A stretch of DNA of 64,000 nucleotides from Alphaproteobacteria bacterium (GTDB lineage: Bacteria; Planctomycetota; Phycisphaerae; UBA1845): contig JANQQE010000032.1 of assembly GCA_028285105.1 (NCBI GenBank), forward strand, positions 186,001 through 250,000, given 5' to 3'. The position numbers were made by a program, and so were the translations under genes. Of the stretch, positions 1 to 64,000 are shown one piece after another. How positions within the stretch are numbered: position 1 is the stretch's first letter; each line of letters begins with the position of its first letter. A model generated the notes under the pieces. The model was given only the letters and a program-made list of their open reading frames with translations, had not been told where the DNA came from and did not search any database.

Positions 1-141
1 GTTCTTTACGGGCCCGGCAGCATCGAAGTCGCCCACAGGCCCAACGAGTATCTGCCCAAGGATCAGTTCGAGCAAGCATGGGGATCGCTTTCCGACTTTG
101 CCAGGAAATGGTGCATCGACGGTTGGCATTCGGAGGGATAA
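1..141 (+). CDS. M20 family metallopeptidase, C-terminal fragment
   Basis: The window opens inside a reading frame that runs from base 1 to a TAA at 139-141. The 46 visible residues contain the GPGSIEVAHRPNEYL stretch and a downstream acidic segment. These match the C-terminal end of ArgE/DapE-type M20 zinc hydrolases, where a Gly-Pro-Gly segment followed by an A-H-x-x-(D/N)-E motif lies near the last metal ligand. Known members remove acyl groups from amino acids or peptides (acetylornithine deacetylase, succinyl-diaminopimelate desuccinylase). The substrate cannot be told from this fragment. The stop lies only 6 bases before the HutF-like gene, so the two are probably co-transcribed, which hints at an amino-acid or acyl-amino-acid substrate. 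The start and the rest of the protein are outside the window. Confidence 0.7.
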   Translation, partial: VLYGPGSIEVAHRPNEYLPKDQFEQAWGSLSDFARKWCIDGWHSEG

Positions 142-147
142 TGAAAC

Positions 148-1440
148 ATGGTGCCATCCAATGTCATCGAAGCCGACCTGACCTGGTTCAATGGGTCGTT
201 TGAACCGCGCATCCAGGTGGTCACCGACGCAAACGGTTTGATCGAACAGGTAGGGTATCTCGACTTGCAACCGACGATGAGGCTGGAAGGGAAGGCACTG
301 CTGCCGGGCATGGTCAACGCGCACAGTCATGCCTTCCAGCGCGGTCTGCGTGGGTTTGGCGAAACGTTTCCAAAGGGAGCGGGCAGTTTCTGGACCTGGC
401 GCGAGGCGATGTACGAACTCGTCGAGTGCCTGGAAGCCGAAGAGTTTCAAAACATCTGCCGCATGGCGTTCGAGGAAATGCTGCGACAGGGTATCACCAC
501 CGTCGGCGAGTTTCATTACTTTCATCACAGTCCAACCGCGCCCGATCTGTTGTTCGACGATCTCGTGTTGGCCGCGGCAGACGAAGCGGGAATTCGGATC
601 GTTTTGTTGGAGACGTTCTATGCGCATGGCGGATTTGGCGAACCGTTAACTGGCGGACAGCGACGCTTCGCCACGCCCGATGTCGAGAGTTTCTTGAACC
701 ATGTCGATCAATTGCGCGAGAAGTACGAATCAAACCTGTGTCGCATCGGATTGGCCGCCCACAGCCTCCGAGCGGCCAACCCGGACGAGATTGCGGAACT
801 GTTGGCGTACGCCCAAAGACACAAGATGGTGCTGCACATGCACGTCGAAGAACAACGGCAGGAAATCGAAGCGTGCAAAAAAGCCCACGGCAATACGCCG
901 ATCGAGTTGCTGCTCGATCGTCAATTGCTCGATGGGTCGGTTACATTGGTTCACTGCACCCACACTTCGGCAAAGGTGATCGACCAAGTGGCGGACACGG
1001 GGGCGTCGATCAGCATTTGCCCGACAACGGAAGGTAACTTAGCCGACGGTATCGCTGACGTTCCGGCGATGATGAAAGCCAATACATCAGTCTGCCTTGG
1101 CACCGATTCCAACGCCCGCATCAGCATGAACGAAGAAATGCGCTGGCTGGAATACGTGCAGCGCGTCCGCCAAGAAAAGCGCGGTGTGTGCGTAGGCGAA
1201 TCGGGCCACAACGCAGAAAGACTGTTCGAGTGCGCCACCACCGCCGGCGCAAAATCGCTGGGCATAAAAGCCGGCAAGATTGCCACAGGCACAAGCGCCG
1301 ACCTGATCGTATTAGACACGCAAGGCATCTCGCTACTCGGCGCAACAGCAGAAACCCTGCTGCCAGCATTCGTCTTAGGAGCCGACCGAGGAAGCATCAC
1401 AAGAACCTGCATCGCCGGTCAATGGCACGAGTGGCGCTGA
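148..1440 (+). CDS. hutF: HutF-like formimidoylglutamate deiminase (amidohydrolase)
   Basis: 430 residues, an amidohydrolase-superfamily TIM barrel with a short beta-sandwich at both ends. Visible metal and active-site elements are the H59-x-H61 pair in NAHSHAFQRG, the FHYFHH motif after GITTVGE (typical of HutF), HMHVEE near residue 230, a conserved His in LVHCTHTS, and the catalytic Asp in LGTDSNARIS. SFWTWREAMY is another HutF-typical stretch. Known family members hydrolyse N-formimino-L-glutamate to N-formyl-L-glutamate and ammonia in five-step histidine degradation. A GGAGGG ribosome site lies 11 bases before the ATG; an ATG at 141 is out of frame. The gene follows the M20 peptidase by 6 bases. 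No hutH, hutU, hutI or hutG is seen nearby, so a related deiminase (for example of the TRZ/ATZ branch) remains possible. Confidence 0.75.
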   Translation: MVPSNVIEADLTWFNGSFEPRIQVVTDANGLIEQVGYLDLQPTMRLEGKALLPGMVNAHSHAFQRGLRGFGETFPKGAGSFWTWREAMYELVECLEAEEFQNICRMAFEEMLRQGITTVGEFHYFHHSPTAPDLLFDDLVLAAADEAGIRIVLLETFYAHGGFGEPLTGGQRRFATPDVESFLNHVDQLREKYESNLCRIGLAAHSLRAANPDEIAELLAYAQRHKMVLHMHVEEQRQEIEACKKAHGNTPIELLLDRQLLDGSVTLVHCTHTSAKVIDQVADTGASISICPTTEGNLADGIADVPAMMKANTSVCLGTDSNARISMNEEMRWLEYVQRVRQEKRGVCVGESGHNAERLFECATTAGAKSLGIKAGKIATGTSADLIVLDTQGISLLGATAETLLPAFVLGADRGSITRTCIAGQWHEWR

Positions 1441-1455
1441 TAAGACGACGCCATT

Positions 1456-1485
1456 CGTAGGGTGCGTCCCGGATGCACTTGTTAG
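1456..1485 (+). repeat. REP-like palindromic repeat, left copy
   Basis: A 30-base element beginning CGTAGGGTGCGTCCCGGATG. It is an imperfect palindrome (GGTGCGTCC against GGATGCACT). An inverted copy lies at 2661-2692, agreeing at 26 of 30 bases, with only C/T or G/A differences. The two copies face each other across the zinc-ribbon gene pair. Confidence 0.7.
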
Positions 1486-1494
1486 GTTTCGCCA

Positions 1495-2052
1495 ATGATC
1501 AATTGCCCCAAATGCGGCTATTCACTCGAAGGCCTGCCCGAGGTTCATGTCTGTCCAGAGTGCGGGCTGGACTATTACGGGGAGACACTTTGTTTAGAGT
1601 TTAAGGCGCACTCGGATTCGTGGAGGACCATCGCATTGACAGTGGTGGGAACTTCATGGATCGCGCTGGTCCCGGCGTATCGCGCCCAATCTTACTGGAA
1701 GCTCGTTTTTCTCCTCTGGTTGTTTGCTGTGGTTTTTAGAATAATTGCCCACATGTATCGATCGATGCCCGAGAACCAGGGAGAATTCATTGTCGATCGC
1801 AAAGGAATCCGGATGTCGCGCCCAAAGCGTGGCTCCAAGTTCATCGCGATTTCAATCATCAAACGAGCCAATTACAGTATTTGGACCGGACGGCTCGTAT
1901 TGTTTGGACACGACGCTCAGAAACTGCTCTCCATTCAGTATTGGGAACTGGGGGGACAAGCGAATGCAAAAAAATGTGCCCAGAGGATCAACAGTCTTAT
2001 TGTCGCGAAGCAGTCGTTAGATAGCCCCGGCGGAATCAATGACAGTAGCTAG
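1495..2052 (+). CDS. N-terminal zinc-ribbon membrane protein, copy 1
   Basis: 185 residues, no assigned function. Residues 1-30 form a four-Cys zinc ribbon, CPKCGYSLEGLPE followed by CPECGLDY. Two hydrophobic segments (about residues 46-60 and 66-84) should cross the membrane. The soluble C-terminal half (about 95-175) resembles bacterial PH-like domains: FIVDRKGIRM, then IAISIIKRANYSIWTGRLVL and a helix containing CAQRINSLI. It is a tandem paralogue of the next gene, which begins 7 bases after this stop and has the same order of parts. Short CPxCGY membrane proteins of this kind are common in Planctomycetota and mostly uncharacterised. No clear ribosome site precedes the ATG. The gene pair is flanked by inverted repeats at 1456 and 2661. 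Confidence 0.75.
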   Translation: MINCPKCGYSLEGLPEVHVCPECGLDYYGETLCLEFKAHSDSWRTIALTVVGTSWIALVPAYRAQSYWKLVFLLWLFAVVFRIIAHMYRSMPENQGEFIVDRKGIRMSRPKRGSKFIAISIIKRANYSIWTGRLVLFGHDAQKLLSIQYWELGGQANAKKCAQRINSLIVAKQSLDSPGGINDSS

Positions 2053-2059
2053 ACTTAAG

Positions 2060-2617
2060 ATGAACCAATGTCCCAAATGCGACTATACGCTCGAAGGCCT
2101 GCCGGAGGATTATGTCTGTCCAGAGTGCGGGTTGGAGTATCATGGCGATACGACTTTTGTGCGGCTTAGCTCTCCGAGTTCCAGGTGGATTGTGTTGCTG
2201 CTTGGAGCGATTCTGTTTGCATGGGGAATGTGGCAACATCCTCCTGGAACTGGGATTTCAGGGAGAATGGTCATATTGCCTTTGTTGATGTTTCTCTTTC
2301 TGGCGACTCTGCTTCGATGGATTGCGAGGGTGCATCGACGGGGAAACGAAGTCTTCGTGATTGATCGGGATGGAATTCGATTAACTACGGACGATTCGGG
2401 TGCCAAGGTTTTCGCATTAAGGGAAATCAAGTGTGCAAAGTACAGTTGGTGGACCGGTCGGCTTATCGTATATGGTTTGAACGATCAACGATTGCTCTCA
2501 ATTTCGTTGATTCGATTTGAAGACGAAATCGAGTGCAGGCATTGCGCTGAGCGGATCAATACCTTGATCTTTGCGGAACGGTTTAGCGCATCGATACCGA
2601 ATGCAGGTGCCGAGTGA
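2060..2617 (+). CDS. N-terminal zinc-ribbon membrane protein, copy 2
   Basis: 185 residues from the ATG at 2060. An upstream ATG at 2039 would overlap the previous gene and add seven residues before the conserved MNQCPKC start, so 2060 is preferred by comparison with the paralogue. It has a four-Cys zinc ribbon (CPKCDYTLEGLPE, CPECGLEY), two hydrophobic segments near residues 44-60 and 71-92, then the same PH-like stretch (VFVIDRDGIRL, IKCAKYSWWTGRLIVYGL) and the terminal CAERINTLI helix. It is clearly a tandem duplicate of the preceding gene; the differences spread over the whole length suggest an old duplication. The function is unknown; a zinc-dependent interaction with a partner protein at the membrane would be a guess. 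Confidence 0.75.
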   Translation: MNQCPKCDYTLEGLPEDYVCPECGLEYHGDTTFVRLSSPSSRWIVLLLGAILFAWGMWQHPPGTGISGRMVILPLLMFLFLATLLRWIARVHRRGNEVFVIDRDGIRLTTDDSGAKVFALREIKCAKYSWWTGRLIVYGLNDQRLLSISLIRFEDEIECRHCAERINTLIFAERFSASIPNAGAE

Positions 2618-2660
2618 ATTAACAAGCGCGATAAGAATGATTCGTCGGGACAACATGACC

Positions 2661-2692
2661 GTTTAGCAGGTGCGTCCGGGACGCACCCTACG
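2661..2692 (-). repeat. REP-like palindromic repeat, right inverted copy
   Basis: On the minus strand this reads CGTAGGGTGCGTCCCGGACG and on, the inverted partner of 1456-1485. On either strand it folds into a near-perfect hairpin (GGTGCGTCC paired with GGACGCACC). It follows the zinc-ribbon pair by about 45 bases and could also end its transcription, though no T-run follows. Confidence 0.7.
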
Positions 2693-2710
2693 GTCGATCG
2701 ATTCTGTTTT

Positions 2711-4444
2711 CTACCTTGGCTGACTTAGGGTGGCCATTGATTCTGCTTCTCTTGCGGCAGCTGCTGCTCGGTCGCAGGCGGCTTGGGCGTCGAGGGCGGC
2801 GCTGTCGGCTCTTTGTCTTGCACGGTTGGCATCGTCGCGTTGGTTTTGAATTTGCGATTGGACGCTGCGGATGTCGTGTTTTGCAGAGACGACCGAGTCG
2901 CGCATGGTGGTGATTTCCTGGTGGAGGCGGCTGACCTCGGCGCGGATGGATTGGATTTCGTCGCGCACGGTGCAGATTTCTTCAAGGCCCTGTCGCGCAT
3001 CCGCCCACATCCCGTTGACTTCGCCCAACATAAAATCGGCGAAGTTTCCGATCGACAGTTCGACGTTGCTCATGGGGGCACGATTCGCATGACCACGCGA
3101 TGAGGGCTGTCTGCGCGACCTGTTTTCCGGCTGATAGCCATTCGGTTGCGGTGTCGCTCCGGATGGAATTGACTCTTCAACCGCTGCACTGTTCCTGCGC
3201 GAGGGCGATTCTCCGTGGGAAATTTCCGCAACGGCTTCATTAAAATCGGAAACCGATTCGGTCAGTGCGGCTTCGTCGGGATTGTCTGTTGCATCGCGCG
3301 CGGTTTCGGGATTCGCCGATGCGGTGTCATTGGTTTCAGTCTCGCGTGTATCTGTGGCTTTCGATTCCGGCGTATTGAGATCGGGAACCAGGCTAGCCGC
3401 AAAGCCAGCCACCGCAGATTCCCCTTCGGAACTTGACGAATTCTTGGCGATGAACTCCTCGACGAATTGGCTGTTGGCCTCCGCGTTGCTGGTTGCATCC
3501 GTGGGTTCTGCGGAAGTCTCGCTGATCGTTGCCTCGCTGGATATTTCTGCATCATTCGCGGCGACTTCCTCCGGTCGATCCTCGGCAATGACCTCGTCCG
3601 CGACGGCTTCCAATTCAGCGTCCGATGCCACTTCCTCTGAAGGCGTATCGGTGTTGGCTTGCGGTTGATTAGAGATTGCCGATTCAGCAACAGGTGCTTC
3701 AACGTTTTCGGTTGCATCGGGCGCGTCGAGATCGCTCTCTGCGAGGGCCTGCAACTCTTCCAGGTCCGACTCCATCGCCTTGAGCGCATCTTCCACGTCG
3801 TCGAACATTTCTTCGTCGCCAGTGTTCGCCAGGCCGTCAGTGTTTTCCAAGTCGCCTGCGTTTTCCAATTCGCTATAGTCATCCGAATTTGAAGTCTGAT
3901 CGGCGGAATCGACTGGATTGCCGGCTGCCAATTCTTCTTCGTTGGCTGGGTTCGAGGCATTGTGTTGATCGGTCATGTTTGTCTCGCTTTCGTCGAGGGT
4001 AGCATGTTCCCCGTCTGAACTTGGCGGTGTCAGTCCTGCTGAAAGTGCGTATGTTTTCGAGAGTTCCTGGACTCTTGACGAATTGCTTGCGGCCAGACAC
4101 GCGGCGACGTCCTGTTGAAACGTTACAGCTTCTTCGGCGATGACATCGCGGCAGATTTCCCCGACGATGTCTGGGAAATTTTGATCGATCCGTTCGATCG
4201 TACTGCTGACCTGCGGGTGAATGGCATCGACCAGAACGTTGTGCAGTTCATCGGGTGTCTTGGGGTTGTCGAATGCGGACGGGTTGGACAGCGCGATGCA
4301 GGCAAGCCGACTCTGCCCAGTTCTTACCTGGGCAAGAAATTCAAGTTCGCTGCGCAGAGCGATGAGCGCATCGCGGTCGGCAACTTCGCGCGAGACCACT
4401 TCACCGCCTTGCACCGTTTCAATTGTCAGCGGATACTCGTTCAT
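2711..4444 (-). CDS. Acidic low-complexity protein with C-terminal coiled coil
   Basis: 577 residues from the ATG at 4444 (MNEYPLTIETVQGG). The frame stays open upstream to 4537 (MMSWIRRGVQ), which would add a basic 31-residue head; either start is possible. Three parts are visible: an ordered helical N-terminus (about 1-150); a long segment (about 150-430) rich in Glu, Asp, Ala, Ser and Thr with repeated EE/SDA patterns, probably disordered; and a C-terminal helical region (about 470-577) starting near NFADFMLGEVNGMWADARQG and ending in an Ala/Arg/Asp-rich heptad pattern typical of coiled coil. No signal peptide, membrane segment or catalytic motif was recognised. It stands alone, divergent from thiE. 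A scaffold role would fit the layout, but nothing in the sequence proves it. Confidence 0.7.
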   Translation of the reverse strand: MNEYPLTIETVQGGEVVSREVADRDALIALRSELEFLAQVRTGQSRLACIALSNPSAFDNPKTPDELHNVLVDAIHPQVSSTIERIDQNFPDIVGEICRDVIAEEAVTFQQDVAACLAASNSSRVQELSKTYALSAGLTPPSSDGEHATLDESETNMTDQHNASNPANEEELAAGNPVDSADQTSNSDDYSELENAGDLENTDGLANTGDEEMFDDVEDALKAMESDLEELQALAESDLDAPDATENVEAPVAESAISNQPQANTDTPSEEVASDAELEAVADEVIAEDRPEEVAANDAEISSEATISETSAEPTDATSNAEANSQFVEEFIAKNSSSSEGESAVAGFAASLVPDLNTPESKATDTRETETNDTASANPETARDATDNPDEAALTESVSDFNEAVAEISHGESPSRRNSAAVEESIPSGATPQPNGYQPENRSRRQPSSRGHANRAPMSNVELSIGNFADFMLGEVNGMWADARQGLEEICTVRDEIQSIRAEVSRLHQEITTMRDSVVSAKHDIRSVQSQIQNQRDDANRARQRADSAALDAQAACDRAAAAAREAESMATLSQPR

Positions 4445-4833
4445 CGTGTTACCTGGGTACGCGATTGGCTTCGTGCGTCGCAGATTTGCAATCGCACGAC
4501 CGAGCCTCTGTACCCCTCGTCTGATCCATGACATCATCTCGTTTTCGACCCCAATAAGCCGGTGTATTTTCGGACAGACACCGACGTTGATAGATTTCTC
4601 GGTCGCAAGAGTCGGGTACTTTTCTTTTGAATGTGGGCGTTATTTTGGCGCTGGTGTGAATTCGCCGGTTTGGGGCGATAATATCGGTGAATCGAATCTG
4701 CCCGGAGCCGACCAATCGCCACAGCGCGGCGACCATACGCATGGTAGGCGTAAAGTGTGGTATTATCAGACCAGAAAAATCGCCGAGAACAGCGGACTTT
4801 CTGAGACGCAACGAAAACGTTATGGGGTTTAGC
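4445..4833. other. Divergent intergenic region between acidic protein gene and thiE
   Basis: About 390 bases containing the 5' ends of two divergent genes, including a possible 31-codon N-terminal extension of the left gene up to 4537. A TATTAT hexamer at 4761-4766 preceded by TGG could be an extended -10 box for thiE, but no convincing -35 is seen. CTGAGA at 4800-4805 recalls the thi box, but the rest of a TPP riboswitch is missing. Confidence 0.4.
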
Positions 4834-5883
4834 ATGGATTCATCGGTCGCGCGCATCATCGACGCCAACTTCAACCGCGCCCGCGAAGCGCTTCGAGTGA
4901 TGGAGGAGTACGCGCGGTTTGTGATCGATCATGAAGCGCTTGCGAAACGCCTCAAAGAATTGCGACATGGACTTGCTGCTGCGCTCGTCGAAACGAACCA
5001 ACTGCTGGCTGCCAGAGATACGGCTGGCGATGTGGGGACGCTCAATGAAACCGAATGCGAGTATCGACGAACCGATACCGCGTCGGTTGTTCGGGCGGCA
5101 GGCAAGCGATTGGGCGAAGCCCTTCGGGTCATCGAAGAGTACGCCAAAACCTTCGACGAGCAGTTGGCCCGCCGCGTCGAGAAGCTCCGTTATGCCGCGT
5201 ACGATGTCGAACGAGATCTAAATCTGTGCATGGAGCATTCAAATCGATTGGCTGATGTGGGTTTGTATGTACTCATCACCGAATCGATGTGCGCCAAGCC
5301 GTGGCGCGATGTGATTCGCAGCGTCACAGATGCGGTGGGTGGCTGCGTTTTCCAGATGCGCGAAAAAGGGCAGAGCGATGCAGAACTCGTGAATCGTGCC
5401 GGCGCCTTCGTGGACTGCTGCCGAAGCGCTGGGGCGGTTTCGATCATCAACGATCGATGCGACATTGCGGTTGCTACGACAGCCGACGGCGTGCATGTCG
5501 GCCAGGATGACTTGAACATTACCGCAGCTCGCAAAATCGTCGGACCGCGCCGCATCGTCGGAATCAGCACGCATTCGCTCGAACAAGCCCAAACCGCTCT
5601 TGCAATGAATCCGGATTACGTCGCTGTCGGTCCAATGTTTTCAACACCATTGAAGCCCGACAGCAAGGTAGCATCGCCCAGGTGCATGCGCGAGGTGGCT
5701 GACCTGACGTCGATTCCGAAAGTCGGGATTGGCGGGATCAATGCAGAGAACGCAGGCGAAGTTTTCGATGCCGGCGCCAATTGCGTTGCGGTGTGTTCAG
5801 CGATTATCGCGAGCGACGACCCCGGCGCGGTCAGCCGTTCAATCCTCGATGCGCGGCGACAATCGACTCAGCCCGCTGTTTGA
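4834..5883 (+). CDS. thiE: Thiamine-phosphate synthase with N-terminal extra domain
   Basis: 349 residues from the ATG at 4834 (MDSSVARIIDANFNRA); an in-frame ATG at 4822 would add four residues. The C-terminal half (about 142-340) is a ThiE TIM barrel, which joins HMP-pyrophosphate and the thiazole phosphate to make thiamine phosphate. Visible signatures are QMREKG (172-180), SIINDRCDIA, DGVHVGQDDL, VAVGPMFSTPLK and VGIGGI. The N-terminal 130 residues are an all-helical domain found on ThiE of some Cyanobacteria and Planctomycetota. It contains an internal repeat: NRAREALRVMEEYARF at 14-29 resembles KRLGEALRVIEEYAKTF at 91-107. The end overlaps the convergent aldolase gene by 53 bases. No other thi gene is nearby. 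Confidence 0.9.
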   Translation: MDSSVARIIDANFNRAREALRVMEEYARFVIDHEALAKRLKELRHGLAAALVETNQLLAARDTAGDVGTLNETECEYRRTDTASVVRAAGKRLGEALRVIEEYAKTFDEQLARRVEKLRYAAYDVERDLNLCMEHSNRLADVGLYVLITESMCAKPWRDVIRSVTDAVGGCVFQMREKGQSDAELVNRAGAFVDCCRSAGAVSIINDRCDIAVATTADGVHVGQDDLNITAARKIVGPRRIVGISTHSLEQAQTALAMNPDYVAVGPMFSTPLKPDSKVASPRCMREVADLTSIPKVGIGGINAENAGEVFDAGANCVAVCSAIIASDDPGAVSRSILDARRQSTQPAV

Positions 5884-6475
5884 TCGATGCGTAATTTTTC
5901 GCTGCGATGTCTTCAGGCGTGAATAGCGAACTCACAAACCCGACGCCAAACGCACCGGCACTTAGGATGCCCTGGAAATTCGCAGGTGTCACTCCGGCAG
6001 TCGGCAGGATTTTCAAATGTGGCAGTGGCCCCACAAGCTGTCGAACGTACTGCGCGATGTCAGCGGCTGCTGGAAACAGCTTGATGATGTCGGCACCGGA
6101 TTCGTGGGCGTGCATCATTTCGGTTGGCGAGTACGCCCCGGGAACGCTGACTGCCCCAAGGTCTCGGGTGGCTGCGATGACGCGGGCATCCGTATGCGGC
6201 GAAACGATAAAACGCGCACCGGCATCGACGGCTTGGCGTACATGATCGACGTTGAGTACCGTCCCGGCCCCCACGATGATTCGTGAATCTTCGGTAAATT
6301 TCGCAATGAGTTCCAATGCACCTGGCGTGTTCATTGTGAATTCGACCAACCGGAACCCGCCCTCGATAACGGCATTCGCGGCATCTTCGGCGCTTTGTTG
6401 ATCGGTGGTCCGCAGAATTGCGAGCAGTTTAGATTCAGTGATGCTGGCTAGTGTTTCATCATGTTCCAAAACCAT
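5831..6475 (-). CDS. eda: KDPG/KHG aldolase family protein
   Basis: 214 residues from the ATG at 6475 (MVLEHDETLASITES); the frame stays open to 6595, but the extra 40 residues do not look like this family. It is a class I aldolase of the 2-keto-3-deoxy-6-phosphogluconate / 4-hydroxy-2-oxoglutarate type, making or cleaving pyruvate plus an aldehyde through a Schiff base. Visible residues are Glu45 in VEFTMNTP (the catalytic Glu position), IVGAGTVL at 67-74, FIVSPH, and the Schiff-base Lys132 in IIKLFPA. About 210 residues is the normal family length. No Entner-Doudoroff edd gene is in the window, so the true substrate (KDPG, KDPGal or hydroxy-oxoglutarate) is open. The 3' end overlaps thiE by 53 bases on the opposite strand. 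Confidence 0.88.
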   Translation of the reverse strand: MVLEHDETLASITESKLLAILRTTDQQSAEDAANAVIEGGFRLVEFTMNTPGALELIAKFTEDSRIIVGAGTVLNVDHVRQAVDAGARFIVSPHTDARVIAATRDLGAVSVPGAYSPTEMMHAHESGADIIKLFPAAADIAQYVRQLVGPLPHLKILPTAGVTPANFQGILSAGAFGVGFVSSLFTPEDIAAKNYASIKQRAESIVAAHRGLNG

Positions 6476-6624
6476 CGTTCCCCAATTCCTTTGTCGATCC
6501 AGAGCACGAGTTTTCACAGGCCGATACTTGTTTTGAAGCGGTGCAGCGTAGCGAATGTTGCATGCATTTGAAAGATGCTTGAAGATAACCGCCAATCAGA
6601 TGCAATGGCACATCAGTCAATAGA

Positions 6625-7062
6625 TTGAGAGCCAAAGACCATGCGGTGGGGCGTCCAACATTGGGATCGTTTTTGATACAGACCGGTTGGATCGGAATTG
6701 GCGGGGCGCTGGGCAGCATGCTTCGGTTTGCCCTGGCCGCCGGCGTGCAGCGACTGGTAGGGGCTGAAAAGTTTCCAGCCGGTACAATGCTGGTCAATGT
6801 GCTGGGTTGCATGGCCATCGGATTTTTGAGTGTTCGCTTAGAAGGGTCGTCGGTCTCGCAGGTTCATCGATTGGCGCTGACTGTCGGCGTCCTCGGCGGG
6901 TTCACGACGTTCAGTTCGTTCTCGCTCAATACGATGCAGTTGGTCTTCGAGCGGCAGTACATGCTGGCCGTCTGGAATGTCGTCGGCAGCGTCGTGTTGT
7001 GCCTGCTTGGATGCTGGTTGGGATTTCGATTGGCCCGAGGCTTTGCGGGCGATCCCATCTGA
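6625..7062 (+). CDS. crcB: Fluoride ion channel FluC/CrcB
   Basis: About 145 residues. There is no ATG near the start; the candidates are TTG at 6625, GTG at 6646 and TTG at 6661, and the conserved protein begins around IGIGGALGSMLRF. Four hydrophobic helices are present. Family signatures visible are GGALGSMLRF in helix 1, GTMLVNVLGC in helix 2 (the conserved Asn) and GGFTTFSSFS in helix 3 (the Phe and Ser residues lining the pore and the central sodium site). Members form dual-topology dimers that export fluoride from the cytoplasm. One gene copy implies a homodimer. The 149-base upstream gap, shared with the divergent aldolase gene, was checked for a fluoride riboswitch and none is evident. 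Confidence 0.9.
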   Translation: MRAKDHAVGRPTLGSFLIQTGWIGIGGALGSMLRFALAAGVQRLVGAEKFPAGTMLVNVLGCMAIGFLSVRLEGSSVSQVHRLALTVGVLGGFTTFSSFSLNTMQLVFERQYMLAVWNVVGSVVLCLLGCWLGFRLARGFAGDPI

Positions 7063-7121
7063 CTTTGGAAACCACAAAGACACTTCTCATTGGTACAGAA
7101 GTCAGTGCAAAGGAAACAGGT

Positions 7122-7811
7122 TTGAATTCTTCCGATCAGGAAACCACATCGTTACCGCAAGGGAGCATCGTTGTCCCGACCATTGTCGGATTGGTGGTGG
7201 CTTCGATACTGGCGTACACGTTGCTGTCGTATGCACTTTCGCTGATTGCGATGTTGGGTTTGTTTTTCTTCATGCTGTTCGGGCTGATTATCGGTGCGGC
7301 GATGTATCGGTCGGCGAACAAATCTTCGCTTGTTCCGCGATCCCGGGCAATTCTTGCGACGGCGCTGGTGTCGTTCGTGTGTTGGTCGATCGCGGTGACC
7401 AAGGAAGCCGTCGAGTACCCGGATGATTTCGTCAATGCGGCGATCGAAAACGACAAGATTCGCAAGCCGCGGGGGAAAGTCGGCGAAATCCGCGACGAAC
7501 TGCGCGAATTCATTCACGAATACATGAAGACCGAATACCCGCCGGGCGGGATTCTGGGTTACTTTCAAATGGTGGCGACCGGTGGAACAGTGCAGTTGGA
7601 ACTGTCTACCGAGATAAGAACGATTCCGATCAAACCGCGCGTCAGCCCGCTTGTCTGGTGGATTCGGGTGTTGGTTGCGATTGTGTTGCTGTACGTGTCG
7701 ATCTGGTCGCAGGTGTCGCTCTTGACCAAGCCGCCCAAGGTGCGCGGCGAACGCGATGATCGCGAAAGCAATGATGACGAAACATCAGAAGGCGATGCGT
7801 CGGAAGATTAG
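7122..7811 (+). CDS. Membrane protein of unknown function
   Basis: 229 residues if translation starts at TTG 7122, which has AAGGA 7 bases upstream. The open frame extends far into crcB in another frame, and that part is not coding. Hydrophobic segments lie near residues 17-35 and 37-58 (LSYALSLIAMLGLFFFMLFG), with a third around 80-92 and a last one near 190-207 (WWIRVLVAIVLLYVSIW). A soluble loop of about 95 residues separates the third and fourth; the C-terminus is charged (repeated Asp/Glu/Arg) and probably disordered. The gene follows crcB by about 60 bases in the same direction and may be read with it. No family was recognised. Confidence 0.65.
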   Translation: MNSSDQETTSLPQGSIVVPTIVGLVVASILAYTLLSYALSLIAMLGLFFFMLFGLIIGAAMYRSANKSSLVPRSRAILATALVSFVCWSIAVTKEAVEYPDDFVNAAIENDKIRKPRGKVGEIRDELREFIHEYMKTEYPPGGILGYFQMVATGGTVQLELSTEIRTIPIKPRVSPLVWWIRVLVAIVLLYVSIWSQVSLLTKPPKVRGERDDRESNDDETSEGDASED

Positions 7812-7826
7812 AACGCCTCTCGCGAA

Positions 7827-8024
7827 TTACTCGGATGACAAATCGCAGATGGCTTTGAGGGCTTTGAGTTTGGACGACATGAAGTCGGCTGGGATGATTA
7901 CGACGCCGGGTTCGCCATTGCTGGTAACCATGACCGGGCGCTGATTCGATTGAATGTCGCGAATCACACTTTCCGAATCGACCACGAATTCCTGCAACGT
8001 GCGAACATCATTTTGTATGTCCAT
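7827..8024 (-). CDS. Phd/YefM-like antitoxin, no toxin partner seen
   Basis: 65 residues, ATG at 8024 with GGAG 8 bases upstream. The middle part, RPVMVTSNGEPGVVIIPADF, matches the beta-hairpin of Phd/YefM antitoxins (pattern pVxVTxnGkPvxVlis), preceded by the usual helix (SVIRDIQSNQ). In known systems this N-terminal domain binds the operator and a following tail neutralises a RelE, YoeB or Doc toxin. Here the protein ends soon after the domain, and no toxin-like frame lies next to it on either strand: the gene ends 16 bases from the stop of the convergent membrane protein gene. It could be a solitary DNA-binding antitoxin or the remnant of a lost toxin-antitoxin pair. Confidence 0.6.
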   Translation of the reverse strand: MDIQNDVRTLQEFVVDSESVIRDIQSNQRPVMVTSNGEPGVVIIPADFMSSKLKALKAICDLSSE

Positions 8025-8271
8025 CTTCCATCTCCGAACGGTCCGGGTTATCCCAAAACGCTTGCAATCGAAACTGATTATCTCTCGGTTGAAAGTAGGG
8101 TGTGCAGATTCATCGGCGAGCTTGGCATACTGTTAGAATCGGCGTCGAGGCTGAATTGATTGAGTCAAAATCGCAATCGATTTCAGTGAGATGCTACGGT
8201 CTTTACCGAGTCAGCCCACATTGACGAATGGTGGACATGCTGGGGGTGATAATCGATGCTTCGCAGGAAGA

Positions 8272-9822
8272 TTATTCCCATTCAATTGTGGCGGGCGGTT
8301 TGCCCGAAACGTCGTAAACCACCCGATTTATCCCTGATACTTCATTCATGATCCGCGACGATATCCGCTCCAACACCGAGTAGTCCACCCGAACCCAGTC
8401 AGCTGTCATAAAGTCGGTCGTCTCGACAAATCGGATGGCGATCACCTGCTGACCGGCGAAGCTGCGGGCATCGCCCATCACACCGACCGTGCTGATCGGC
8501 AGCAACACCGCAAACGCCTGACCGATCTTGTCATACCAGCCAGCCGCCCGAATCTCTTCGAGGGTGATCGCGTCGGCTTGCTGTAAGAGGGCAACGCGCT
8601 CGGGCGTGATTTCACCAATGATGCGCACCGCCAAGCCCGGTCCCGGAAATGGGTGGCGCCAGATGATCTCCGGTGGAAGATCGAGATGCTCGCCCATGCG
8701 ACGGACTTCGTCTTTGAACAAATCGCGAAGCGGTTCGATCAACTCGAAACCCAGTTCAGCCGGCAACCCACCGACGTTGTGATGCAGTTTGATGCTGGCT
8801 GACTTGCCGTGCGGACCCGCGCCCGATTCGATGACGTCGGGGTATAGCGTGCCCTGCGCGAGAAACTTCGCATTCTCGATTTCGGATGCAGCCACCTTGA
8901 ATACATCGACGAACGTCTTGCCAATGATACGGCGTTTCTGATCGGGATCGGTAACGCCTTTCAATGCGCTAAGGAATCGTTCGCTTTCATGGGCGACGCG
9001 GAGGTCAATCGCAAAATGCTCGCGAAACGTCGATTCGACGAGATCCAACTCGCCTTTGCGCAAGACGCCATTGTCAACAAAAACGCACACCAGTTGATCG
9101 CCGATAGCCTCATGCAAGAGGGCAGCAGTCACGCTGCTATCGACACCACCCGAAAGACCGCAAATCACCCGATCGTTTTTGCCGACCTGCTCCTTGATCT
9201 TGGCGATCGAGTTGCGAACCACATGACCCATGACCCAATCCATCGGTGCCTGGCAAACTTCGCTGAGGAAATTGCGAATGATCTGCGTACCGTGTTGGGT
9301 ATGCGATACTTCGGGATGAAATTGCAAACCGTAAATCGGAAGCGACACATGGCGGACGGCTGCGATGGGGCAATTGGCGGTCGCTGCGATGGTTTCGAAT
9401 TGATCGGGCACACGCTCGACCATGTCGCCATGACTCATCCAAACGGTGAAGGGCGTGGGCAGATGTCCGAGGAGTCGGTCCTCCTTGACAACTTCGAGTT
9501 GCGTGCGGCCATACTCGCGGCGACTCGTTGCGGCGACGTCACCTTTAAGAGCGCGAACCAATGCCTGCATCCCGTAGCAAATACCAAGAATCGGGACGTT
9601 CAATTCGAGCAGACTTGGATCGCACTGCGGCGCGCCTTCGTCGTAACTGCTTGACGGTCCGCCGGAAAGGATGACCCCGACGATGTTATGCTTGGCGATA
9701 TTGGCAGCCGTCGTGTCCGGCGCGAAGATGAGGCTGTGCGTCTGATGTTCGCGAACGCGGCGGGCGATCAACTGCGTGTACTGACTGCCATAGTCGAGAA
9801 CGGCGATGGTGGCGGTGGACAT
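8272..9822 (-). CDS. guaA: GMP synthase (glutamine-hydrolysing)
   Basis: 516 residues, normal for bacterial GuaA (about 510-525). It converts XMP, ATP and glutamine to GMP. The N-terminal class I glutamine amidotransferase domain (1-190) shows VLDYGSQYTQLI, ILSGGPSSS, the nucleophile Cys82 in GICYGMQ and the His/Glu pair in FHPEVSHT. The ATP-pyrophosphatase domain follows, with the P-loop CGLSGGVDSS near 220-230 and VFVDNGVLRKGE. The C-terminal dimerisation domain ends in VYDVSGKPPATIEWE, the usual terminus. It is the last gene of a minus-strand run that also contains guaB, so IMP to XMP to GMP is encoded together. It starts 10 bases after the preceding membrane protein gene. Confidence 0.97.
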   Translation of the reverse strand: MSTATIAVLDYGSQYTQLIARRVREHQTHSLIFAPDTTAANIAKHNIVGVILSGGPSSSYDEGAPQCDPSLLELNVPILGICYGMQALVRALKGDVAATSRREYGRTQLEVVKEDRLLGHLPTPFTVWMSHGDMVERVPDQFETIAATANCPIAAVRHVSLPIYGLQFHPEVSHTQHGTQIIRNFLSEVCQAPMDWVMGHVVRNSIAKIKEQVGKNDRVICGLSGGVDSSVTAALLHEAIGDQLVCVFVDNGVLRKGELDLVESTFREHFAIDLRVAHESERFLSALKGVTDPDQKRRIIGKTFVDVFKVAASEIENAKFLAQGTLYPDVIESGAGPHGKSASIKLHHNVGGLPAELGFELIEPLRDLFKDEVRRMGEHLDLPPEIIWRHPFPGPGLAVRIIGEITPERVALLQQADAITLEEIRAAGWYDKIGQAFAVLLPISTVGVMGDARSFAGQQVIAIRFVETTDFMTADWVRVDYSVLERISSRIMNEVSGINRVVYDVSGKPPATIEWE

Positions 9823-9832
9823 GCGACGAATT

Positions 9833-10786
9833 CTACCAGCTTAGACTTAAACGTTCAGGAAGGTGGACCGAGAGAAAATACAGTCCATAACCGATCCCGC
9901 CCAACAGCACGGCCATATAGAACGGACCCCAGATAACAAAAAAACGACTTGCCGACCGCCTCGAACCTTTGGGAACAGTCCCTCCGAGTCGGATCAGCCA
10001 GAACCAACCGAGCATTATTCCGCCAATCGCCAGCAGAATCGCGCACGCATCGACGACGATCGTACTCGGAACGAACGTCCAACCACCGACCTTGCCAAGG
10101 ACCGTCAACGGTCGCAGGCACAAGACGAGCAGCGATGCAGTCAAAAACAACAACCAGCATGTTCCGTAGTGAATCGCACAGCGAATGCGCGATTCGATGC
10201 GATGTTCCGGCAGGAGGCTGCGACGGGCGAGCGAACCGTAAAGCCACAGCAGCAAAAAACCGAACACTACCGCGATTGCCAAACCGATACCTGCAGCGAA
10301 TGATGCCCATGTCGCATTCAACCACACGCTGGAAACGACGACCGATTCGGCGAATGTGGTCGGTGTGGGAAACGGTCGGGTGACGACCTCCGACCAACCC
10401 TTGCCTTCCGGAGTCTTGGGGACGCCTTCCATCCCCGGGCCAACCCGCACCTGATGCCATCCTGCGTTGGCGAATATGCAAAGTGCAGCGACCACGGAAA
10501 ACAACAAAACGTGTTTGCGTGCGAAGCGTCGCGAATGGGGCGACGGTCGCGACAGACACAAATGCGTCAGGCGATACTTGCCTGCCGTCCAGACCCAGCG
10601 GCACATTTTGAGGTATCCGCGCTGACCGGATTCTCGTGCGTGGGCGTATGGTGTCCGGTCGTCGAAGCTGACATCTTCGATCAACTCTGTCGTGAGTTCT
10701 TCATCCGGAGGATAGGGCAACAAGTCATCGGGCTGGGGATCGTCTCGCGGCTGGTCGTGATTCTGAGGATGAGGATCCGTCATCAT
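9833..10786 (-). CDS. Polytopic membrane protein of unknown function
   Basis: 317 residues. The first 60 are acidic and Pro/Asp-rich (cytoplasmic and probably disordered), followed by a basic segment. Hydrophobic helices lie near residues 95-110 (LLFSVVAALCIFANAGW), 155-180 (SFAAGIGLAIAVVFGFLLLW), 205-225, 240-265 (VVDACAILLAIGGIMLGWFW) and 285-308. No catalytic motif or known family was recognised. It lies between a lipoprotein gene (29-base gap) and guaA (10-base gap) in the same direction and is almost certainly co-transcribed with them. Nothing links it functionally to GMP synthesis beyond position. Confidence 0.7.
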   Translation of the reverse strand: MMTDPHPQNHDQPRDDPQPDDLLPYPPDEELTTELIEDVSFDDRTPYAHARESGQRGYLKMCRWVWTAGKYRLTHLCLSRPSPHSRRFARKHVLLFSVVAALCIFANAGWHQVRVGPGMEGVPKTPEGKGWSEVVTRPFPTPTTFAESVVVSSVWLNATWASFAAGIGLAIAVVFGFLLLWLYGSLARRSLLPEHRIESRIRCAIHYGTCWLLFLTASLLVLCLRPLTVLGKVGGWTFVPSTIVVDACAILLAIGGIMLGWFWLIRLGGTVPKGSRRSASRFFVIWGPFYMAVLLGGIGYGLYFLSVHLPERLSLSW

Positions 10787-10815
10787 GCAGTTTGCCGCGA
10801 CCTTGATTCGATCCG

Positions 10816-11421
10816 TTATTCGAGGGGTTCGACGTACTGAGCTTCGATGCTGTCGGCTTTACCGCTCTCCATTTCGACATCGCTCGTAGGAATCGTTCCG
10901 ACTTCGATAACGTCGGGCGGAGTCGAGGAACTGCCTGCCGGCAGCCACTCGGCGTCGTGGTCGTAACCGAGAGCCTGGCGGCTGGTAATGCCATCGCTGC
11001 CCATCAACGGAACGGGCGGTTGAACGATGACGCTGATTGGCACGGCGATGGTGTTGAGAATAAAACGGCCGTAACCATAAGGCATGGCGAAGTAATCTTC
11101 ACCAGTTAATGCAAATTGACCGTCGTCGCTGCCGCGATCTTCAAACGGGTCTTCCCAACCGAGCGGGAAATGACCGACCGTACCGTCCTGCGGGCTGACG
11201 AGCGTCGGATGAAATGTGCGGGACGCTGAGTCTAAAGGTTGACTTGCAGCGCGGACTCCCTCGACCGAAGCGGTCGTAACGTAATCGTACGACACCATTT
11301 CGTCGGTCCACGGATTAATGTATTCGTTGCAACCGCATGTCGCGGCAAGAATCGTCAAGGCGAACATGCGCCCGGCAAGTTTGCGCCACACGTTATAGAT
11401 TGGAAGGTGGTTCGATTGCAT
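10816..11421 (-). CDS. Putative lipoprotein of unknown function
   Basis: 201 residues from the ATG at 11421 ([15 protein letters not shown]); the frame stays open upstream, but only this start gives a signal peptide. A basic segment is followed by a hydrophobic stretch (MFALTILAAT) and CGC, so lipid attachment at one of these two Cys residues is likely, although the lipobox is not perfect. The mature part contains an aromatic/Gly-rich segment (YFAMPYGYGRFILNTIAVPI) and an acidic C-terminus. No known domain was seen. The first 29 bases overlap the end of guaB, which suggests translational coupling. It may work with the adjacent membrane protein gene, but that is inference. Confidence 0.65.
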   Translation of the reverse strand: MQSNHLPIYNVWRKLAGRMFALTILAATCGCNEYINPWTDEMVSYDYVTTASVEGVRAASQPLDSASRTFHPTLVSPQDGTVGHFPLGWEDPFEDRGSDDGQFALTGEDYFAMPYGYGRFILNTIAVPISVIVQPPVPLMGSDGITSRQALGYDHDAEWLPAGSSSTPPDVIEVGTIPTSDVEMESGKADSIEAQYVEPLE

Positions 11422-12907
11422 AGTTGGGCGATTCTCTCGTGATGGTGACGTCGTGCGTGTGCGACTCTGCCACGCCAGCAGGAGACACGCTACAGAATCT
11501 GGCTCTGGTCCGCAAATCGTCAATTGTTCCCGTTCCGCAATAGCCCATTCCGGATTTTAGTCCGCCGACAAGTTGATACACAAAATCGGCGAGGGGGCCA
11601 CGATAGGGTACGCGGCCTTCGACCCCTTCGGGTACGAGTTTCTGGGTGGCTGCGTTGGCGGCTTGTCCGTATCGGGCTGCGGACCCTTTGACCATCGCAC
11701 CGAGGCTGCCCATCCCGCGATATTCCTTAAATCGCCGTCCACGCCAGGTGACCGATTCGCCGGGCGATTCTTCGAGTCCGGCAAAGAGCGAACCCAGCAT
11801 CACGCTGTTAGCACCAGCCGCGATGGCTTTGGTGATTTCACCGCTGTGACGAATTCCACCGTCCGCAATCACCGGTATACCCTGCGGTTCAGCCGCCGAA
11901 TTCACGTCCATGATGGCGGTCAATTGCGGTACACCGACACCGCTGACGATTCTCGTGGTGCAGATGCTGCCCGGTCCGACACCCACCTTGAGGCCATCGA
12001 CGCCGGCATCAATCAGGTCGCGGGCGGCTTCCGCGGTGACGATGTTTCCCGCCACCAACTCGATGCTGTAGCGCTGGCGGATGGTCTTGATGGTTTCGAT
12101 GACGTTCTTGCTGTGACCGTGGGCGGTATCGACGACGACGAGATCGACATCGTGGGCGATGAGCGCCTCGACCCGATCGTAATCATGCACACCAATCGCA
12201 GCCCCCACACGCAGGCGGCCACGATCGTCTTTGCAGCTGTGACCAAATTCGCGACTCCGCTCGATATCACGCATTGTCATCAAGCCGGTGAGGTGAAACG
12301 ATTCGTCAACGAGCAGGAGCTTTTCGACCTTCGCCGATTTTAAGATGCGCTCCGATTCGTCGAGCGACATCCGATTGTGACCGACTACGAGATTGTCGCT
12401 CGTCATGACTTCAGAAACTTTCAGGTCGGGCGATTCGAGAAATTTCAAATCGCGCCGCGTCAGGATGCCGACGAGTTTGCCATCTGGTTGGGTGATTGGT
12501 ATGCCCGAGACATTGTGCATTTGCATCAGATCCTGGGCTTCGCGGACGGATTGTTCGGGACGCATCGTGACCGGGTCAATGATGATGCCGCTTTCGTTGC
12601 GTTTGACCTTGCGCACTTCGCGACATTGATCTTCGATGCTCATGTTGCGGTGGATGATGCCCATCCCGCCTTCCTGAGCCAGAGCGATCGCCAGACGCGA
12701 TTCGGTCACCGTGTCCATCGGCGCGGAAAGCAGCGGGATGTTCATGGTAATGTTGCGGGTGACGCGGGTTTGCACGTCGGCTTCTGCGGGGGCGACGTCG
12801 GACAACTGCGGAACAAGCAGCACATCGGCGAAAGTGATCGCGTGCCCAAGGATTCGGTCGTGCCCGGCATTACTCGCAAGGTTGAGTTGCGGCGATGAAG
12901 TGGTCAT
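11393..12907 (-). CDS. guaB: Inosine-5'-monophosphate dehydrogenase
   Basis: 504 residues from the ATG at 12907, which has AAAGGA 7 bases upstream; in-frame codons up to 13006 are not conserved-looking. IMPDH oxidises IMP to XMP with NAD, the first committed step to GMP. Visible are the TIM-barrel start [11 protein letters not shown]-like segment ([15 protein letters not shown]), [15 protein letters not shown] at 61-75, two CBS domains at about 110-220 that regulate activity in other species, NAD-binding VDTAHGHS, and the active-site loop [20 protein letters not shown] with catalytic Cys316. The C-terminal flap region [12 protein letters not shown] is present. Length and order are normal. It lies upstream of guaA in the same run. 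Confidence 0.96.
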
Positions 12908-12944
12908 GGCATTTCCTTTACCGGCCTGCACCGCTCGAAGCGTT

Positions 12945-13664
12945 TTATTCGGGAGGTGCGGTGCGTTTTCGTCGGGCATTGATCTCGATGCGAAACCCGG
13001 AGACATTCATGCTGGCCTCGACGGGTTTGCCGTTCTCCTCAGCGTCAGCCGCCAGTTTGCCAGCCAGCACAAGATTGTAGGCGAGTCGGGGTTGCAAGGT
13101 CACATTGAACCATGGCGATTCGCGTCCGGAGTCTTTCCAGGCAGTCAACCCGTCGCCCTGTTCGAGAATGGTGCGACGATGCAGCACGATCTTGTCGGAG
13201 TCTTGAATGAAGAGCTTCAAGCCGATGGTATCAGGGGCGCGACTTTCCGGCATGTCGTCGAGAATCTCAAAGGCGTATTCAAAATCGAAGGAAACCGTTA
13301 CGTCGAGCGGTTTGTCGGTGTCGTTGTAGATGACGTGTCCCAAATGAAATTCGCCCGATGCCGAACTGCTGCCTGTCGATTTGATTTCGCAACTCGCGTT
13401 TCCTTTTTCGGTCGCATCGGCTGTCGCAACGCCTTGATCGGTGGAGATTCGGGCGCTTTCGGCGATGACGAACGGTTTGTCGTCAGGGAAAGCGACCCGT
13501 TCACCCGGACTGAGTCCACCCGGAATGATCGCGCGTTTTTCCTGAGGCACTGCGATCGATTCGCCGAAACCGCCGCCACCACAGCCCGTCATCGATGATG
13601 TGACAAAGATGAGCAGTCCAAATGCGATTGGCGTTGCGGTCAGCTTGCTATGAATTCGAGTCAT
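12945..13664 (-). CDS. Putative exported lipoprotein
   Basis: 239 residues from the ATG at 13664 (MTRIHSKLTATPIAFG). Residues 1-27 form a lipoprotein signal peptide ending SSMTGC, followed by a Gly stretch (GGGGFGES). The mature part looks like a beta-rich immunoglobulin-like fold: GHVIYNDTDKPLDVTVSFDF and a later LAYNLVLAGKLAADAE. No family name was recognised; a DUF1425/YcfL-like lipoprotein is a possible relation because of the similar VVNDTNKPLDV-type strand, but that is weak. It lies between asnS (29-base gap) and guaB (37-base gap) in the same direction. Confidence 0.65.
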   Translation of the reverse strand: MTRIHSKLTATPIAFGLLIFVTSSMTGCGGGGFGESIAVPQEKRAIIPGGLSPGERVAFPDDKPFVIAESARISTDQGVATADATEKGNASCEIKSTGSSSASGEFHLGHVIYNDTDKPLDVTVSFDFEYAFEILDDMPESRAPDTIGLKLFIQDSDKIVLHRRTILEQGDGLTAWKDSGRESPWFNVTLQPRLAYNLVLAGKLAADAEENGKPVEASMNVSGFRIEINARRKRTAPPE

Positions 13665-13693
13665 ACGTTTCTCCGGCCAACACGCTTTTAGGC

Positions 13694-15199
13694 TTATGGA
13701 TAAACCGAGCCCATCATCCTCGGGTACGGAATCGTTTCTCGAATATGACGCAGTCCGCACAACCACGAAACCGTGCGCTCCAGTCCCAACCCAAACCCAC
13801 CGTGCGGTACGCTGCCATATCGCCTCAGGTCGAGGTACCACTCGTAGTCTTCTTGCGGAAGTTTTTCTTCATGGATGCGTTCGAGCAGTTGGTCGTAATC
13901 TTCTTCGCGCGCCGACCCGCCGATGACTTCGCCAAACCCTTCGGTCGCCAGCATGTCGAAGTTTTCGACGAGGTCGGGGTTCTCGCGATCGCGCCGCATG
14001 TAGAACGCTTTCACGCTGGCTGGGTAGTGCGTGACGAACACAGGCTTGTCGTGCAAACGGGAGATAATCGTTTCATCAGACCCGCCCAGATCGCTGCCGA
14101 TTTTGAAATTCGCAGCCAGTTCCATGTGGTGAGGGATGTTACCGACCTGCTCTTTGACTTCGGATAATTCTTCGCGGGCGGCGATGATTTCCTGAGCGGC
14201 TTTGTCTTTTTGCCACTGCTTTTTGGCAGACTCGGCTTGGCCTTCCAACTCAACGATGTGTTTTTCCAACTCACCGATGCGTGCGTTCTTTTCTTCAAAG
14301 TCGCGTTCAAGCAGCGCTTTGGCTTTTGGGCCGCGAAGCAGTTCTGCAGCTTCGCGATACCGAATGCGATAGAACGGTTTTTTGATTCGTTCCAACTCGG
14401 TGACGTCGCGTCCGAGTTCGATTAGATCGTCGCGATGATCGTTGAGCATCCGTTCAACAATGCTGCACACGAAATCTTCAGCCACATCGATCACGTCGTC
14501 GAGCGAGGCGTAGGCGATCTCCGGTTCGACCATCCAGAATTCGGTGAGGTGGCGGCGCGTCTTGGATTTTTCCGCGCGGAAGGTCGGTCCAAAGCAATAA
14601 ACCTTACCGTGTGACATGCAGGCGGCTTCAAGATAAAGCTGCCCGGTCTGAGCGAGGTACACAGGATCGCCAAAGTAATCGACTTCAAACAAGGTCTGGG
14701 CACCTTCGCCAGCCGACGGTGCGAAGATCGGCGTATCGAAACACGTGTATCCGTTCGAGTTGAAAAACGTTCGAATCGCATCGATCAACGTGTGACGCAT
14801 CCGCATGATCAAATACTGACGCTGCGATCGAAACCAAAGGTGGCGATGCTTGAACAGAAATTCGACTCCGTGCGGTTTGGGCGTGATCGGATAATCGGTG
14901 GAGTCGTGGACGATGTCGAGGCCCGTCACCCGCAGTTCATAACCGCCCACCGAGCGTTCATCGGCATTGACGGTTCCACGCACGAAGACAGACGCTTCCT
15001 GCGATAGGCGCTTGGCATCGTCGAAATAGTCGGCTGACGCTTCGTTCTTTTCAATCACGCACTGGCACAGACCGGTACCGTCGCGCAGGACGAGGAACAC
15101 CAGTTTTCCGCTGGGGCGATTTTTATAAACCCAGCCACCAAGCGAAACTTCCTCGCCTTCGTGGTGCCGGAGATCGGATATGGTTGTTGAGGCTTTCAT
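13694..15199 (-). CDS. asnS: Asparaginyl-tRNA synthetase with coiled-coil insertion
   Basis: 501 residues. It attaches Asn to tRNA-Asn. The N-terminal OB-fold anticodon-binding domain (about 1-105) includes GWVYKNRPSGKLVFLVLRDG. The class II catalytic core follows: SAGEGAQTLFEVDYFGDPVY, motif 2 with FRAEKSKTRRHLTEFWMVEPE-like residues at 208-228, and motif 3 GGFGLGLERTVSWL at 467-480, with the usual terminus PYPRMMGSVYP. Typical AsnRS proteins are near 430-470 residues. Here residues about 290-360 form a charged helical insertion rich in Glu and Lys (LLERDFEEKNARIGELEKHI and onward) that looks like an antiparallel coiled coil inside the catalytic domain. The ATP and amino-acid site motifs are intact, so the enzyme should be active. 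Confidence 0.95.
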   Translation of the reverse strand: MKASTTISDLRHHEGEEVSLGGWVYKNRPSGKLVFLVLRDGTGLCQCVIEKNEASADYFDDAKRLSQEASVFVRGTVNADERSVGGYELRVTGLDIVHDSTDYPITPKPHGVEFLFKHRHLWFRSQRQYLIMRMRHTLIDAIRTFFNSNGYTCFDTPIFAPSAGEGAQTLFEVDYFGDPVYLAQTGQLYLEAACMSHGKVYCFGPTFRAEKSKTRRHLTEFWMVEPEIAYASLDDVIDVAEDFVCSIVERMLNDHRDDLIELGRDVTELERIKKPFYRIRYREAAELLRGPKAKALLERDFEEKNARIGELEKHIVELEGQAESAKKQWQKDKAAQEIIAAREELSEVKEQVGNIPHHMELAANFKIGSDLGGSDETIISRLHDKPVFVTHYPASVKAFYMRRDRENPDLVENFDMLATEGFGEVIGGSAREEDYDQLLERIHEEKLPQEDYEWYLDLRRYGSVPHGGFGLGLERTVSWLCGLRHIRETIPYPRMMGSVYP

Positions 15200-15238
15200 A
15201 GGACAGTTATAAAGCTGTGTTCGCAGGTCCGCAACCCG

Positions 15239-16351
15239 TTACGGCTTCTTTGATGAGGGCATTTTCAATGTCGTCTTGCGTAGGGCCATCTTGCTGTAAA
15301 TCTCCGCCGTCTGGTCGGCCATCGCGGACATGGTGTGCCGGTCCTTCATGTGGGCGATGGCGTTTCCGGCAATCTGGCTGGCAAAGTCCCGGTCGATGAG
15401 AAGTCGCTCGATGGCCCCCGCGAGGTCCGGGGCTGTCGAATCTTGAACGACGATTGCCGTCTTGTCGGCGATGTACGCATCCGAAGCACCGCCATCCACC
15501 GCCACAACAGCCATCCCCTGTGCCATGGCCTGGAGGCTTCGCGCCGAGATGGACTTTTCGGCTTGCGGTACGACGAATATGTCAGCCCCGACCATCGCTT
15601 GAAGTACATTGCCTTCCGGTTGAGCGAAGGTTAGCGTCGATCCAAGATTGAGTTTGGCAGCCACCCGTCGAAGCTGATTCTCTTCGGGCCCTTCGCCCAA
15701 GAGGAACGCGAGGATGTCATGCTTCTTGCTCTTGACGATGGCGATGGCGCGAATCAGTTGATCGACCCCGGTGTCCGGTTCGAACGACGCAGTGGCCAAT
15801 ACTGTTGGAACTCGACCTTCCACACGAAAGCAGGTCGGTTCCTTGGAGCAGACCACCCCGGGCCGGACCAACGTGACGTCCGCTTCTGCGAGGCGACACT
15901 GCGACAGGCACGCTTCGCGCAATGGTACGCTCGCGCAGATGACGTGCTTGATGCCGGTGAAACGCGACTCGGACAACGCAAAGACATCTTCGAGAGCAGT
16001 GATCTGGTAGATGATTTCGATATCAAATGCCTCAGCCAGTGCTTCGGAAACGGCGTACGAACCAGCCGACATGGCGTGGATGATCGTTGGCGGTTTTGAT
16101 GAAAGTCGTGAAATCAGGTCGCTCGTTTTTTGTTTGCGGAAGGGCCACCGTATTTCATCGTGAATCACAGCCTTCACCGGCCCGAGGTTTAGCGCTTTGG
16201 CTTCTTTGGTTGGCGTGACGATTCGGATGCTGGCCGTCAAATCGCTCAACCCGACGCATAGGTGGCGCAGAATGGCTCGGTATCTGGAATAGACCGAGGG
16301 ATCGACGCAGATGGCGACGTGGATCGGCTGTTGGTTGGATTCGGAATCCAT
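15239..16351 (-). CDS. GT4-type glycosyltransferase
   Basis: 370 residues from the ATG at 16351 (MDSESNQQPIHVAIC), with GGAGG just 2 bases upstream; a TTG at 16402 would add 17 residues. It has the GT-B two-lobe layout: an N-terminal Rossmann half with IIHAMSAGSYAV and a C-terminal donor-binding half with VLATASFEPDTGVDQLIRAI, FLLGEGPEENQLRR and IFVVPQAEKSISARSLQAMA. The position of the normal E-x7-E donor signature reads K and Q instead of two Glu, so donor binding may differ from standard GT4 enzymes. Substrate unknown; it probably acts on a cell-surface glycan or lipid. It is the first gene of the minus-strand run and divergent from ribF across 159 bases. Confidence 0.75.
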   Translation of the reverse strand: MDSESNQQPIHVAICVDPSVYSRYRAILRHLCVGLSDLTASIRIVTPTKEAKALNLGPVKAVIHDEIRWPFRKQKTSDLISRLSSKPPTIIHAMSAGSYAVSEALAEAFDIEIIYQITALEDVFALSESRFTGIKHVICASVPLREACLSQCRLAEADVTLVRPGVVCSKEPTCFRVEGRVPTVLATASFEPDTGVDQLIRAIAIVKSKKHDILAFLLGEGPEENQLRRVAAKLNLGSTLTFAQPEGNVLQAMVGADIFVVPQAEKSISARSLQAMAQGMAVVAVDGGASDAYIADKTAIVVQDSTAPDLAGAIERLLIDRDFASQIAGNAIAHMKDRHTMSAMADQTAEIYSKMALRKTTLKMPSSKKP

Positions 16352-16510
16352 ATCCTCCAGTATCGTAGTGTCGGGCGGATGATTCCAGTCTGTTTGGAGC
16401 AATTAACGTGTGACCGATGATTGGCGTGCGTTGCCAAGTTTCGGGCTGATCCCTATTCTGCCAATTCTGGAAACCTTTTGATCAAATCGGTGCCGAGGGA
16501 TATTGCCCAA

Positions 16511-17446
16511 ATGAATGTCGTCCGAGGATTGGACAGTGTATGCCTGAGCGATTCTCGGTGCGTTTTGACCATCGGCAACTTCGACGGCGTGCATCGCGGG
16601 CATCAGCGAATTCTGGCGACCGGTAAGAAACGAGCCAGCGATCAGGACGTACCGCTCGCAGTGATGACATTCGATCCCCATCCGCTGGAAATCCTCCGCC
16701 CCAATGACCCTCCGCAAAAAATCTCGACGACGGCTGGCAAGCTTCGACACCTGGAATCGTGCGGTGTGGATGAAGTCGTCATTGCCAAGAGTACGCCGTC
16801 GCTCCTCCGGGTCGAGGCGACGGCATTTATAGAGACGGTGATTGTTGACCGTTTTCGACCGTTGGCCATCGTCGAGGGTTTCAACTTCGGGTTTGGCAAA
16901 GGGCGGCAGGGCAGCGGTGAAACCCTCAAGCAGTTCGCCGATCGGTGGGACTATCAAGTCGAGTTGGTCGAACCGTTCAAGCAGATGCTCGATGATGGCG
17001 ACAAGGTGCGAACGTCGAGTTCGTTGATTCGCAGCTTGATTACCCAGGGCAACATGCGGGGGGCCGCCGACGGGCTTGGGCGACCGTTTGCGTTGGAAGG
17101 CGTCGTGGTCGAAGGGTCCAAGCGCGGACGAACGATTGGGTTTCCGACAGCCAACCTCAAAACGACTGACCAGATCATTCCGGCAGACGGTGTGTATGCG
17201 GGCCGGGTTGCGATCGACGGTGCGGTCAAAAAGACGGCGATCAGCATCGGCAGTACGCCAACTTTCGACGGACAATTGCGTCAGGTCGAAGCCCACGTGC
17301 TGGATTTCGAGGGCGATCTGTACGGGCAGGCACTTGAAGTTGAGTTCGTCGAACACGTACGCGGACAGAAAAAATTCGCTTCGATTGAAGCACTGGTGGC
17401 ACAAATAACCCAAGACGTTGAGCAGGTCCGCAATCTTCAATACTAG
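16511..17446 (+). CDS. ribF: Bifunctional riboflavin kinase / FAD synthetase
   Basis: 311 residues from the ATG at 16511 (MNVVRGLDSVCLSDS); the frame is open from 16421, but the added residues are not family-like. RibF phosphorylates riboflavin to FMN and adenylates FMN to FAD. The N-terminal nucleotidyltransferase domain shows IGNFDGVHRGHQ at 21-32, FDPHPLEILRP, EGFNFGFGKGR near 122-132 and RTSSSLIRSLI. The C-terminal riboflavin kinase domain shows GRTIGFPTANL near 206-216, DGVYAGRVAI and SIGSTPTFDG. The length is normal. An open frame of 345 codons lies antisense to it and is only a shadow. It is followed 50 bases later by nrnA. Confidence 0.95.
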   Translation: MNVVRGLDSVCLSDSRCVLTIGNFDGVHRGHQRILATGKKRASDQDVPLAVMTFDPHPLEILRPNDPPQKISTTAGKLRHLESCGVDEVVIAKSTPSLLRVEATAFIETVIVDRFRPLAIVEGFNFGFGKGRQGSGETLKQFADRWDYQVELVEPFKQMLDDGDKVRTSSSLIRSLITQGNMRGAADGLGRPFALEGVVVEGSKRGRTIGFPTANLKTTDQIIPADGVYAGRVAIDGAVKKTAISIGSTPTFDGQLRQVEAHVLDFEGDLYGQALEVEFVEHVRGQKKFASIEALVAQITQDVEQVRNLQY

Positions 17447-17496
17447 TCGTATTCAAATCACCATGACTTCTGCGCGAAAGGGGCGCTTTCACACCC

Positions 17497-18516
17497 ATGC
17501 AAGCCAGCGACAACAAAATCCAATGTGCAGAGGACTACTCAGCGGCTACGCAAATGCTCATGTCTTGGGAACTTCCGCTGCTGATCGCGCACACGAACCC
17601 TGACGGCGATGCGCTCGGTTGTATCGTCGGGCTTCAGACGATGCTGAAATCCGCAGGGCGCAAGAGTGTAGCCGCCGTCTACGCCAATCCGTCGCAGCAT
17701 CAGCGAAGCCTGACCGGTGTCAGCGATATTCATGTCCTTAGTAGTAAAAGCGACCCGCTACTTGAAAAAGTCGATGGCGTCGTGGTGATGGATACTTGTG
17801 CGATCGCGCAACTGACACCTGTCGCCGATTGGCTCAAAGCCGAGCGTGTCCCGCGAATCGTCCTCGACCATCACAGTACGCGCGATTTGCCGGCTGATCT
17901 ACATCTGGTCGATACGTCTGCATCATCGGCGACGTTGATGCTTTATCGCTGGGCCAGGAGCGCTGGATGGGAGATATCCAAAGCGGCTGCCCGATCAATT
18001 TTTGAGGGCCTGGCGACGGATACGGGTTGGTTTCGATTCAGCAACACGTCGGCAGAAGCCCTGCGGACAGCCGCCGACCTGATGGAACTGGGGGTGGACC
18101 TCGATGAAACCAACCAGCGGATATACAACCAGGACCCCGCATCGCTACTACGGTTCTCGGCGCAGGCCCTTTCTGGTTTGGAATTACACGACGATGATAG
18201 TATCGCACTACTGTGTGTGACCGAGCAGATGACTAGGGATGCCAAGGTAACTCCGGATGATACCGGGCATGTCGTGAATTATCCGCTTTCGGTAGCGACG
18301 GTCGGCGTGTCGGGGCTACTGGTCGATTGGGGCAATGGGGTGACCAAATGCAGTTTTCGTAGTAAAGGTGGCGTCGATGTAGCAAAGTTAGCTGCCAGCT
18401 TCGGCGGAGGCGGTCACGTACGTGCGGCAGGCGCGAGAATCGAAGCGCCGCTGGATGATGCGAAGTCGCAAGTACTCGCGTGCATTCGAAAACAAAGGGA
18501 AGGCAATGAAAACTAA
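17497..18516 (+). CDS. nrnA: DHH/DHHA1 phosphoesterase, NrnA-like oligoribonuclease
   Basis: 339 residues. The N-terminal DHH domain has the metal ligands in AHTNPDGDALG (His32, Asp36, Asp38), VVMDTCA and VLDHHST (about 120-127), with ATDTGWFRFSN later. The C-terminal DHHA1 domain has the substrate-binding FGGGGHVRAAGA near 302-313. Known NrnA enzymes degrade short RNA oligonucleotides and, in some species, dephosphorylate pAp. In many genomes this gene sits in the infB-rbfA-nrnA-truB-ribF cluster; only the ribF neighbour remains here. The stop overlaps the next gene by 11 bases. Confidence 0.9.
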   Translation: MQASDNKIQCAEDYSAATQMLMSWELPLLIAHTNPDGDALGCIVGLQTMLKSAGRKSVAAVYANPSQHQRSLTGVSDIHVLSSKSDPLLEKVDGVVVMDTCAIAQLTPVADWLKAERVPRIVLDHHSTRDLPADLHLVDTSASSATLMLYRWARSAGWEISKAAARSIFEGLATDTGWFRFSNTSAEALRTAADLMELGVDLDETNQRIYNQDPASLLRFSAQALSGLELHDDDSIALLCVTEQMTRDAKVTPDDTGHVVNYPLSVATVGVSGLLVDWGNGVTKCSFRSKGGVDVAKLAASFGGGGHVRAAGARIEAPLDDAKSQVLACIRKQREGNEN

Positions 18517-20734
18517 ATCGGGCATATTGAAACGTGTTTTTGTCGCAGCATTGTTTGGGTTGATAGTTGTAGCGCCAGTTCGCGCTCAGATGCGCGAAAA
18601 GCTACCAATGGATTCGATTCTGTACGTCGAGTTCGCCGGAACCGAGCAAACGCTCGAAGGTCGATTAACCACGCCGTTTGGCCGCCTGATGAATGACCCT
18701 GGGATGAAAGCGTTCAACGCTTCGGTCTGGGAGGCAATCACCAACGTCATCGCGAAGGAAGCAGGCAAGTCGGGCGATGCCGAAGTCGCTGCCGCTACGA
18801 AAAACGTCATCGCCCACCTTTGGACAAAAGGGTTTGCACTGAGTCTGGGTAACCTCGAAATGTCGCAGCAGGGGCCGGACTTCTCGTTCGCAATCGTGGC
18901 CCCCTCAGGTTCAAAAGCCGACGGTTTTGTCGATGGTGTCCATCGCATGTTGCAGCAACCCGACGTCCCGCCAAGCAGTCCGGTCGAAGTTGATGGCCAT
19001 CAGTTGATGCGGTTCGCACTTCCCGCGCCGATGCCCATACCAGCCCACTATGGCGTCGTGGATGGAAAGTTCATCTTTACGATCGGTAACACCGCACCAG
19101 CGAAAATCATTGCGGCGATGTCGGGTAAGTCGCCAAATCTCGCAGCCAACGAGTCGATGAACGCAGCGTTCAAGACGATTGGTATTGAACAGGGCTATGT
19201 CAATGGAGTATTCCACTTGGACATCCAAGCCGCCCTCGCCCAATCGAAGGCAATCTTCGAGGCGATGGGTCAGCCGGACTTTCCACCGATGGCCAGAATG
19301 GTGATCGATGGTCTGGGCTTTGGCAGTTGTCAATCGGTGACGGCTGCTTCGCACTTCGACAACGGTGGCTACAAGAGTTCGATGTTTGTCAAGACGGACA
19401 ATGAACGCCAAGGCATCTTCAAACTAGCCAATCAGAAACCGCTGACCGAAGACGATTTGAAATGGATTCCCAAGAACGTCAATTTTGCCTATGCATTTAA
19501 CTACGATCATCTCAAAGCCTACGATGACATGATCACGGTGCTGAACTCGATTCCGATGGCTGGCATGTATGCTCAGCAAGGCATTCAAAAGATCGAGCAA
19601 CACCTGGGGTTGAGCATTCGCAACGACATACTCACGGTTCTCGACGACAACGTCATCTATTTTGACAGCCCCAATGCCGGCGGTTCATGGTTCACTGGTA
19701 TCACCGCATGCCTTGAGGTGAAGGACCCCGCCAAAATGCAGGCACTGATCGAACGGGCAACGAAGGCAGCCATAGCGTTCTTCGAAAAGGAAGCACGAAA
19801 GCCGATCACCTATCGCATCCGAACAAGCGACTTCGACGAGTACAAACTCAACTACCTGGAGGTTTCGGGCGTACCGTTACCGTTGGCTATCTCGTGGTGT
19901 TTTCATGAGAATCGAATGGTCGTCGGTCTGATGCCGCACACAGTTCGATACGCGATGGACCGCGCGACCGGCAAAAAGGCATTTGATACGAGCATTCTGG
20001 CGAATGAAGATTTTCGTCGTGGCCGCAAACAGTTTCCCAAGGATGTCGTAGCGATCAACTATATCGATACCAACCGAGGACTCTCGGATATGTATCGATT
20101 TGCTTCGCTGGGAGCGCTGGCGTTTGGCAACTTCGCACCTGCGGCTGACGTCGATCTCGATTTTGCAAGATTTCCAACGCATGACACCTTCGTCGCCGGT
20201 GCGTTTGGGAATATGAGTGCGACATGGATTGACGAAAGCGGGCTTCACTACTCGGGGCACGGGCCCTGGCCGATTCCGTTTGGTCCTACGTCGCACGTTA
20301 ATGCCGCTGGTGCCCTAATGTCGGTCTCGATCCTGCTACCCAGTTTGTCGCGTGCCCGGGTGCTATCCAAACGATTGGTCAGTGCTACCCAGCTCAAAGA
20401 CATTGGGGCGGGTTGTGCAATCTATGCACACGAAAACGGCGGGAAATTTCCGCCCGACATTCAAACGCTGGTCGCCAATGGTTATATTGCGGAAAGCATT
20501 CTGTATCATCCCGACAGCGACAGAACCACTTGCTCCTATACTTACATTCATGGTCATTCCAAAGACTCGCACCCGAGATGGGTGCTTGGGTATGAAAAGT
20601 TTGTGGGGCAAACCGACGAGGGCGCAAACGTCCTCTTTGCCGACATGCACGTCGAATTCGTCAAACCGTTGGCGCGGGTTCACGAGTTGGTTGATCAGAC
20701 AAGACGCGATATGGCGGGCAGGACGACGCCATAG
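18506..20734 (+). CDS. Exported protein with C-terminal pseudopilin-like domain
   Basis: 742 residues from the ATG at 18506, with GGGAAGG just upstream; the first 11 bases overlap nrnA. Residues 1-28 are a Sec signal peptide ending APVRAQ. The body (about 30-590) is a large periplasmic-type domain starting MDSILYVEFAGTEQTLEGRL and somewhat resembles DUF3352-type exported proteins, though the family is not certain. Residues about 597-742 look like the body of a planctomycete pseudopilin: a hydrophobic stretch VSILLPSLSRARVLSKRLVS, then TQLKDIGAGCAIYAHENGGK, a folded part, and near the end NVLFADMHVEFV, which matches the Asp-Gly-His signature seen at the end of such proteins. No prepilin cleavage motif precedes it. 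The role is unknown. Confidence 0.7.
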   Translation: MKTKSGILKRVFVAALFGLIVVAPVRAQMREKLPMDSILYVEFAGTEQTLEGRLTTPFGRLMNDPGMKAFNASVWEAITNVIAKEAGKSGDAEVAAATKNVIAHLWTKGFALSLGNLEMSQQGPDFSFAIVAPSGSKADGFVDGVHRMLQQPDVPPSSPVEVDGHQLMRFALPAPMPIPAHYGVVDGKFIFTIGNTAPAKIIAAMSGKSPNLAANESMNAAFKTIGIEQGYVNGVFHLDIQAALAQSKAIFEAMGQPDFPPMARMVIDGLGFGSCQSVTAASHFDNGGYKSSMFVKTDNERQGIFKLANQKPLTEDDLKWIPKNVNFAYAFNYDHLKAYDDMITVLNSIPMAGMYAQQGIQKIEQHLGLSIRNDILTVLDDNVIYFDSPNAGGSWFTGITACLEVKDPAKMQALIERATKAAIAFFEKEARKPITYRIRTSDFDEYKLNYLEVSGVPLPLAISWCFHENRMVVGLMPHTVRYAMDRATGKKAFDTSILANEDFRRGRKQFPKDVVAINYIDTNRGLSDMYRFASLGALAFGNFAPAADVDLDFARFPTHDTFVAGAFGNMSATWIDESGLHYSGHGPWPIPFGPTSHVNAAGALMSVSILLPSLSRARVLSKRLVSATQLKDIGAGCAIYAHENGGKFPPDIQTLVANGYIAESILYHPDSDRTTCSYTYIHGHSKDSHPRWVLGYEKFVGQTDEGANVLFADMHVEFVKPLARVHELVDQTRRDMAGRTTP

Positions 20735-21012
20735 CGCAATTTACTTGAATTCAGACGATGTTGAATCGCAGATCGCATCAAAATCGCCCGGGGTAAATTA
20801 CCTAAATCAGTACGTTTCGTGCTGCCTCAAGCACGGATAGGTAATTCCCTGCTTACTTGAACAAGTTTGATTGGCCTAGACCTGTTCGCCGTCGATTTTT
20901 CTTGAGGTAATTCATTGTTGATGACGTAGTAGATAAGGACTGCGCAGCAATGTTATGCTAAAACGCTGACAAACGTTGAGCCGACTGTAGCTAAGGAACT
21001 CGGAGAACCACG

Positions 21013-21639
21013 ATGACAAGAAAATGGATTGGTACGGCTTTGCTAATGGTATGCGTGTCATGTCTTGCAGTGTCGAGAATTGTTGTGGCCGATCAGGATG
21101 ACCAGCCTCCGGAGATGACGCTGGAGATGTACCGGGCCACCGTCGAAAACATCGCACCACCCCTTTGTTTCTTGATCAAAGACCTGGACGTCAATGGCGA
21201 CGGAGTGATGACTGAAGCCGACTCCAAAGCTGCCCGTGAATTGAAGGAAAACGACCCATTCTTTGTGAAGTTCAGGGCAAGATTAAGAGAAACTTGGCCA
21301 ATGTGTGATGGTGATCGATCCTGGAAGTCGTACAAAGGCCCCATGACCGACGCCGCAGTGAAACGAGTGATTGGAGTTGTTGTAAGAAAGGTTATTCCAA
21401 GGCCCATTCCAGAAACGATGGGCGGAGGTACTTTGGAGTTCGTTGGTGTTGTTCTCACGAGGTGGGATGGTTTAGAGGAAGGGCGTTCTTACTGTTGGCC
21501 TCTCTCTACGCAGGCCCTCAAAGATTTGCAGACGCAGCACATCGTATTCGTATTTGATTTCGAATCGAAGTCGTGGAAACCAAAAATATCAGAGCCCGTG
21601 CATTATTTTGGTAGCGCCGGGAAAGTCGGTACGACCTGA
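21013..21639 (+). CDS. Exported EF-hand protein
   Basis: 208 residues; GGAG lies 8 bases before the ATG. Residues 1-26 form a signal peptide (TALLMVCVSCLAVSR then VVA). One canonical EF-hand loop is visible at residues 57-68, DLDVNGDGVMTE, with ligands at D57, D59, N61, D63 and E68. The rest (about 75-200) contains a beta-rich segment, LEFVGVVLTRWDGLEEG and HIVFVFDFESKSW, with no recognised family. It is followed 51 bases later by another EF-hand exported protein in the same direction. A calcium-stabilised envelope protein is the simplest reading; there is no evidence for enzymatic activity. Confidence 0.65.
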   Translation: MTRKWIGTALLMVCVSCLAVSRIVVADQDDQPPEMTLEMYRATVENIAPPLCFLIKDLDVNGDGVMTEADSKAARELKENDPFFVKFRARLRETWPMCDGDRSWKSYKGPMTDAAVKRVIGVVVRKVIPRPIPETMGGGTLEFVGVVLTRWDGLEEGRSYCWPLSTQALKDLQTQHIVFVFDFESKSWKPKISEPVHYFGSAGKVGTT

Positions 21640-21690
21640 GGGTGTTTTGAATAGAGGCTATTTTGAGGCAGACACGATAGGAGACGCATC

Positions 21691-22860
21691 ATGATCGCTC
21701 TTCGCAGCAATTGGACCACCATTTTCGTTCGTAGTTGTATGATTGGTTTTGCCGCTTGGTCGGCGTCCGAATCGGTTGCTGACACGGGTCCAACCACGCC
21801 TGAGGGTTTTCAGGTTGAGGCGGACCCGTTTGAGGAATTTCGGCGGAACCGCATTGAAAATCCCGAGGTCAACCTCTTGCTTCAGTTTCCCTCGATGGCC
21901 GTTGCGCAATTTCTTGACATCGACTTGGATGGAATGGTCGATGGCGAGGACCTGGATGCGTGGTATGCGATCGTCGAGATTGAGCTCTTGGATGAAGACG
22001 ACAGAGTTTTGACCTTTGTGTACGATGCGCGACTCGACGTGAACGAGGACGGTTTCGTGGACCAACTTGATTCGGAACTTCTGACCCTGGGCATCGCCCA
22101 AACGAAGGCCGAACAAGGTGAAGAATGGATTGTTGATGGGACGGTGGTATCGCCCGATCGGGAAATCGCAGCGTTCGATGGAGTTGTCGTGACGTCGGTT
22201 TGGTCTCACAATGACCCGTCAGATGAAAACGGTACACAAAATGGTGAGGATGGCTCGGCTGACGAACCGAGTGGGCGGAATCCGCCTGAACCAGACCATG
22301 GCGAATCGGAGGGTGTGTTCACCGACCAGGAACAGGAGGAATGCCCCGGTGGGAAGGTGAGAGTGTACGAACCTTTTGGTACCGCTAAAGGTTATTCGCA
22401 TTCATGGATGGGTTGGGGTGGTGAGTGCGGTGGTACCATGTGGCACCACAAGGCTCTTGCGACCGTGTTTTTTCACGGCCATGCCTCCTCGCACTTGGGA
22501 TGCGGAATCGAGGGGCCTGAAACCATGATGTTGCAAATCTCAAGAACCACGTCGACAACGCTCTCCTTGAATGCCAAGGCAGGCTTCGATTCGTTCGGAA
22601 CATCGCTCGGACTTACTTGGGGGGCGACTATATCCAACTTCGTGATGCAAAGCAGTGCGCTGGTTCATCATTCGGATCGTCGCTACGACGATACGATGTC
22701 AAGACGTTCCATAGGTTATAACCTCACATACACCAAGGAAAAGTCCAGCAATACGGGTTGTCATTATTGGCTCGCAGAAATAGATGAATCCGCGAAGGTC
22801 TACACCATGTCATCGCAGGCAAGCCGACTGAGTTTGACGTGCCCCGGCTGTTCCGACTAG
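21691..22860 (+). CDS. Exported protein with dockerin-like calcium loops
   Basis: 389 residues; AGGAG lies 8 bases before the ATG. A signal peptide covers about residues 1-30 (SESVA cleavage region). Two dockerin/EF-hand-type loops are seen: DIDLDGMVD at 76-84 and DVNEDGFVD at 116-124, each followed by an acidic helix, the usual arrangement of a dockerin-like pair. An acidic disordered linker (about 170-215, rich in Glu, Asp, Gly, Asn) leads to a C-terminal domain with His and Cys residues (GHASSHLGCGIEGPE, SLNAKAGFDSFGTSLGL) and a final CPGC. No known family was recognised. It converges with the PPDK gene, whose 3' end is 125 bases away. Confidence 0.65.
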   Translation: MIALRSNWTTIFVRSCMIGFAAWSASESVADTGPTTPEGFQVEADPFEEFRRNRIENPEVNLLLQFPSMAVAQFLDIDLDGMVDGEDLDAWYAIVEIELLDEDDRVLTFVYDARLDVNEDGFVDQLDSELLTLGIAQTKAEQGEEWIVDGTVVSPDREIAAFDGVVVTSVWSHNDPSDENGTQNGEDGSADEPSGRNPPEPDHGESEGVFTDQEQEECPGGKVRVYEPFGTAKGYSHSWMGWGGECGGTMWHHKALATVFFHGHASSHLGCGIEGPETMMLQISRTTSTTLSLNAKAGFDSFGTSLGLTWGATISNFVMQSSALVHHSDRRYDDTMSRRSIGYNLTYTKEKSSNTGCHYWLAEIDESAKVYTMSSQASRLSLTCPGCSD

Positions 22861-22984
22861 GCGGCTTTGGTATCGCATAGATTGAGTCGGCGAACATTCA
22901 GCCAGAGAATGGCCGCCCTGTATTATAGATTACACAAGCACCACAATTACGAATACTTAAGTCGCGTCAGAGTTTAAGATACGT

Positions 22985-25900
22985 TTATCGACGCCTAGCC
23001 TTCTTACGCTTCGCGGATTTCTTCTTCGTCGATTTCTTGGCCGCCTTCTTTTTGGTTGCCTTCTTCTTAGCGACCTTTTTCTTGGCTGCTTTCTTCTTCA
23101 CCGTCTTTTTCTTTGTTGCCTTTTTCTTTGCCGACTTCTTCTTACTTGTTTTCTTCTTGGCGGCTTTCGTGGTTTTCTTTTTGGCGGTTGCTTTCGCCGT
23201 TGATTTCTTGCGGGGCTTTTTGCCTGCCGACTCTTCTTCGATCACGACTTGGGCGGCGGCCAGTCTTGCAACCGGTACTCGGTAGGGGCTGCATGAAACG
23301 TAGTCCATTCCGGCGCGATGGCAGAAGTAGACCGACTCCGGATCGCCGCCGTGTTCGCCGCAGATTCCGATTTTCAGTTTTGGCTTGGTGTCTCGCCCCT
23401 TATCGATGCCCCAGCGGACCAGCATGCCGACGCCGTCCTGGTCGAGCGACTGGAATGGGTCGTCTTTGAAGATGCCAGTCTTTTCGACGTCGATGTAATC
23501 GGGAAGGAAACGCCCGGCATCGTCGCGGCTTAGACCCATTGTGGTCTGGGTCAGGTCGTTGGTTCCGAAACTGATAAAGTCAGCCACCTCGGCGATGCGA
23601 TCACCCAGAAGCGCTGCCCTTGGCGTTTCGACCATCGTGCCAACCATGTAATTCAACGACACGCCTCTTGCTGCGAGAATGGCGTCAGCCGTGGCTTTGG
23701 TGCGTTCGGTCAAAATGCTCAGCTCGACCGGATCGATCGTGAGCGGAATCATGATCTCGGGCAGCACTTTGATCCCGCGTCGCTTGCAGTTGATGGCGGC
23801 TTCGATGATCGCCCGCACCTGCATTTCGAGAATTTCAGGATACGTGATTGCCAACCGACAACCGCGATGACCCAGCATCGGGTTCGATTCGTGAAGTTGC
23901 TCGGTGCGTTTTTCGATGAAGTCTTTCGAGACACCGGTGTGCGAAGCGAGTTTGTCGATGTCGGCTTGGGTGCTGGGCAAAAATTCATGCAGCGGCGGAT
24001 CGACAAGACGGATCGTCACCGGCAAGCCGTTCATTTCTTTGAAGATGCCTTCGAAGTCGCCACGTTGGAACGGCAGCAATTTATCGAGAGCAGTGCGGCG
24101 CGATTCTTCTTCATCGGCGACAATCATTTCCTGAATCGCCAAACGACGTTCTTCCGTCTCAAAGAACATATGTTCGGTGCGACAAAGTCCGATGCCTTCC
24201 GCGCCGAGCGAAATGGCCTTGTGCGAATCTTCTGGTGTGTCGGCGTTGGTGCGCACACCGAGCTTACGGCGCTGGTCGCACCACTTCATCAATTCATCGT
24301 ATTCGTTCGGTGCAGATGGTGGCACGAGTTTGAACTGATCGCGATAGATCGTCCCGGTCGAACCGTCGAGCGTGATGAAGTCGCCGGCAGATAGCGTCGT
24401 GCCATTCATTGACATTTTCTTGGCAGCGTAGTCGATCTGCAGTTTTTCGCAGCCGACAATGCAGCACTTGCCCCAACCGCGAGCGACCACGGCAGCGTGC
24501 GACGTTTTTCCGCCGGTTGCAGTCAAAATACCCTGCGAAGCGTGCATCCCGCCAACGTCTTCGGGCGACGTTTCTTTGCGAACGAGAATGACTTTGCTGC
24601 CGCCGGCCGCGAACTCCTCGGCTTCGGCTGCGGTAAAGCAGATGCGTCCACACGCTGCACCGGGAACCGCGTTGATCCCCGTGCCCATCTCCTTTGATTC
24701 CAGTTCTTGCGAACCGATGTCCGGATCGATCACCGGGTAGAACAAGCGTTCAATGTCCGCATCGGAAATTCGGGCGATGGCGTCATCCTTGCTGATGACC
24801 GGCTTGGCTGCGAGCTTGGCGTAACGCTTGGGCAGGTATTTCTTGCGAACGAGTCGGTTGACTTCACGGCGGTCGAGTGTGGGTTTGGTGGCCTGCTCGA
24901 CAGCGATTCGAAATGCTGCACCGGGGCTACGCTTGCCCGTTCGACATTGCAGCATGTAGAGCTTGTTTTTCTCAATCGTAAACTCAAGGTCCTGCATGTC
25001 CTTGTAGTGAAGTTCGAGCATGACGCGGACGGCTTCGAGTTGCTCGTAGGCTTCGGGCATGACATTGCGAAGTTCGCTCAGGCGGACCGGCGTCCGCACG
25101 CCCGCCACAACATCCTCGCCCTGGGCGTTGATCAATAAATCGCCATAGAATGTGTTTTCACCGGTGCTGGGGTCGCGTGTAAAGCAAACACCCGTTCCGC
25201 AATCGTCGCCCATGTTGCCAAAGACCATCTGGCAGATGTTGACGGCAGTCCCTCCCAAGCCGGAGATGCGTTCTACGTTGCGATACTTAATCGCTTTCTC
25301 GGCCATCCAACTGTCGAAGACTGCATCGATCGCACCCTTGAGTTGTGCGAATGGGTTTTGCGGGAATTTTTCGCCGGCTCCCTCTTCGTAGATGCGTTTG
25401 AATTCGGCGATGACGTTCTCAAGCTCGGATTCGTTCATCTCGGTGTCGAGAACCGATTCGTGTCCGGGCTTGTCGATGCGTTGGCGGGTTTGATTGTCTT
25501 TGACGCTGTCAAAGGCTTCGTCAAAAATTTCCCGGTTGATTCCCTTGGCTGTGCTGCCAAACATCATAATGAAGCGGCGATATGCATCGAGAGCAAAACG
25601 CCGGTTCGACGATGCCTTGGCCAGTCCCTCGACCGACTCGTCGTTAAGTCCGAGGTTGAGGATCGTCTCCATCATGCCCGGCATGGAGACCGCCGCTCCG
25701 GATCGAACCGAAACGAGCAGCGGGTTTTTCTTGTCGCCAAGCTTCTTTTTGCAAGCACGTTCAAGCTTGCGGAGGTTGTCTTTGACTTGTTGTTCCAACC
25801 CGACGGGCCAACGGTTGCCGCGCTTGGTGAATTCGGCGCAGGCTTCGGTCGTGATCGTATAGCCGGCTGGCACGGGCAGGCCGATGCGCGTCATTTCAGC

Positions 25901-25999
25901 AAGTCCGGCACCCTTTCCGCCCAGGAGCTGCTTTTGCGATCCGTCACCTTCGGTCTTGTTCGCACCGAAGAAATATACCCACTTTGTCTTCTTGGCCAT
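22985..25999 (-). CDS. ppdK: Pyruvate, phosphate dikinase with Lys-rich C-terminal tail
   Basis: 1004 residues from the ATG at 25999 (MAKKTKWVYFFGANK), GGAG 9 bases upstream; a TTG at 26014 would add five residues. It interconverts pyruvate, ATP and phosphate with PEP, AMP and PPi. Domains run in normal order: an N-terminal ATP-grasp part (LLGGKGAGLAEM, VSVRSGAAVSMPGMMETILN), the swivelling PEP-utiliser domain with the catalytic His in TGGKTSHAAVVARGWGKCC (about 495-513), and the C-terminal PEP barrel (GIGLCRTEHMFFE, HRGCRLAITYPEI, SFGTNDLTQTTMG, GICGEHGGDPESV, and the end DYVSCSPYRVPVARLAAAQV). After this normal end, residues 926-1004 form a tail with 46 Lys/Arg in 79 residues, in a KKKAAKKK-type repeat with Ala and Thr, like histone H1 tails. 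Confidence 0.95.
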   Translation of the reverse strand: MAKKTKWVYFFGANKTEGDGSQKQLLGGKGAGLAEMTRIGLPVPAGYTITTEACAEFTKRGNRWPVGLEQQVKDNLRKLERACKKKLGDKKNPLLVSVRSGAAVSMPGMMETILNLGLNDESVEGLAKASSNRRFALDAYRRFIMMFGSTAKGINREIFDEAFDSVKDNQTRQRIDKPGHESVLDTEMNESELENVIAEFKRIYEEGAGEKFPQNPFAQLKGAIDAVFDSWMAEKAIKYRNVERISGLGGTAVNICQMVFGNMGDDCGTGVCFTRDPSTGENTFYGDLLINAQGEDVVAGVRTPVRLSELRNVMPEAYEQLEAVRVMLELHYKDMQDLEFTIEKNKLYMLQCRTGKRSPGAAFRIAVEQATKPTLDRREVNRLVRKKYLPKRYAKLAAKPVISKDDAIARISDADIERLFYPVIDPDIGSQELESKEMGTGINAVPGAACGRICFTAAEAEEFAAGGSKVILVRKETSPEDVGGMHASQGILTATGGKTSHAAVVARGWGKCCIVGCEKLQIDYAAKKMSMNGTTLSAGDFITLDGSTGTIYRDQFKLVPPSAPNEYDELMKWCDQRRKLGVRTNADTPEDSHKAISLGAEGIGLCRTEHMFFETEERRLAIQEMIVADEEESRRTALDKLLPFQRGDFEGIFKEMNGLPVTIRLVDPPLHEFLPSTQADIDKLASHTGVSKDFIEKRTEQLHESNPMLGHRGCRLAITYPEILEMQVRAIIEAAINCKRRGIKVLPEIMIPLTIDPVELSILTERTKATADAILAARGVSLNYMVGTMVETPRAALLGDRIAEVADFISFGTNDLTQTTMGLSRDDAGRFLPDYIDVEKTGIFKDDPFQSLDQDGVGMLVRWGIDKGRDTKPKLKIGICGEHGGDPESVYFCHRAGMDYVSCSPYRVPVARLAAAQVVIEEESAGKKPRKKSTAKATAKKKTTKAAKKKTSKKKSAKKKATKKKTVKKKAAKKKVAKKKATKKKAAKKSTKKKSAKRKKARRR

Positions 26000-26283
26000 G
26001 GCCGTGTTCTCCAAAATAACAGCCTCACTTGCAATCGCGCGCCACTATAGATGGCGGGTATTCCGTGTCAACGAGGATTTCACGGTTCGACGTTTGCGCA
26101 ACCGTGAGCGGCGCACCTTGGCGCTGTCATGTGAGCAGATTAGACTGACTGTCGCCTGTCGAACTTTCGACTTGTGAATTTGAAATGCAATGTAGACGAC
26201 ACGGCATGAAACTGTTTCCACCGAAAACCAAATGAAATCAGTTTCCGACTAAAACTAGAATCCAATTGAAACGAAGCGATTGA

Positions 26284-28047
26284 ATGGCACGCAAGAAAAA
26301 GAAACTCGGTGAGATCCTGCAAGGCTGGGGCATCGTTGACGAAAACGCGATCGCCCAAGCCCTTGAGTACGGGATGCAGAACGGCAAGCGCATCGGTGAG
26401 GCGCTGATCGAACTCGAACTTTGCGAAGAAGAACCGGTCATCAAAGCGCTGGCGTCGCAGCTCGGTCTTGAGTACATCGACCTCGACAAGTTTGTCATCC
26501 CGAAAGAATCGTTCCAACTCATTCCGCCCAAGATCATTCGCAAGCACTTGGTGTTGCCCATCGGCGAAGAGGACGACAAGCTCAAAGTCATCATCACCGA
26601 TCCGCTCGATCTCGATACGTTCGACTTGCTGAAATTTCATCTCGGAAAGGATCTCATTCCGCACCTTGCTCCCGAGGGTCGGGTCCGCAAGTTCATCGAC
26701 GAAATGCTGAGCAAGATGACGGACGATCTCTCGCAGTCGATGGCCAGTATCGATGCGAGTATGAACCAAGCCAGTATCGATCTTGCGGATGCCGAAGTCG
26801 CCAAAGCCAAGAAGAAAAAAGGCGACGAGGATGAAGATGGCGACGCACCGATCATTCGGCTGCTCAACCACATCATCGGCGAAGCCGTTCGGGCCCGAGC
26901 GAGCGATATCCACATCGAACCGATGGGCGACCGCGTGCGGGTGCGCTATCGCATCGACGGTGTCTGCCACATTCGCGACGATGTTCCAAAAAACATTCAA
27001 AGTGCGGTGATGACCCGCATGAAAATTATTTCCGGGATGGACATCGCCGAGAAGCGGATCCCGCAGGACGGCCGTATCAAAATGAAGTTTGCGGGCAAGC
27101 GGATCGACTTTCGCGTCAGTTGCTGCCCGACGTATCACGGCGAAAGCACGGTGCTTCGAATCTTGCGCCCCGAATCTGCCAGTGTGGGTGTCTCTGCATT
27201 GGGGTTCGGCGAGGATGACTACGAGGCGTTTCTACGCATTATTCGCAGGCCCAACGGGATTTTCCTGGTCACCGGTCCAACGGGTTCCGGTAAGACCACA
27301 ACCCTGTATTCGGCGCTTCAGGAACTCAACCGACCCGACAAAAAAATCATCACGGCTGAGGATCCGGTCGAATACAACTTCGCGGGCATGAACCAGTGTC
27401 AGGTACGCGAAGACATCGGTATGAGTTTCGGAATCATCCTTCGGGCCATGCTTCGACAGGCGCCGAATATTATTCTCGTTGGTGAGATTCGAGACCGCGA
27501 GGTGGGCGATGTTGCGATTCAAGCCGCACTCACCGGTCACCTTGTATTCAGCACGTTGCATACGAACGATGCCCCGTCGGCGATCACCCGATTGATTGAC
27601 ATGGGCATCAAACCATTCTTGGTGGCCAGTTCGATTCAGGCCATCCTCGCCCAACGTTTGATCCGTACGATCTGCAAAGAGTGCAAGGTCGAAGACACCA
27701 AGCCCGACAAGTTCAAGCTTAAGCTTCTTGGCTTTACGGATGAGGAATTGACCGGTGCGACGATCAGCAAGGGGGCGGGATGCAGTCGATGCGGTGGAAC
27801 CGGATATCATGGCCGCCTGGGAATCTTCGAACTCTTGCAACTCAACAACGAAGTTCGTGAGCTGGCGTTCAATCGCGCGCCGGCAGGTCAATTGCGAAAA
27901 GCCGCGCTCGCGACTGGAATGCGTTCGCTTCGTGACGACGGAAAGATGAAGATTCTCAAGGGAATTACCACTCCCGAAGAAGTGTTGCGCGTGGCTGAGT
28001 CCGACACGATCGTTGCTTCTGATATAGAAGACGAGGAAGCCGCATAG
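26284..28047 (+). CDS. gspE: GspE/PilB secretion ATPase, copy 1
   Basis: 587 residues. It is the hexameric cytoplasmic ATPase that drives a type II secretion or type IV pilus machine. The N-terminal MshEN/T2SSE-N domain (LGEILQGWGIVDENAIAQAL) is followed by a Lys/Asp-rich linker near 170-190, then the N2 domain (ASDIHIEPMGDRVRVRYRID) and the motor domain. Walker A TGPTGSGKTTT is at 330-340, the Asp box near TAEDPVEYNFAG, Walker B RQAPNIILVGEIRD and the His box TGHLVFSTLHTNDAP. A four-Cys zinc motif is present (CKEC near 462, CSRCGGTGYHGR near 499). It begins the secretion gene cluster, is divergent from ppdK across about 280 bases, and is followed by a second ATPase gene 121 bases later. Confidence 0.93.
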   Translation: MARKKKKLGEILQGWGIVDENAIAQALEYGMQNGKRIGEALIELELCEEEPVIKALASQLGLEYIDLDKFVIPKESFQLIPPKIIRKHLVLPIGEEDDKLKVIITDPLDLDTFDLLKFHLGKDLIPHLAPEGRVRKFIDEMLSKMTDDLSQSMASIDASMNQASIDLADAEVAKAKKKKGDEDEDGDAPIIRLLNHIIGEAVRARASDIHIEPMGDRVRVRYRIDGVCHIRDDVPKNIQSAVMTRMKIISGMDIAEKRIPQDGRIKMKFAGKRIDFRVSCCPTYHGESTVLRILRPESASVGVSALGFGEDDYEAFLRIIRRPNGIFLVTGPTGSGKTTTLYSALQELNRPDKKIITAEDPVEYNFAGMNQCQVREDIGMSFGIILRAMLRQAPNIILVGEIRDREVGDVAIQAALTGHLVFSTLHTNDAPSAITRLIDMGIKPFLVASSIQAILAQRLIRTICKECKVEDTKPDKFKLKLLGFTDEELTGATISKGAGCSRCGGTGYHGRLGIFELLQLNNEVRELAFNRAPAGQLRKAALATGMRSLRDDGKMKILKGITTPEEVLRVAESDTIVASDIEDEEAA

Positions 28048-28168
28048 CAGAAGAGTTTCATAAACGAATAATTTGTTCCAAACATCCGAACGCGCCTGTA
28101 CGAAACAGTGCGTTGGCACGAACAATAGCTGACGACTAGGTCAACAAAGCCAATTAAGGTCAACAAAA

Positions 28169-29920
28169 ATGTCGGAACGCAAGATACCTCCGATCGAACA
28201 ACTGCGGGGCCGCCAACTCGGTCGAATCCTCATCAAAATGGGGAAAATCCGCCGCGCTGAAGTTCACGAAGCGCTCGAACTTCAAAAGGAACGTCGCCGT
28301 CCCATCGGATCGATTCTGGTCGAGTTGGCCCACATCACCGAAGAAGATCTGAACATCGCGCTTGCCGCACAAGTGGGTATGGAATTGACCAACGTTGCGG
28401 GGATGGATATTCCCGGCGAGATCATTGCGCTCGTTCCGCAACAGATGGCTGCGACATACCGTGTCATTCCGTTCGACTTCGATCCGAATACGAATCGACT
28501 CTCCGTGGCAATGGCATCACCCGACAACTTCCACGCCACCGACGACATGCAAACGCTCCTCGGTTTTAAGATCAAGGCATTCATTTGCACCGAAGGCGAA
28601 GTGCAAACCGCCCTCGATCGTTACTATCCCGAAGGTGGCGGCGAGTCGATGAGCGGTTTGATCGATGAGATTTCCGGCGATGAGGACCTGGCGAAGTTCG
28701 AAGGGCGCGGTGAGAGCATCGACCTTGAAGACCTTAAGGAGCTCGCCGACTCCAACCCGGTCAAGCGTTTGCTCAACCTCGTGCTGCTCCAGGCCATTCG
28801 CGACAAGGCGTCCGATATTCACTTCGAACCGTTCGAAGACGAATTTCAGATGCGCTACCGAATCGACGGTGTGTTGTACGACATGGTTCCACCGCCCAAG
28901 CACATTGCGGCGGCCATCGCTTCGCGCGTGAAGGTCTTGGCGAATCTCGACATCGCCGAACGCAGAATTCCGCAGGACGGCCGAATCGAGTTGCAGATGC
29001 ATGGCAACCCGATCGACCTGCGTGTGTCGATTCTGCCGACGATGTTTGGCGAAAGCGTCGTCATGCGTGTTCTCGATCGCAGCAACGTGCAACTTGACCT
29101 TGATCGCATTGGGCTGCGTGATGACGATCTGATGGTCTTCAATCAGTTGATTCGCAAACCGAATGGGATCGTCGTCAATACGGGGCCGACCGGTTCGGGT
29201 AAGACGACAACGCTGTATGCGGCGCTGAATGCGCTCAACGATCCGGAGACAAAAATTCTGACGGCAGAGGATCCGGTCGAATACGACATCGACGGATTGT
29301 GTCAGGTGCAGGTCCGTCCTGAAGTGGGATTGACGTTTGGCAAGGCGTTGAGGAGCTTTCTTCGTCAGGACCCGGACGTGATCCTGGTGGGTGAGGTTCG
29401 CGACCTGGAAACGGCTCAAATCAGCGTTCAGGCATCATTGACGGGACACCTGGTCTTTACCACGCTTCACACGAACGACGCTCCATCCTCGATTGCGCGA
29501 CTACTGGATCTGGGTTTAGACTCGTTCTTGATTACAGCCACACTTGAAGCAGTCGTGGCTCAGCGGCTTTGCCGTAAGATTTGTGCGAACTGCAAGACTG
29601 AGTTCACCCCGTCGGAAGAGATGCTGATGGAATTGGGGATTACGCCTGACGACATTGGCGATCAGCCGTTTTATTACGGTCGGGGTTGTGATTACTGCAA
29701 CAATACCGGTTATCGCGGACGAATTGGAATCTTCGAGATCATGGTGATGGACGATCACCTCCGCGAATTAATCATGCGACATGCTTCGTCGAACCTTCTC
29801 CGACAGGAGGCGATCAAGCGAGGCATGCGGACCCTCCGAGAGAGCGGGTTGGCGGCGATTTTTGACGGCCATACGACGATCGAAGAAGTGGTGAAAGAGA
29901 CCCTCTTCGACGAGAACTAA
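28169..29920 (+). CDS. GspE/PilB secretion ATPase, copy 2
   Basis: 583 residues, paralogous to the preceding gene over its whole length. AAGG lies 9 bases before the ATG. The N-terminal MshEN-type domain (LGRILIKMGKIRRAEVHEAL), the N2 domain (ASDIHFEPFEDEFQMRYRID), Walker A TGPTGSGKTTT near 338, EDPVEYDIDGLCQVQV, Walker B RQDPDVILVGEVRD and TGHLVFTTLHTNDAP are present. The four-Cys motif (CANC near 471, CDYCNNTGYRGR near 506) is kept. Both copies therefore look catalytically complete. Two neighbouring GspE-type genes may form mixed or alternative hexamers, or serve separate machines that share the downstream GspF; the sequence does not decide. It is too similar to PilB/GspE to be a PilT retraction ATPase, which lacks the N-terminal domain. 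Confidence 0.92.
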   Translation: MSERKIPPIEQLRGRQLGRILIKMGKIRRAEVHEALELQKERRRPIGSILVELAHITEEDLNIALAAQVGMELTNVAGMDIPGEIIALVPQQMAATYRVIPFDFDPNTNRLSVAMASPDNFHATDDMQTLLGFKIKAFICTEGEVQTALDRYYPEGGGESMSGLIDEISGDEDLAKFEGRGESIDLEDLKELADSNPVKRLLNLVLLQAIRDKASDIHFEPFEDEFQMRYRIDGVLYDMVPPPKHIAAAIASRVKVLANLDIAERRIPQDGRIELQMHGNPIDLRVSILPTMFGESVVMRVLDRSNVQLDLDRIGLRDDDLMVFNQLIRKPNGIVVNTGPTGSGKTTTLYAALNALNDPETKILTAEDPVEYDIDGLCQVQVRPEVGLTFGKALRSFLRQDPDVILVGEVRDLETAQISVQASLTGHLVFTTLHTNDAPSSIARLLDLGLDSFLITATLEAVVAQRLCRKICANCKTEFTPSEEMLMELGITPDDIGDQPFYYGRGCDYCNNTGYRGRIGIFEIMVMDDHLRELIMRHASSNLLRQEAIKRGMRTLRESGLAAIFDGHTTIEEVVKETLFDEN

Positions 29921-30027
29921 CGGTTGGGCTTGTCGAATTGGGGAAGAGCCCGATGTTGGCGTGGTGGTCCGTTCTTTTCCGTAGTCGTTTATATGCGATA
30001 TGCGTGCATGGACATTTGAATCGGGCC

Positions 30028-30071
30028 ATCATGTGGGTGCGTACATCTGGAGTACGTATCATGTGGGTACG
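30028..30071 (+). repeat. Two direct copies of ATCATGTGGGT(G/A)CG
   Basis: A 14-base sequence occurs at 30028-30041 and 30058-30071, differing at one base and spaced 30 bases (about three helical turns) apart. GTAC occurs twice between them. The site is upstream of gspF, in the 215-base gap after the second ATPase gene. It may be a pair of regulator sites; no known regulator was matched. Confidence 0.45.
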
Positions 30072-30093
30072 AGAGTTCAACCACTCGTTGGAG

Positions 30094-30127
30094 CCAAGTC
30101 AATTCTGAGGCCAAGATCATTCTGAGG
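30094..30127 (+). repeat. 17-bp tandem duplication containing the gspF ribosome site
   Basis: CCAAGTCAATTCTGAGG (30094-30110) is followed directly by CCAAGATCATTCTGAGG (30111-30127); 14 of 17 bases agree. The GAGG of the second copy lies 8 bases before the gspF ATG at 30136 and is the likely Shine-Dalgarno sequence. The first copy carries the same element at a non-functional distance. Confidence 0.6.
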
Positions 30128-30135
30128 TATGTGCG

Positions 30136-31386
30136 ATGGCAGTATTTCAATACGAAGCGATGAACCAAGCCGGTCAGGAGGTCAAGGATAATATCGACGC
30201 CTCCAGCGCCGAAGACGCTCTCGAGAAGATTCGTAATCTGGGCCTCTTTCCCACGCGCATTCGCGAAAAGGGCGGAAAGAAGAAAGGCGCTGCAACCGGC
30301 AAGAAGAAAAAAGGTGGATCGATCAGTTTCGGTAAGGCCAAGGTCAAGCACGTCACCCAGTTCACCCGACAGTTGGCCACCCTTCAGGATGCAGGCCTTC
30401 CGATTCTGCGAAGCCTCGGCATTCTCGCCGAACAGCAAAAACCGGGACCGCTTAAGAACGCATTATCCGAAGTTGCAGAAGACGTTGAAGGTGGTGCGAC
30501 GCTTTCCGAAGCAATGGCCAAGCACCCCAAGGCATTCAACCGTTTGTACGTCAACATGGTAGCCGCCGGCGAAACGGGTGGTGTACTCGACGTTATCCTC
30601 GTGCGACTGGCTGAGTTCATGGAAAAAGCCCAACGCCTCAAAGCCAAGATCAAAGGCGCGATGATTTACCCGTCGGTCGTGATCACCTTTGCGGTCGGTA
30701 TCGTGACGATGATCATGATCGTTGTGGTCCCGAAGTTTGAGGAAATCTTCAAGGACTTTGACACGGCGCTGCCCAAGGTGACACTGCTTTTGATCGATAC
30801 AAGCAAGTGGTTTGTCAATGGGATGCCGCCCGGCTGGCTCGTGGTTTTGGGTTCTCCCATTGCATTCATTATTTTCATGAAGCTGTTGAATCAATCGAAG
30901 GGCGGACGCTTTGCGAAAGATTCGGTGATCGTGAAGTTGCCGATTGCAGGCGGTATTTCGAGCAAGTCGTCGATCGCGCGATTCTGTCGTACGCTGGGTA
31001 CGCTGGTGACGGCTGGTGTGCCGATTCTTGAGGCGATCAATATCACCAAAGAAACTTCGGGTAATGAGGTGTACGCCCGGGCATTGGGCAAAGTCCACGA
31101 TTCGATTCGCGAGGGCGACACGTTTGCCGATCCGCTTCGGGCGTCGAAAGTATGCGACGGTATTGTCGTCAACATGATCTCGGTCGGTGAAGAGACCGGT
31201 GAACTCGACAAGATGCTATTGCGTATCGCGGATAACTACGACGACGAGGTCGAAGTCGCGGTCAGCGCGCTGCTGTCATTGCTGGAACCGATCATGGTGG
31301 CCGTCCTCGGTGTGATCGTCGGTTTCATCGTCATCGCGCTGTTCCTCCCGCTGGTTTCGCTGATTCAGTCGATGTCGGGTGGTTAG
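30136..31386 (+). CDS. gspF: GspF/PilC inner-membrane platform protein
   Basis: 416 residues. It is the polytopic platform protein that couples the ATPase to pseudopilin assembly. The N-terminal segment (VFQYEAMNQAGQEVKDNIDA) is the usual GspF start, followed by a Lys/Gly-rich linker near 45-65 that is longer than normal. Two GspF domains follow (FTRQLATLQDAGLPILRSL near 75-95 and FCRTLGTLVTAGVPILEAI near 280-300), each beginning a helical bundle. Membrane helices lie near 174-195 (YPSVVITFAVGIVTMIMIVV), 232-252 and 380-410 (LLEPIMVAVLGVIVGFIVIA). The normal length is about 400. Its only candidate ATPase partners in the window are the two upstream genes. It has a GAGG ribosome site within a tandem repeat. 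Confidence 0.94.
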   Translation: MAVFQYEAMNQAGQEVKDNIDASSAEDALEKIRNLGLFPTRIREKGGKKKGAATGKKKKGGSISFGKAKVKHVTQFTRQLATLQDAGLPILRSLGILAEQQKPGPLKNALSEVAEDVEGGATLSEAMAKHPKAFNRLYVNMVAAGETGGVLDVILVRLAEFMEKAQRLKAKIKGAMIYPSVVITFAVGIVTMIMIVVVPKFEEIFKDFDTALPKVTLLLIDTSKWFVNGMPPGWLVVLGSPIAFIIFMKLLNQSKGGRFAKDSVIVKLPIAGGISSKSSIARFCRTLGTLVTAGVPILEAINITKETSGNEVYARALGKVHDSIREGDTFADPLRASKVCDGIVVNMISVGEETGELDKMLLRIADNYDDEVEVAVSALLSLLEPIMVAVLGVIVGFIVIALFLPLVSLIQSMSGG

Positions 31387-31453
31387 AAAATAAGAAGCGA
31401 TATGACCGAGCGGCTCAGGGTCTTATCAAAAAAGCCAGTATGAGAGGTATGAC

Positions 31454-32413
31454 ATGAAGACAATGGCGCGTCGAAACGAAAAAGCCTTTACGTTGATCGA
31501 ACTGCTGGTGGTGGTTTCGATCATCGCACTGCTGATCGGGATTGCCTTGCCGTCGTTTAACAGGGCCCGTTTGCAGGCCAAGGTCGTCGACAGCAGGCAG
31601 GTGATCAGTAATTTAGAAGCCGGCATCGAAACCTATCGCGGCGAACGTGCGCTGGGCGGTAGAATCCCACCGTCCTCAAGCGATGCCGACCCCAACATCG
31701 GCACCATGGCATTCGATACGTACATTGATCCGCTCGACAATTCGGGGGCTGCGATTCCTTCCACTGGTGCAGGGCTCTTGGTTCTCGCATTGGCCGGTCC
31801 CGACAACCGGGGAACGGCGGGTTTTCGACCCGAGTCTCCCAATCAAACTTGGGCAGATTCCATCAGTGGGACCGGGTCGGGCGGGTTGTACGATTCAAGT
31901 CTTGGAACGCGTCCTGTGGAGGCCACACGCTACGGACCGTTTGCAGGCGCAACGGCAATGAAACGTATCTCGTCAGTCGCAGATTGCCGAAAGAGCGGAT
32001 TCCAAGAGCTGGCTTTCAGCGCCGAATTTGGAAGGCAAAAGGTCTTTTCAGATTTGTTCAACAGTCCGATTTTGTATTACCGAGCGCGAAAAGCCGCTCG
32101 TCGAATGGTAACCGACAACTCTCAAAACCCGCCGCTGATCGGGATTTACGATCACAGCGATAACGCTGCGCTGACATCCTTTACCGACTCGAAACATCGA
32201 ATCGCCGCAGCGTTTTCAGGAAACAATACTTACGCAAACCCTGCGATTTCGTTCGATTCGTTTATTATCGATCGCGAGGCGTCGGGTTGCGACGATGCCA
32301 ATCCTGCCAACTGCCTGCGAACGATCCCGTATCGACCGCAAGATTTCCTTCTGATTTCTGCGGGCCCAGACGGTATCTGGGGCAGCAAAGACGATGTAAC
32401 CAACTGGAAGTGA
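31454..32413 (+). CDS. Prepilin-leader protein, GspG-like pseudopilin
   Basis: 319 residues; AGAGG lies 6 bases before the ATG. A short basic leader (MKTMARRNEKA) is followed by FTLIELLVVVSIIALLIGIA, the type III prepilin signal: cleavage is expected before Phe12, with Glu16 at mature position 5. The N-terminal helix is followed by a long globular region. Near the end, LISAGPDGIWGSKDDV matches the Asp/Gly loop seen at the C-terminus of GspG-type major pseudopilins, where it can bind calcium. It is longer than the usual 140-residue GspG. It is the first of five leader proteins in a row and overlaps the next gene by one base (TGATG). Confidence 0.85.
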   Translation: MKTMARRNEKAFTLIELLVVVSIIALLIGIALPSFNRARLQAKVVDSRQVISNLEAGIETYRGERALGGRIPPSSSDADPNIGTMAFDTYIDPLDNSGAAIPSTGAGLLVLALAGPDNRGTAGFRPESPNQTWADSISGTGSGGLYDSSLGTRPVEATRYGPFAGATAMKRISSVADCRKSGFQELAFSAEFGRQKVFSDLFNSPILYYRARKAARRMVTDNSQNPPLIGIYDHSDNAALTSFTDSKHRIAAAFSGNNTYANPAISFDSFIIDREASGCDDANPANCLRTIPYRPQDFLLISAGPDGIWGSKDDVTNWK

Positions 32414-33315
32414 TGCCTACGATGCCAACGAATCCTGATGCAACGAGCAATAGCCGCAGTCTCTCGATTCGCAGCAGCGGTCGTGCATTTACGCTGATCG
32501 AAATCTTGGTTGTGGTGGCGGTGCTGGCGATCCTTATCGGCATGGCATTTCGTGGCGCAACGGCGATGACAGAATCGGCAAAAGTGCGCGAGACCGAAGG
32601 GCTGCTGCAAGCCCTGACGCAAGCGATTGATGCGTACAAGTTGGAAGTCGGGCAAAGTCGTGCAGGTGGAGGTGCGGTGGCGGTGCTGTACAACGGATCT
32701 CCTCCGGATGATTGGAGGGTGTTCACCTTTGCAGGCGCGAACTTGGCCGGAAACGTGGTCAAGATGGTCAGCGGAAATCCAGTCCTTCCCGATCTAACCG
32801 AAACAAGAGATGCGACTTCTGGCGCAATGACCAGCCCGAACGGTCGGAGTCATGGCGATGTTCGCGCGATGGTCTTGGCGATGCGTCTGCGGTCACCTAA
32901 GGCGAGCGAAATCCTCGACGGGATCAACGAGAAGTATCGGGTCAACGAAGGCAACCTTTTTTTCAATCCCGGCGACGGCACCGACCCCATTCCTCTGACA
33001 CACTATGTCGATGGATGGGGCACGCCGATCGAATACTTTTCGGTTTGTACATCTGCGACTTCAACCGACCCGCGCGAACGTGCGGCGTTTGGAATTGTCC
33101 ACAACAGTAATGTCGAAGCTGTTTTGGTGTCTTATGGGCCCAACGGCCCGGACCAGTTTACGGGCGATTTTTTCAATGATCCGGCGTATGGCGACACCAG
33201 TGTGATTTCAGATTTCAACGGAGGGTGTACCAACTGCACTGTTGGCAAGATCGATCATATCCTGAATCAGGACAACATCTATTCGTCTGAGACGCTCAAG
33301 GAACGGATGAAGTAA
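32413..33315 (+). CDS. Prepilin-leader protein 2
   Basis: 300 residues from the ATG at 32413, whose first base overlaps the previous stop; a second ATG at 32422 is also possible. A basic leader of about 24 residues ends SSGRA, followed by FTLIEILVVVAVLAILIGMA (cleavage expected before the Phe). The helix continues through AKVRETEGLLQALTQAIDAY. The C-terminal half has GTPIEYFSV, a GPNGPDQFTG loop resembling the GspG calcium loop, and a CTNC pair. The best guess is a minor or second major pseudopilin. It is translationally coupled to the preceding gene. Confidence 0.82.
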   Translation: MPTMPTNPDATSNSRSLSIRSSGRAFTLIEILVVVAVLAILIGMAFRGATAMTESAKVRETEGLLQALTQAIDAYKLEVGQSRAGGGAVAVLYNGSPPDDWRVFTFAGANLAGNVVKMVSGNPVLPDLTETRDATSGAMTSPNGRSHGDVRAMVLAMRLRSPKASEILDGINEKYRVNEGNLFFNPGDGTDPIPLTHYVDGWGTPIEYFSVCTSATSTDPRERAAFGIVHNSNVEAVLVSYGPNGPDQFTGDFFNDPAYGDTSVISDFNGGCTNCTVGKIDHILNQDNIYSSETLKERMK

Positions 33316-33376
33316 CGATCGTACGAGGCAGATCGTGTCAATCAACGGTTGCAGATAGAGAGGGACTTTGGCATTC

Positions 33377-34342
33377 ATGCAGCAAAGAATTCGACAATCC
33401 AACACGAAGAATCGTTCTTTCGGGGTGCGACTTCGTGCATTCACCCTCATCGAGTTGATTGTCGTCATCGCGATCATCGGTATCCTGTCGGCGCTGGTGG
33501 TTCCTGGTGCTTCGAGTCTTTGGTCGCAGCGCAACGAAGCCGCCTCAGCCAATCTGATTCGCGGGCTTTTGCAAAGTGTGCGGACCCAAGCGATTCGCTA
33601 CGGCGAACGCGGTTTGTTTTTCTATGTCGATCGGGATGGTGCGCAGCGGATTGCGTTCATTGAAGCCGACCCTTCGTTCGGTGGAACCAGTACCCGCGAC
33701 CAATTCGATTGCACGAACATCAGCGAGCCGACCAATTGCGTGTCCGAGCCCGGTGCGGCAAATCGCTTTCGCGTGATCGATCAGCAGGTGTATACCGTGC
33801 CGTCGCCGTTTCGCGTTGCACCCAGTTGGGCACTTTATCCCGACAATGCGCCATACAATCCTAACCTCGTCGGTGTTTGGCCGCAGCAACTCACCAACGA
33901 ACGATTTCCGATTCAAACGCGCGGGGCTGACACGCCGCTCTACCATCGCAATTTCTTTACGATCGTCTTCGATTCCACCGGAAGCCTGGTGGTGAACCGT
34001 CCGGTGTTGATTCACGATATTGATACCGAGAACGACGGATTGGGCGATCGCACGCGTTTGGATGTCGCCGATGTCGATGAGTGGTGGAAATTTTCGCCAG
34101 GTGACGCTGCCGCAACGCAACCGGATGTCGATCCCATCAACGGAAACCCGTTGTTTGACATTGTGGCCCTTGATAATGGCACTGGAGCCAATTTCATCAG
34201 CGTTGACGGACTCGTGGTGTACGACGATTCTGACATTGAGGGACTCGATGGTGCCTCGATTCGAGCGGTGATGGAGCGCGACGGGCAATCGTTGTTCGTA
34301 AGTCGCTACACCGGCGAAGTGATTTTCGGACCCAAGGGCTGA
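33377..34342 (+). CDS. Prepilin-leader protein 3, GspH/FimT-like
   Basis: 321 residues from the ATG at 33377 (a TTG at 33368 would add three). A leader of about 20 residues ends RLRA, followed by FTLIELIVVIAIIGILSALV and then NEAASANLIRGLLQSVRTQA, the arrangement typical of GspH/FimT minor pseudopilins, in which the helix is followed by an Arg-containing second helix and a beta sandwich. GSLVVNRPVL and IRAVMERDGQSLFVSRYTGE near the end fit the last strands. GspH proteins are usually about 150-200 residues; the extra length is in the middle and is rich in Asn, Pro and Asp. Confidence 0.8.
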   Translation: MQQRIRQSNTKNRSFGVRLRAFTLIELIVVIAIIGILSALVVPGASSLWSQRNEAASANLIRGLLQSVRTQAIRYGERGLFFYVDRDGAQRIAFIEADPSFGGTSTRDQFDCTNISEPTNCVSEPGAANRFRVIDQQVYTVPSPFRVAPSWALYPDNAPYNPNLVGVWPQQLTNERFPIQTRGADTPLYHRNFFTIVFDSTGSLVVNRPVLIHDIDTENDGLGDRTRLDVADVDEWWKFSPGDAAATQPDVDPINGNPLFDIVALDNGTGANFISVDGLVVYDDSDIEGLDGASIRAVMERDGQSLFVSRYTGEVIFGPKG

Positions 34343-34365
34343 TCGCTGGGCGAAAGACTGGGCGG

Positions 34366-35913
34366 ATGATGCGTTTGCAGATGAATCACATTCCGGCTCG
34401 ACCGGCGTCGCGACACGGCGTTTCAAGACGTCGAGCGTTCTCGATGACCGAGATGGTCTTTGCCATTTTCATTCTCGGGCTGGGGTTGTTGTTTACCTCC
34501 AGCATGTTCCCAATCGCCTGGATCAAAGCCCGCGCTGTCCATGAGACGACCAACACGCGGTCGTGTACAGCGGCTGGCGCGAATATGTTCGAGCGCGTCT
34601 CCAGGGTTAACGGACCAAGGGACCTTCAGTTTTCCAACTCGACATTCTTTCCGGTTGACTGGTTTCCTGCCGATCCCGACGACATCACCAAACCGATCGT
34701 CTTTCCAAACACCCGCGTTCATGCAATGAACCTTGGAAACTATAAGGCCGCACCCTATTGCGGAACGTTTGAAACGGACGAACTCAACGGTGGCGGCGAC
34801 GACGTTCCAGTCGGAAGTTCCAGTTGGCATCTTTCGGATCAGTTGACGTATTGGATGGGCGATTCGGTGTTTGTGAGCAACATCATTGCTCCGGCGCTGA
34901 TTAAAAGTCGGTTCTACACAGCCAGCACCTATGCCCGCGATCGATTGTTCCCGCCGCTGGACGAACGGCCCGACCCGGCTGACGCAACGTTGGATACAGC
35001 CCGAGCCCTCTGGGACGAACAATTTGCCGGTCGGCGATATTGCTGGGCGGTATTGTATCGGTTCAGCCGCATGTACGGACCGGACGTATCTATCGATCCG
35101 CTCGACCCGTTTGAATTGGTCTACGGGATGAACTGCACCGGAGCGTCGCAATCGCCTGAGTGTGTGTTGGCCAATGAAGAAGTGCGTCAGACGTTGGCCA
35201 AACCTCGCGAAATGACGGTTTATTACGTCACGCTAAAGCGCCCCGATAACGCGCGATATGCCAAACAGGAAGCGTTGGTGGGTTCGGGCGGAACGGCAAC
35301 GTGGAATCCGAGTAAGCGTCTGGATCATCCGCGCGCCTTGCCGAGTACTTCCGACGTATTGCTGCCATCACCTTGGCGGATTCAAGGGTCTTTGACGGCG
35401 ATTCCTGCGATCGGGGCTGCTCCGACTGGCATACCTTCCGAAATCAGCGTCAACGATATTGTGCTGGCAGAGATGCTCGCACCAAAGACGGTGTTGATCG
35501 ACGAGCGTAACGGTCAGATTTACCGCATCACGCAGCGCCGCAACTCGACAACCAATCCGGCTGCGGTTGTCCTGGTTCTGGATAAAGAGTACACCGCCGG
35601 CGATATTTACCGCCCCGACTATGATTTGTTTCCCGCCGACTACGACGGTGCCGACAGTCTGCACGAGAATTGGAAGAACGAATGGGAATGGATCGAACGA
35701 GACTGCGACAATCTTGATTTGACCGACAGTTCGATTCCAAACGTGAGCGATTGTTTGAATATCATCGAGGACGAGCCTGAGAAACGTTACTACTGGGTTT
35801 TTCCACCGCCCGTGGAAACGCAACGCGCGGTTGCCGACGTTCCAATCTATGCCGGTTCGCCTCCTGTCGTCGATATTGAAACGCGCCAAGTGGTGTTGCG
35901 GCCAAGGCGATAG
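34366..35913 (+). CDS. Prepilin-leader protein 4, PilV/GspI-like
   Basis: 515 residues (ATG-ATG at 34366/34369, and another ATG at 34381). A basic leader ends SRRRA, followed by FSMTEMVFAIFILGLGLLFT, so the mature protein would start with Phe and keep Glu5, with Met in place of Leu. The hydrophobic helix is followed by AWIKARAVHETTNTRSCTAA. The large C-terminal region has scattered Cys residues and EWIERDCDNLDLTDSSIPN-type acidic stretches, and no further recognised domain. Its position between the GspH-like and GspJ-like genes fits GspI/PilV. It is much longer than GspI in proteobacteria (about 120). Confidence 0.75.
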   Translation: MMRLQMNHIPARPASRHGVSRRRAFSMTEMVFAIFILGLGLLFTSSMFPIAWIKARAVHETTNTRSCTAAGANMFERVSRVNGPRDLQFSNSTFFPVDWFPADPDDITKPIVFPNTRVHAMNLGNYKAAPYCGTFETDELNGGGDDVPVGSSSWHLSDQLTYWMGDSVFVSNIIAPALIKSRFYTASTYARDRLFPPLDERPDPADATLDTARALWDEQFAGRRYCWAVLYRFSRMYGPDVSIDPLDPFELVYGMNCTGASQSPECVLANEEVRQTLAKPREMTVYYVTLKRPDNARYAKQEALVGSGGTATWNPSKRLDHPRALPSTSDVLLPSPWRIQGSLTAIPAIGAAPTGIPSEISVNDIVLAEMLAPKTVLIDERNGQIYRITQRRNSTTNPAAVVLVLDKEYTAGDIYRPDYDLFPADYDGADSLHENWKNEWEWIERDCDNLDLTDSSIPNVSDCLNIIEDEPEKRYYWVFPPPVETQRAVADVPIYAGSPPVVDIETRQVVLRPRR

Positions 35914-36015
35914 TGCAAAGCAGATCGATCATTTGTTTACGCCCAGCATCTGGCGTGTTTCTTGTAACTCTTGAAGCATTCCTGAAGATGAAGACTTGAA
36001 TTTGAAGATTGATTA

Positions 36016-37590
36016 ATGGGTTTGGTATTTTCAACATCCAATAGTTCGCTGCCGACAAGTTTGCCGATTGCCATGGCGCGCCGCAGTGCTTTTACGCTGG
36101 TCGAACTCGTCGTCTCGGTTGGTATCCTCGGCATCATGCTGGTGATGGCAGGTGCGATCTTCACGCTGACGCTCCGGTCGTCTGGCGAGGCCAATGCGAT
36201 CATCGAAGTCAGCCAAGCCCAGCGCGTATTTGAAGACACGATCACCAATGACCTGCGCAACACCGGACCGGGAAAGTCGATCCTGGTTATTCAGGGCAAT
36301 CCGACTCCGGCATACATGACCATCGACGAGCTCGAAGTTGACAATGATGGCAACCCGGCCACGCCGCTGGTTCGCGATCCAACGCGCGAGTATGTGGATG
36401 GTGCCGGAAACATCCTGCACGAACTGCCGCGTGCCGACATTTTGATGTTCTTCACAACGAAGCCGGGCAAGAGCTATCGCGATCCTTCAATTGGCGGACA
36501 CATTCAGCAAGTGGTTTACGGTCACGCGGAACTGGGCATCTGGAATGACAACGGGACTTGGCAACGCCCTCCCATTCCGTTTCCGACGATCGACTCGTTC
36601 GATGCATTCGACCCCAACGATCCGCCGGTTCCCAACGCTCCGTTCGACCCGACGCGGTTTCCGGCAGCGCACGATTGGCATTTGGCGCGGCGCAGCGTTT
36701 TGATTCTCGATCAGTCCGGTCCGTTCGCCAATGCGCTGCCGGCAGTCTCGCTGGACGATTCGGCGGTGGTGCTCGGTGGCAGCGACGATGAATTGAAGTA
36801 TTCGGCTGAAGCGGCAGCGAATCGCATTCGCGATGGCCGTCGGGATTTTGTCACGAATTCGGTCGTTGACACGCTCAACAGCACGAACAATCCGACCGAG
36901 GATTTTCGCTATCGCGATTACATTCTCGAGATGACGCCGCGCGACGAGTTCAGCATCGGGTATGAGGTGGCGCTCGATCCGAACGATTGCTGCGGGGCAG
37001 CGAATACGTATCCGAGCTTTACGTCCAACCAATTTGAAGTGCCGGAGAACTTTCGTCATTGGATCGTGCCGTGGTTTGCCCGGTCGCAGATGGACCCCAA
37101 CCCACCGCAGAGTCAGGCGGAACGATTGGGCCATCACTTCCTGCAGAATTGTGCCGGATTCAAGGTGGAGTGGGCGCTGACGTGGACGTCCGAAACCGAT
37201 CCGGTCGTAAAGGAATGTCTGGCACTGTTCGACGACACCATCTGGGTCGATCCAGCCGACATCAGCGCGACGGCAGATTTGATCGACGACAAAATCACCG
37301 AGTTGAACGCCGATCCAGCGCAGGCCGGCGCACTGGCATTGTGTGGAGAGTCGGGTGATCCGCTCGATCAGTTGGTCCAGTTGTTCACCGATCCCCTCGG
37401 TCGTTTCAATTCGCAGATCATGGGTACCACGCACATGTTCTACGCGAAGAACCCCAACCCGGCATCGAGCAGCAGTCAGGCCGATCCATTCTTTCCCTCG
37501 GCGCTTCGCATCACGATCGATTTGTACGACACGTCTTCGCGGCTTGAACGTCCGATCCGTCATGTGATGATCGTTCCGGTCGACGGTTGA
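36016..37590 (+). CDS. Prepilin-leader protein 5, GspJ/PilW-like
   Basis: 524 residues from the ATG at 36016; an ATG at 36073 (MARRSAFTLVELV) would leave only a six-residue leader and is also possible. The leader ends RRSA, then FTLVELVVSVGILGIMLVMA, with Glu5 present. The following helix is GEANAIIEVSQAQRVFEDTI. GspJ/PilW proteins share this layout. The long C-terminal part contains many Asp/Pro-rich segments and a CC pair (DPNDCCGAANTYPS). It is the last of five leader genes and is followed by an 843-base gap before the GspK-like gene. Confidence 0.78.
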   Translation: MGLVFSTSNSSLPTSLPIAMARRSAFTLVELVVSVGILGIMLVMAGAIFTLTLRSSGEANAIIEVSQAQRVFEDTITNDLRNTGPGKSILVIQGNPTPAYMTIDELEVDNDGNPATPLVRDPTREYVDGAGNILHELPRADILMFFTTKPGKSYRDPSIGGHIQQVVYGHAELGIWNDNGTWQRPPIPFPTIDSFDAFDPNDPPVPNAPFDPTRFPAAHDWHLARRSVLILDQSGPFANALPAVSLDDSAVVLGGSDDELKYSAEAAANRIRDGRRDFVTNSVVDTLNSTNNPTEDFRYRDYILEMTPRDEFSIGYEVALDPNDCCGAANTYPSFTSNQFEVPENFRHWIVPWFARSQMDPNPPQSQAERLGHHFLQNCAGFKVEWALTWTSETDPVVKECLALFDDTIWVDPADISATADLIDDKITELNADPAQAGALALCGESGDPLDQLVQLFTDPLGRFNSQIMGTTHMFYAKNPNPASSSSQADPFFPSALRITIDLYDTSSRLERPIRHVMIVPVDG

Positions 37591-38433
37591 TCGAATCGTC
37601 ACTTCGTAGAATTCGCACAACCAGCTACTCAGCCCGAGATCGATTCGCGTCCGAGGGCGGTTGCCTTTATGATGCTGGTGTGTGTGGATGTCCTGAATTG
37701 CCGACTGCCGTTAGCCCGTTTCGTCAAATCGAAGGAAAGCTTTTAGGACTTGGGCGTGTGTTTTGTTTTCGATTCGGGTCCATTCGTTGTAGGCGGGCAA
37801 TTGTGTTGATTCTTGAGTCATTTCGGCGACATTATCGCCACAAGTTGGACCGATAACGTTGCCATTGGCGGCGTTTTCAGGGCCGTAAGTGCGGGACTAG
37901 ACATTTACAAGATGCGATAATGGAGGTGGCTTACGCGACATTCTCGCCGATGCGACTTCGATGAACGAATTAACGATCGAATGCGAATTGCCTAGGGGGT
38001 GCGAGACAAGCGAAGCCAAAGTACGAATGGCAAAAAGGGGAATGGGAGATCGATCCGCGGAACTCCCAAGATAGCGAGATAGATTGCCGGGCGGTGAGTC
38101 GTCTCAATCGATGAGCGATTCAAACACGCTGCCCCAAAGCGGATCGAACTTGGCGCAAGTATCAATCCGGTGTGAGACGGATGAAACGCCACATGACTTT
38201 GGTGGCGTGAACGTAGCGTGGCTGGCGAATGCGAGTCATGGGACGATCGGATTGTAGGATTGATCGCATGAGGAAGTTTGTCGGAGAGCGATTTTGTTTT
38301 GTTTCTGGATTCCCGCGTTCGCGGGAATGACGACGGGGCACGTGCGAGTCGGTGGGGCATGAGGAGCTAGACAGAAAGAGTCTCGTATCTGAGGGAGTCT
38401 TTTGTCAGAGAGAGTTTACGTATCAGGGCAGCA
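37591..38433. other. 843-base gap inside the secretion cluster
   Basis: No convincing gene. The open frames here (89 codons at 37587 plus strand, 122 codons at 37992-38360 minus strand) have no ribosome site, and the second contains the SFPRTRESR translation typical of a palindromic repeat. A hairpin ACGCCAC/GTGGCGT lies at 38186-38208 and a REP-like hairpin at 38309-38328. The gap separates the GspJ-like gene from the GspK-like gene and may hold a separate promoter for the latter; none is clear. Confidence 0.5.
38305..38333 (+). repeat. REP-like palindrome CTGGATTCCCGC...GCGGGAAT
   Basis: The stem ATTCCCGC (38309-38316) pairs with GCGGGAAT (38321-38328) around a GTTC loop, preceded by CTGG and followed by GACGACGG. 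This is the well-known dispersed intergenic palindrome of many bacteria. Only this copy was seen in the window. Confidence 0.75.
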
Positions 38434-41400
38434 ATGATGAGAAATACTTTGGCCCATTTGAATAGTGCAGCGTCTGGGACGGTTGATGGCTGGAGTGCTT
38501 CTCCAGTGACATCTGCTAACCGTCGCACGCGCCAGCCGGCTGTTGTGCTTATCATGGTCGTGGCCCTGTTGGCGATTCTGTTCGTATCCGGTGCAGCACT
38601 TCTGACGACAGTGACGTTTGAAACCAAAACGCTGGAGGTCGTTCGCGAAACGAATCAGAATGAGGTGATGGTCGCAGCCATTGAGCAGGCCATCTTTGAA
38701 GTGTTGGCCAAGAGCTTTCTCGGTCCGGATGGACTGCCTTACAATCCTCAACTAAACGCAGTCGTGGACGCCAATGGCAATGCCGTACTGCCAACTTTCG
38801 GTGAAGCGCCCGGTATCCACCCCTGGTTCAATTTGACCGAACCGCAGGAGGATGGGACGACAGCCCGCATCGCATTCTATTCCGATTTTGAACGTGCGTT
38901 TGCGGGCCGGACCGGTTTGGCAATTGCTTCCGGGATGAACGTTTCCGACATAGACCGACGTCAAGTTCCGATCGTATTCGACCAGTCATTCGTCGACCTC
39001 GACATTAACGACTACAAAACGAACATCGGTTACGACCCGCTCGACCCCATCGTCGCCGAGCCCAATCTCGTGCGAATGCAGGATGCGGATGGCGATGGCA
39101 TTCCCGATTCGATCGCGGTCAACCTCAGCGACGCGATGCTCCCACCGGACATCAAAGCGGCTGTGTCGGAACGTTTGCGCGATCCGAATCAACTGAATCC
39201 CAATGATCCCGATGCGTTGTGGCTAGCGCTTAAGATTGTTCCGCATGGATCGATGGTGAATCTCAATTCGCGCATTCCGTACTGCGATGTACTGAGCATT
39301 CCGGGCAACGAGTATTACCCGGATACGTTGGTCGAAAATGCGCTGGGTTATTCCGACTTCATTTGGCAGAACCGCCTGACCAATGGCGAAATCAGTGCGG
39401 CATATCTGCCTGAGTCGCACGAGTGGGCGCTGCGTAACCGCGGGATGATGGTTCCGCGCAATATTCCCCAAGCGCGTATGTTTGCGGAACTCGCCGACCG
39501 GTTGCTGTATCCGCATTCGACGTTAACGCAGACACACACACCGACCACGGACTTCTTTAGCAGTACCAATCGTCGCTGGTGGCAGTTCGATTCGGCATCG
39601 CTGCCCGATTACAACACAAGCACCTGGCGACAGATGCTCGATCCGGTTGGAACCGGTTCGTCGGCACCGTACGATCGCTCGCATTTGGTCACCACGATCA
39701 ATCATGACGACAACTTAATCCGATCGGCGACGGTTGGCGGTGTGGACATGATTGTCGACATCGGTAGCAACGGCAATTATGCATGGAGCAACTATCCCGA
39801 CTTCCTGCCAACGGGCGATCCGCGCAAGGGGCGTTTGAAGTTTTCGTTCCCGTATTTCAGCAAGACGCAGTCCGAGGGCGGCTGGCTGCCCGATGGTACG
39901 ACGCTCGACACGTTGACACCGGCCAAGAAAACGGAACTCGCGACCCTGATTCAGGATGCGTTCTTTTTGCAATTGCGTGGTTATGCGGGCGTCGTGGATT
40001 TTGACACGAACGGTACGGTAGAGCAGCCGGGCGACGTATTCGCGGGCGACAACAGAATGATTTCGATCATGGCTGCGATGTTGGCCGCCAACCTGATCGA
40101 CTTCGCCGACAACGATACCGCAGGCGATATTCCCGACGAACCGACAATGGTGGAAGTGCGCGATTGGCGAACGGGTTTGGTCGATCCGGCAGAACCGGAT
40201 CTGAAAGTGTATGGACTTGAACGCCAGCCGTTTATTACGGAAGTATTGATTGATATGCCGGCACCGATCCCGGGGCCACCACCTTCGCAGTTTGACCCAG
40301 GTGGCACTGTCTTTGCCGTTGAAATTTACAATCCGTACGACGTTGCAATCGATCTTTCGGCGTTCTCGCTGAGTGATGTCGGAACAAGGCCAGGACCGAT
40401 GGTTGTGGCACAGTCGGTCGCAGGCGGTGGTGCAAACTTGGTGCCATTCACTGACGAGCCGCTCGGCGGAATTCTTGCACCGCGGAGTTTCGCAGTTTTT
40501 CATGGTTACGGCAGTGCTGCGGGCGCACCTGGTGCCGTTCAACTCGGCGCGGATCGAGCATTTGATCTCAATAGCATCATTGCATTGCAACGAGATGTAA
40601 ATGGTGACAACGTTATTGTTGATCAAGTCGATCTGGGCGCTGTTGCCGCCGAGTTTATCCGTGAAGAGATACTTGGTACACCTATCGATACTTTGACGGA
40701 ACTTCCTAATTTATCCGACCCATCTGAAACAGGGAATTTAGAGGCATCGATCCAACGCGACACAACTGAAAACGCCTGGCGTTTTCCTGTACCAAGGTAT
40801 CGATACAGTGCGCAGGTCAATTACCAAACGCTGGGCATCGACAACTCCACTCAGGCAACGACGGTCGATGCGAGCATACGTTCGGTGCATATCGATTTCG
40901 CCGACACGGGCGTCATGCGCACTGCATACCCCACGACGGGGTCGATGTTGCTTTTGATGCGGCATGCTCATCTCGATGATGGTACGACCAGCGTTCCGTT
41001 CAACCATGTGCATGATTCGTTGATGGCCCAGCAATTCCGACTCATTGACAATGGCCGCATGCCGGTGTTCGATGAGACCTTCAAATACCATGTGGCCCCC
41101 TCGCCAGATAATGAAGTTGCGCAGGGAGTCGCCGCATTGCCCTGGGGTCAGTTGGTATTCGATTACTTTACGGCCCTTCCGCTTCGCAGCGAGAACGTGC
41201 CCTGCAACGATCCAAACCTTCAGGCGCTACAGGGTTATCCGCCAGTAGACATGGATGGATTGCGGGTATCGGGCCGCATCAATCTGAACTCCGCGCCGTG
41301 GTCGGTACTCTCCGGCTTACCGCTGATGGACATGGACAAGTTCAACATGCCCGATGCGGCTGGCAGCATGAAGGATAAGATTCGCGCGGCGTTGTATCCG

Positions 41401-42009
41401 GGGGCACTGCCCAAAGCCAAACGTGCTTCAGATGAATCCGACATCAACCTTCCGATTTCGGATCAGCCGGGAGAGATCGGTCGCGAGTTTGCCCAGGCGA
41501 TTGTTGCCTACCGCGATGCACGGTTCATTCCAAGTGTCGATCCGCTTATTGCAGCCAGTGTCAGCTACGGTCCACAGCGCGGACCGACGACGGGCGGTTT
41601 GCGAACGAAGCGAGCCGGTTACGGTTTCCTGTCTGTCGGCGAATTGCTGAACGTTCGTCATCCGGATGCAGCCAGCGCAGGCGATTGGTTCTACAACGCT
41701 GATGTCGGTGCTGTGGCCAACGGTGGCGATTACGTGTCAGCCGTCGCGCGGATGGTCGCACTGGGCGATTGGGTCACGACGAAGTCGCACGTGTTTACGA
41801 TTTACGGGACGGTTCGCGGGCAATTCATGGAAGATTATGCCAATGCGGGAACGCGACAGGCTTCGCGAGCCAGCCTGCATACCGTCGATCAAAAAGCGAT
41901 TCGTTTCCAAACCACAGTCGATCGACTGCCGATGCTCTTCGGGCAAACCAAACCGACACGCATCGGGTCGCGGATGATCAGCCAGTATTCGGACGTTCGC
42001 TCAGAATAG
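38434..42009 (+). CDS. gspK: Very large GspK/PilX-like protein
   Basis: 1191 residues. After a 35-residue Arg-rich head, one hydrophobic helix (PAVVLIMVVALLAILFVSGA, about 36-55) lacks Glu5, as in GspK and PilX. The next helix, VVRETNQNEVMVAAIEQAIF, continues the pilin-like rod. Near residues 946-960 the segment GRINLNSAPWSVLSGLPLMD matches the GspK helix-hairpin-helix signature (INLNxAxxxxLxxLP). GspK is normally about 320 residues, so this protein is over three times longer; the extra part lies mainly between the rod and that motif (about 120-940). It contains acidic DADGDGIPDSI and DFDTNGTVEQPGD calcium-loop-like stretches. In other bacteria GspK caps the pseudopilus tip with GspI and GspJ, matching the genes before it. 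Confidence 0.8.
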   Translation: MMRNTLAHLNSAASGTVDGWSASPVTSANRRTRQPAVVLIMVVALLAILFVSGAALLTTVTFETKTLEVVRETNQNEVMVAAIEQAIFEVLAKSFLGPDGLPYNPQLNAVVDANGNAVLPTFGEAPGIHPWFNLTEPQEDGTTARIAFYSDFERAFAGRTGLAIASGMNVSDIDRRQVPIVFDQSFVDLDINDYKTNIGYDPLDPIVAEPNLVRMQDADGDGIPDSIAVNLSDAMLPPDIKAAVSERLRDPNQLNPNDPDALWLALKIVPHGSMVNLNSRIPYCDVLSIPGNEYYPDTLVENALGYSDFIWQNRLTNGEISAAYLPESHEWALRNRGMMVPRNIPQARMFAELADRLLYPHSTLTQTHTPTTDFFSSTNRRWWQFDSASLPDYNTSTWRQMLDPVGTGSSAPYDRSHLVTTINHDDNLIRSATVGGVDMIVDIGSNGNYAWSNYPDFLPTGDPRKGRLKFSFPYFSKTQSEGGWLPDGTTLDTLTPAKKTELATLIQDAFFLQLRGYAGVVDFDTNGTVEQPGDVFAGDNRMISIMAAMLAANLIDFADNDTAGDIPDEPTMVEVRDWRTGLVDPAEPDLKVYGLERQPFITEVLIDMPAPIPGPPPSQFDPGGTVFAVEIYNPYDVAIDLSAFSLSDVGTRPGPMVVAQSVAGGGANLVPFTDEPLGGILAPRSFAVFHGYGSAAGAPGAVQLGADRAFDLNSIIALQRDVNGDNVIVDQVDLGAVAAEFIREEILGTPIDTLTELPNLSDPSETGNLEASIQRDTTENAWRFPVPRYRYSAQVNYQTLGIDNSTQATTVDASIRSVHIDFADTGVMRTAYPTTGSMLLLMRHAHLDDGTTSVPFNHVHDSLMAQQFRLIDNGRMPVFDETFKYHVAPSPDNEVAQGVAALPWGQLVFDYFTALPLRSENVPCNDPNLQALQGYPPVDMDGLRVSGRINLNSAPWSVLSGLPLMDMDKFNMPDAAGSMKDKIRAALYPGALPKAKRASDESDINLPISDQPGEIGREFAQAIVAYRDARFIPSVDPLIAASVSYGPQRGPTTGGLRTKRAGYGFLSVGELLNVRHPDAASAGDWFYNADVGAVANGGDYVSAVARMVALGDWVTTKSHVFTIYGTVRGQFMEDYANAGTRQASRASLHTVDQKAIRFQTTVDRLPMLFGQTKPTRIGSRMISQYSDVRSE

Positions 42010-42305
42010 TGTGCCCCAATCGAAGCGCGTGCAAAATCGCCTGCTTCGGTACTTCGTCCGATCATCGATCTTGATTCGCCACTGTATCTGTTACGATCTC
42101 GCTTGATCGGCGAGATGATTGGGCGGTCAATACATTCCTTCGTTTTGATTGTCGATCACAATTCAGACACGTCTCGTGTGCGGATCGTACCGGAAGTCCA
42201 TGCATTGCTGCGTCCACCGGTAAGCGCCGCGCGCCAACGTCCGAAAAGCGAAGCAAAAACACGGTAATCTCGCACATTTTGTAGTCGCCGGTTGTCTCAT
42301 GTGCG

Positions 42306-42336
42306 GTAGCTTCGCGATATCCGGGTTGCTATAATG
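42306..42336 (+). promoter_or_regulatory. Probable sigma-70-type promoter with extended -10
   Basis: A perfect TATAAT at 42330-42335 preceded by TGC (extended -10, TGCTATAAT). The -35 region is weak: GTAGCT at 42306-42311 with an 18-base spacer is the best candidate. Transcription would start near 42342 and read through the hairpin region into the Cys-rich protein gene, or end as a short RNA. Confidence 0.6.
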
Positions 42337-42337
42337 A

Positions 42338-42403
42338 GAGACAATCTGCTGTCTGTATCAAAGGGGTTGGGGTGACCCGGGGAAGGAAGCTCCATCCAAC
42401 AGC
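42338..42403 (+). ncRNA. Candidate structured RNA (SRP-like hairpin or mRNA leader)
   Basis: Directly after the promoter, AGACA/TGTCT (42339-42354) can form a small hairpin. Alternatively GCT..AGC (42348-42350 with 42401-42403) closes a longer hairpin whose upper part is GTTGG-GG paired with CC-AT-CCAAC (42366-42372 with 42392-42400), with an internal loop and a CC-GGGGAA-GG cap. The GGAAGGAAGC stretch and the layout of stems and loops resemble domain IV of bacterial SRP RNA, but the conserved GUCAGG and AGCAGCC sequences are missing. I do not assign a family; it may be a 5' leader of the following gene. Confidence 0.3.
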
Positions 42404-42477
42404 GAAGTCATCAAGCTTTAATCAATTTAGCGGTCAAAAGAGACCGGTCGAAGTCAAATCAACTTGGGAACGTGACA

Positions 42478-45400
42478 ATGCGCACATGGTGTAACAGGAT
42501 GTGGGGAGAGCAGGCAAAGCGAGGAATATGGATGCGTTCGGTGATTACCGTTTCGGTGCTGGCGCTGTCCGCGCTGGTGGTCAATGCAGCCGACCCGGAT
42601 GCAGGCAAACCAGATGCGACCAATCCGGCTTTGGGGAACGAAAAGCAAACCTTGAATGCGGTCATCATTGGCGGGTCCGATGTCGCGGTAGCAGAATATG
42701 GCCCTGACCCGTTGATTGGCTTAACGGATTTACCTGATGCGTCGCCGCGACCTTATGACTATACGGGCGATCCGGAATTCTTGCGCGCGGCAGAAGAGTG
42801 TTGTCCAATCGGAATCACGAGTCAGCAACCCGCCCTGGCAACGTTTTTTCATGGAAACGTCATTGAAATCGAAGAAGAGGCTGTTCTGACCGAGATTCAA
42901 ATCGAACTCGACTTCAATTTTCAAGCCGACCTGACCTACGTCGTGTATCGACGCGACATGGGCGCGACGGCATACACACCCATTTTTGTGCAGGTTGCTG
43001 CCAAGAATGGAACGGGGTTGGGACTGTACACGCTCGACATTCCGTCGGGCCTGACCCTTACACCCAATTTGAATGCCGGTGTGCCACAACCCACGCGCTT
43101 TTTGGTCGGTATCGGTTGGGATGAAGCGCAGTCCATTACGTTCTCGCGCGACAACGTCAACGGTGACGGACCATTTTGCCGTGGTGAAGCGCTGGGTTAT
43201 TGGGGCATTAACACGGCTCCTCCTGCGCCGCCCGTCGGTTCCGTACCGGAACTTTCGGTGTCGATTTTTTCCGGCGCCGTGATGGTGATGGAACTCTGTT
43301 TTGAAGTGCCACCAGGAGCATGTTGCGACGGTAATGTTTGCAGCGTGGTCGATGAAGCGGCATGCACAGGGACGTTTTCCGAACCCGGTACGTCGTGTGA
43401 CGACATAACCTGCCCATTGCCGCAGGGGGCATGCTGCGTTCCGCCGGATACCTGCATCTTTACAAATGAATTTGCGTGTGCAAACGATTTCGGAGGAACG
43501 TTCGATCCGACCGAAACGTGCGCGATTCCCAACCCCTGCGCCGAACCGTTCGGGGCGTGCTGCTTCTTCGATGGCACTTGCGGCGATGATCTGACGGTTG
43601 GCGAATGCACGGCGATGGGCGGAACGTACAACGGCGATTTCTCGGTTTGCTCAGCGACGACTTGTCCTGAAACGGGCGCGTGCTGTTTGCTCGAATCGGG
43701 TTGCTTGCAGCAGGAAAGCGCCGGCGATTGTACGTCGATTGGCGGCGTGAGTTTTCAGGGTTTGGGAACGCATTGTCAGGATCCGCCGCTCTTCCCGTTG
43801 AATCCCTGCAATGACACCGTTCTTGGTGCATGCTGTCGTTACGACGGCACATGCGAGGACGGTGTGGAAGAGTTCGATTGCGAAACGTCGCAGTTGGGCC
43901 AAACACCGGGAATCTGGAAGGGTGAAGGTACGTCTTGCGATGTGCAGACGTGTGATGTGCTGGGCGCGTGTTGTGAGGATTCGATGACGTGCAGCGACAT
44001 TGCCGAAGACGATTGCAATTTAAATTTCTTTACATGGTCCAAAGGGCAGCCCTGTCTTTACGACCCATGTGGCGCGACAGTCGGCGCTTGCTGTGTATTT
44101 GGCGAATGCAAGATTCTGAATTCCTTCGACTGTTTGCAAGCCGGCGGAATCTTTGAGAACGTCGGAACGAACTCCTGGCGCGCTTGCGAATTGGCTTCAC
44201 CTTGTACCAACGCGATGCAGGGGGCGTGCTGTCTGCCCGGTGGCGAATGCAAGATTCAATCGCCCGCGGAGTGTGCCAATTCAAACGGAATGTATGACGG
44301 TGACGGGACGTCTTGTGCCGCACTTTCATGTGTGACCGGTGTCTGCTGCGACGCTGGAGACGTTTGCACCGAAGAACGCCAGTTGGATTGTATCGGATTG
44401 GGCTCGACTCCAGGCGAACCCGGAACGGCCTGTGACGACAACCAAGCCAACCCCTGTATCCCCAGCGGGGCGTGTTGCTTCGACGACGGAAGTTGCGAAA
44501 TCCTGAACGAAACCGGATTGGTACCGCAGTGTTCATCGATGGGTGGCACATATCAAGGCGACGATACGCTTTGTGACGCTGCCGCCTGCCCCGAAGTCGG
44601 GGCGTGTTGTTCTGAAATCGTGCCCGGCTTTTTTGCTTGTGAACAAGACGTTTCTGAACCAGATTGTTTGTTGCGGCCTTTCGGTACGTTCGGTGGTTTT
44701 GGCAGCGACTGCACTGGAAGTCCATGCGATCAAGGGGCGTGTTGTGCGATTGACGCCTCATGTACCGAAACATCGCGACTCGCATGCGAGACCGACGCAT
44801 TAGCCGAATTCCAGGGCGATGGAACGCAGTGCGGACCGGACGTTTGCGAACCGCGCGGAGCTTGCTGCGACAACGGCTCATGCTCCGTCGTTACTGAAGA
44901 TGTCTGCACCAATGGTGGCGGGAAATACCTCGGCGATACGACGGTTTGCGGACCCAACACCTGCGACACAGCCCCTTGCTGCGTCAATGGCCAATGCAAA
45001 GATCTGTTCCCGGATGAATGCACGACGTCAAACGGCGTGCAGGGGACGTTGGGTGAACTGTGTTCCAGCGGCGACTTCTGCACGGATGGTGCGTGCTGCC
45101 TAGGTACCAGTTGCTTTGTCAGCGCCGGGCTCCACGAGTTGCAGTGTAATGTGCTGGGCGGATCGTTTGTCGGTCCTGGAAGCGATTGCAGCGGTGACCC
45201 GTGCGCTCCGGAGACAGTGGGGTGTTGCGTGCCCGGCGGAACGTGTCAGGATCTGACGGAAGCCGGATGCTCGGGAGTGAACGGCGTTTCACTCGGAGCG
45301 GGTTCCGATTGTGCGACGAGCAATGCGTTTTGTACTGCCGAGTTCGGTGCCTGCTGCCGACCGGGTGACGTTTGCTTTGCTGACGACACGCCAGCGAATT

Positions 45401-45987
45401 GTGCAGCACAGGGTGGATCGTTCCTGGGTATCGGTGTCGATTGCTCGGGAAATCCGTGTGCCACAACCGGGGCCTGTTGCGAACTTGATGGCGGCTGCAT
45501 CGATGGCGGGACGCAGGGTGATTGCGATTTGATCGCCGGTGGAGTCTTTACTGCCGGATTGCCTTGTTCGTCTGTGGCTTGCCCGGATGTTTGCGGCGGG
45601 ATTCTGCCGGCAGATTTCGACGACGATGGCGATGCCGATCTTGAGGACTACGCTGCCCTTCAGATTTGCATGGGCGCACCGACGCCGGACAACAATTGTT
45701 ACTGTGCGTTCGACATCGATACCAACGGATTGTTCGAACAAAGCGATCTCGATGTGCTTCTGCCGATCTTCAACGGTTGCCTGGCGTTTGCATTGCAGGA
45801 CTCCGGTGACTTCAACGATGACGGCAAGGTCGATCTAATTGACTTCGCATCGATGCAATCGTGCGTCGCGCCGGGATTGACGCCTCCCGATCCGCTGGCT
45901 TGTCGCTGCATCTTCGATGCTGACTTCAGTGGCGTTGTTGACGATGGCGATGCTGGTGCCTTCATCACAGAAATGCTCGGCCCGTAA
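42478..45987 (+). CDS. Exported Cys-rich GACC-repeat protein with calcium-loop C-terminus
   Basis: 1169 residues from the ATG at 42478 (a GTG two codons earlier is less likely). A signal peptide covers about residues 1-38 (SVITVSVLALSALVVNA). A beta-rich N-terminal domain (about 90-275) includes ITSQQPALATFFHGNVIEIE. From about 43310 to 45590 there are 18 tandem repeats of about 42 residues, each starting GACC or a variant (GVCC, APCC, VGCC) with about six Cys: GACC-x5-C-x7-C-x3-GG-x5-GT-x-C-x4-C. Disulfides would fit outside the cell. The end (45601-45984) holds four calcium-type loops, DFDDDGDAD, DIDTNGLFE, DFNDDGKVD and DADFSGVVD, in two dockerin-like pairs. It follows the secretion genes and may be a substrate. 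A strong terminator follows. Confidence 0.85.
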   Translation: MRTWCNRMWGEQAKRGIWMRSVITVSVLALSALVVNAADPDAGKPDATNPALGNEKQTLNAVIIGGSDVAVAEYGPDPLIGLTDLPDASPRPYDYTGDPEFLRAAEECCPIGITSQQPALATFFHGNVIEIEEEAVLTEIQIELDFNFQADLTYVVYRRDMGATAYTPIFVQVAAKNGTGLGLYTLDIPSGLTLTPNLNAGVPQPTRFLVGIGWDEAQSITFSRDNVNGDGPFCRGEALGYWGINTAPPAPPVGSVPELSVSIFSGAVMVMELCFEVPPGACCDGNVCSVVDEAACTGTFSEPGTSCDDITCPLPQGACCVPPDTCIFTNEFACANDFGGTFDPTETCAIPNPCAEPFGACCFFDGTCGDDLTVGECTAMGGTYNGDFSVCSATTCPETGACCLLESGCLQQESAGDCTSIGGVSFQGLGTHCQDPPLFPLNPCNDTVLGACCRYDGTCEDGVEEFDCETSQLGQTPGIWKGEGTSCDVQTCDVLGACCEDSMTCSDIAEDDCNLNFFTWSKGQPCLYDPCGATVGACCVFGECKILNSFDCLQAGGIFENVGTNSWRACELASPCTNAMQGACCLPGGECKIQSPAECANSNGMYDGDGTSCAALSCVTGVCCDAGDVCTEERQLDCIGLGSTPGEPGTACDDNQANPCIPSGACCFDDGSCEILNETGLVPQCSSMGGTYQGDDTLCDAAACPEVGACCSEIVPGFFACEQDVSEPDCLLRPFGTFGGFGSDCTGSPCDQGACCAIDASCTETSRLACETDALAEFQGDGTQCGPDVCEPRGACCDNGSCSVVTEDVCTNGGGKYLGDTTVCGPNTCDTAPCCVNGQCKDLFPDECTTSNGVQGTLGELCSSGDFCTDGACCLGTSCFVSAGLHELQCNVLGGSFVGPGSDCSGDPCAPETVGCCVPGGTCQDLTEAGCSGVNGVSLGAGSDCATSNAFCTAEFGACCRPGDVCFADDTPANCAAQGGSFLGIGVDCSGNPCATTGACCELDGGCIDGGTQGDCDLIAGGVFTAGLPCSSVACPDVCGGILPADFDDDGDADLEDYAALQICMGAPTPDNNCYCAFDIDTNGLFEQSDLDVLLPIFNGCLAFALQDSGDFNDDGKVDLIDFASMQSCVAPGLTPPDPLACRCIFDADFSGVVDDGDAGAFITEMLGP

Positions 45988-46012
45988 CGGGGGCGAAAAC
46001 GGAATGATTAAA

Positions 46013-46053
46013 GAGGCCATGCTCGGAAGAAATCGAGCATGGCCTCCTTTTTT
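46013..46053 (+). terminator. Rho-independent terminator after the Cys-rich gene
   Basis: GAGGCCATGCTCG (46013-46025) pairs perfectly with CGAGCATGGCCTC (46034-46046) around an 8-base loop, followed after one C by six T (46048-46053). On the minus strand the hairpin is followed by TTTAAT, so it may also stop transcription of the convergent vWA gene. Confidence 0.93.
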
Positions 46054-46090
46054 CCGCCCGCGGGCGGTGTGTGCGTTTCGATTGGTGTAT

Positions 46091-47386
46091 TTACTTTTTG
46101 CCGGCAGACTCTTTGGCTGGCTCTTCGTCAGGCTTGTCTGCATCGACGTTGAATCCGTTGTCCAACGCCTGTTGGCGAAGGGCTGCGAGCATGGCGTCGC
46201 CCAGTCCCTGCTTGCCGCCTTTCTTCAACTCCTCGCGTTTCTTGTCGATAAATCGCTGGCGATCGGTATTGATCGTCTGAATCTCGGCTTGCACCTGGGC
46301 GCGTTTGTCGGCTTGCTGTTTGATGTATGCGACCTGCTCGTCGCGGGTCATCGTTTGCATGACAGCGGGCAGGTTTTTTGATTCGAGTTTTTCGACATCG
46401 AACTCCTTGTCCTTGGATGCATCAACCAAGTCCCACATCGCATTTTCGTATAATCCGGTGGATTTCGCAGCGACGCGGCTTGCGACGGCCTCTTCTCCCA
46501 TTTGTGCGGCATTGGCATCCTGACGGATTTGGCGCCGTTTACACGCTCGCCCGCGCTGGCCAAATGCGATGTACGTGTCGTTGAGCGTTGCGTTCAGCAT
46601 GGAAAGCTTGTCGTCATAGGGCGTCGGGATTTGAATGGTTCCCTGGGCCATGTCGATCGCGGAAAACGATCCCTTGCCGCAGCGGGCGACCTCGTGCCAC
46701 ATTTCGCTGATGCCCTGGTTGCGGTTTCCGGCGTAAATCGAATTGACGATGATGCGTTTGGCTTGTGCGGTTTCGGCGACGTAGCGAAAATCGTAACTGC
46801 TGCGGGCTTGGTCAGCCGACTCGTTGCCGGCGACGAATACGATTTTTAACGCGCGCGGGTCGTGCGACCACGACATCTCTTCGACTGCATCGTTCAGCAC
46901 CCAGCCCACAAACTCGTCACCGCCCGACGTCTTCATCGCCATCATCTTGGCGTAGACTTCATCGAGGTCGTTGGTCAGATCGAGTTGCCGAGCCACCCAT
47001 CCATCCTTCGCCGACGAATTCCCGGGCGTACCGTAGGTCAGCAATCCAACGCGCAAGACGGGCGTCGGATTGATCGTCGCCAGTTCGTTGACGACATCCC
47101 AAAGGCGCGACCGGGCTGAGTCGATCAGCTGCGTCATGCTGCCCGACGTGTCGAGACAGATCACCAGATCGACGGGCCTGCGACACTGGCAGCACCGACA
47201 AACGTGATGATGACAGCGGCATGAACATGTTCCGCATTTGACAATGCCCGGATGCGACGTGCGAATACGATCAGCCGACGCGGGAACGGCCACCCCGCAA
47301 ACGAGTGCGAACATGGAAACCAACATGCCCGACCAGGGCATGCGGCAGACTTGACGGTAAGCGGTGACGAGTGATTGTGCGTGCAT
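46091..47386 (-). CDS. Exported von Willebrand factor A protein with Cys/His cluster
   Basis: 431 residues from the ATG at 47386; TTTTGGAGAACAC precedes it, nearly the same as the ppdK ribosome site. Residues 1-38 are a signal peptide (MLVSMFALVCGVAVPASA). Residues 51-68 hold eight Cys and three His in CGTCSCRCHHHVCRCCQC, a strong metal-binding or disulfide cluster. The vWA domain starts right after it, with the MIDAS motif DTSGSM (Asp79, Ser81, Ser83) and IVFVAGNESADQ, and covers about 72-270. The C-terminal 160 residues are helical and charged (KDKEFDVEKLESKNLP, RAQVQAEIQTINTDRQRFID) and end in a Lys/Glu-rich tail. vWA domains bind partner proteins through a divalent metal. It converges with the Cys-rich gene over a shared terminator. 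Confidence 0.8.
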   Translation of the reverse strand: MHAQSLVTAYRQVCRMPWSGMLVSMFALVCGVAVPASADRIRTSHPGIVKCGTCSCRCHHHVCRCCQCRRPVDLVICLDTSGSMTQLIDSARSRLWDVVNELATINPTPVLRVGLLTYGTPGNSSAKDGWVARQLDLTNDLDEVYAKMMAMKTSGGDEFVGWVLNDAVEEMSWSHDPRALKIVFVAGNESADQARSSYDFRYVAETAQAKRIIVNSIYAGNRNQGISEMWHEVARCGKGSFSAIDMAQGTIQIPTPYDDKLSMLNATLNDTYIAFGQRGRACKRRQIRQDANAAQMGEEAVASRVAAKSTGLYENAMWDLVDASKDKEFDVEKLESKNLPAVMQTMTRDEQVAYIKQQADKRAQVQAEIQTINTDRQRFIDKKREELKKGGKQGLGDAMLAALRQQALDNGFNVDADKPDEEPAKESAGKK

Positions 47387-47594
47387 GAGTGTTCTCCAAA
47401 AGCGTGACAGGTAGCGGGCCAACTTCAGCAATCGTTTGGTTGCACTACTTTGGACACGCGGGCGAGCGGACGGTTCCCGACAGGAAGTGAGATTTCTGCG
47501 GAGGATTTAGAAGTAGGTGTGGGTTCGCCTTTATCGCAGGGGAAAATGGCGATTGCAATTCTGTCACGCCAACGTCACATGAGATGGTTGAGGC

Positions 47595-48800
47595 TTATCG
47601 GCTGATGACGTTCAGCGGGATGCTGCCGTCCGCCCTGGGAAGTGGATCGGGCGGGACGATATTGACCTGACCGGACGACAACTGCGCTTCGCCGCGTTCG
47701 ACCTTTTCGGCGAAGGCTTTGGATTCTTCGTAGAGTGCGTCGAGCATGTCGGCTTCGGTAACGGTACGGGTTTGTTCTCCCTGCACATAAATGATCCCGC
47801 GACCCTTTCCTGCAAAGACGGCGACATCTGCCCCTTCGGCTTCTCCCGGTCCGTTGACGACGCAACCCATGACTGCCACTTTCACTGGTGTCTTGATGTC
47901 AGCCAATCGGTGACGCACTTCGGAGACGAGTTTGATCAGGTCGATTTCGATCCGTCCGCACGTTGGGCAGGCAATGAGTTCCGGTTCTTCTCGGTTACGC
48001 ATGCCGAGTACGCAGAGCAATTCCTTGGCGTCTTCCACCTCGTGAACGGGGTCGGCTGCGTATGAGATTCGGATGGTATCGCCGATGCCGTCAGCCAGCA
48101 GTGCCGAGAGCGCCGACACACTGCGAATGCGGCCGGTTTCAGGAGGGCCTGCATGGGTGACGCCGAGGTGCAACGGATAATCGAACCGTTCGCTTATCGC
48201 GCGATAGGCGTCGATGCAGATGCGCGGGTCGATGCTCTTGGCGCTAATCACCACATCGCCGAAATCGTTTTCATCGAAGATGCGGAGATACTCTTCGAGT
48301 TTTTCGACCATGATGCGGATCAGGTTGGCGTGGCGGTCGCTGGCGATCGCCCCCATTTCGTCGGCGCGTTTGGACTGATCTTTGCGTTCGACGATGCCGC
48401 CTTCGTTCACGCCGACGCGAATGGGGATGCAACGCTCTTTGCACGCGGCGATGACGCGATCGACTTGCTTGCGGTCGTTGATGTTGCCGGGGTTCAGGCG
48501 GATTTTGTGGACGCCGGCTTCGACGGCTTCCAGCGCTCTTTCAAAATGAAAATGCACGTCTGCGACGATTGGAACGGGCGATTGTTCGATGATGGATGGC
48601 AGGGCGGCAGTGTCGGCTTTGTTTGGTGTCGCCACCCGAACGATATCGCAGCCAGCCTCCGCGAGTTTTCGGATTTCGGCGACAGTCTTGTCGATATCGT
48701 ATGTGTAGGTGCTGGTCATCGACTGAATGGCAACAGGGTTATCGCCGCCAATCGGGATCGAACTGACATGGACCGTTCTGGTTTTTCGTCGAGGCTTCAT
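47595..48800 (-). CDS. ispG: 4-hydroxy-3-methylbut-2-en-1-yl diphosphate synthase
   Basis: 401 residues. IspG (GcpE) converts methylerythritol cyclodiphosphate to HMBPP in the MEP isoprenoid pathway. The TIM-barrel part has NPVAIQSMTSTYTYDI, VRVATPNKADTAALP, VADVHFHFERAL, KIRLNPGNI and RVGVNEGGI. The ferredoxin-like part carries the [4Fe-4S] ligands Cys278 and Cys281 (ACPTCGR) and Cys313 (MGCVVNGPGEA), with the fourth ligand Glu320. It is the short bacterial form, without the plant/chlamydial insert. It is divergent from the next gene across 84 bases. Confidence 0.96.
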   Translation of the reverse strand: MKPRRKTRTVHVSSIPIGGDNPVAIQSMTSTYTYDIDKTVAEIRKLAEAGCDIVRVATPNKADTAALPSIIEQSPVPIVADVHFHFERALEAVEAGVHKIRLNPGNINDRKQVDRVIAACKERCIPIRVGVNEGGIVERKDQSKRADEMGAIASDRHANLIRIMVEKLEEYLRIFDENDFGDVVISAKSIDPRICIDAYRAISERFDYPLHLGVTHAGPPETGRIRSVSALSALLADGIGDTIRISYAADPVHEVEDAKELLCVLGMRNREEPELIACPTCGRIEIDLIKLVSEVRHRLADIKTPVKVAVMGCVVNGPGEAEGADVAVFAGKGRGIIYVQGEQTRTVTEADMLDALYEESKAFAEKVERGEAQLSSGQVNIVPPDPLPRADGSIPLNVISR

Positions 48801-48884
48801 GCGAATTTCCGATTAGAATTCCGAGCGTGGCTGCGGACGTGAGAATCATATCGCAGCACGCAAAATGAGCCACCTTCGGCAGCA

Positions 48885-50039
48885 ATGAAATTGAGCAAAG
48901 TTTCGATTCAACCCGGTTACTTGTCCCTTGCAATGCTCACCGTTATGGGAGTTGTTGCATACGGTAGCATTTGTCTTGCCAATCCGGCAGCGCTGACCGA
49001 CGGCGTTCGTCAGGTGACCGAGCAGCTTTACGATTGCCCAGTCCAGCAAGGGGCAAGCATTCGGCAGCATGTCCGGTCGGCAAACGTCGATCTTCGTCTG
49101 CGGCAGCTTGTTCGCGAGAACGTGGTTACCCATTGGATCGACGCTCAACCCATCACATCAAACGGGACTGCAACTTCAACTTCGACGAAACGATATGCGC
49201 GGGCAGTCGTGCAGTTGGCGGTGGTCGATCTGATTGGCGCACTGAACAAGTCAGCCGTTGACGCAGACCTCAAGCAACTCCTCGAACAAATCGCGAACCG
49301 TCAATTCGTCGCGTTGGGCATCGCAGCGCCCGACACTTTCCTTGGTGCTGCGCATCCATCCGGTTGGGAAACGGTCACCTCTGACGGCATAGCGATGGCC
49401 GCCGACATTGCCCGCGACGATGCACTTCGCCAAATCGATGCTGCAATTACCCAACACGCATCAGAATCAGATGCAGTTTCGAGAGAGCGACGCGACGCAC
49501 TCAAGTCAAGCGTTGCATCGATCGCTCCGACGATGCACGCCGGTCAGGTTTGTACGATCAACGTGCCCTTTGAGATCGGTGGCGTTCAATACAAGGCCGT
49601 CGGTTTCGGCCTGCCGCCTTGGCGAGAAGTTTGGACATGGTCCAATTCGGATGCTCCGGAACCACCTGCATGGGCGAATCAAACGCTGGTCGCAACCGGA
49701 AAGGGTGCGACCAATGCCAACGAAATCGACGAGCGAAAAATTGAAATCGCACGCAGCACGGCGACGGCTGACGCACTCATCAAGATCGCAACCAAGGTCG
49801 ATGAACTAACGCTTTCAGACGAAACGGTTGGCCAGTGGTTGAAACGCTCGGGCAAATACGATGCACTCTGGTCGGCATACCTACATACCGCCCACCCATC
49901 GGTCATCGAAATCGATGTTGAAAATGGCATCTGCACCGTTTCAATGTCGCTCGAACTCGAAAGACTTTGGCAGTTAATCGTCGCGGTTTCCTACGCTGAA
50001 AACGATGTCCCGCAACTCGCCCGACCCAATGTCCGATAA
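48885..50039 (+). CDS. Exported protein with LPP20/FlgT-like region
   Basis: 384 residues. A signal peptide covers about 1-32 (LSLAMLTVMGVVAYGSICLA then NP). Two related regions are visible: residues 100-215 (RYARAVVQLAVVDLIGALNK and ARDDALRQIDAAITQHASES) and 270-340 (TLVATGKGATNANEIDERKI, then EIARSTATADALIKIATKVD). The pattern ATGxG, a charged gap, ARxxAxxDA and LAxxV is that of LPP20 lipoproteins and the flagellar protein FlgT. A final beta-alpha segment has VIEIDVENGICTVSMSLE. No flagellar genes are nearby, so only the fold resemblance is claimed. Confidence 0.6.
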   Translation: MKLSKVSIQPGYLSLAMLTVMGVVAYGSICLANPAALTDGVRQVTEQLYDCPVQQGASIRQHVRSANVDLRLRQLVRENVVTHWIDAQPITSNGTATSTSTKRYARAVVQLAVVDLIGALNKSAVDADLKQLLEQIANRQFVALGIAAPDTFLGAAHPSGWETVTSDGIAMAADIARDDALRQIDAAITQHASESDAVSRERRDALKSSVASIAPTMHAGQVCTINVPFEIGGVQYKAVGFGLPPWREVWTWSNSDAPEPPAWANQTLVATGKGATNANEIDERKIEIARSTATADALIKIATKVDELTLSDETVGQWLKRSGKYDALWSAYLHTAHPSVIEIDVENGICTVSMSLELERLWQLIVAVSYAENDVPQLARPNVR

Positions 50040-50099
50040 TTCTATCAGGGCTTAACGTACGCCTCGACAGAATCGGTCCCGATAGATGGCGATCCCGTT

Positions 50100-51842
50100 T
50101 TGAATACGGCTTCAACCAAATTGACAGGTGCAAGGTGCGAAGCGCATCTTGATAGCGCCAACGAAGCGCCGCGCTCCTTAGCCGGTCTGCATCGCCCACT
50201 CGTATGGACGGTGGCACTCGTTGCCGTCACCGCAGGACTGTGGGTAATGCCCGGCCGATCGAGCATTCCGCCACGGATCGAGCAGGACAATGCATACATA
50301 TTTCTGGCAGTCGATCGATTGTGCGACGGACATGGACTAACGTCGATTCCGCCGAAAGCGCCGTTTCAACCATGGACGTGGCGAAGCGATTGGGCGGTAC
50401 TCACACAGTGGCCGGCTGGCTATCCTCTTCTGATTGCGGCGACGCGGACGGTACTCGGTAGCACAACCGCCGAAGCGGCGACTGCGCTGAACATTCTGTT
50501 CTGTGCGGTGGCGATCGTGGCATGGTTTGCGCTCGCCCGGGCACTATTGCCACGAGGTGTCGCCGCATGGTTGGTTGCGTTGGTGGTGGCTGCTTCTTCG
50601 GTCACGATGGAGCATCTGATTCATCCGAGTTCCGATACGATTCTGGTTGCAATGGTTCCGGTCGTATTGCTGCTTGCGTTTCGGCTGCTTCGACTTACGG
50701 AATCGCAATCGGATGAACTGCATCGGGTGTCATTTCGCAGTAACGCAATTCTTGGAATGGTAGCCGGTTCGCTCGTTTGGATACGCTATGCAGCTGTTTT
50801 CGTGCCAGCAGCGCTGGGGTTGTTCCTGCTTATTGATTGGCTGATGATGCGCCGCCGAGCGTTGCGGGATGCGGTGCTGTTTGCGTTGGCGGCGAGCATT
50901 CCGATGATTGCGTTGGTTGTGTTCAACCGCGTACTTGGCGATGGCGTTTCGACTCAGGAGCAGTTCAATCTTGGCAATCGACTTGGCTTTGACTTTTCAT
51001 TGTCGATGCTCGTCGACGCATGGACGCATTGGACGAGTCAAACGCTCTACGCGTATCGTCCCGAGTCGAAACTATTATTCGGTGCCGCTTTGCCCCTAAT
51101 GGCGGTTGCCTTGCCACTCTTGTATTCCGGTTCGCGACGAAAGCTCGTTGAGTTGCTGAAGAGTCAGCGAACGCAGCTGGTCATTACGTGTGTGGTTGCG
51201 TTGGTGACAGTCCTTGTCACTACGAGTACCTTGTTCAAGGGTAAGTTCGATTACGTCGGGTTGGCACGGTATTACGATCCGATCCGTCCGATCTACTTCC
51301 TGCTCTTCGTCGGGACGCTGCTGGTCTGGAATCAGAAGATCGTTCGCGGTGCGGTTTCAATCGCCTGCGTTCTTTCCGTCTCGTGGTTTGTGCAACAGGA
51401 CGCTATCCGGACGCGCGATCGGTGGTTGGCGGCTGACCGATCCTTCACCGAATATGGACGCTGGGACCACCGCTTCGGCAATGACAGCCGCGAACTTTAT
51501 TTGTGGGTCGGCAAACAAGCCGGCATGGACACAATCGTCTTCAGCAACTTCCACGACGACATCGCCCTCGAGACCGGATCGCCCGTTAGTCCGGCCCCTG
51601 AAAATCGGGAGGAAATGCTGTCTTGGTTGGAAAACATTCGTAAGGTTCGATCAGCCAATGATTTACGCATCTTCTTAGTCTTTGAATTCGACGACGACTC
51701 CCGCGATTATTTCCAAAAGCGGCCCGAAACCCTGATTGCGGACCTTGGCCTCATCCAAGCTGAAAACGCCCCTGACGGCATCAAGAAGTACGTTTTCGTC
51801 CCCGATTCCAAAATGCTGGTCGGAATCGAAAACCCCTCCTGA
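50100..51842 (+). CDS. Polytopic membrane protein, GT39/PMT-like glycosyltransferase
   Basis: 580 residues starting at TTG 50100; the next ATG is at codon 49, so the true start is uncertain. Nine to eleven hydrophobic helices lie between about residues 33 and 410, followed by a soluble domain of about 160 residues. Between helices 1 and 2 a loop has RIEQDNAYIFLAVDRLCDGH, where the Asp resembles the acidic residue of lipid-phosphate-sugar-dependent transferases (ArnT/PMT family), and WPAGYPLLIA is a typical next-helix start. HPSSDTILVAMVPVVLLLAF is also family-like. The C-terminal domain ends with GIKKYVFVPDSKMLVG. It probably modifies a lipid or exported protein with sugar; the substrate is unknown. 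Confidence 0.6.
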   Translation: MNTASTKLTGARCEAHLDSANEAPRSLAGLHRPLVWTVALVAVTAGLWVMPGRSSIPPRIEQDNAYIFLAVDRLCDGHGLTSIPPKAPFQPWTWRSDWAVLTQWPAGYPLLIAATRTVLGSTTAEAATALNILFCAVAIVAWFALARALLPRGVAAWLVALVVAASSVTMEHLIHPSSDTILVAMVPVVLLLAFRLLRLTESQSDELHRVSFRSNAILGMVAGSLVWIRYAAVFVPAALGLFLLIDWLMMRRRALRDAVLFALAASIPMIALVVFNRVLGDGVSTQEQFNLGNRLGFDFSLSMLVDAWTHWTSQTLYAYRPESKLLFGAALPLMAVALPLLYSGSRRKLVELLKSQRTQLVITCVVALVTVLVTTSTLFKGKFDYVGLARYYDPIRPIYFLLFVGTLLVWNQKIVRGAVSIACVLSVSWFVQQDAIRTRDRWLAADRSFTEYGRWDHRFGNDSRELYLWVGKQAGMDTIVFSNFHDDIALETGSPVSPAPENREEMLSWLENIRKVRSANDLRIFLVFEFDDDSRDYFQKRPETLIADLGLIQAENAPDGIKKYVFVPDSKMLVGIENPS

Positions 51843-51925
51843 AAGATCGCGGGCCAGGGCGGCCAATAGCCGGACAGAGACGCTTGCCACTGGGGCGAGC
51901 GAGACTTTGAACCGGAGCCGCCGCC

Positions 51926-52132
51926 ATGTCAGCCCGACTCGCCCGAGCCATCCGACGCCGCTGCCAACGCAACAGCCAGGACCGCAACGGCATGGGCATC
52001 AGCGAGTTGTTTCTCGCTCCTGCGGAAGATGCGGCTGCGATCTTGGCCGTTGCCGATCTGCGTCTCAAGCGTTACTTGCTGGGTTATACTCCGGCACCGG
52101 TCGCAATCAAAAGCCAAAAGAAACGTCGTTAG
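51926..52132 (+). CDS. Small basic hypothetical protein
   Basis: 68 residues, ATG at 51926 with GGAG 8 bases upstream. It is very basic at both ends (RLARAIRRRCQRNSQDRNG at 4-22, KSQKKRR at the end) with an Ala-rich helix in the middle (APAEDAAAILAVADLRLKRY). No family was recognised. It lies 84 bases after the polytopic protein gene and converges with the DUF4139 gene. A good ribosome site supports it, but the length is too short to be sure. Confidence 0.4.
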   Translation: MSARLARAIRRRCQRNSQDRNGMGISELFLAPAEDAAAILAVADLRLKRYLLGYTPAPVAIKSQKKRR

Positions 52133-52197
52133 ACCTAAGCCGACCAGTCTTAACTACGTCTCAACAGCAACACACCAAACTTGGCACTAACGATTCC

Positions 52198-53739
52198 TTA
52201 CCACGAGTAATGCACTTTGTACTTGATCGTTTTCTTTTCGTCGGGCGCCAGCGTGACGTCGAACTCGATCGTGTCGCTGTCTTTCTTTTTGAAATCGTGA
52301 TTGTTCTCACTGATTTCCCAATTGCGCCATCGGTATAGGTTTTCGACGACGGTGATTGTTACCGCTTCTTCCTTGTGGTTGCGAAGTTCAATTTCAAACC
52401 ATTCGTCGGTGTAGCGCTTGCCGCCATCGGTTTTGAAATCGGTGCGCGTTCGTTCGCCGACCAGGTCAAATGCGTTTCCGGTCGTGACGCGGACAAGTTC
52501 GTCTTTGGGCGTGTGGTCGATCATGTTCTCGCCGGTAAACTCGAGTTGGCTGTCATCGTCGCGACGATAGAATCGCAGCTTGCCCGATGGCAGCGGGATT
52601 CCGAGGTTGTTGGATTCGCAGTTCAAGAACTCGCGAACAACGTGGATCTTCTTGGTGCTTTTGGAACCGAACTCCGAATGGGTCCGAAGGGAGTCGTATC
52701 CCCAACCACGGTATTGCTGCCAGTTGATGTCAGCGCCATTGTAGATGTAGCGCCGGGTGGCTTTGATTTTGTCGGCTCGGATGAACTCGATTTGCTTGGT
52801 TTCACGGTCGCGGATGGTTGAGGGGCGTGCGACCGTGTACAGGTGGTAATCCTCGAAGGACTTTTCGGTTACGCCTGGCTTATTCTGAGCCATTTCTCGG
52901 CTGCGGGCGAGTCCGTCATACATCGTTTGATTCATCTGGCCTTCCGGCGAAATGCGGTGTACGTCGCCGGCCATCAGTTTGATTCGGGCGTTTTCAAACG
53001 TGGCACCGCATTGATTTTCGATCGTGACCCAACCCAGTATCGAAACGATATCGTCATCGGACTCCGCGATAACGTTGTAATCCGCTCGCCAGCGCATCCC
53101 ACCGGTCAGGTACGCAAGTTCAGCCGTCACTTCGTTGTCATTGTCGGAATGGATGTGCCAGTTGAGCGTGGGTTTGAGAATACTGTCGTCGGACAGGCTT
53201 GGAAAAATCGGCGTACCGGGCAGGCCGAAGCGCAGTTTGCCGTTAAATTCGATGAGTGGCTGACTTTGTACATTGTAATGCATTTGCATCTGGCGTTGAT
53301 AATACTGCGAGCCAAAACTATTGAGCGCGCTGTAGTGCGGGACATATCCGCTGCGAATGATTCTTCCGGAAACGATCTGCGGTTCGGTTGCAGTGCCACC
53401 CACGTGAAAGTCAATCGTTTCGCCTTCGAACTTGCTTAGCAGCAAGAGCTGCGAGACCGGGTCGGCGCGGTAGTTTTGTTCGAGGATACGAAGATTTGTT
53501 TTGCCAGACGGGTCGCGAAGAATCACCGAGTGCGGTTCAACGTGCGCGGCGATGTCAGTCACCGACACTTCGTTGACACCGGCTTGTAGTTTCAAAGGAA
53601 TGTGACTGCGAACAACGCCAAAGTCCTGGTTGTAAATGGTCAAAGACGGGCTCTTCGCGCCAGAAAGTTCCGACGCCGCAAGCGCCATCGAAGCAGTGGT
53701 TAGGGTTATGAGCAGGAAGGCTCTCAAAGTGATGAGCAT
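52198..53739 (-). CDS. Exported DUF4139 protein
   Basis: 513 residues from the ATG at 53739, with GGAG 8 bases upstream; a TTG at 53760 would add seven. Residues 1-21 form a signal peptide (FLLITLTTASMALAAS). The opening LTIYNQDFGVVRSHIPLKL is typical of DUF4139 proteins, which are beta-rich with strand pairs such as VSVTDIAAHVEPHSVILRD. The C-terminal half has the conserved WRADYNVIAESDDD and the final strands ITVVENLYRWRNWEISENNH and LAPDEKKTIKYKVHYSW, the common end of the family. The function is unknown in any species. It is divergent from the small gap at 53740-53937 and stands alone. Confidence 0.82.
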   Translation of the reverse strand: MLITLRAFLLITLTTASMALAASELSGAKSPSLTIYNQDFGVVRSHIPLKLQAGVNEVSVTDIAAHVEPHSVILRDPSGKTNLRILEQNYRADPVSQLLLLSKFEGETIDFHVGGTATEPQIVSGRIIRSGYVPHYSALNSFGSQYYQRQMQMHYNVQSQPLIEFNGKLRFGLPGTPIFPSLSDDSILKPTLNWHIHSDNDNEVTAELAYLTGGMRWRADYNVIAESDDDIVSILGWVTIENQCGATFENARIKLMAGDVHRISPEGQMNQTMYDGLARSREMAQNKPGVTEKSFEDYHLYTVARPSTIRDRETKQIEFIRADKIKATRRYIYNGADINWQQYRGWGYDSLRTHSEFGSKSTKKIHVVREFLNCESNNLGIPLPSGKLRFYRRDDDSQLEFTGENMIDHTPKDELVRVTTGNAFDLVGERTRTDFKTDGGKRYTDEWFEIELRNHKEEAVTITVVENLYRWRNWEISENNHDFKKKDSDTIEFDVTLAPDEKKTIKYKVHYSW

Positions 53740-53937
53740 GGCAGTTCTCCGATCTATCAAGTTTCATACATGCGTTTCGGTTATCGGGCGTCTTCTCACT
53801 ACAGGCCCAACCTTTAGACCCACGATAATCGTATGGGTTCCGGTGAATTTGGATTAAGCGAAGCAGAGCGCCAAATGTGATTGGCATGGTGTGCGATTGC
53901 GTCTTATGCAGATGGTTGAGGAGGGGTCGTTACGTTT

Positions 53938-54381
53938 TTAATACGTCGCCTGGGTCTGAACTGAGTCGCACGACTTGCTCTCATCGGGTGGGTCAATGAG
54001 CTTGCCACATTCCGAGCAGACCGAGCCGGGGCAGCCTGCGGTGTTATACCCGCACCAGACGCATTCAGTGGGGCGGGCACGACGCAATTCCCGCCACTGG
54101 TGGACCACCTCTATTCTGGGCATGCGTCTTCTGAACACCCAAACCATCATGGCAAGTTGAAATATAGTTAACATGCAAATGGGGATCATCCAAACGCCGG
54201 TTCGGCTGCTCGGAAATGTGCCTGTCAAGAAAAAGCCAAGCAGACCCAGCCGATGAAAAATCTGAATCAAAGCAACGAGAACACACGCCACGACGAGATA
54301 TCGCAATCGCCGCCGGCGATAAAAGAAGTTCAGCCTGACGCCCTCGGGGATTGACTCCCCGGCCTGACTTGCTTCATCCAT
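53938..54381 (-). CDS. C-terminal zinc-ribbon membrane protein, copy 3
   Basis: 147 residues from the ATG at 54381 (MDEASQAGESIPEGV). A basic segment (FFYRRRRLRY) precedes two membrane helices (YLVVACVLVALIQIF and VWMIPICMLTIFQLAMMVWV). A short basic helix (VVHQWRELRRARPTE) leads to the zinc ribbon CVWCGYNTAGCPGSVCSECG. This CxxCGY...CxECGK unit is the same as in the next two genes and related to the N-terminal ribbons at 1495 and 2060, but here it lies at the C-terminus. It is the last of three tandem paralogues, 78 bases after the previous one. The function is unknown. Confidence 0.75.
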   Translation of the reverse strand: MDEASQAGESIPEGVRLNFFYRRRRLRYLVVACVLVALIQIFHRLGLLGFFLTGTFPSSRTGVWMIPICMLTIFQLAMMVWVFRRRMPRIEVVHQWRELRRARPTECVWCGYNTAGCPGSVCSECGKLIDPPDESKSCDSVQTQATY

Positions 54382-54459
54382 TGGTATGAGCCTTGAAGAA
54401 AGAGCGCGATAATCCACCAGCGGCAAAACGGTAGGCTGCGATGTGCAGGACGGCTCCGT

Positions 54460-54882
54460 TCATTTTTCTTCGTACGTTTGCACCGAGTCTTCACTGGGTG
54501 GTTCGATGAGCTTGCCGCATTCCGAACATGACGGTGTCGGGCACCCGCGCACATCGTACCCGCACCACGGGCATTCGTTCGAGCGCTTTTTTCGAAGCTT
54601 CTCCCACGTCTCCCGGAAATCATTGCGGGCAAGTTGCTTCAACCGCTCGAGATAACTCCACCAAAGTACGACTGCGCAAGCAAACGCGAAGCAGGCAAAA
54701 GAGATGGTCGCGAGCATTCCTAAGGGCCAAGGTTTTCCTGACGAATATACTTGTAACAACGGTGCGGTGAGGCCCAACGTCAATATTAGGGGAAAGATGA
54801 CTTGCCAGTGAAAACGCCGATGCCGGTAAAAGTCGGTTATTCGCCTCTTGCTTTGGGAACGGATTTGTAACTCCCCTCGCAT
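54460..54882 (-). CDS. C-terminal zinc-ribbon membrane protein, copy 2 of the triplet
   Basis: 140 residues from the ATG at 54882 (MRGELQIRSQSKRRI), chosen because it gives the same 24-residue basic head as the paralogue upstream; ATGs at 54918 and 54975 are also open. Two membrane helices (WQVIFPLILTLGLTAPLL and LATISFACFAFACAVVLWW) are followed by a basic helix (LKQLARNDFRETWEKLRKK) and the zinc ribbon CPWCGYDVRGCPTPSCSECG, then a short acidic tail. The order of parts matches the neighbours on both sides. Confidence 0.75.
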   Translation of the reverse strand: MRGELQIRSQSKRRITDFYRHRRFHWQVIFPLILTLGLTAPLLQVYSSGKPWPLGMLATISFACFAFACAVVLWWSYLERLKQLARNDFRETWEKLRKKRSNECPWCGYDVRGCPTPSCSECGKLIEPPSEDSVQTYEEK

Positions 54883-54940
54883 ACCACCGATCATACACAT
54901 GGACCTGTGTTCGCTCATCCGCTCGCAACGTCTACGTTTG

Positions 54941-55372
54941 CTACGGATCGACTGCTCTTGCCGAGTCGCTCGCATCGTCGTCCTCAGGAGGATCTATTAA
55001 CTTCCCGCATTCCGAACACGACGTCGTTGGGCACCCGCGGATATCGTATCCGCACCACGGGCACTCGTTTGGATGAGCGCAGCGTAACTGGTGCCACATC
55101 TTCAAGACGGCGGTCGCCGTCAATCGGCGAACGGCCAAGTAGACGAATGATCCGATAGATATTAGCAGAGCAGTCGTTACGATGGCTCTCAGCACAATCG
55201 AAAGCGTTGAGCCTTCCCACCATTTTTCGATTGGCGTAATTATGATCGATCCCATCAACAATACGCAGAGTGCAATACAAAGGAGTGCGCATGAAACCCA
55301 CCGCTGTCGTCGGAATTGATGAACTCGAATTCTTCCAAGCCCATTACGTTTCAACTTTGCAGTTTGATTCAT
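54941..55372 (-). CDS. C-terminal zinc-ribbon membrane protein, copy 1 of the triplet
   Basis: 143 residues from the ATG at 55372 (MNQTAKLKRNGLGRI); the frame is open to 55525, but that part overlaps the upstream gene. Two membrane helices (WVSCALLCIALCVLLMGSII and AIVTTALLISIGSFVYLAV) are followed by KMWHQLRCAHPNE and the zinc ribbon CPWCGYDIRGCPTTSCSECG, then an acidic tail. It is closely similar to the next gene in the ribbon (only a few changes), less so in the membrane part, which suggests selection on the ribbon. Confidence 0.75.
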   Translation of the reverse strand: MNQTAKLKRNGLGRIRVHQFRRQRWVSCALLCIALCVLLMGSIIITPIEKWWEGSTLSIVLRAIVTTALLISIGSFVYLAVRRLTATAVLKMWHQLRCAHPNECPWCGYDIRGCPTTSCSECGKLIDPPEDDDASDSARAVDP

Positions 55373-55448
55373 GTTCGCACCCACAATCAAACGATTGTGC
55401 CATGTAGAACTCTCAATCGGAGATGGCCAAGTTCTTAGACATTCGATT

Positions 55449-56726
55449 CTATGATTCACATGCTTCGGCGCAGTCTTGGAGATTCTGAACTGCATCACCC
55501 TGATTGGCTTCAGCCACGCTTTCAAGTGCGTCGGCTGTTGCGAATTGTGCGTCGCGCACTTCTCTTGCGACTTTCACGCGTTGCTGGTGCTGATCTAGAC
55601 AGGAATCGGATTCTTCTTCCGATTCCACGGCCAATAAGCATAAGGTACCAGATTGTCCGAGTTTCGCCCCTAGGAAAGTGACAGCGGCTGGAGTACTGAT
55701 ACCCCCAGACGCGGCGGAGGAACTTGCCGCAGCAACGACGAGCGCAGCGTCCACACCCAATCCGCAAGCAATCGTCCATCCCGCTCCTCGAATGAATCCA
55801 GCTCTCACATCGTCCATACATCCGTTCATTGCATTTACAGAATTCGTGCGTGCGGCAATATATGCCTCTGTTGCCGAATCGCGGATTTCACTCGCCTCAG
55901 CGTAAGCATTCGCTCGTTCGTCTATAGCTTGCTGAATAATCGGATCCCAGACATCATTGCAGTCATCCAGGCAGTCGGACACCGTTCCGTCACCCATTAT
56001 GGATTGACCGCCAAAGCCCAATCGGTTCAGCCGCTCGTGCAAAGTCGTCATACGTGTATCTGCCTCAGCTTTCTGCGGAATGACAACATCGTTCATCGCG
56101 GCGAGAACCGCAAGCATGATCGCTTCGCCGCTGAGCATGTTGCTCTTGTGAACCATACCGTGGAGAAGTTGCGGCGCGACGAGTGCTTCGCGCTGGTCGC
56201 GTTGAGCAGCCGCAGCGTTTCGGTGAGCGAATGCGGTATGCATCTCGCTAACCATGATCGACGTATCGACCACTTGATCCGTAGTCGTCATTTGGAGAAT
56301 CACTTCCCCCGGTTGAGTGCCGGCTGTCACCAGTGCATGCAGGAAACTGGAAGCGCTCACTTCAACCGGTGCGTAGAAATCGACAGTTACACTCTTCGCT
56401 TCCGAATCGCCGAACGCGACCAACTGACCTTCGATGACCGGTTCCCCCTGACTCATGACCTCGAACCAACCCGACTCCATCGCGACATTCAATATCAATC
56501 CGGTGGAAAGAAGCACTTGTGCGGTGTCGTCCCGGTAGTCGACAGAAACCACTTGATAGGCCAACGATTGCAACCGATCGTCGAGCGACCCATTTAAATC
56601 GCCCGCGCACACGGTCGCGTATCGGGACTTGGGTTCGCATCCGCTCCCTTGGGTTGAGGGTGCGAGCATCAATAAAATCGTTGTTGCTAAAATCAGACAG
56701 TTCAGTTCAATCGTCGCGTGCTTCAT
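55449..56726 (-). CDS. Exported protein with Gly/Ala-rich hydrophobic region, function unknown
   Basis: 425 residues from the ATG at 56726, with a GAGGAGG ribosome site 9 bases upstream. A signal peptide covers about 1-27 (CLILATTILLMLAPSTQGSG). The first half (30-200) is beta-rich (VVSVDYRDDTAQVLLSTGLI). After a Cys pair (SDCLDDCNDVWDP) a helical region and a hydrophobic Gly/Ala-rich segment follow (ACGLGVDAALVVAAASSSAA, about 330-350), then a Cys-containing charged coil and a final DCAEACES. Six or more Cys in the second half suggest disulfides. No family was recognised. It is upstream of the zinc-ribbon triplet in the same direction (77-base gap) and might be read with it. Confidence 0.65.
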   Translation of the reverse strand: MKHATIELNCLILATTILLMLAPSTQGSGCEPKSRYATVCAGDLNGSLDDRLQSLAYQVVSVDYRDDTAQVLLSTGLILNVAMESGWFEVMSQGEPVIEGQLVAFGDSEAKSVTVDFYAPVEVSASSFLHALVTAGTQPGEVILQMTTTDQVVDTSIMVSEMHTAFAHRNAAAAQRDQREALVAPQLLHGMVHKSNMLSGEAIMLAVLAAMNDVVIPQKAEADTRMTTLHERLNRLGFGGQSIMGDGTVSDCLDDCNDVWDPIIQQAIDERANAYAEASEIRDSATEAYIAARTNSVNAMNGCMDDVRAGFIRGAGWTIACGLGVDAALVVAAASSSAASGGISTPAAVTFLGAKLGQSGTLCLLAVESEEESDSCLDQHQQRVKVAREVRDAQFATADALESVAEANQGDAVQNLQDCAEACES

Positions 56727-56844
56727 TTTGGTAACCTCCTCGAGGAGAGTGTGGTTCGTGTCAAAATCCGTTCGACATGACTTCCGGCACTGGAATTGTT
56801 CCGTCATTAGAACAGCGATCGACCCATCGAAGCCTTAAGGCATC

Positions 56845-57123
56845 TCACCCATTTCCGCCTTTGCGTTTAGATCCAGCCTTGCCTGTGAATTGTTGTAGTG
56901 TGGTTTGATACGTCATGAAGGGCGAGTCCCAATTGGACCAACATTCACCGTTAGGGATTTTTACCGATGGAAATTGCAACGTCCGATATGCATAATGGTG
57001 TTGAGCGCTCAACTCGGATTCGGTCCAGAAAAGTCCGCATAACCCATACAGAGTGAATCTGTCTGGTGGTTCTCGTCTGGCGGTCCATTTCTGGGCGGGT
57101 CGCGATGGAGTGTTGGCTGACAT
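56845..57123 (-). CDS. Possible small protein, weak
   Basis: 92 codons from an ATG at 57123; no ribosome site. The translation has many aromatic residues (FTLYGLCGLFWTESELSAQH) and a basic end, with no recognised family. It is the only frame of note in the 436 bases between 56727 and 57162; if it is not a gene, this stretch is a plain divergent intergenic region. Confidence 0.25.
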   Translation of the reverse strand: MSANTPSRPAQKWTARREPPDRFTLYGLCGLFWTESELSAQHHYAYRTLQFPSVKIPNGECWSNWDSPFMTYQTTLQQFTGKAGSKRKGGNG

Positions 57124-57162
57124 TGGACTTGTGTGGAGTCATGGTGTCAGCTGCGCATTGGA

Positions 57163-57618
57163 ATGGATTCCAACGATCGGGTTTCACGTCTTGTCATGCC
57201 CCTGATTGAAGCGGCGCTCATAGCGATGGTCTGCTGCGGAAGGTCTACTGTGCAACAACTAGCTGCTTCAACCGGATGCCCGACCATCGATGCTGAACGG
57301 GCTACTTACACAGACATCGTGTTGCGTTCTGACGAAGACGAACTTTTGGTGCTTCGGTATTCGAGTTACTTTCGTTTGTGGTATGCGTGCGGGTGCATGT
57401 CGGTGGATGCTGCGTCGAACGGTGTGATTCGCGGTGCCGATCTGTATTGGCAGGGGACTGGTTATCTCGAGAACGCAACGTTCGGTTACGCCATCTTCGA
57501 TCAGAAGCCCCTGATTCAATCGCATCGTTGGAATGCGTTTTACGACCGGGTCAGCGAAACGGAATCGATTCGAGCGCTGCGTGAAGATAGTGTCGAAACC
57601 AAGAAGCAACTGCCCTGA
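57163..57618 (+). CDS. Putative small lipoprotein
   Basis: 151 residues from the ATG at 57163; a GTG at 57133 and an ATG at 57196 are also in frame. A hydrophobic segment (VMPLIEAALIAMVCC) looks like a lipoprotein signal ending in two Cys. The mature part has LRSDEDELLVLRYSSYFRLW, then CGC, and a beta-rich second half (GADLYWQGTGYLENATFGYA). No known family was recognised. Single gene; its end lies 69 bases from the convergent tsaB stop. Confidence 0.5.
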   Translation: MDSNDRVSRLVMPLIEAALIAMVCCGRSTVQQLAASTGCPTIDAERATYTDIVLRSDEDELLVLRYSSYFRLWYACGCMSVDAASNGVIRGADLYWQGTGYLENATFGYAIFDQKPLIQSHRWNAFYDRVSETESIRALREDSVETKKQLP

Positions 57619-57687
57619 CCGATTACAGTCGAACTGCGGTGGGCACCACCCACGCGACATCTTCTTCGCTTCATCTTGTCCTTCGAT

Positions 57688-58422
57688 TTATTTTGAATTG
57701 CTTGCCTTTGCGGCTTGTCTTGCCTCCCATTTCTCTTCTGCGTCGGGTTTGCGGATGTAGATGGGGATCAGTTCGTTGAGCGAAATGTAATTGTTTTGTG
57801 CGGCCAATCGCGCGCCGAGTCGCAGCACCCATTCAGCCCGACCAAAATCGCAGTCGCTTCCGGCGATGGCGATACCGGTTGATTGTTCGATGACATCGAA
57901 GTGCCTAGGAACGCCCGCGCCAAGAATCGTTGCCGGCGATTGTTTTGCGAGGTACTCACTCGGAGCGCGCTCTTTCGGTTCGTCGATCGGTTCGTAAAGG
58001 TCACCGCGAAGCTCGAATGTGCGACCGAAAACGTTGCCGCGCTTGGCGTCGAAGATCGAGATCACGCGCTGGGGTTCGGGTTCCAGTTCGAGGGCGTTCT
58101 GGGCGAGTACGTCGAGGCTGGGTACGCGAACGACTTTGCAATCGAGCGCGAAGGCCATCGCTTTCGCGAATGTGATGCCGATGCGCAAACCGGTGAAGCT
58201 TCCAGGGCCGCCGGATACGTAAACTTCATCAAAATCGGTCGGTAACAGTTCCGCTTTTTTCGTCAGTGCATCGACGGTCGGGAGCAGTTGAACACCGTGC
58301 TGTTGTTCGACTTTGAATGAGTCGCTGGCGAGAATCTCCTCACCGCAAGCGACCAGCACGCTGCCACGTCCGCCGGATGTTTCGACAGCCAGTGCGACCT
58401 TTGATTGAGAGGTGTTGTTCAT
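57688..58422 (-). CDS. tsaB: tRNA threonylcarbamoyladenosine biosynthesis protein TsaB
   Basis: 244 residues from the ATG at 58422 (MNNTSQSKVALAVET). TsaB is the non-catalytic partner of TsaD in making the t6A modification at position 37 of tRNAs that read ANN codons. The ASKHA-fold start VALAVETSGGRGSVLVA, then HGVQLLPTVDAL, and the signature VSGGPGSFTGLRIGITFAKA at 70-89 are all family-typical, as is VISIFDAKRGNVFGR. The length is normal. The C-terminus extends in a Lys/Ala-rich segment (EKWEARQAAKASNSK). tsaC, tsaD and tsaE are not in the window. Confidence 0.93.
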   Translation of the reverse strand: MNNTSQSKVALAVETSGGRGSVLVACGEEILASDSFKVEQQHGVQLLPTVDALTKKAELLPTDFDEVYVSGGPGSFTGLRIGITFAKAMAFALDCKVVRVPSLDVLAQNALELEPEPQRVISIFDAKRGNVFGRTFELRGDLYEPIDEPKERAPSEYLAKQSPATILGAGVPRHFDVIEQSTGIAIAGSDCDFGRAEWVLRLGARLAAQNNYISLNELIPIYIRKPDAEEKWEARQAAKASNSK

Positions 58423-58481
58423 GGGGTGCGATTGTAGAGAACTTGAGAATTGAGGCACGACTTAGAGGTAGGTGGAAGCGT

Positions 58482-58517
58482 AAAAATGCAGCGGGGCGGC
58501 ATGAAGTTAGCCGCCCC
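58482..58517 (-). terminator. Minus-strand hairpin terminator after the ClC gene
   Basis: GGGGCGGC (58493-58500) pairs with GCCGCCCC (58510-58517) around a 9-base loop. Read on the minus strand the stem is followed, after six bases, by TTTTT (58482-58486). It lies 140 bases after the ClC stop and before tsaB, so it probably separates these two genes. Confidence 0.65.
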
Positions 58518-58656
58518 GACGTCGCATACAGTCATGAAGGAGGAGGAGGGGAAAGTTACTTTCCCTGCTTTATTTACGCCGAACAGGCCAATCGGTTCGC
58601 TCTCACCGAAAATAAATGGAATGAATCATAAATATTTTATTAACAATAGTTTATGG

Positions 58657-60447
58657 CTATCCCTGCTCATCCAGGGCCTGCTGGTAGACGTCCATGACAG
58701 CGTGTCGCGTGATCATCGAGCGGATCACATCGTCCGTACCGGTGACCGGCAGGGCGTTAACCCGCAATCGGGCGAATTTGTCGAGGACACTGTCCAGGGT
58801 GTCGGCTGGGCTGATGCAGGGGACCGGCGGACGGGCGAGCTCTGCGACGACGAGCAAGGGGACTGCCTCCGGTTGAAGCAGAGCGGTTTTGATATCGTCA
58901 GCCACCACGATGCCTTGATACTTCCCCTCGTCATCGACGACGACGAAATCGGGCGACTGATATTCCTCAGCCATCCGTAAGAGTTGTTGGAGAGGGGCAT
59001 CGGGTTTCACGAGCGGTGCGGGTACTGTGGGGACAAGATCGGCGTGGAGGCGTCGAAGAATCGTCGAGTCAGCCACTCGGCCAATCCGTATTCCGCGACG
59101 CACGAGTTTCAGCGTGTAGATACTTTCGCGTAGCAGGTATTGGGCCATCGACGTTGTGACGATCGCAGCGAACATGATCGGCAGGATCACGCGCGGTTGG
59201 CGGGTGAGTTCGTAGAGCATCACGATTGCAGTCAGCGGGGCGTGCGTCGTGCCAGCCACCAGGGCGGCCATCCCCACGATGGCGTATGCCGAAGCGCTGG
59301 TTTCCTCGACCAAACCGAGTCTGTGCATGGCGATGCCAAACGCCCCACCGAGGCATGCGCCCATGAACAGCGACGGGGCGAAGATGCCTCCCGATCCGCC
59401 ACTGCCAAGTGTGAAGGTGGTCGCCAGCGCCTTGAGCAATCCGAGTCCGATGAGCGACCACAATCCGACGCTGATCAAATCCGGTCCGATGGCTTGTCGA
59501 ATCAATGGGTAACCGTTGCTGTAGAACTCGGGCACGAGTTCGGGGCGATGGATGCTGACGTATGCGATTCCCAAAATGCCCAGCAACACGCCTCCGACTG
59601 CCGGCTTGAGGGCATTGGGAATTTTGATTTTGTCTGCAATGTCTTCTGCGAAATAAAGGATTCGAATAAACGCCACGGATGCGATCGCACAAAACGCTCC
59701 CAAGACCAGATAGTAAGGCAATTCCGCACCCCGGAAGGTGTACTGCTCCGGGTTGACGACTTCGAAGATACCGCCCTCATCGGGTCGAAGGGCGTGCGTC
59801 AGCGATGTGCTGATGACGCTGGCAAAGACGATGGGCGAGAATGTGCGGAAGGAAAAATCGCGCAGGAAAATCTCGAGTGCAAACAAAACGCCTGCGATCG
59901 GAGCGTTAAAAATCGCAGCGATGCCACCTGCGACCCCGCACGCCACGAGCGTATTCATCTGATGGCGCTTGATGCCCAGCACCTGACCGACACTGCTACC
60001 GATCGCTGCGCCGATTTGAACGATCGGGCCTTCGGTGCCTGCCGACCCACCGGAACTGATCGTCAATGCGCTGGAGATGGCTTTGGCGAATGCGACGCGC
60101 GGGCGAATGACGCCCCCCTTGCGACACAGCGCGTCCATGACTTCGGGTACGCCATGGCCCTTGGCTTCACTTGCGAATTTCGAAGTAATCAGTCCGACCA
60201 GAATGGCGCCCACAACCGGAAGCAAAATAAGCGTATACGTGCCATACGAAAATAAACCGCCTCTTGCAGATGTGTGTTCGTAGGTGAATTCGAGTAGTTC
60301 ATAAAAGAGGTGAGCGCCCAGTCCGGTGGCTCCCCCGACCATGATGCTCAGCAGAATCAGCAGCCGATCGTCGCCGACACCGAGTTTTTCGAGCGCACGG
60401 GTCGCCCGGACGCGCCAAATGCTGATGCGGCGGATGAGACGACCCAT
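58657..60447 (-). CDS. ClC-family chloride channel/transporter with CBS domains
   Basis: 596 residues from the ATG at 60447, with a GGAG site upstream; ATGs at 60483 and 60540 lack one. It is a polytopic ClC (about 10 helices, residues 30-430) that moves chloride, as a channel or as a Cl-/H+ exchanger. Signatures visible are AKGHGVPEVM (the GSGIP-type filter region), SGGSAGTEGPIVQIGAAIGS near 131-150, in which Glu takes the gating-Glu position, and the GSGGSGGIFAPSLFMGACLG stretch near 348-367. Two C-terminal CBS domains follow (about 460-596): VKPDAPLQQLLRMAEEYQSP and CISPADTLDSVLDKFARLRV. It is divergent from the carbonic-anhydrase-like gene across 101 bases. Confidence 0.92.
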   Translation of the reverse strand: MGRLIRRISIWRVRATRALEKLGVGDDRLLILLSIMVGGATGLGAHLFYELLEFTYEHTSARGGLFSYGTYTLILLPVVGAILVGLITSKFASEAKGHGVPEVMDALCRKGGVIRPRVAFAKAISSALTISSGGSAGTEGPIVQIGAAIGSSVGQVLGIKRHQMNTLVACGVAGGIAAIFNAPIAGVLFALEIFLRDFSFRTFSPIVFASVISTSLTHALRPDEGGIFEVVNPEQYTFRGAELPYYLVLGAFCAIASVAFIRILYFAEDIADKIKIPNALKPAVGGVLLGILGIAYVSIHRPELVPEFYSNGYPLIRQAIGPDLISVGLWSLIGLGLLKALATTFTLGSGGSGGIFAPSLFMGACLGGAFGIAMHRLGLVEETSASAYAIVGMAALVAGTTHAPLTAIVMLYELTRQPRVILPIMFAAIVTTSMAQYLLRESIYTLKLVRRGIRIGRVADSTILRRLHADLVPTVPAPLVKPDAPLQQLLRMAEEYQSPDFVVVDDEGKYQGIVVADDIKTALLQPEAVPLLVVAELARPPVPCISPADTLDSVLDKFARLRVNALPVTGTDDVIRSMITRHAVMDVYQQALDEQG

Positions 60448-60548
60448 TCCGATCTCCGAAAACCCTTTGAACGTAGGAAACATTGAGGGGTAAATAAAAG
60501 AGCCATGACGATCGTGACGATTCGTTCGCCAAGCGTACAATCATAGCA

Positions 60549-61100
60549 ATGTCATCGAAATTCAAAACACCCCGAATCGGCAAGGATGCGTATATCTCTC
60601 CGACTGCCTATGTTTGCGGTGATCTGGAAGTTGGGGACGGGTGCTCGATCATGCACCATGTCTGTATCCGCGCCGACATCGCTCCCATCCGGATCGGTGC
60701 GAATACAAATGTGCAGGATGGAGCGGTATTGCACACGCGATACGGAGTTCCGCTGGATATCGCCGAGCGCGTTGTGATCGGTCACCGAGCCGTCGTGCAT
60801 TGTCGAAGCGTGGGTGCCAATACGCTGATCGGAATCGGTGCGATCGTACTGGATGAGGCGATCGTCGGTGAAAAGGCGATGGTGGCGGCCGGTGCGGTTG
60901 TTCGACCGGGTACGGAAGTGAAATCCGGGACGTTGGTCGGTGGTGTGCCTGCGAAGTATTTGCGCGATTTGAACGAAGACGATCATAAGGAGATCGCGCG
61001 AATTGTGGACAGCTACGTCCAGATGGGGCAGCGCTATGCGCGTGGAGAATTTCCAAATGTCAGCCTCACGCAAACGGTTCAACCGGGCCGAATTGAATAG
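60549..61100 (+). CDS. Gamma-carbonic anhydrase-like hexapeptide protein (YrdA family)
   Basis: 183 residues. A left-handed beta helix built of hexapeptide repeats ([LIV]-G-x-x-x-x): CGDLEVGDGCSIMHHVCIRA, then IGANTNVQDGAVLH. The three His expected to hold zinc are His62 (VLHTRYG), His79 (VIGHRAVVH) and His84. The C-terminal helix carries LVGGVPAKYLRDLNEDD, the usual cap. Known relatives include archaeal Cam-type carbonic anhydrase and YrdA/PaaY, many of which have little or no CO2 hydrase activity. No other clue to function is given by the divergent ClC gene. Confidence 0.85.
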   Translation: MSSKFKTPRIGKDAYISPTAYVCGDLEVGDGCSIMHHVCIRADIAPIRIGANTNVQDGAVLHTRYGVPLDIAERVVIGHRAVVHCRSVGANTLIGIGAIVLDEAIVGEKAMVAAGAVVRPGTEVKSGTLVGGVPAKYLRDLNEDDHKEIARIVDSYVQMGQRYARGEFPNVSLTQTVQPGRIE

Positions 61101-61337
61101 AGGAATCCGAGGGTCGAGTTGACTGGATTCCGCAAAGAATATTGTGGGTCGTGAGGCTGCAATTCGGCTCAAACAAGCTGGAAATGTCGGCATTATAATC
61201 CCGGGCGATTTTTCACATTGACCCCTGCATCTGAAGGTTGCAGAGTACTATCGTAGGGGTTTGCAATCACGGGGCGAGCCAAGTTCTGCGGCTGCCGGGC
61301 ACCCGAATAATCGACTGAGCGTAACGTTTAGGAACAC

Positions 61338-63740
61338 ATGTCCGCACAAGAACACAATCCGAATTCCGACAACCGTTCCACCATGAATGGCATGACCATC
61401 GGGGACTATGAAATCCTCGACGAGATTGGCCGCGGTGGCATGGGTGTGGTTTATCGTGCGCGGCAGCTTTCGCTCGATCGGATTGTGGCGTTGAAGATTC
61501 TGGCCTATGGACGGGGGCTCAGCGACCAAGCCGTGACACGCTTCCGGCGTGAAGCCCAGGCGACGGCGAAACTGCATCATCCGAATATTGTTCCTGTTTA
61601 CGATCAGGGCCAGCAGGACAATACGTATTTCTATGCGATGGAGTTGGTGTCAGGCACCAGTCTCTACGATGAGATCTGCCAGCTTCGACGCGGTGAAGGG
61701 CCCGGTGTGGCGGGTTCGCGCGACAAGAGTCCTTCTTCGAGCGATCCGCGATTGGCTGGCGGTTCGTCGGATATTCTGGCTGAGACGGAGCTGCTGGAGC
61801 GGCCCAGCCTCGACCAAACGCTCGATGCGCCCGGGCATCTGGTCGTCGATGATGGCCAAAGTAGATCGAGTTCGGGCTCGTTGTCGAAGATGGGTCCGGA
61901 CCCTTTTGTAAGTCACACCCCCGACTACTTCGATGACATCGCCAGGCAGACAAGGAGTGTGGCTGACGCTTTGGGATATGCACATCAGAACGGTGTGATT
62001 CACCGCGATATCAAGCCGCACAATCTCTTGTTTGGCAGTGGCAATCGACTGTGCCTCTCCGACTTCGGACTGGCGCGGATTGTGGAGCAACCAGGGGTCA
62101 CGCAGACGGGCGACTTTGTCGGTTCGCCGCTGTACATGTCGCCGGAACAGATTACCGGGAAGGGTGGCGAAGTTGGTGTTCGCAGCGATATCTACTCGCT
62201 TGGGGCGACGCTTTACGAATGGCTCACATTGCAGCCGCCGTTTCCGGGTACGACGCGCGAGCAGGTAATCAGTCGCGTGATTACCGAAGACCCGCCGTCA
62301 CCGCGCAGCATCAATCGACGCATTCCGATGGATTTGGAGACCATCTGCCTTAAAGCGCTGTCGCGCGATCCGGGGAAGCGATACACGTCGGCATGGGAAT
62401 TGCGCGACGATCTCGAGCGCTTCTTGAATCGCGGCGTCATCAAAGCCCGTCGTGCTGGTAAATTCGAAACGATTGGAAAGTCGATTTCGCGCAATCGAGT
62501 GGCAAGTGTTGTGTTTGTCGCTGCGATGCTCATTATGGTTTTGACATTTGCGCTGGTGAAGCAGAAGTCGGAAAAGACAACAGCAGAGAAAACAATCGCT
62601 GAAAAGGAGCAACTCGTCGAATCGGTTACCAAGAAGAACGAGCAACTGGAAGAGCAGATTCGCAAAGTTGAGAGTACCGATCCGATTTCCGAATCGATGC
62701 AACGCGGCGAGCAATTCGCGTCGATGTTTCGTGGGCCACTGGCGAGTTTGATGTCTACCGGTGAAAAGGAGTCGGATGCTCCTGTGACCGACAGTCAACG
62801 TATCGGGGCGCTATTCGTCGCGCGATTGCGGGAGTCCGAATTGAAGCGGTTTGCAGTTGTCGAACCGGGTACGATCCCGCCGGAGTCGCCTGACGGTTTG
62901 TACATTGCAGCGTTGGCGGAGGACAACGCGAAAGCGGCAGTTGCGAAACTCGATGAATCCCTTGGTCTGGACGCCGATCATAAGCAAGCCCATCTGCTGC
63001 GGGCGTGGCATCTGTGTCGGTTGGGTAATGTCGGTGCAATGCGTACCGACGTCAATGCGGTACTCGACAAGGCCCCGGATTCAGCTGAGGCGCTCTTGGC
63101 GCGGGCGGCAGTTCGATTCTTGCGCAACCGTCACAAGCTGGCGATCGACGATGCCGAGCAGGCGGCAACGCACTTGGGCGAAGATGCTCGCGCAGATCTG
63201 CTGAAGGGCTTGGCATTCGCGGGTATGGGGCGTTGGCAGGCGGCGCTAAACGCGATGAATCTGGTACTCATCATCGAACCGGACAATGTTCTTGCCCTCA
63301 TGGGGCGGGCAAAAGCGCTCTTCAACATTGGTCGTTACAGCCACGCAGTTGTTGATCTGAATCGTGTGATCGAACTGGAACCGAATCGTGCTGACGCCCT
63401 TGTGCTTCGAGGCGATTGTTACGAGAACATGGGCGAGTTTCGCTCGGCACAGATTGACTTTGCGGCGGCTATTCCGTTGTCCGATGTGATTACCACAGCC
63501 GACTTGACGAGAAAGTTGTTTGTCTTGTCCGGGAAAATGAAGGAACAAGGCAATCAGGATGAATCCGGTATTGCAAACTCAACTCAGGGCAAAGGCGATG
63601 CCGATTCCAGTCGTCCGAAGGTTCCCAGTCCAACCAACGAAGGGACGGTCAAGAGTCTTCTTGAAAAACTCCTTGGCGGGGCGAAAGAAAAAAAGAACGA
63701 ACTTCGCGGGTTGCGGATCAATGCACCGTTCAAACGCTAA
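61338..63740 (+). CDS. Transmembrane Ser/Thr protein kinase with TPR repeats
   Basis: 800 residues; AGGA lies 5 bases before the ATG. The Hanks-type kinase domain (about 22-365) has the P-loop IGRGGMGVVY (Gly31-Gly36), the ATP Lys53 in VALKIL, catalytic HRDIKPHN (His222, Asp224, Lys226) and the DFG of SDFGLARI, followed by GDFVGSPLYMSPEQ. Residues about 113-197, between the hinge and the catalytic loop, hold a Ser/Gly/Asp-rich insertion of about 85 residues not normal for the family. A membrane helix lies at about 388-408 (SVVFVAAMLIMVLTFALVK), then coiled coil (409-450) and TPR-type helices at about 545-710 (DNAKAAVAKLDESLGLDADH, ALNAMNLVLIIEPDNVLAL). The kinase faces the cytoplasm, the TPRs the other side. 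Confidence 0.9.
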   Translation: MSAQEHNPNSDNRSTMNGMTIGDYEILDEIGRGGMGVVYRARQLSLDRIVALKILAYGRGLSDQAVTRFRREAQATAKLHHPNIVPVYDQGQQDNTYFYAMELVSGTSLYDEICQLRRGEGPGVAGSRDKSPSSSDPRLAGGSSDILAETELLERPSLDQTLDAPGHLVVDDGQSRSSSGSLSKMGPDPFVSHTPDYFDDIARQTRSVADALGYAHQNGVIHRDIKPHNLLFGSGNRLCLSDFGLARIVEQPGVTQTGDFVGSPLYMSPEQITGKGGEVGVRSDIYSLGATLYEWLTLQPPFPGTTREQVISRVITEDPPSPRSINRRIPMDLETICLKALSRDPGKRYTSAWELRDDLERFLNRGVIKARRAGKFETIGKSISRNRVASVVFVAAMLIMVLTFALVKQKSEKTTAEKTIAEKEQLVESVTKKNEQLEEQIRKVESTDPISESMQRGEQFASMFRGPLASLMSTGEKESDAPVTDSQRIGALFVARLRESELKRFAVVEPGTIPPESPDGLYIAALAEDNAKAAVAKLDESLGLDADHKQAHLLRAWHLCRLGNVGAMRTDVNAVLDKAPDSAEALLARAAVRFLRNRHKLAIDDAEQAATHLGEDARADLLKGLAFAGMGRWQAALNAMNLVLIIEPDNVLALMGRAKALFNIGRYSHAVVDLNRVIELEPNRADALVLRGDCYENMGEFRSAQIDFAAAIPLSDVITTADLTRKLFVLSGKMKEQGNQDESGIANSTQGKGDADSSRPKVPSPTNEGTVKSLLEKLLGGAKEKKNELRGLRINAPFKR

Positions 63741-63761
63741 CTCAGTGTTCGCACCGCAGCC

Positions 63762-64000
63762 ATGACTCAATCCCCGAAAGGTGAAATCACCCAAGACGCC
63801 GAAGGGTTTCAAGTCGCAACGCGCACGTTTATTCCGGCGTATGAAATCTGGTTTACGTTCGATCGAAGTAGCGGACCGGGCGGACAAAACGTCAACAAGC
63901 GCAGCAGCCGCGTCACGCTTTGGTTCGATGTTGACGCAAGCCCATCACTAAGTCAGCCGCAAAAGCAACTGATCCACACCCAACTCAAAACGCGCATCAA
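63762..64000 (+). CDS. arfB: ArfB/YaeJ-like peptidyl-tRNA hydrolase, N-terminal fragment
   Basis: The frame opens at ATG 63762 and runs off the window at 64000 (79 codons seen). The GGQ motif lies at 40-42 in SGPGGQNVNKRSSRVTLWFD, which matches class I release-factor-type proteins without a codon-recognition domain (ArfB/YaeJ/ICT1). These enter a stalled ribosome and hydrolyse the peptidyl-tRNA. The start and the LPAYEI-like entry (IPAYEIWFTFDRS) are family-typical, although ArfB normally has fewer residues before the GGQ. It follows the kinase gene by 21 bases. Confidence 0.85.
   Translation, partial: MTQSPKGEITQDAEGFQVATRTFIPAYEIWFTFDRSSGPGGQNVNKRSSRVTLWFDVDASPSLSQPQKQLIHTQLKTRI

Follow-up and report, generated by a model that had tools for sequence, protein, structure and literature searches.

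An array of six-cysteine modules beside a GspE/GspF-type secretion cluster in Phycisphaerae resembles a module of the animal iRhom homology domain

The repeat gene and its surroundings

The window analysed here is a stretch of 64,000 nucleotides from contig JANQQE010000032.1 of assembly GCA_028285105.1. It contains a gene for an exported cysteine-rich repeat protein of 1169 residues that lies directly after a secretion cluster on the same (+) strand; the order upstream is GspE, GspE, GspF, five prepilin-like genes and a gene for a pseudopilin-like protein of 1191 residues (Table 1). The latter protein has no match in Pfam or NCBIfam. The start codon of the repeat gene is placed at the ATG at 42478, which the congeners keep, rather than at the GTG at 42472, which is not kept among them, and the stop codon occupies positions 45985-45987.

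Table 1. Positions of the repeat gene, its parts and flanking signals, and the secretion genes upstream (window numbering).
Feature	Position	Strand	Basis
Two GspE/PilB-type ATPases with MshEN domains, GspF and five prepilin-like proteins	26284..37590	+	Pfam, NCBIfam
Giant pseudopilin-like gene (1191 aa), putatively GspK-like	38434..42009	+	Adjacency in the family
Promoter-like block ending in TGCTATAATG, extended -10 type	42299..42336	+	Alignment of four species
G-rich leader element, GGGGTTGGGG...GGGGAAGGAAGCTCC	42363..42399	+	Alignment of four species
Repeat gene, whole: exported 18-repeat Cys-rich protein (1169 aa)	42478..45987	+	Sequence; congener orthologues
Signal-peptide-like N-terminus, residues 1-38, ...MRSVITVSVLALSALVVNAAD	42478..42591	+	Judged from the sequence itself
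N-terminal domain, residues 108-279	42799..43314	+	Profile, family genomes
18 tandem six-Cys modules, residues 280-1036	43315..45585	+	Repeat count; AlphaFold models of modules
C-terminal region, residues 1037-1169, with two dockerin-like calcium-loop pairs in tandem	45586..45984	+	Pfam Dockerin_1; kept in orthologues
Intrinsic terminator, 14-bp stem and T6	46013..46052	+	Terminator scan

The protein opens with a signal-like N-terminus, followed by a domain of about 170 residues (the N-domain) with conserved Cys at both ends and the motifs (Y/F)(R/H)GN and Gly-x-x-Trp, for which a Pfam search gave no match and a PDB search no significant match. The repeats number 18, are 37-50 residues long (mean 42) and contain exactly six Cys in every case (18/18), giving 108 of the 121 Cys in the whole protein. 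The C-terminal region adds eight Cys and two tandem dockerin-like units, one unit lying narrowly above the Pfam Dockerin_1 (PF00404) cut-off (23.7 versus 22.9 bits). These counts bear out a preliminary description of the locus, which had reported 18 repeats of about 42 residues with about six Cys each, about 110 Cys in all and two dockerin-like calcium pairs, and which had taken the protein to be exported and its gene to follow the secretion cluster directly on the same strand.

The same description gave the gene a promoter and a terminator of its own. The terminator is the best of the region. The promoter stood only in part: no full sigma-70 match was found upstream of the gene in a promoter scan, yet an alignment of four species shows a conserved upstream block that ends in TGCTATAATG at 42327-42336. 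The G-rich leader, also kept in four species, sits between this block and the start codon; a riboswitch there was rejected after an Rfam search without a match in 42363-42399. Convergent with the repeat gene is a gene for a vWA-domain protein (46091-47431, - strand), and a vWA homologue in another genus (L125:9683-10795) lies a few genes past an N-domain gene that has no repeats.

Conservation of the array within the genus

Complete 18-repeat orthologues with the same neighbours are present in three congeners, and in a fourth the gene is split over two contigs; the C-terminal dockerin-like region is conserved among the orthologues. The one congener pair that allows dS to be estimated gives a dN/dS of ~0.07. 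Because of this ratio and the three 18-repeat orthologues, the open reading frame at 42478-45987 is a genuine gene and not a product of chance. In three comparisons between species, each repeat (18/18) is closest to the repeat with its own number, the identity at the same position being 0.78-0.84 between congeners versus 0.32 between positions. Since the repeats keep their order in this way, every position is under its own selection. Judged from these comparisons, the array is old and its repeat number fixed within the genus, with selection acting position by position; a recent expansion of the repeats was rejected, as the positions are old within the genus. All six Cys are retained in 1085 of the 1097 complete repeats collected, and the spacing in most of 400 repeats is CC-x4-6-C-x7-8-C-x12-14-C-x4-6-C. 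Apart from Cys and Gly, the module sequences are highly variable.

Distribution and domain company of the module

The preliminary description had recognised no named domain in the repeat. This stands in so far as the repeat has no match in Pfam, NCBIfam or PHROGs, the search of the whole protein against the PDB left the repeats unmatched, and a pair of consensus repeats gave chance-level matches in Pfam (best E 0.098). TIL and EGF, the known domains that it had named, were looked for in Pfam, and these or another known domain were rejected because no such family lies above the cut-off; a phage origin was rejected after the PHROGs search. What does not stand is the lack of any counterpart, since the repeat corresponds to a module of the animal iRhom homology domain (see below).

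The survey of genomes with an HMM of the repeat, which had been suggested in the same description, shows that the module is spread through a lineage. It occurs in 38 of the 40 genomes of the order and, at the stricter threshold of E 1e-5, in 21 of 392 genomes taken phylum-wide, about half of which belong to the window's own class; the best 80 records are mostly Phycisphaerae MAGs, together with Ca. Eisenbacteria, Zixiibacteriota and Bipolaricaulota. At E 1e-3 the window's own genome holds 57 copies, spread over at least 14 ORFs, and modules co-occur there with multicopper oxidase, astacin, matrixin, Ig-like, lamin-tail and pseudopilin domains.

Several individual proteins may be mentioned. One prepilin-type protein (L095:4817-7132; C1:147816-150131 of the window's genome) combines an N-terminal methylation motif with two six-Cys modules, beyond which lie other Cys-rich repeats that weakly match acid_disulf_rpt. 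Exported-looking proteins from another class of the phylum (L127, L165), and a further one (L128), contain little beyond a signal-like start and 13-15 near-uniform modules. The astacin and matrixin metalloproteases that carry the module (L090:2430-4196, C7, and L094:3484-5556, C32, both of the window's genome) draw interest from the fact that the counterpart in iRhom handles a metalloprotease, ADAM17.

Match to the iRhom homology domain

When a single-repeat profile was searched against 177,635 distinct PDB sequences, only iRhom1 and iRhom2 were retrieved at E-values up to 10 (E 5.4e-4 to 1.3e-3); a partial second copy of the module was matched earlier in each iRhom domain. The ranking was the same with a three-repeat profile, which again found iRhom1 and iRhom2 only (E 0.025-0.4). 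The alignment of the repeat profile to iRhom, in which the spacing is CC-x6-C-x7-C-x13-C-x4-C, contains a single one-residue gap, and the matched module spans residues 564-608 of iRhom2 (PDB 8snl) and 592-636 of iRhom1 (9xy4, 9q7y). The eukaryotic sequences covered by this comparison are those in the PDB. A likeness through Cys alone is rejected by a control in which the Cys were fixed and all other residues shuffled (3000 shuffles, both profiles): for module 2 of iRhom1 and of iRhom2 no shuffle scores as high as the real sequence under either profile, and for the partial module 0 or 4 of the 3000 do, depending on the profile. In the reverse direction, the iRhom modules gave 28 matches among 7763 ORFs, 27 of them to repeat proteins (which make up 151 of the 7763); because this ORF set came from repeat searches, the result measures specificity against unrelated ORFs and is not a blind survey.

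Structure modelling of the repeat, likewise suggested in the preliminary description, led to the same counterpart. AlphaFold2, supplied with alignments of more than 100 sequences, gave confident models of three repeats (pLDDT 86.3) and of one repeat (pLDDT 90.9). With both models, iRhom chains ranked first in Foldseek among 350,542 chains at E-values that exceed 1, and the single-module match (TMq 0.72, 44 columns, 2.2 Å; E >1) is by itself too weak for a firm fold assignment. Superposition on iRhom with VIA-align gave a Z of 3.8-4.2 for 44 of 45 residues at 2.2-2.3 Å, too low for a firm fold assignment at this length. The sequence and structure alignments share their register, with the CC pair at iRhom2 571-572. 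ADAM17, which appears in the title of the top Foldseek entries, was rejected as the matching chain, as a sequence search shows that the chain is iRhom. It is the sequence statistics, and not the structure scores, that carry the weight of the match. Taken together, the computations show that each module shares its Cys spacing with Cys module 2 of the iRhom homology domain and matches it significantly by profile; the predicted fold is probably similar too. The resemblance concerns the module and not the function: neither sequence nor Pfam gives a rhomboid match or a membrane core in the 1169-residue protein and, because a rhomboid core is absent, the protein is not an iRhom and shares with iRhoms the module only.

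The iRhom homology domain contains eight disulfides, and neither the PDB nor the predicted human proteome was found to contain relatives of it (PMC11248996); its fold has been described as unique (PMC10148629), and a review terms the domain mysterious and describes iRhoms as conserved in metazoans (PMC6451368). We found no literature linking iRhom and Planctomycetes on this point, and mentions in closed journals remain possible. As a tentative reading, the animal domain may have derived from a secreted bacterial six-Cys module, two of which an animal ancestor would have acquired and placed in a rhomboid; Phycisphaerae and a few other bacteria would then be still using the module in long tandem arrays. 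Convergence, which we regard as rather unlikely, would mean that small three-disulfide folds, having few options, came independently to a similar spacing and topology. It draws on the size of the module (only ~40 residues), on the modest structure scores, on the lack of a traced chain of intermediates and on the description of iRhoms as conserved in metazoans (PMC6451368). Set against this are the significant E-value, with no other PDB protein reaching E 10 even though Cys-rich proteins are plentiful there, the contribution of the non-Cys residues seen in the shuffles, the presence of two copies per iRhom and the exact x7/x13/x4 spacing. The iRhom domain, supposedly one of a kind, would gain bacterial relatives by this match, which opens its origin to study, and over a thousand natural variants provide a way to study the module by itself.

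Family-wide link to the secretion cluster

The N-domain and module array were found directly downstream of the pseudopilin-like gene, on the same strand, in 21 genomes of the family beyond the genus itself, fifteen from a first set and six fetched solely as a test; in this independent test of the adjacency all of the genomes were positive (6/6). The spacing between the two genes is 139-802 bp in 20 genomes, and in the remaining one the ORF calls overlap. The family homologues have 6-35 repeats, a Cys content of 9-12% and N-domains that are 21-30% identical to that of the window. One copy of the N-domain per genome was found by profile in most family genomes, and elsewhere in the order it is absent or distant; at one locus (L125) the N-domain gene lacks any repeat. 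The link to the secretion genes, first noticed in the window alone, is old because the repeat gene adjoins the pseudopilin-like gene in the 21 further genomes. Seven family genomes have the pseudopilin-like gene but no adjacent repeat gene, so the cluster does other work as well; a genome-wide search with the N-domain profile found no N-domain in five of the seven (G007, G023, G436, G431 and G017). The genes downstream, vWA and ispG, are not kept past the genus, save one vWA case. The gene order is best read as the sign of a durable functional tie between the repeat protein and the secretion cluster.

We consider it unlikely that the adjacency is a matter of inherited gene order only, the repeat protein leaving the cell by another route. 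The promoter-like block and terminator of the repeat gene would agree with such independence, as would the secretin genes, which are present in the genome but lie away from the GspE/GspF cluster; adjacency by itself is no proof of export of the protein through the cluster. However, the adjacency has survived the wide divergence of the N-domains while vWA and ispG were not kept, and in the five genomes named above, where the neighbour is missing, the N-domain is absent rather than moved.

Two of the prepilin-like proteins (33368-37590) show weak similarity, under the NCBIfam cut-offs, to proteins C and D of the Verru_Chthon cassette of Verrucomicrobia, and the 1191-residue gene may be a large member of a cassette of this type. 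In another family of the order, proteins of ~2600-2700 residues (L126, L230 and L231) lack the repeats but contain, towards the C-terminus, a distant copy of the N-domain.

Proposed role of the repeat protein

An oxidising folding pathway, which the preliminary description had expected from the Cys content, agrees with the presence in the same genome (C15; L234:3001-4542) of a gene for a VKOR-DsbA-like fusion with CPGC in its thioredoxin domain; this fusion is the likely source of disulfides for the repeat protein.

We think it probable that the repeat protein is an exported, disulfide-stapled surface rod that serves as a partner or cargo of the upstream GspE/GspF/pseudopilin system and is oxidised by the VKOR-DsbA fusion. 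The rod would start with the signal peptide and the family-specific N-terminal domain, continue with 18 small modules, each held by three disulfides, and end in a dockerin-like tail that binds calcium. It would be, as the family-wide adjacency suggests, a partner or even the main cargo of the secretion system. It would be oxidised outside the cytoplasm and be displayed at the cell surface as a stiff spacer that resists proteases, as an adhesive or as a protective fringe, docked to the envelope through its tail or N-terminal domain. The surface or crust-like layer for which the preliminary description had allowed is at best a conjecture. Its export may follow c-di-GMP, as expected of an attachment protein, because both GspE/PilB-type ATPases carry MshEN/c-di-GMP-type domains (Pfam, NCBIfam).

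By analogy with iRhom, the module array might instead bind or inhibit proteases, guarding or presenting secreted enzymes, which we judge distinctly improbable. The iRhom domain contacts both the metalloprotease ADAM17 and its prodomain, modules are fused to astacin and matrixin metalloproteases in the window's genome, and one module is weakly similar in structure to the leech tryptase inhibitor LDTI (Z 2.4). The sequences of the modules nevertheless vary widely outside Cys and Gly, and no special tie to proteases is indicated because modules are also fused to multicopper oxidase, Ig-like, lamin-tail and pseudopilin domains. Cys acting as metal ligands in a metallothionein-like store without disulfides, an idea that the very high Cys content invites, is very improbable in view of the export of the protein, the VKOR-DsbA fusion, the strict six-Cys topology and the oxidised state of the iRhom counterpart with its eight disulfides (PMC11248996). 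Identity with the disulfide-rich wall protein of classical planctomycetes, suggested by proline- and cysteine-rich, disulfide-stabilised envelopes reported from Planctomyces in work cited in PMC3035269, is scarcely credible because most of the phylum lacks the module: at E 1e-5 it occurs in 21 of the 392 genomes, and about half of these belong to the window's class.

As a surface rod or otherwise, the new element here is an uncatalogued domain, present in dozens of copies per genome across an order, whose largest array is tied to a secretion cluster throughout a family.

Comparison with known systems

The modules of EGF, TIL and LDL-receptor class A are about 40 residues long, contain six Cys and form tandem arrays in extracellular proteins. 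The repeats of the window share this size, Cys number and tandem arrangement with them, but neither Pfam nor the PDB profile search gives a match. The tail resembles type I dockerins in its C-terminal paired calcium loops, with a Pfam match barely above the cut-off, and differs from them in having two units in tandem and extra Cys. Chlamydial OmcA and OmcB are disulfide-rich envelope proteins from the same superphylum that are cross-linked between proteins, whereas the repeat modules are probably bonded internally. The closest likeness is to the iRhom homology domain, with which the repeats have in common the Cys spacing, the profile match, the register and a probably extracellular, oxidised setting, each iRhom domain containing two copies. 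That domain is a loop between two membrane helices, has long inserted loops and binds ADAM17, whereas the window protein presents 18 modules (6-35 in the family) head to tail in a soluble, exported bacterial protein without a rhomboid core.
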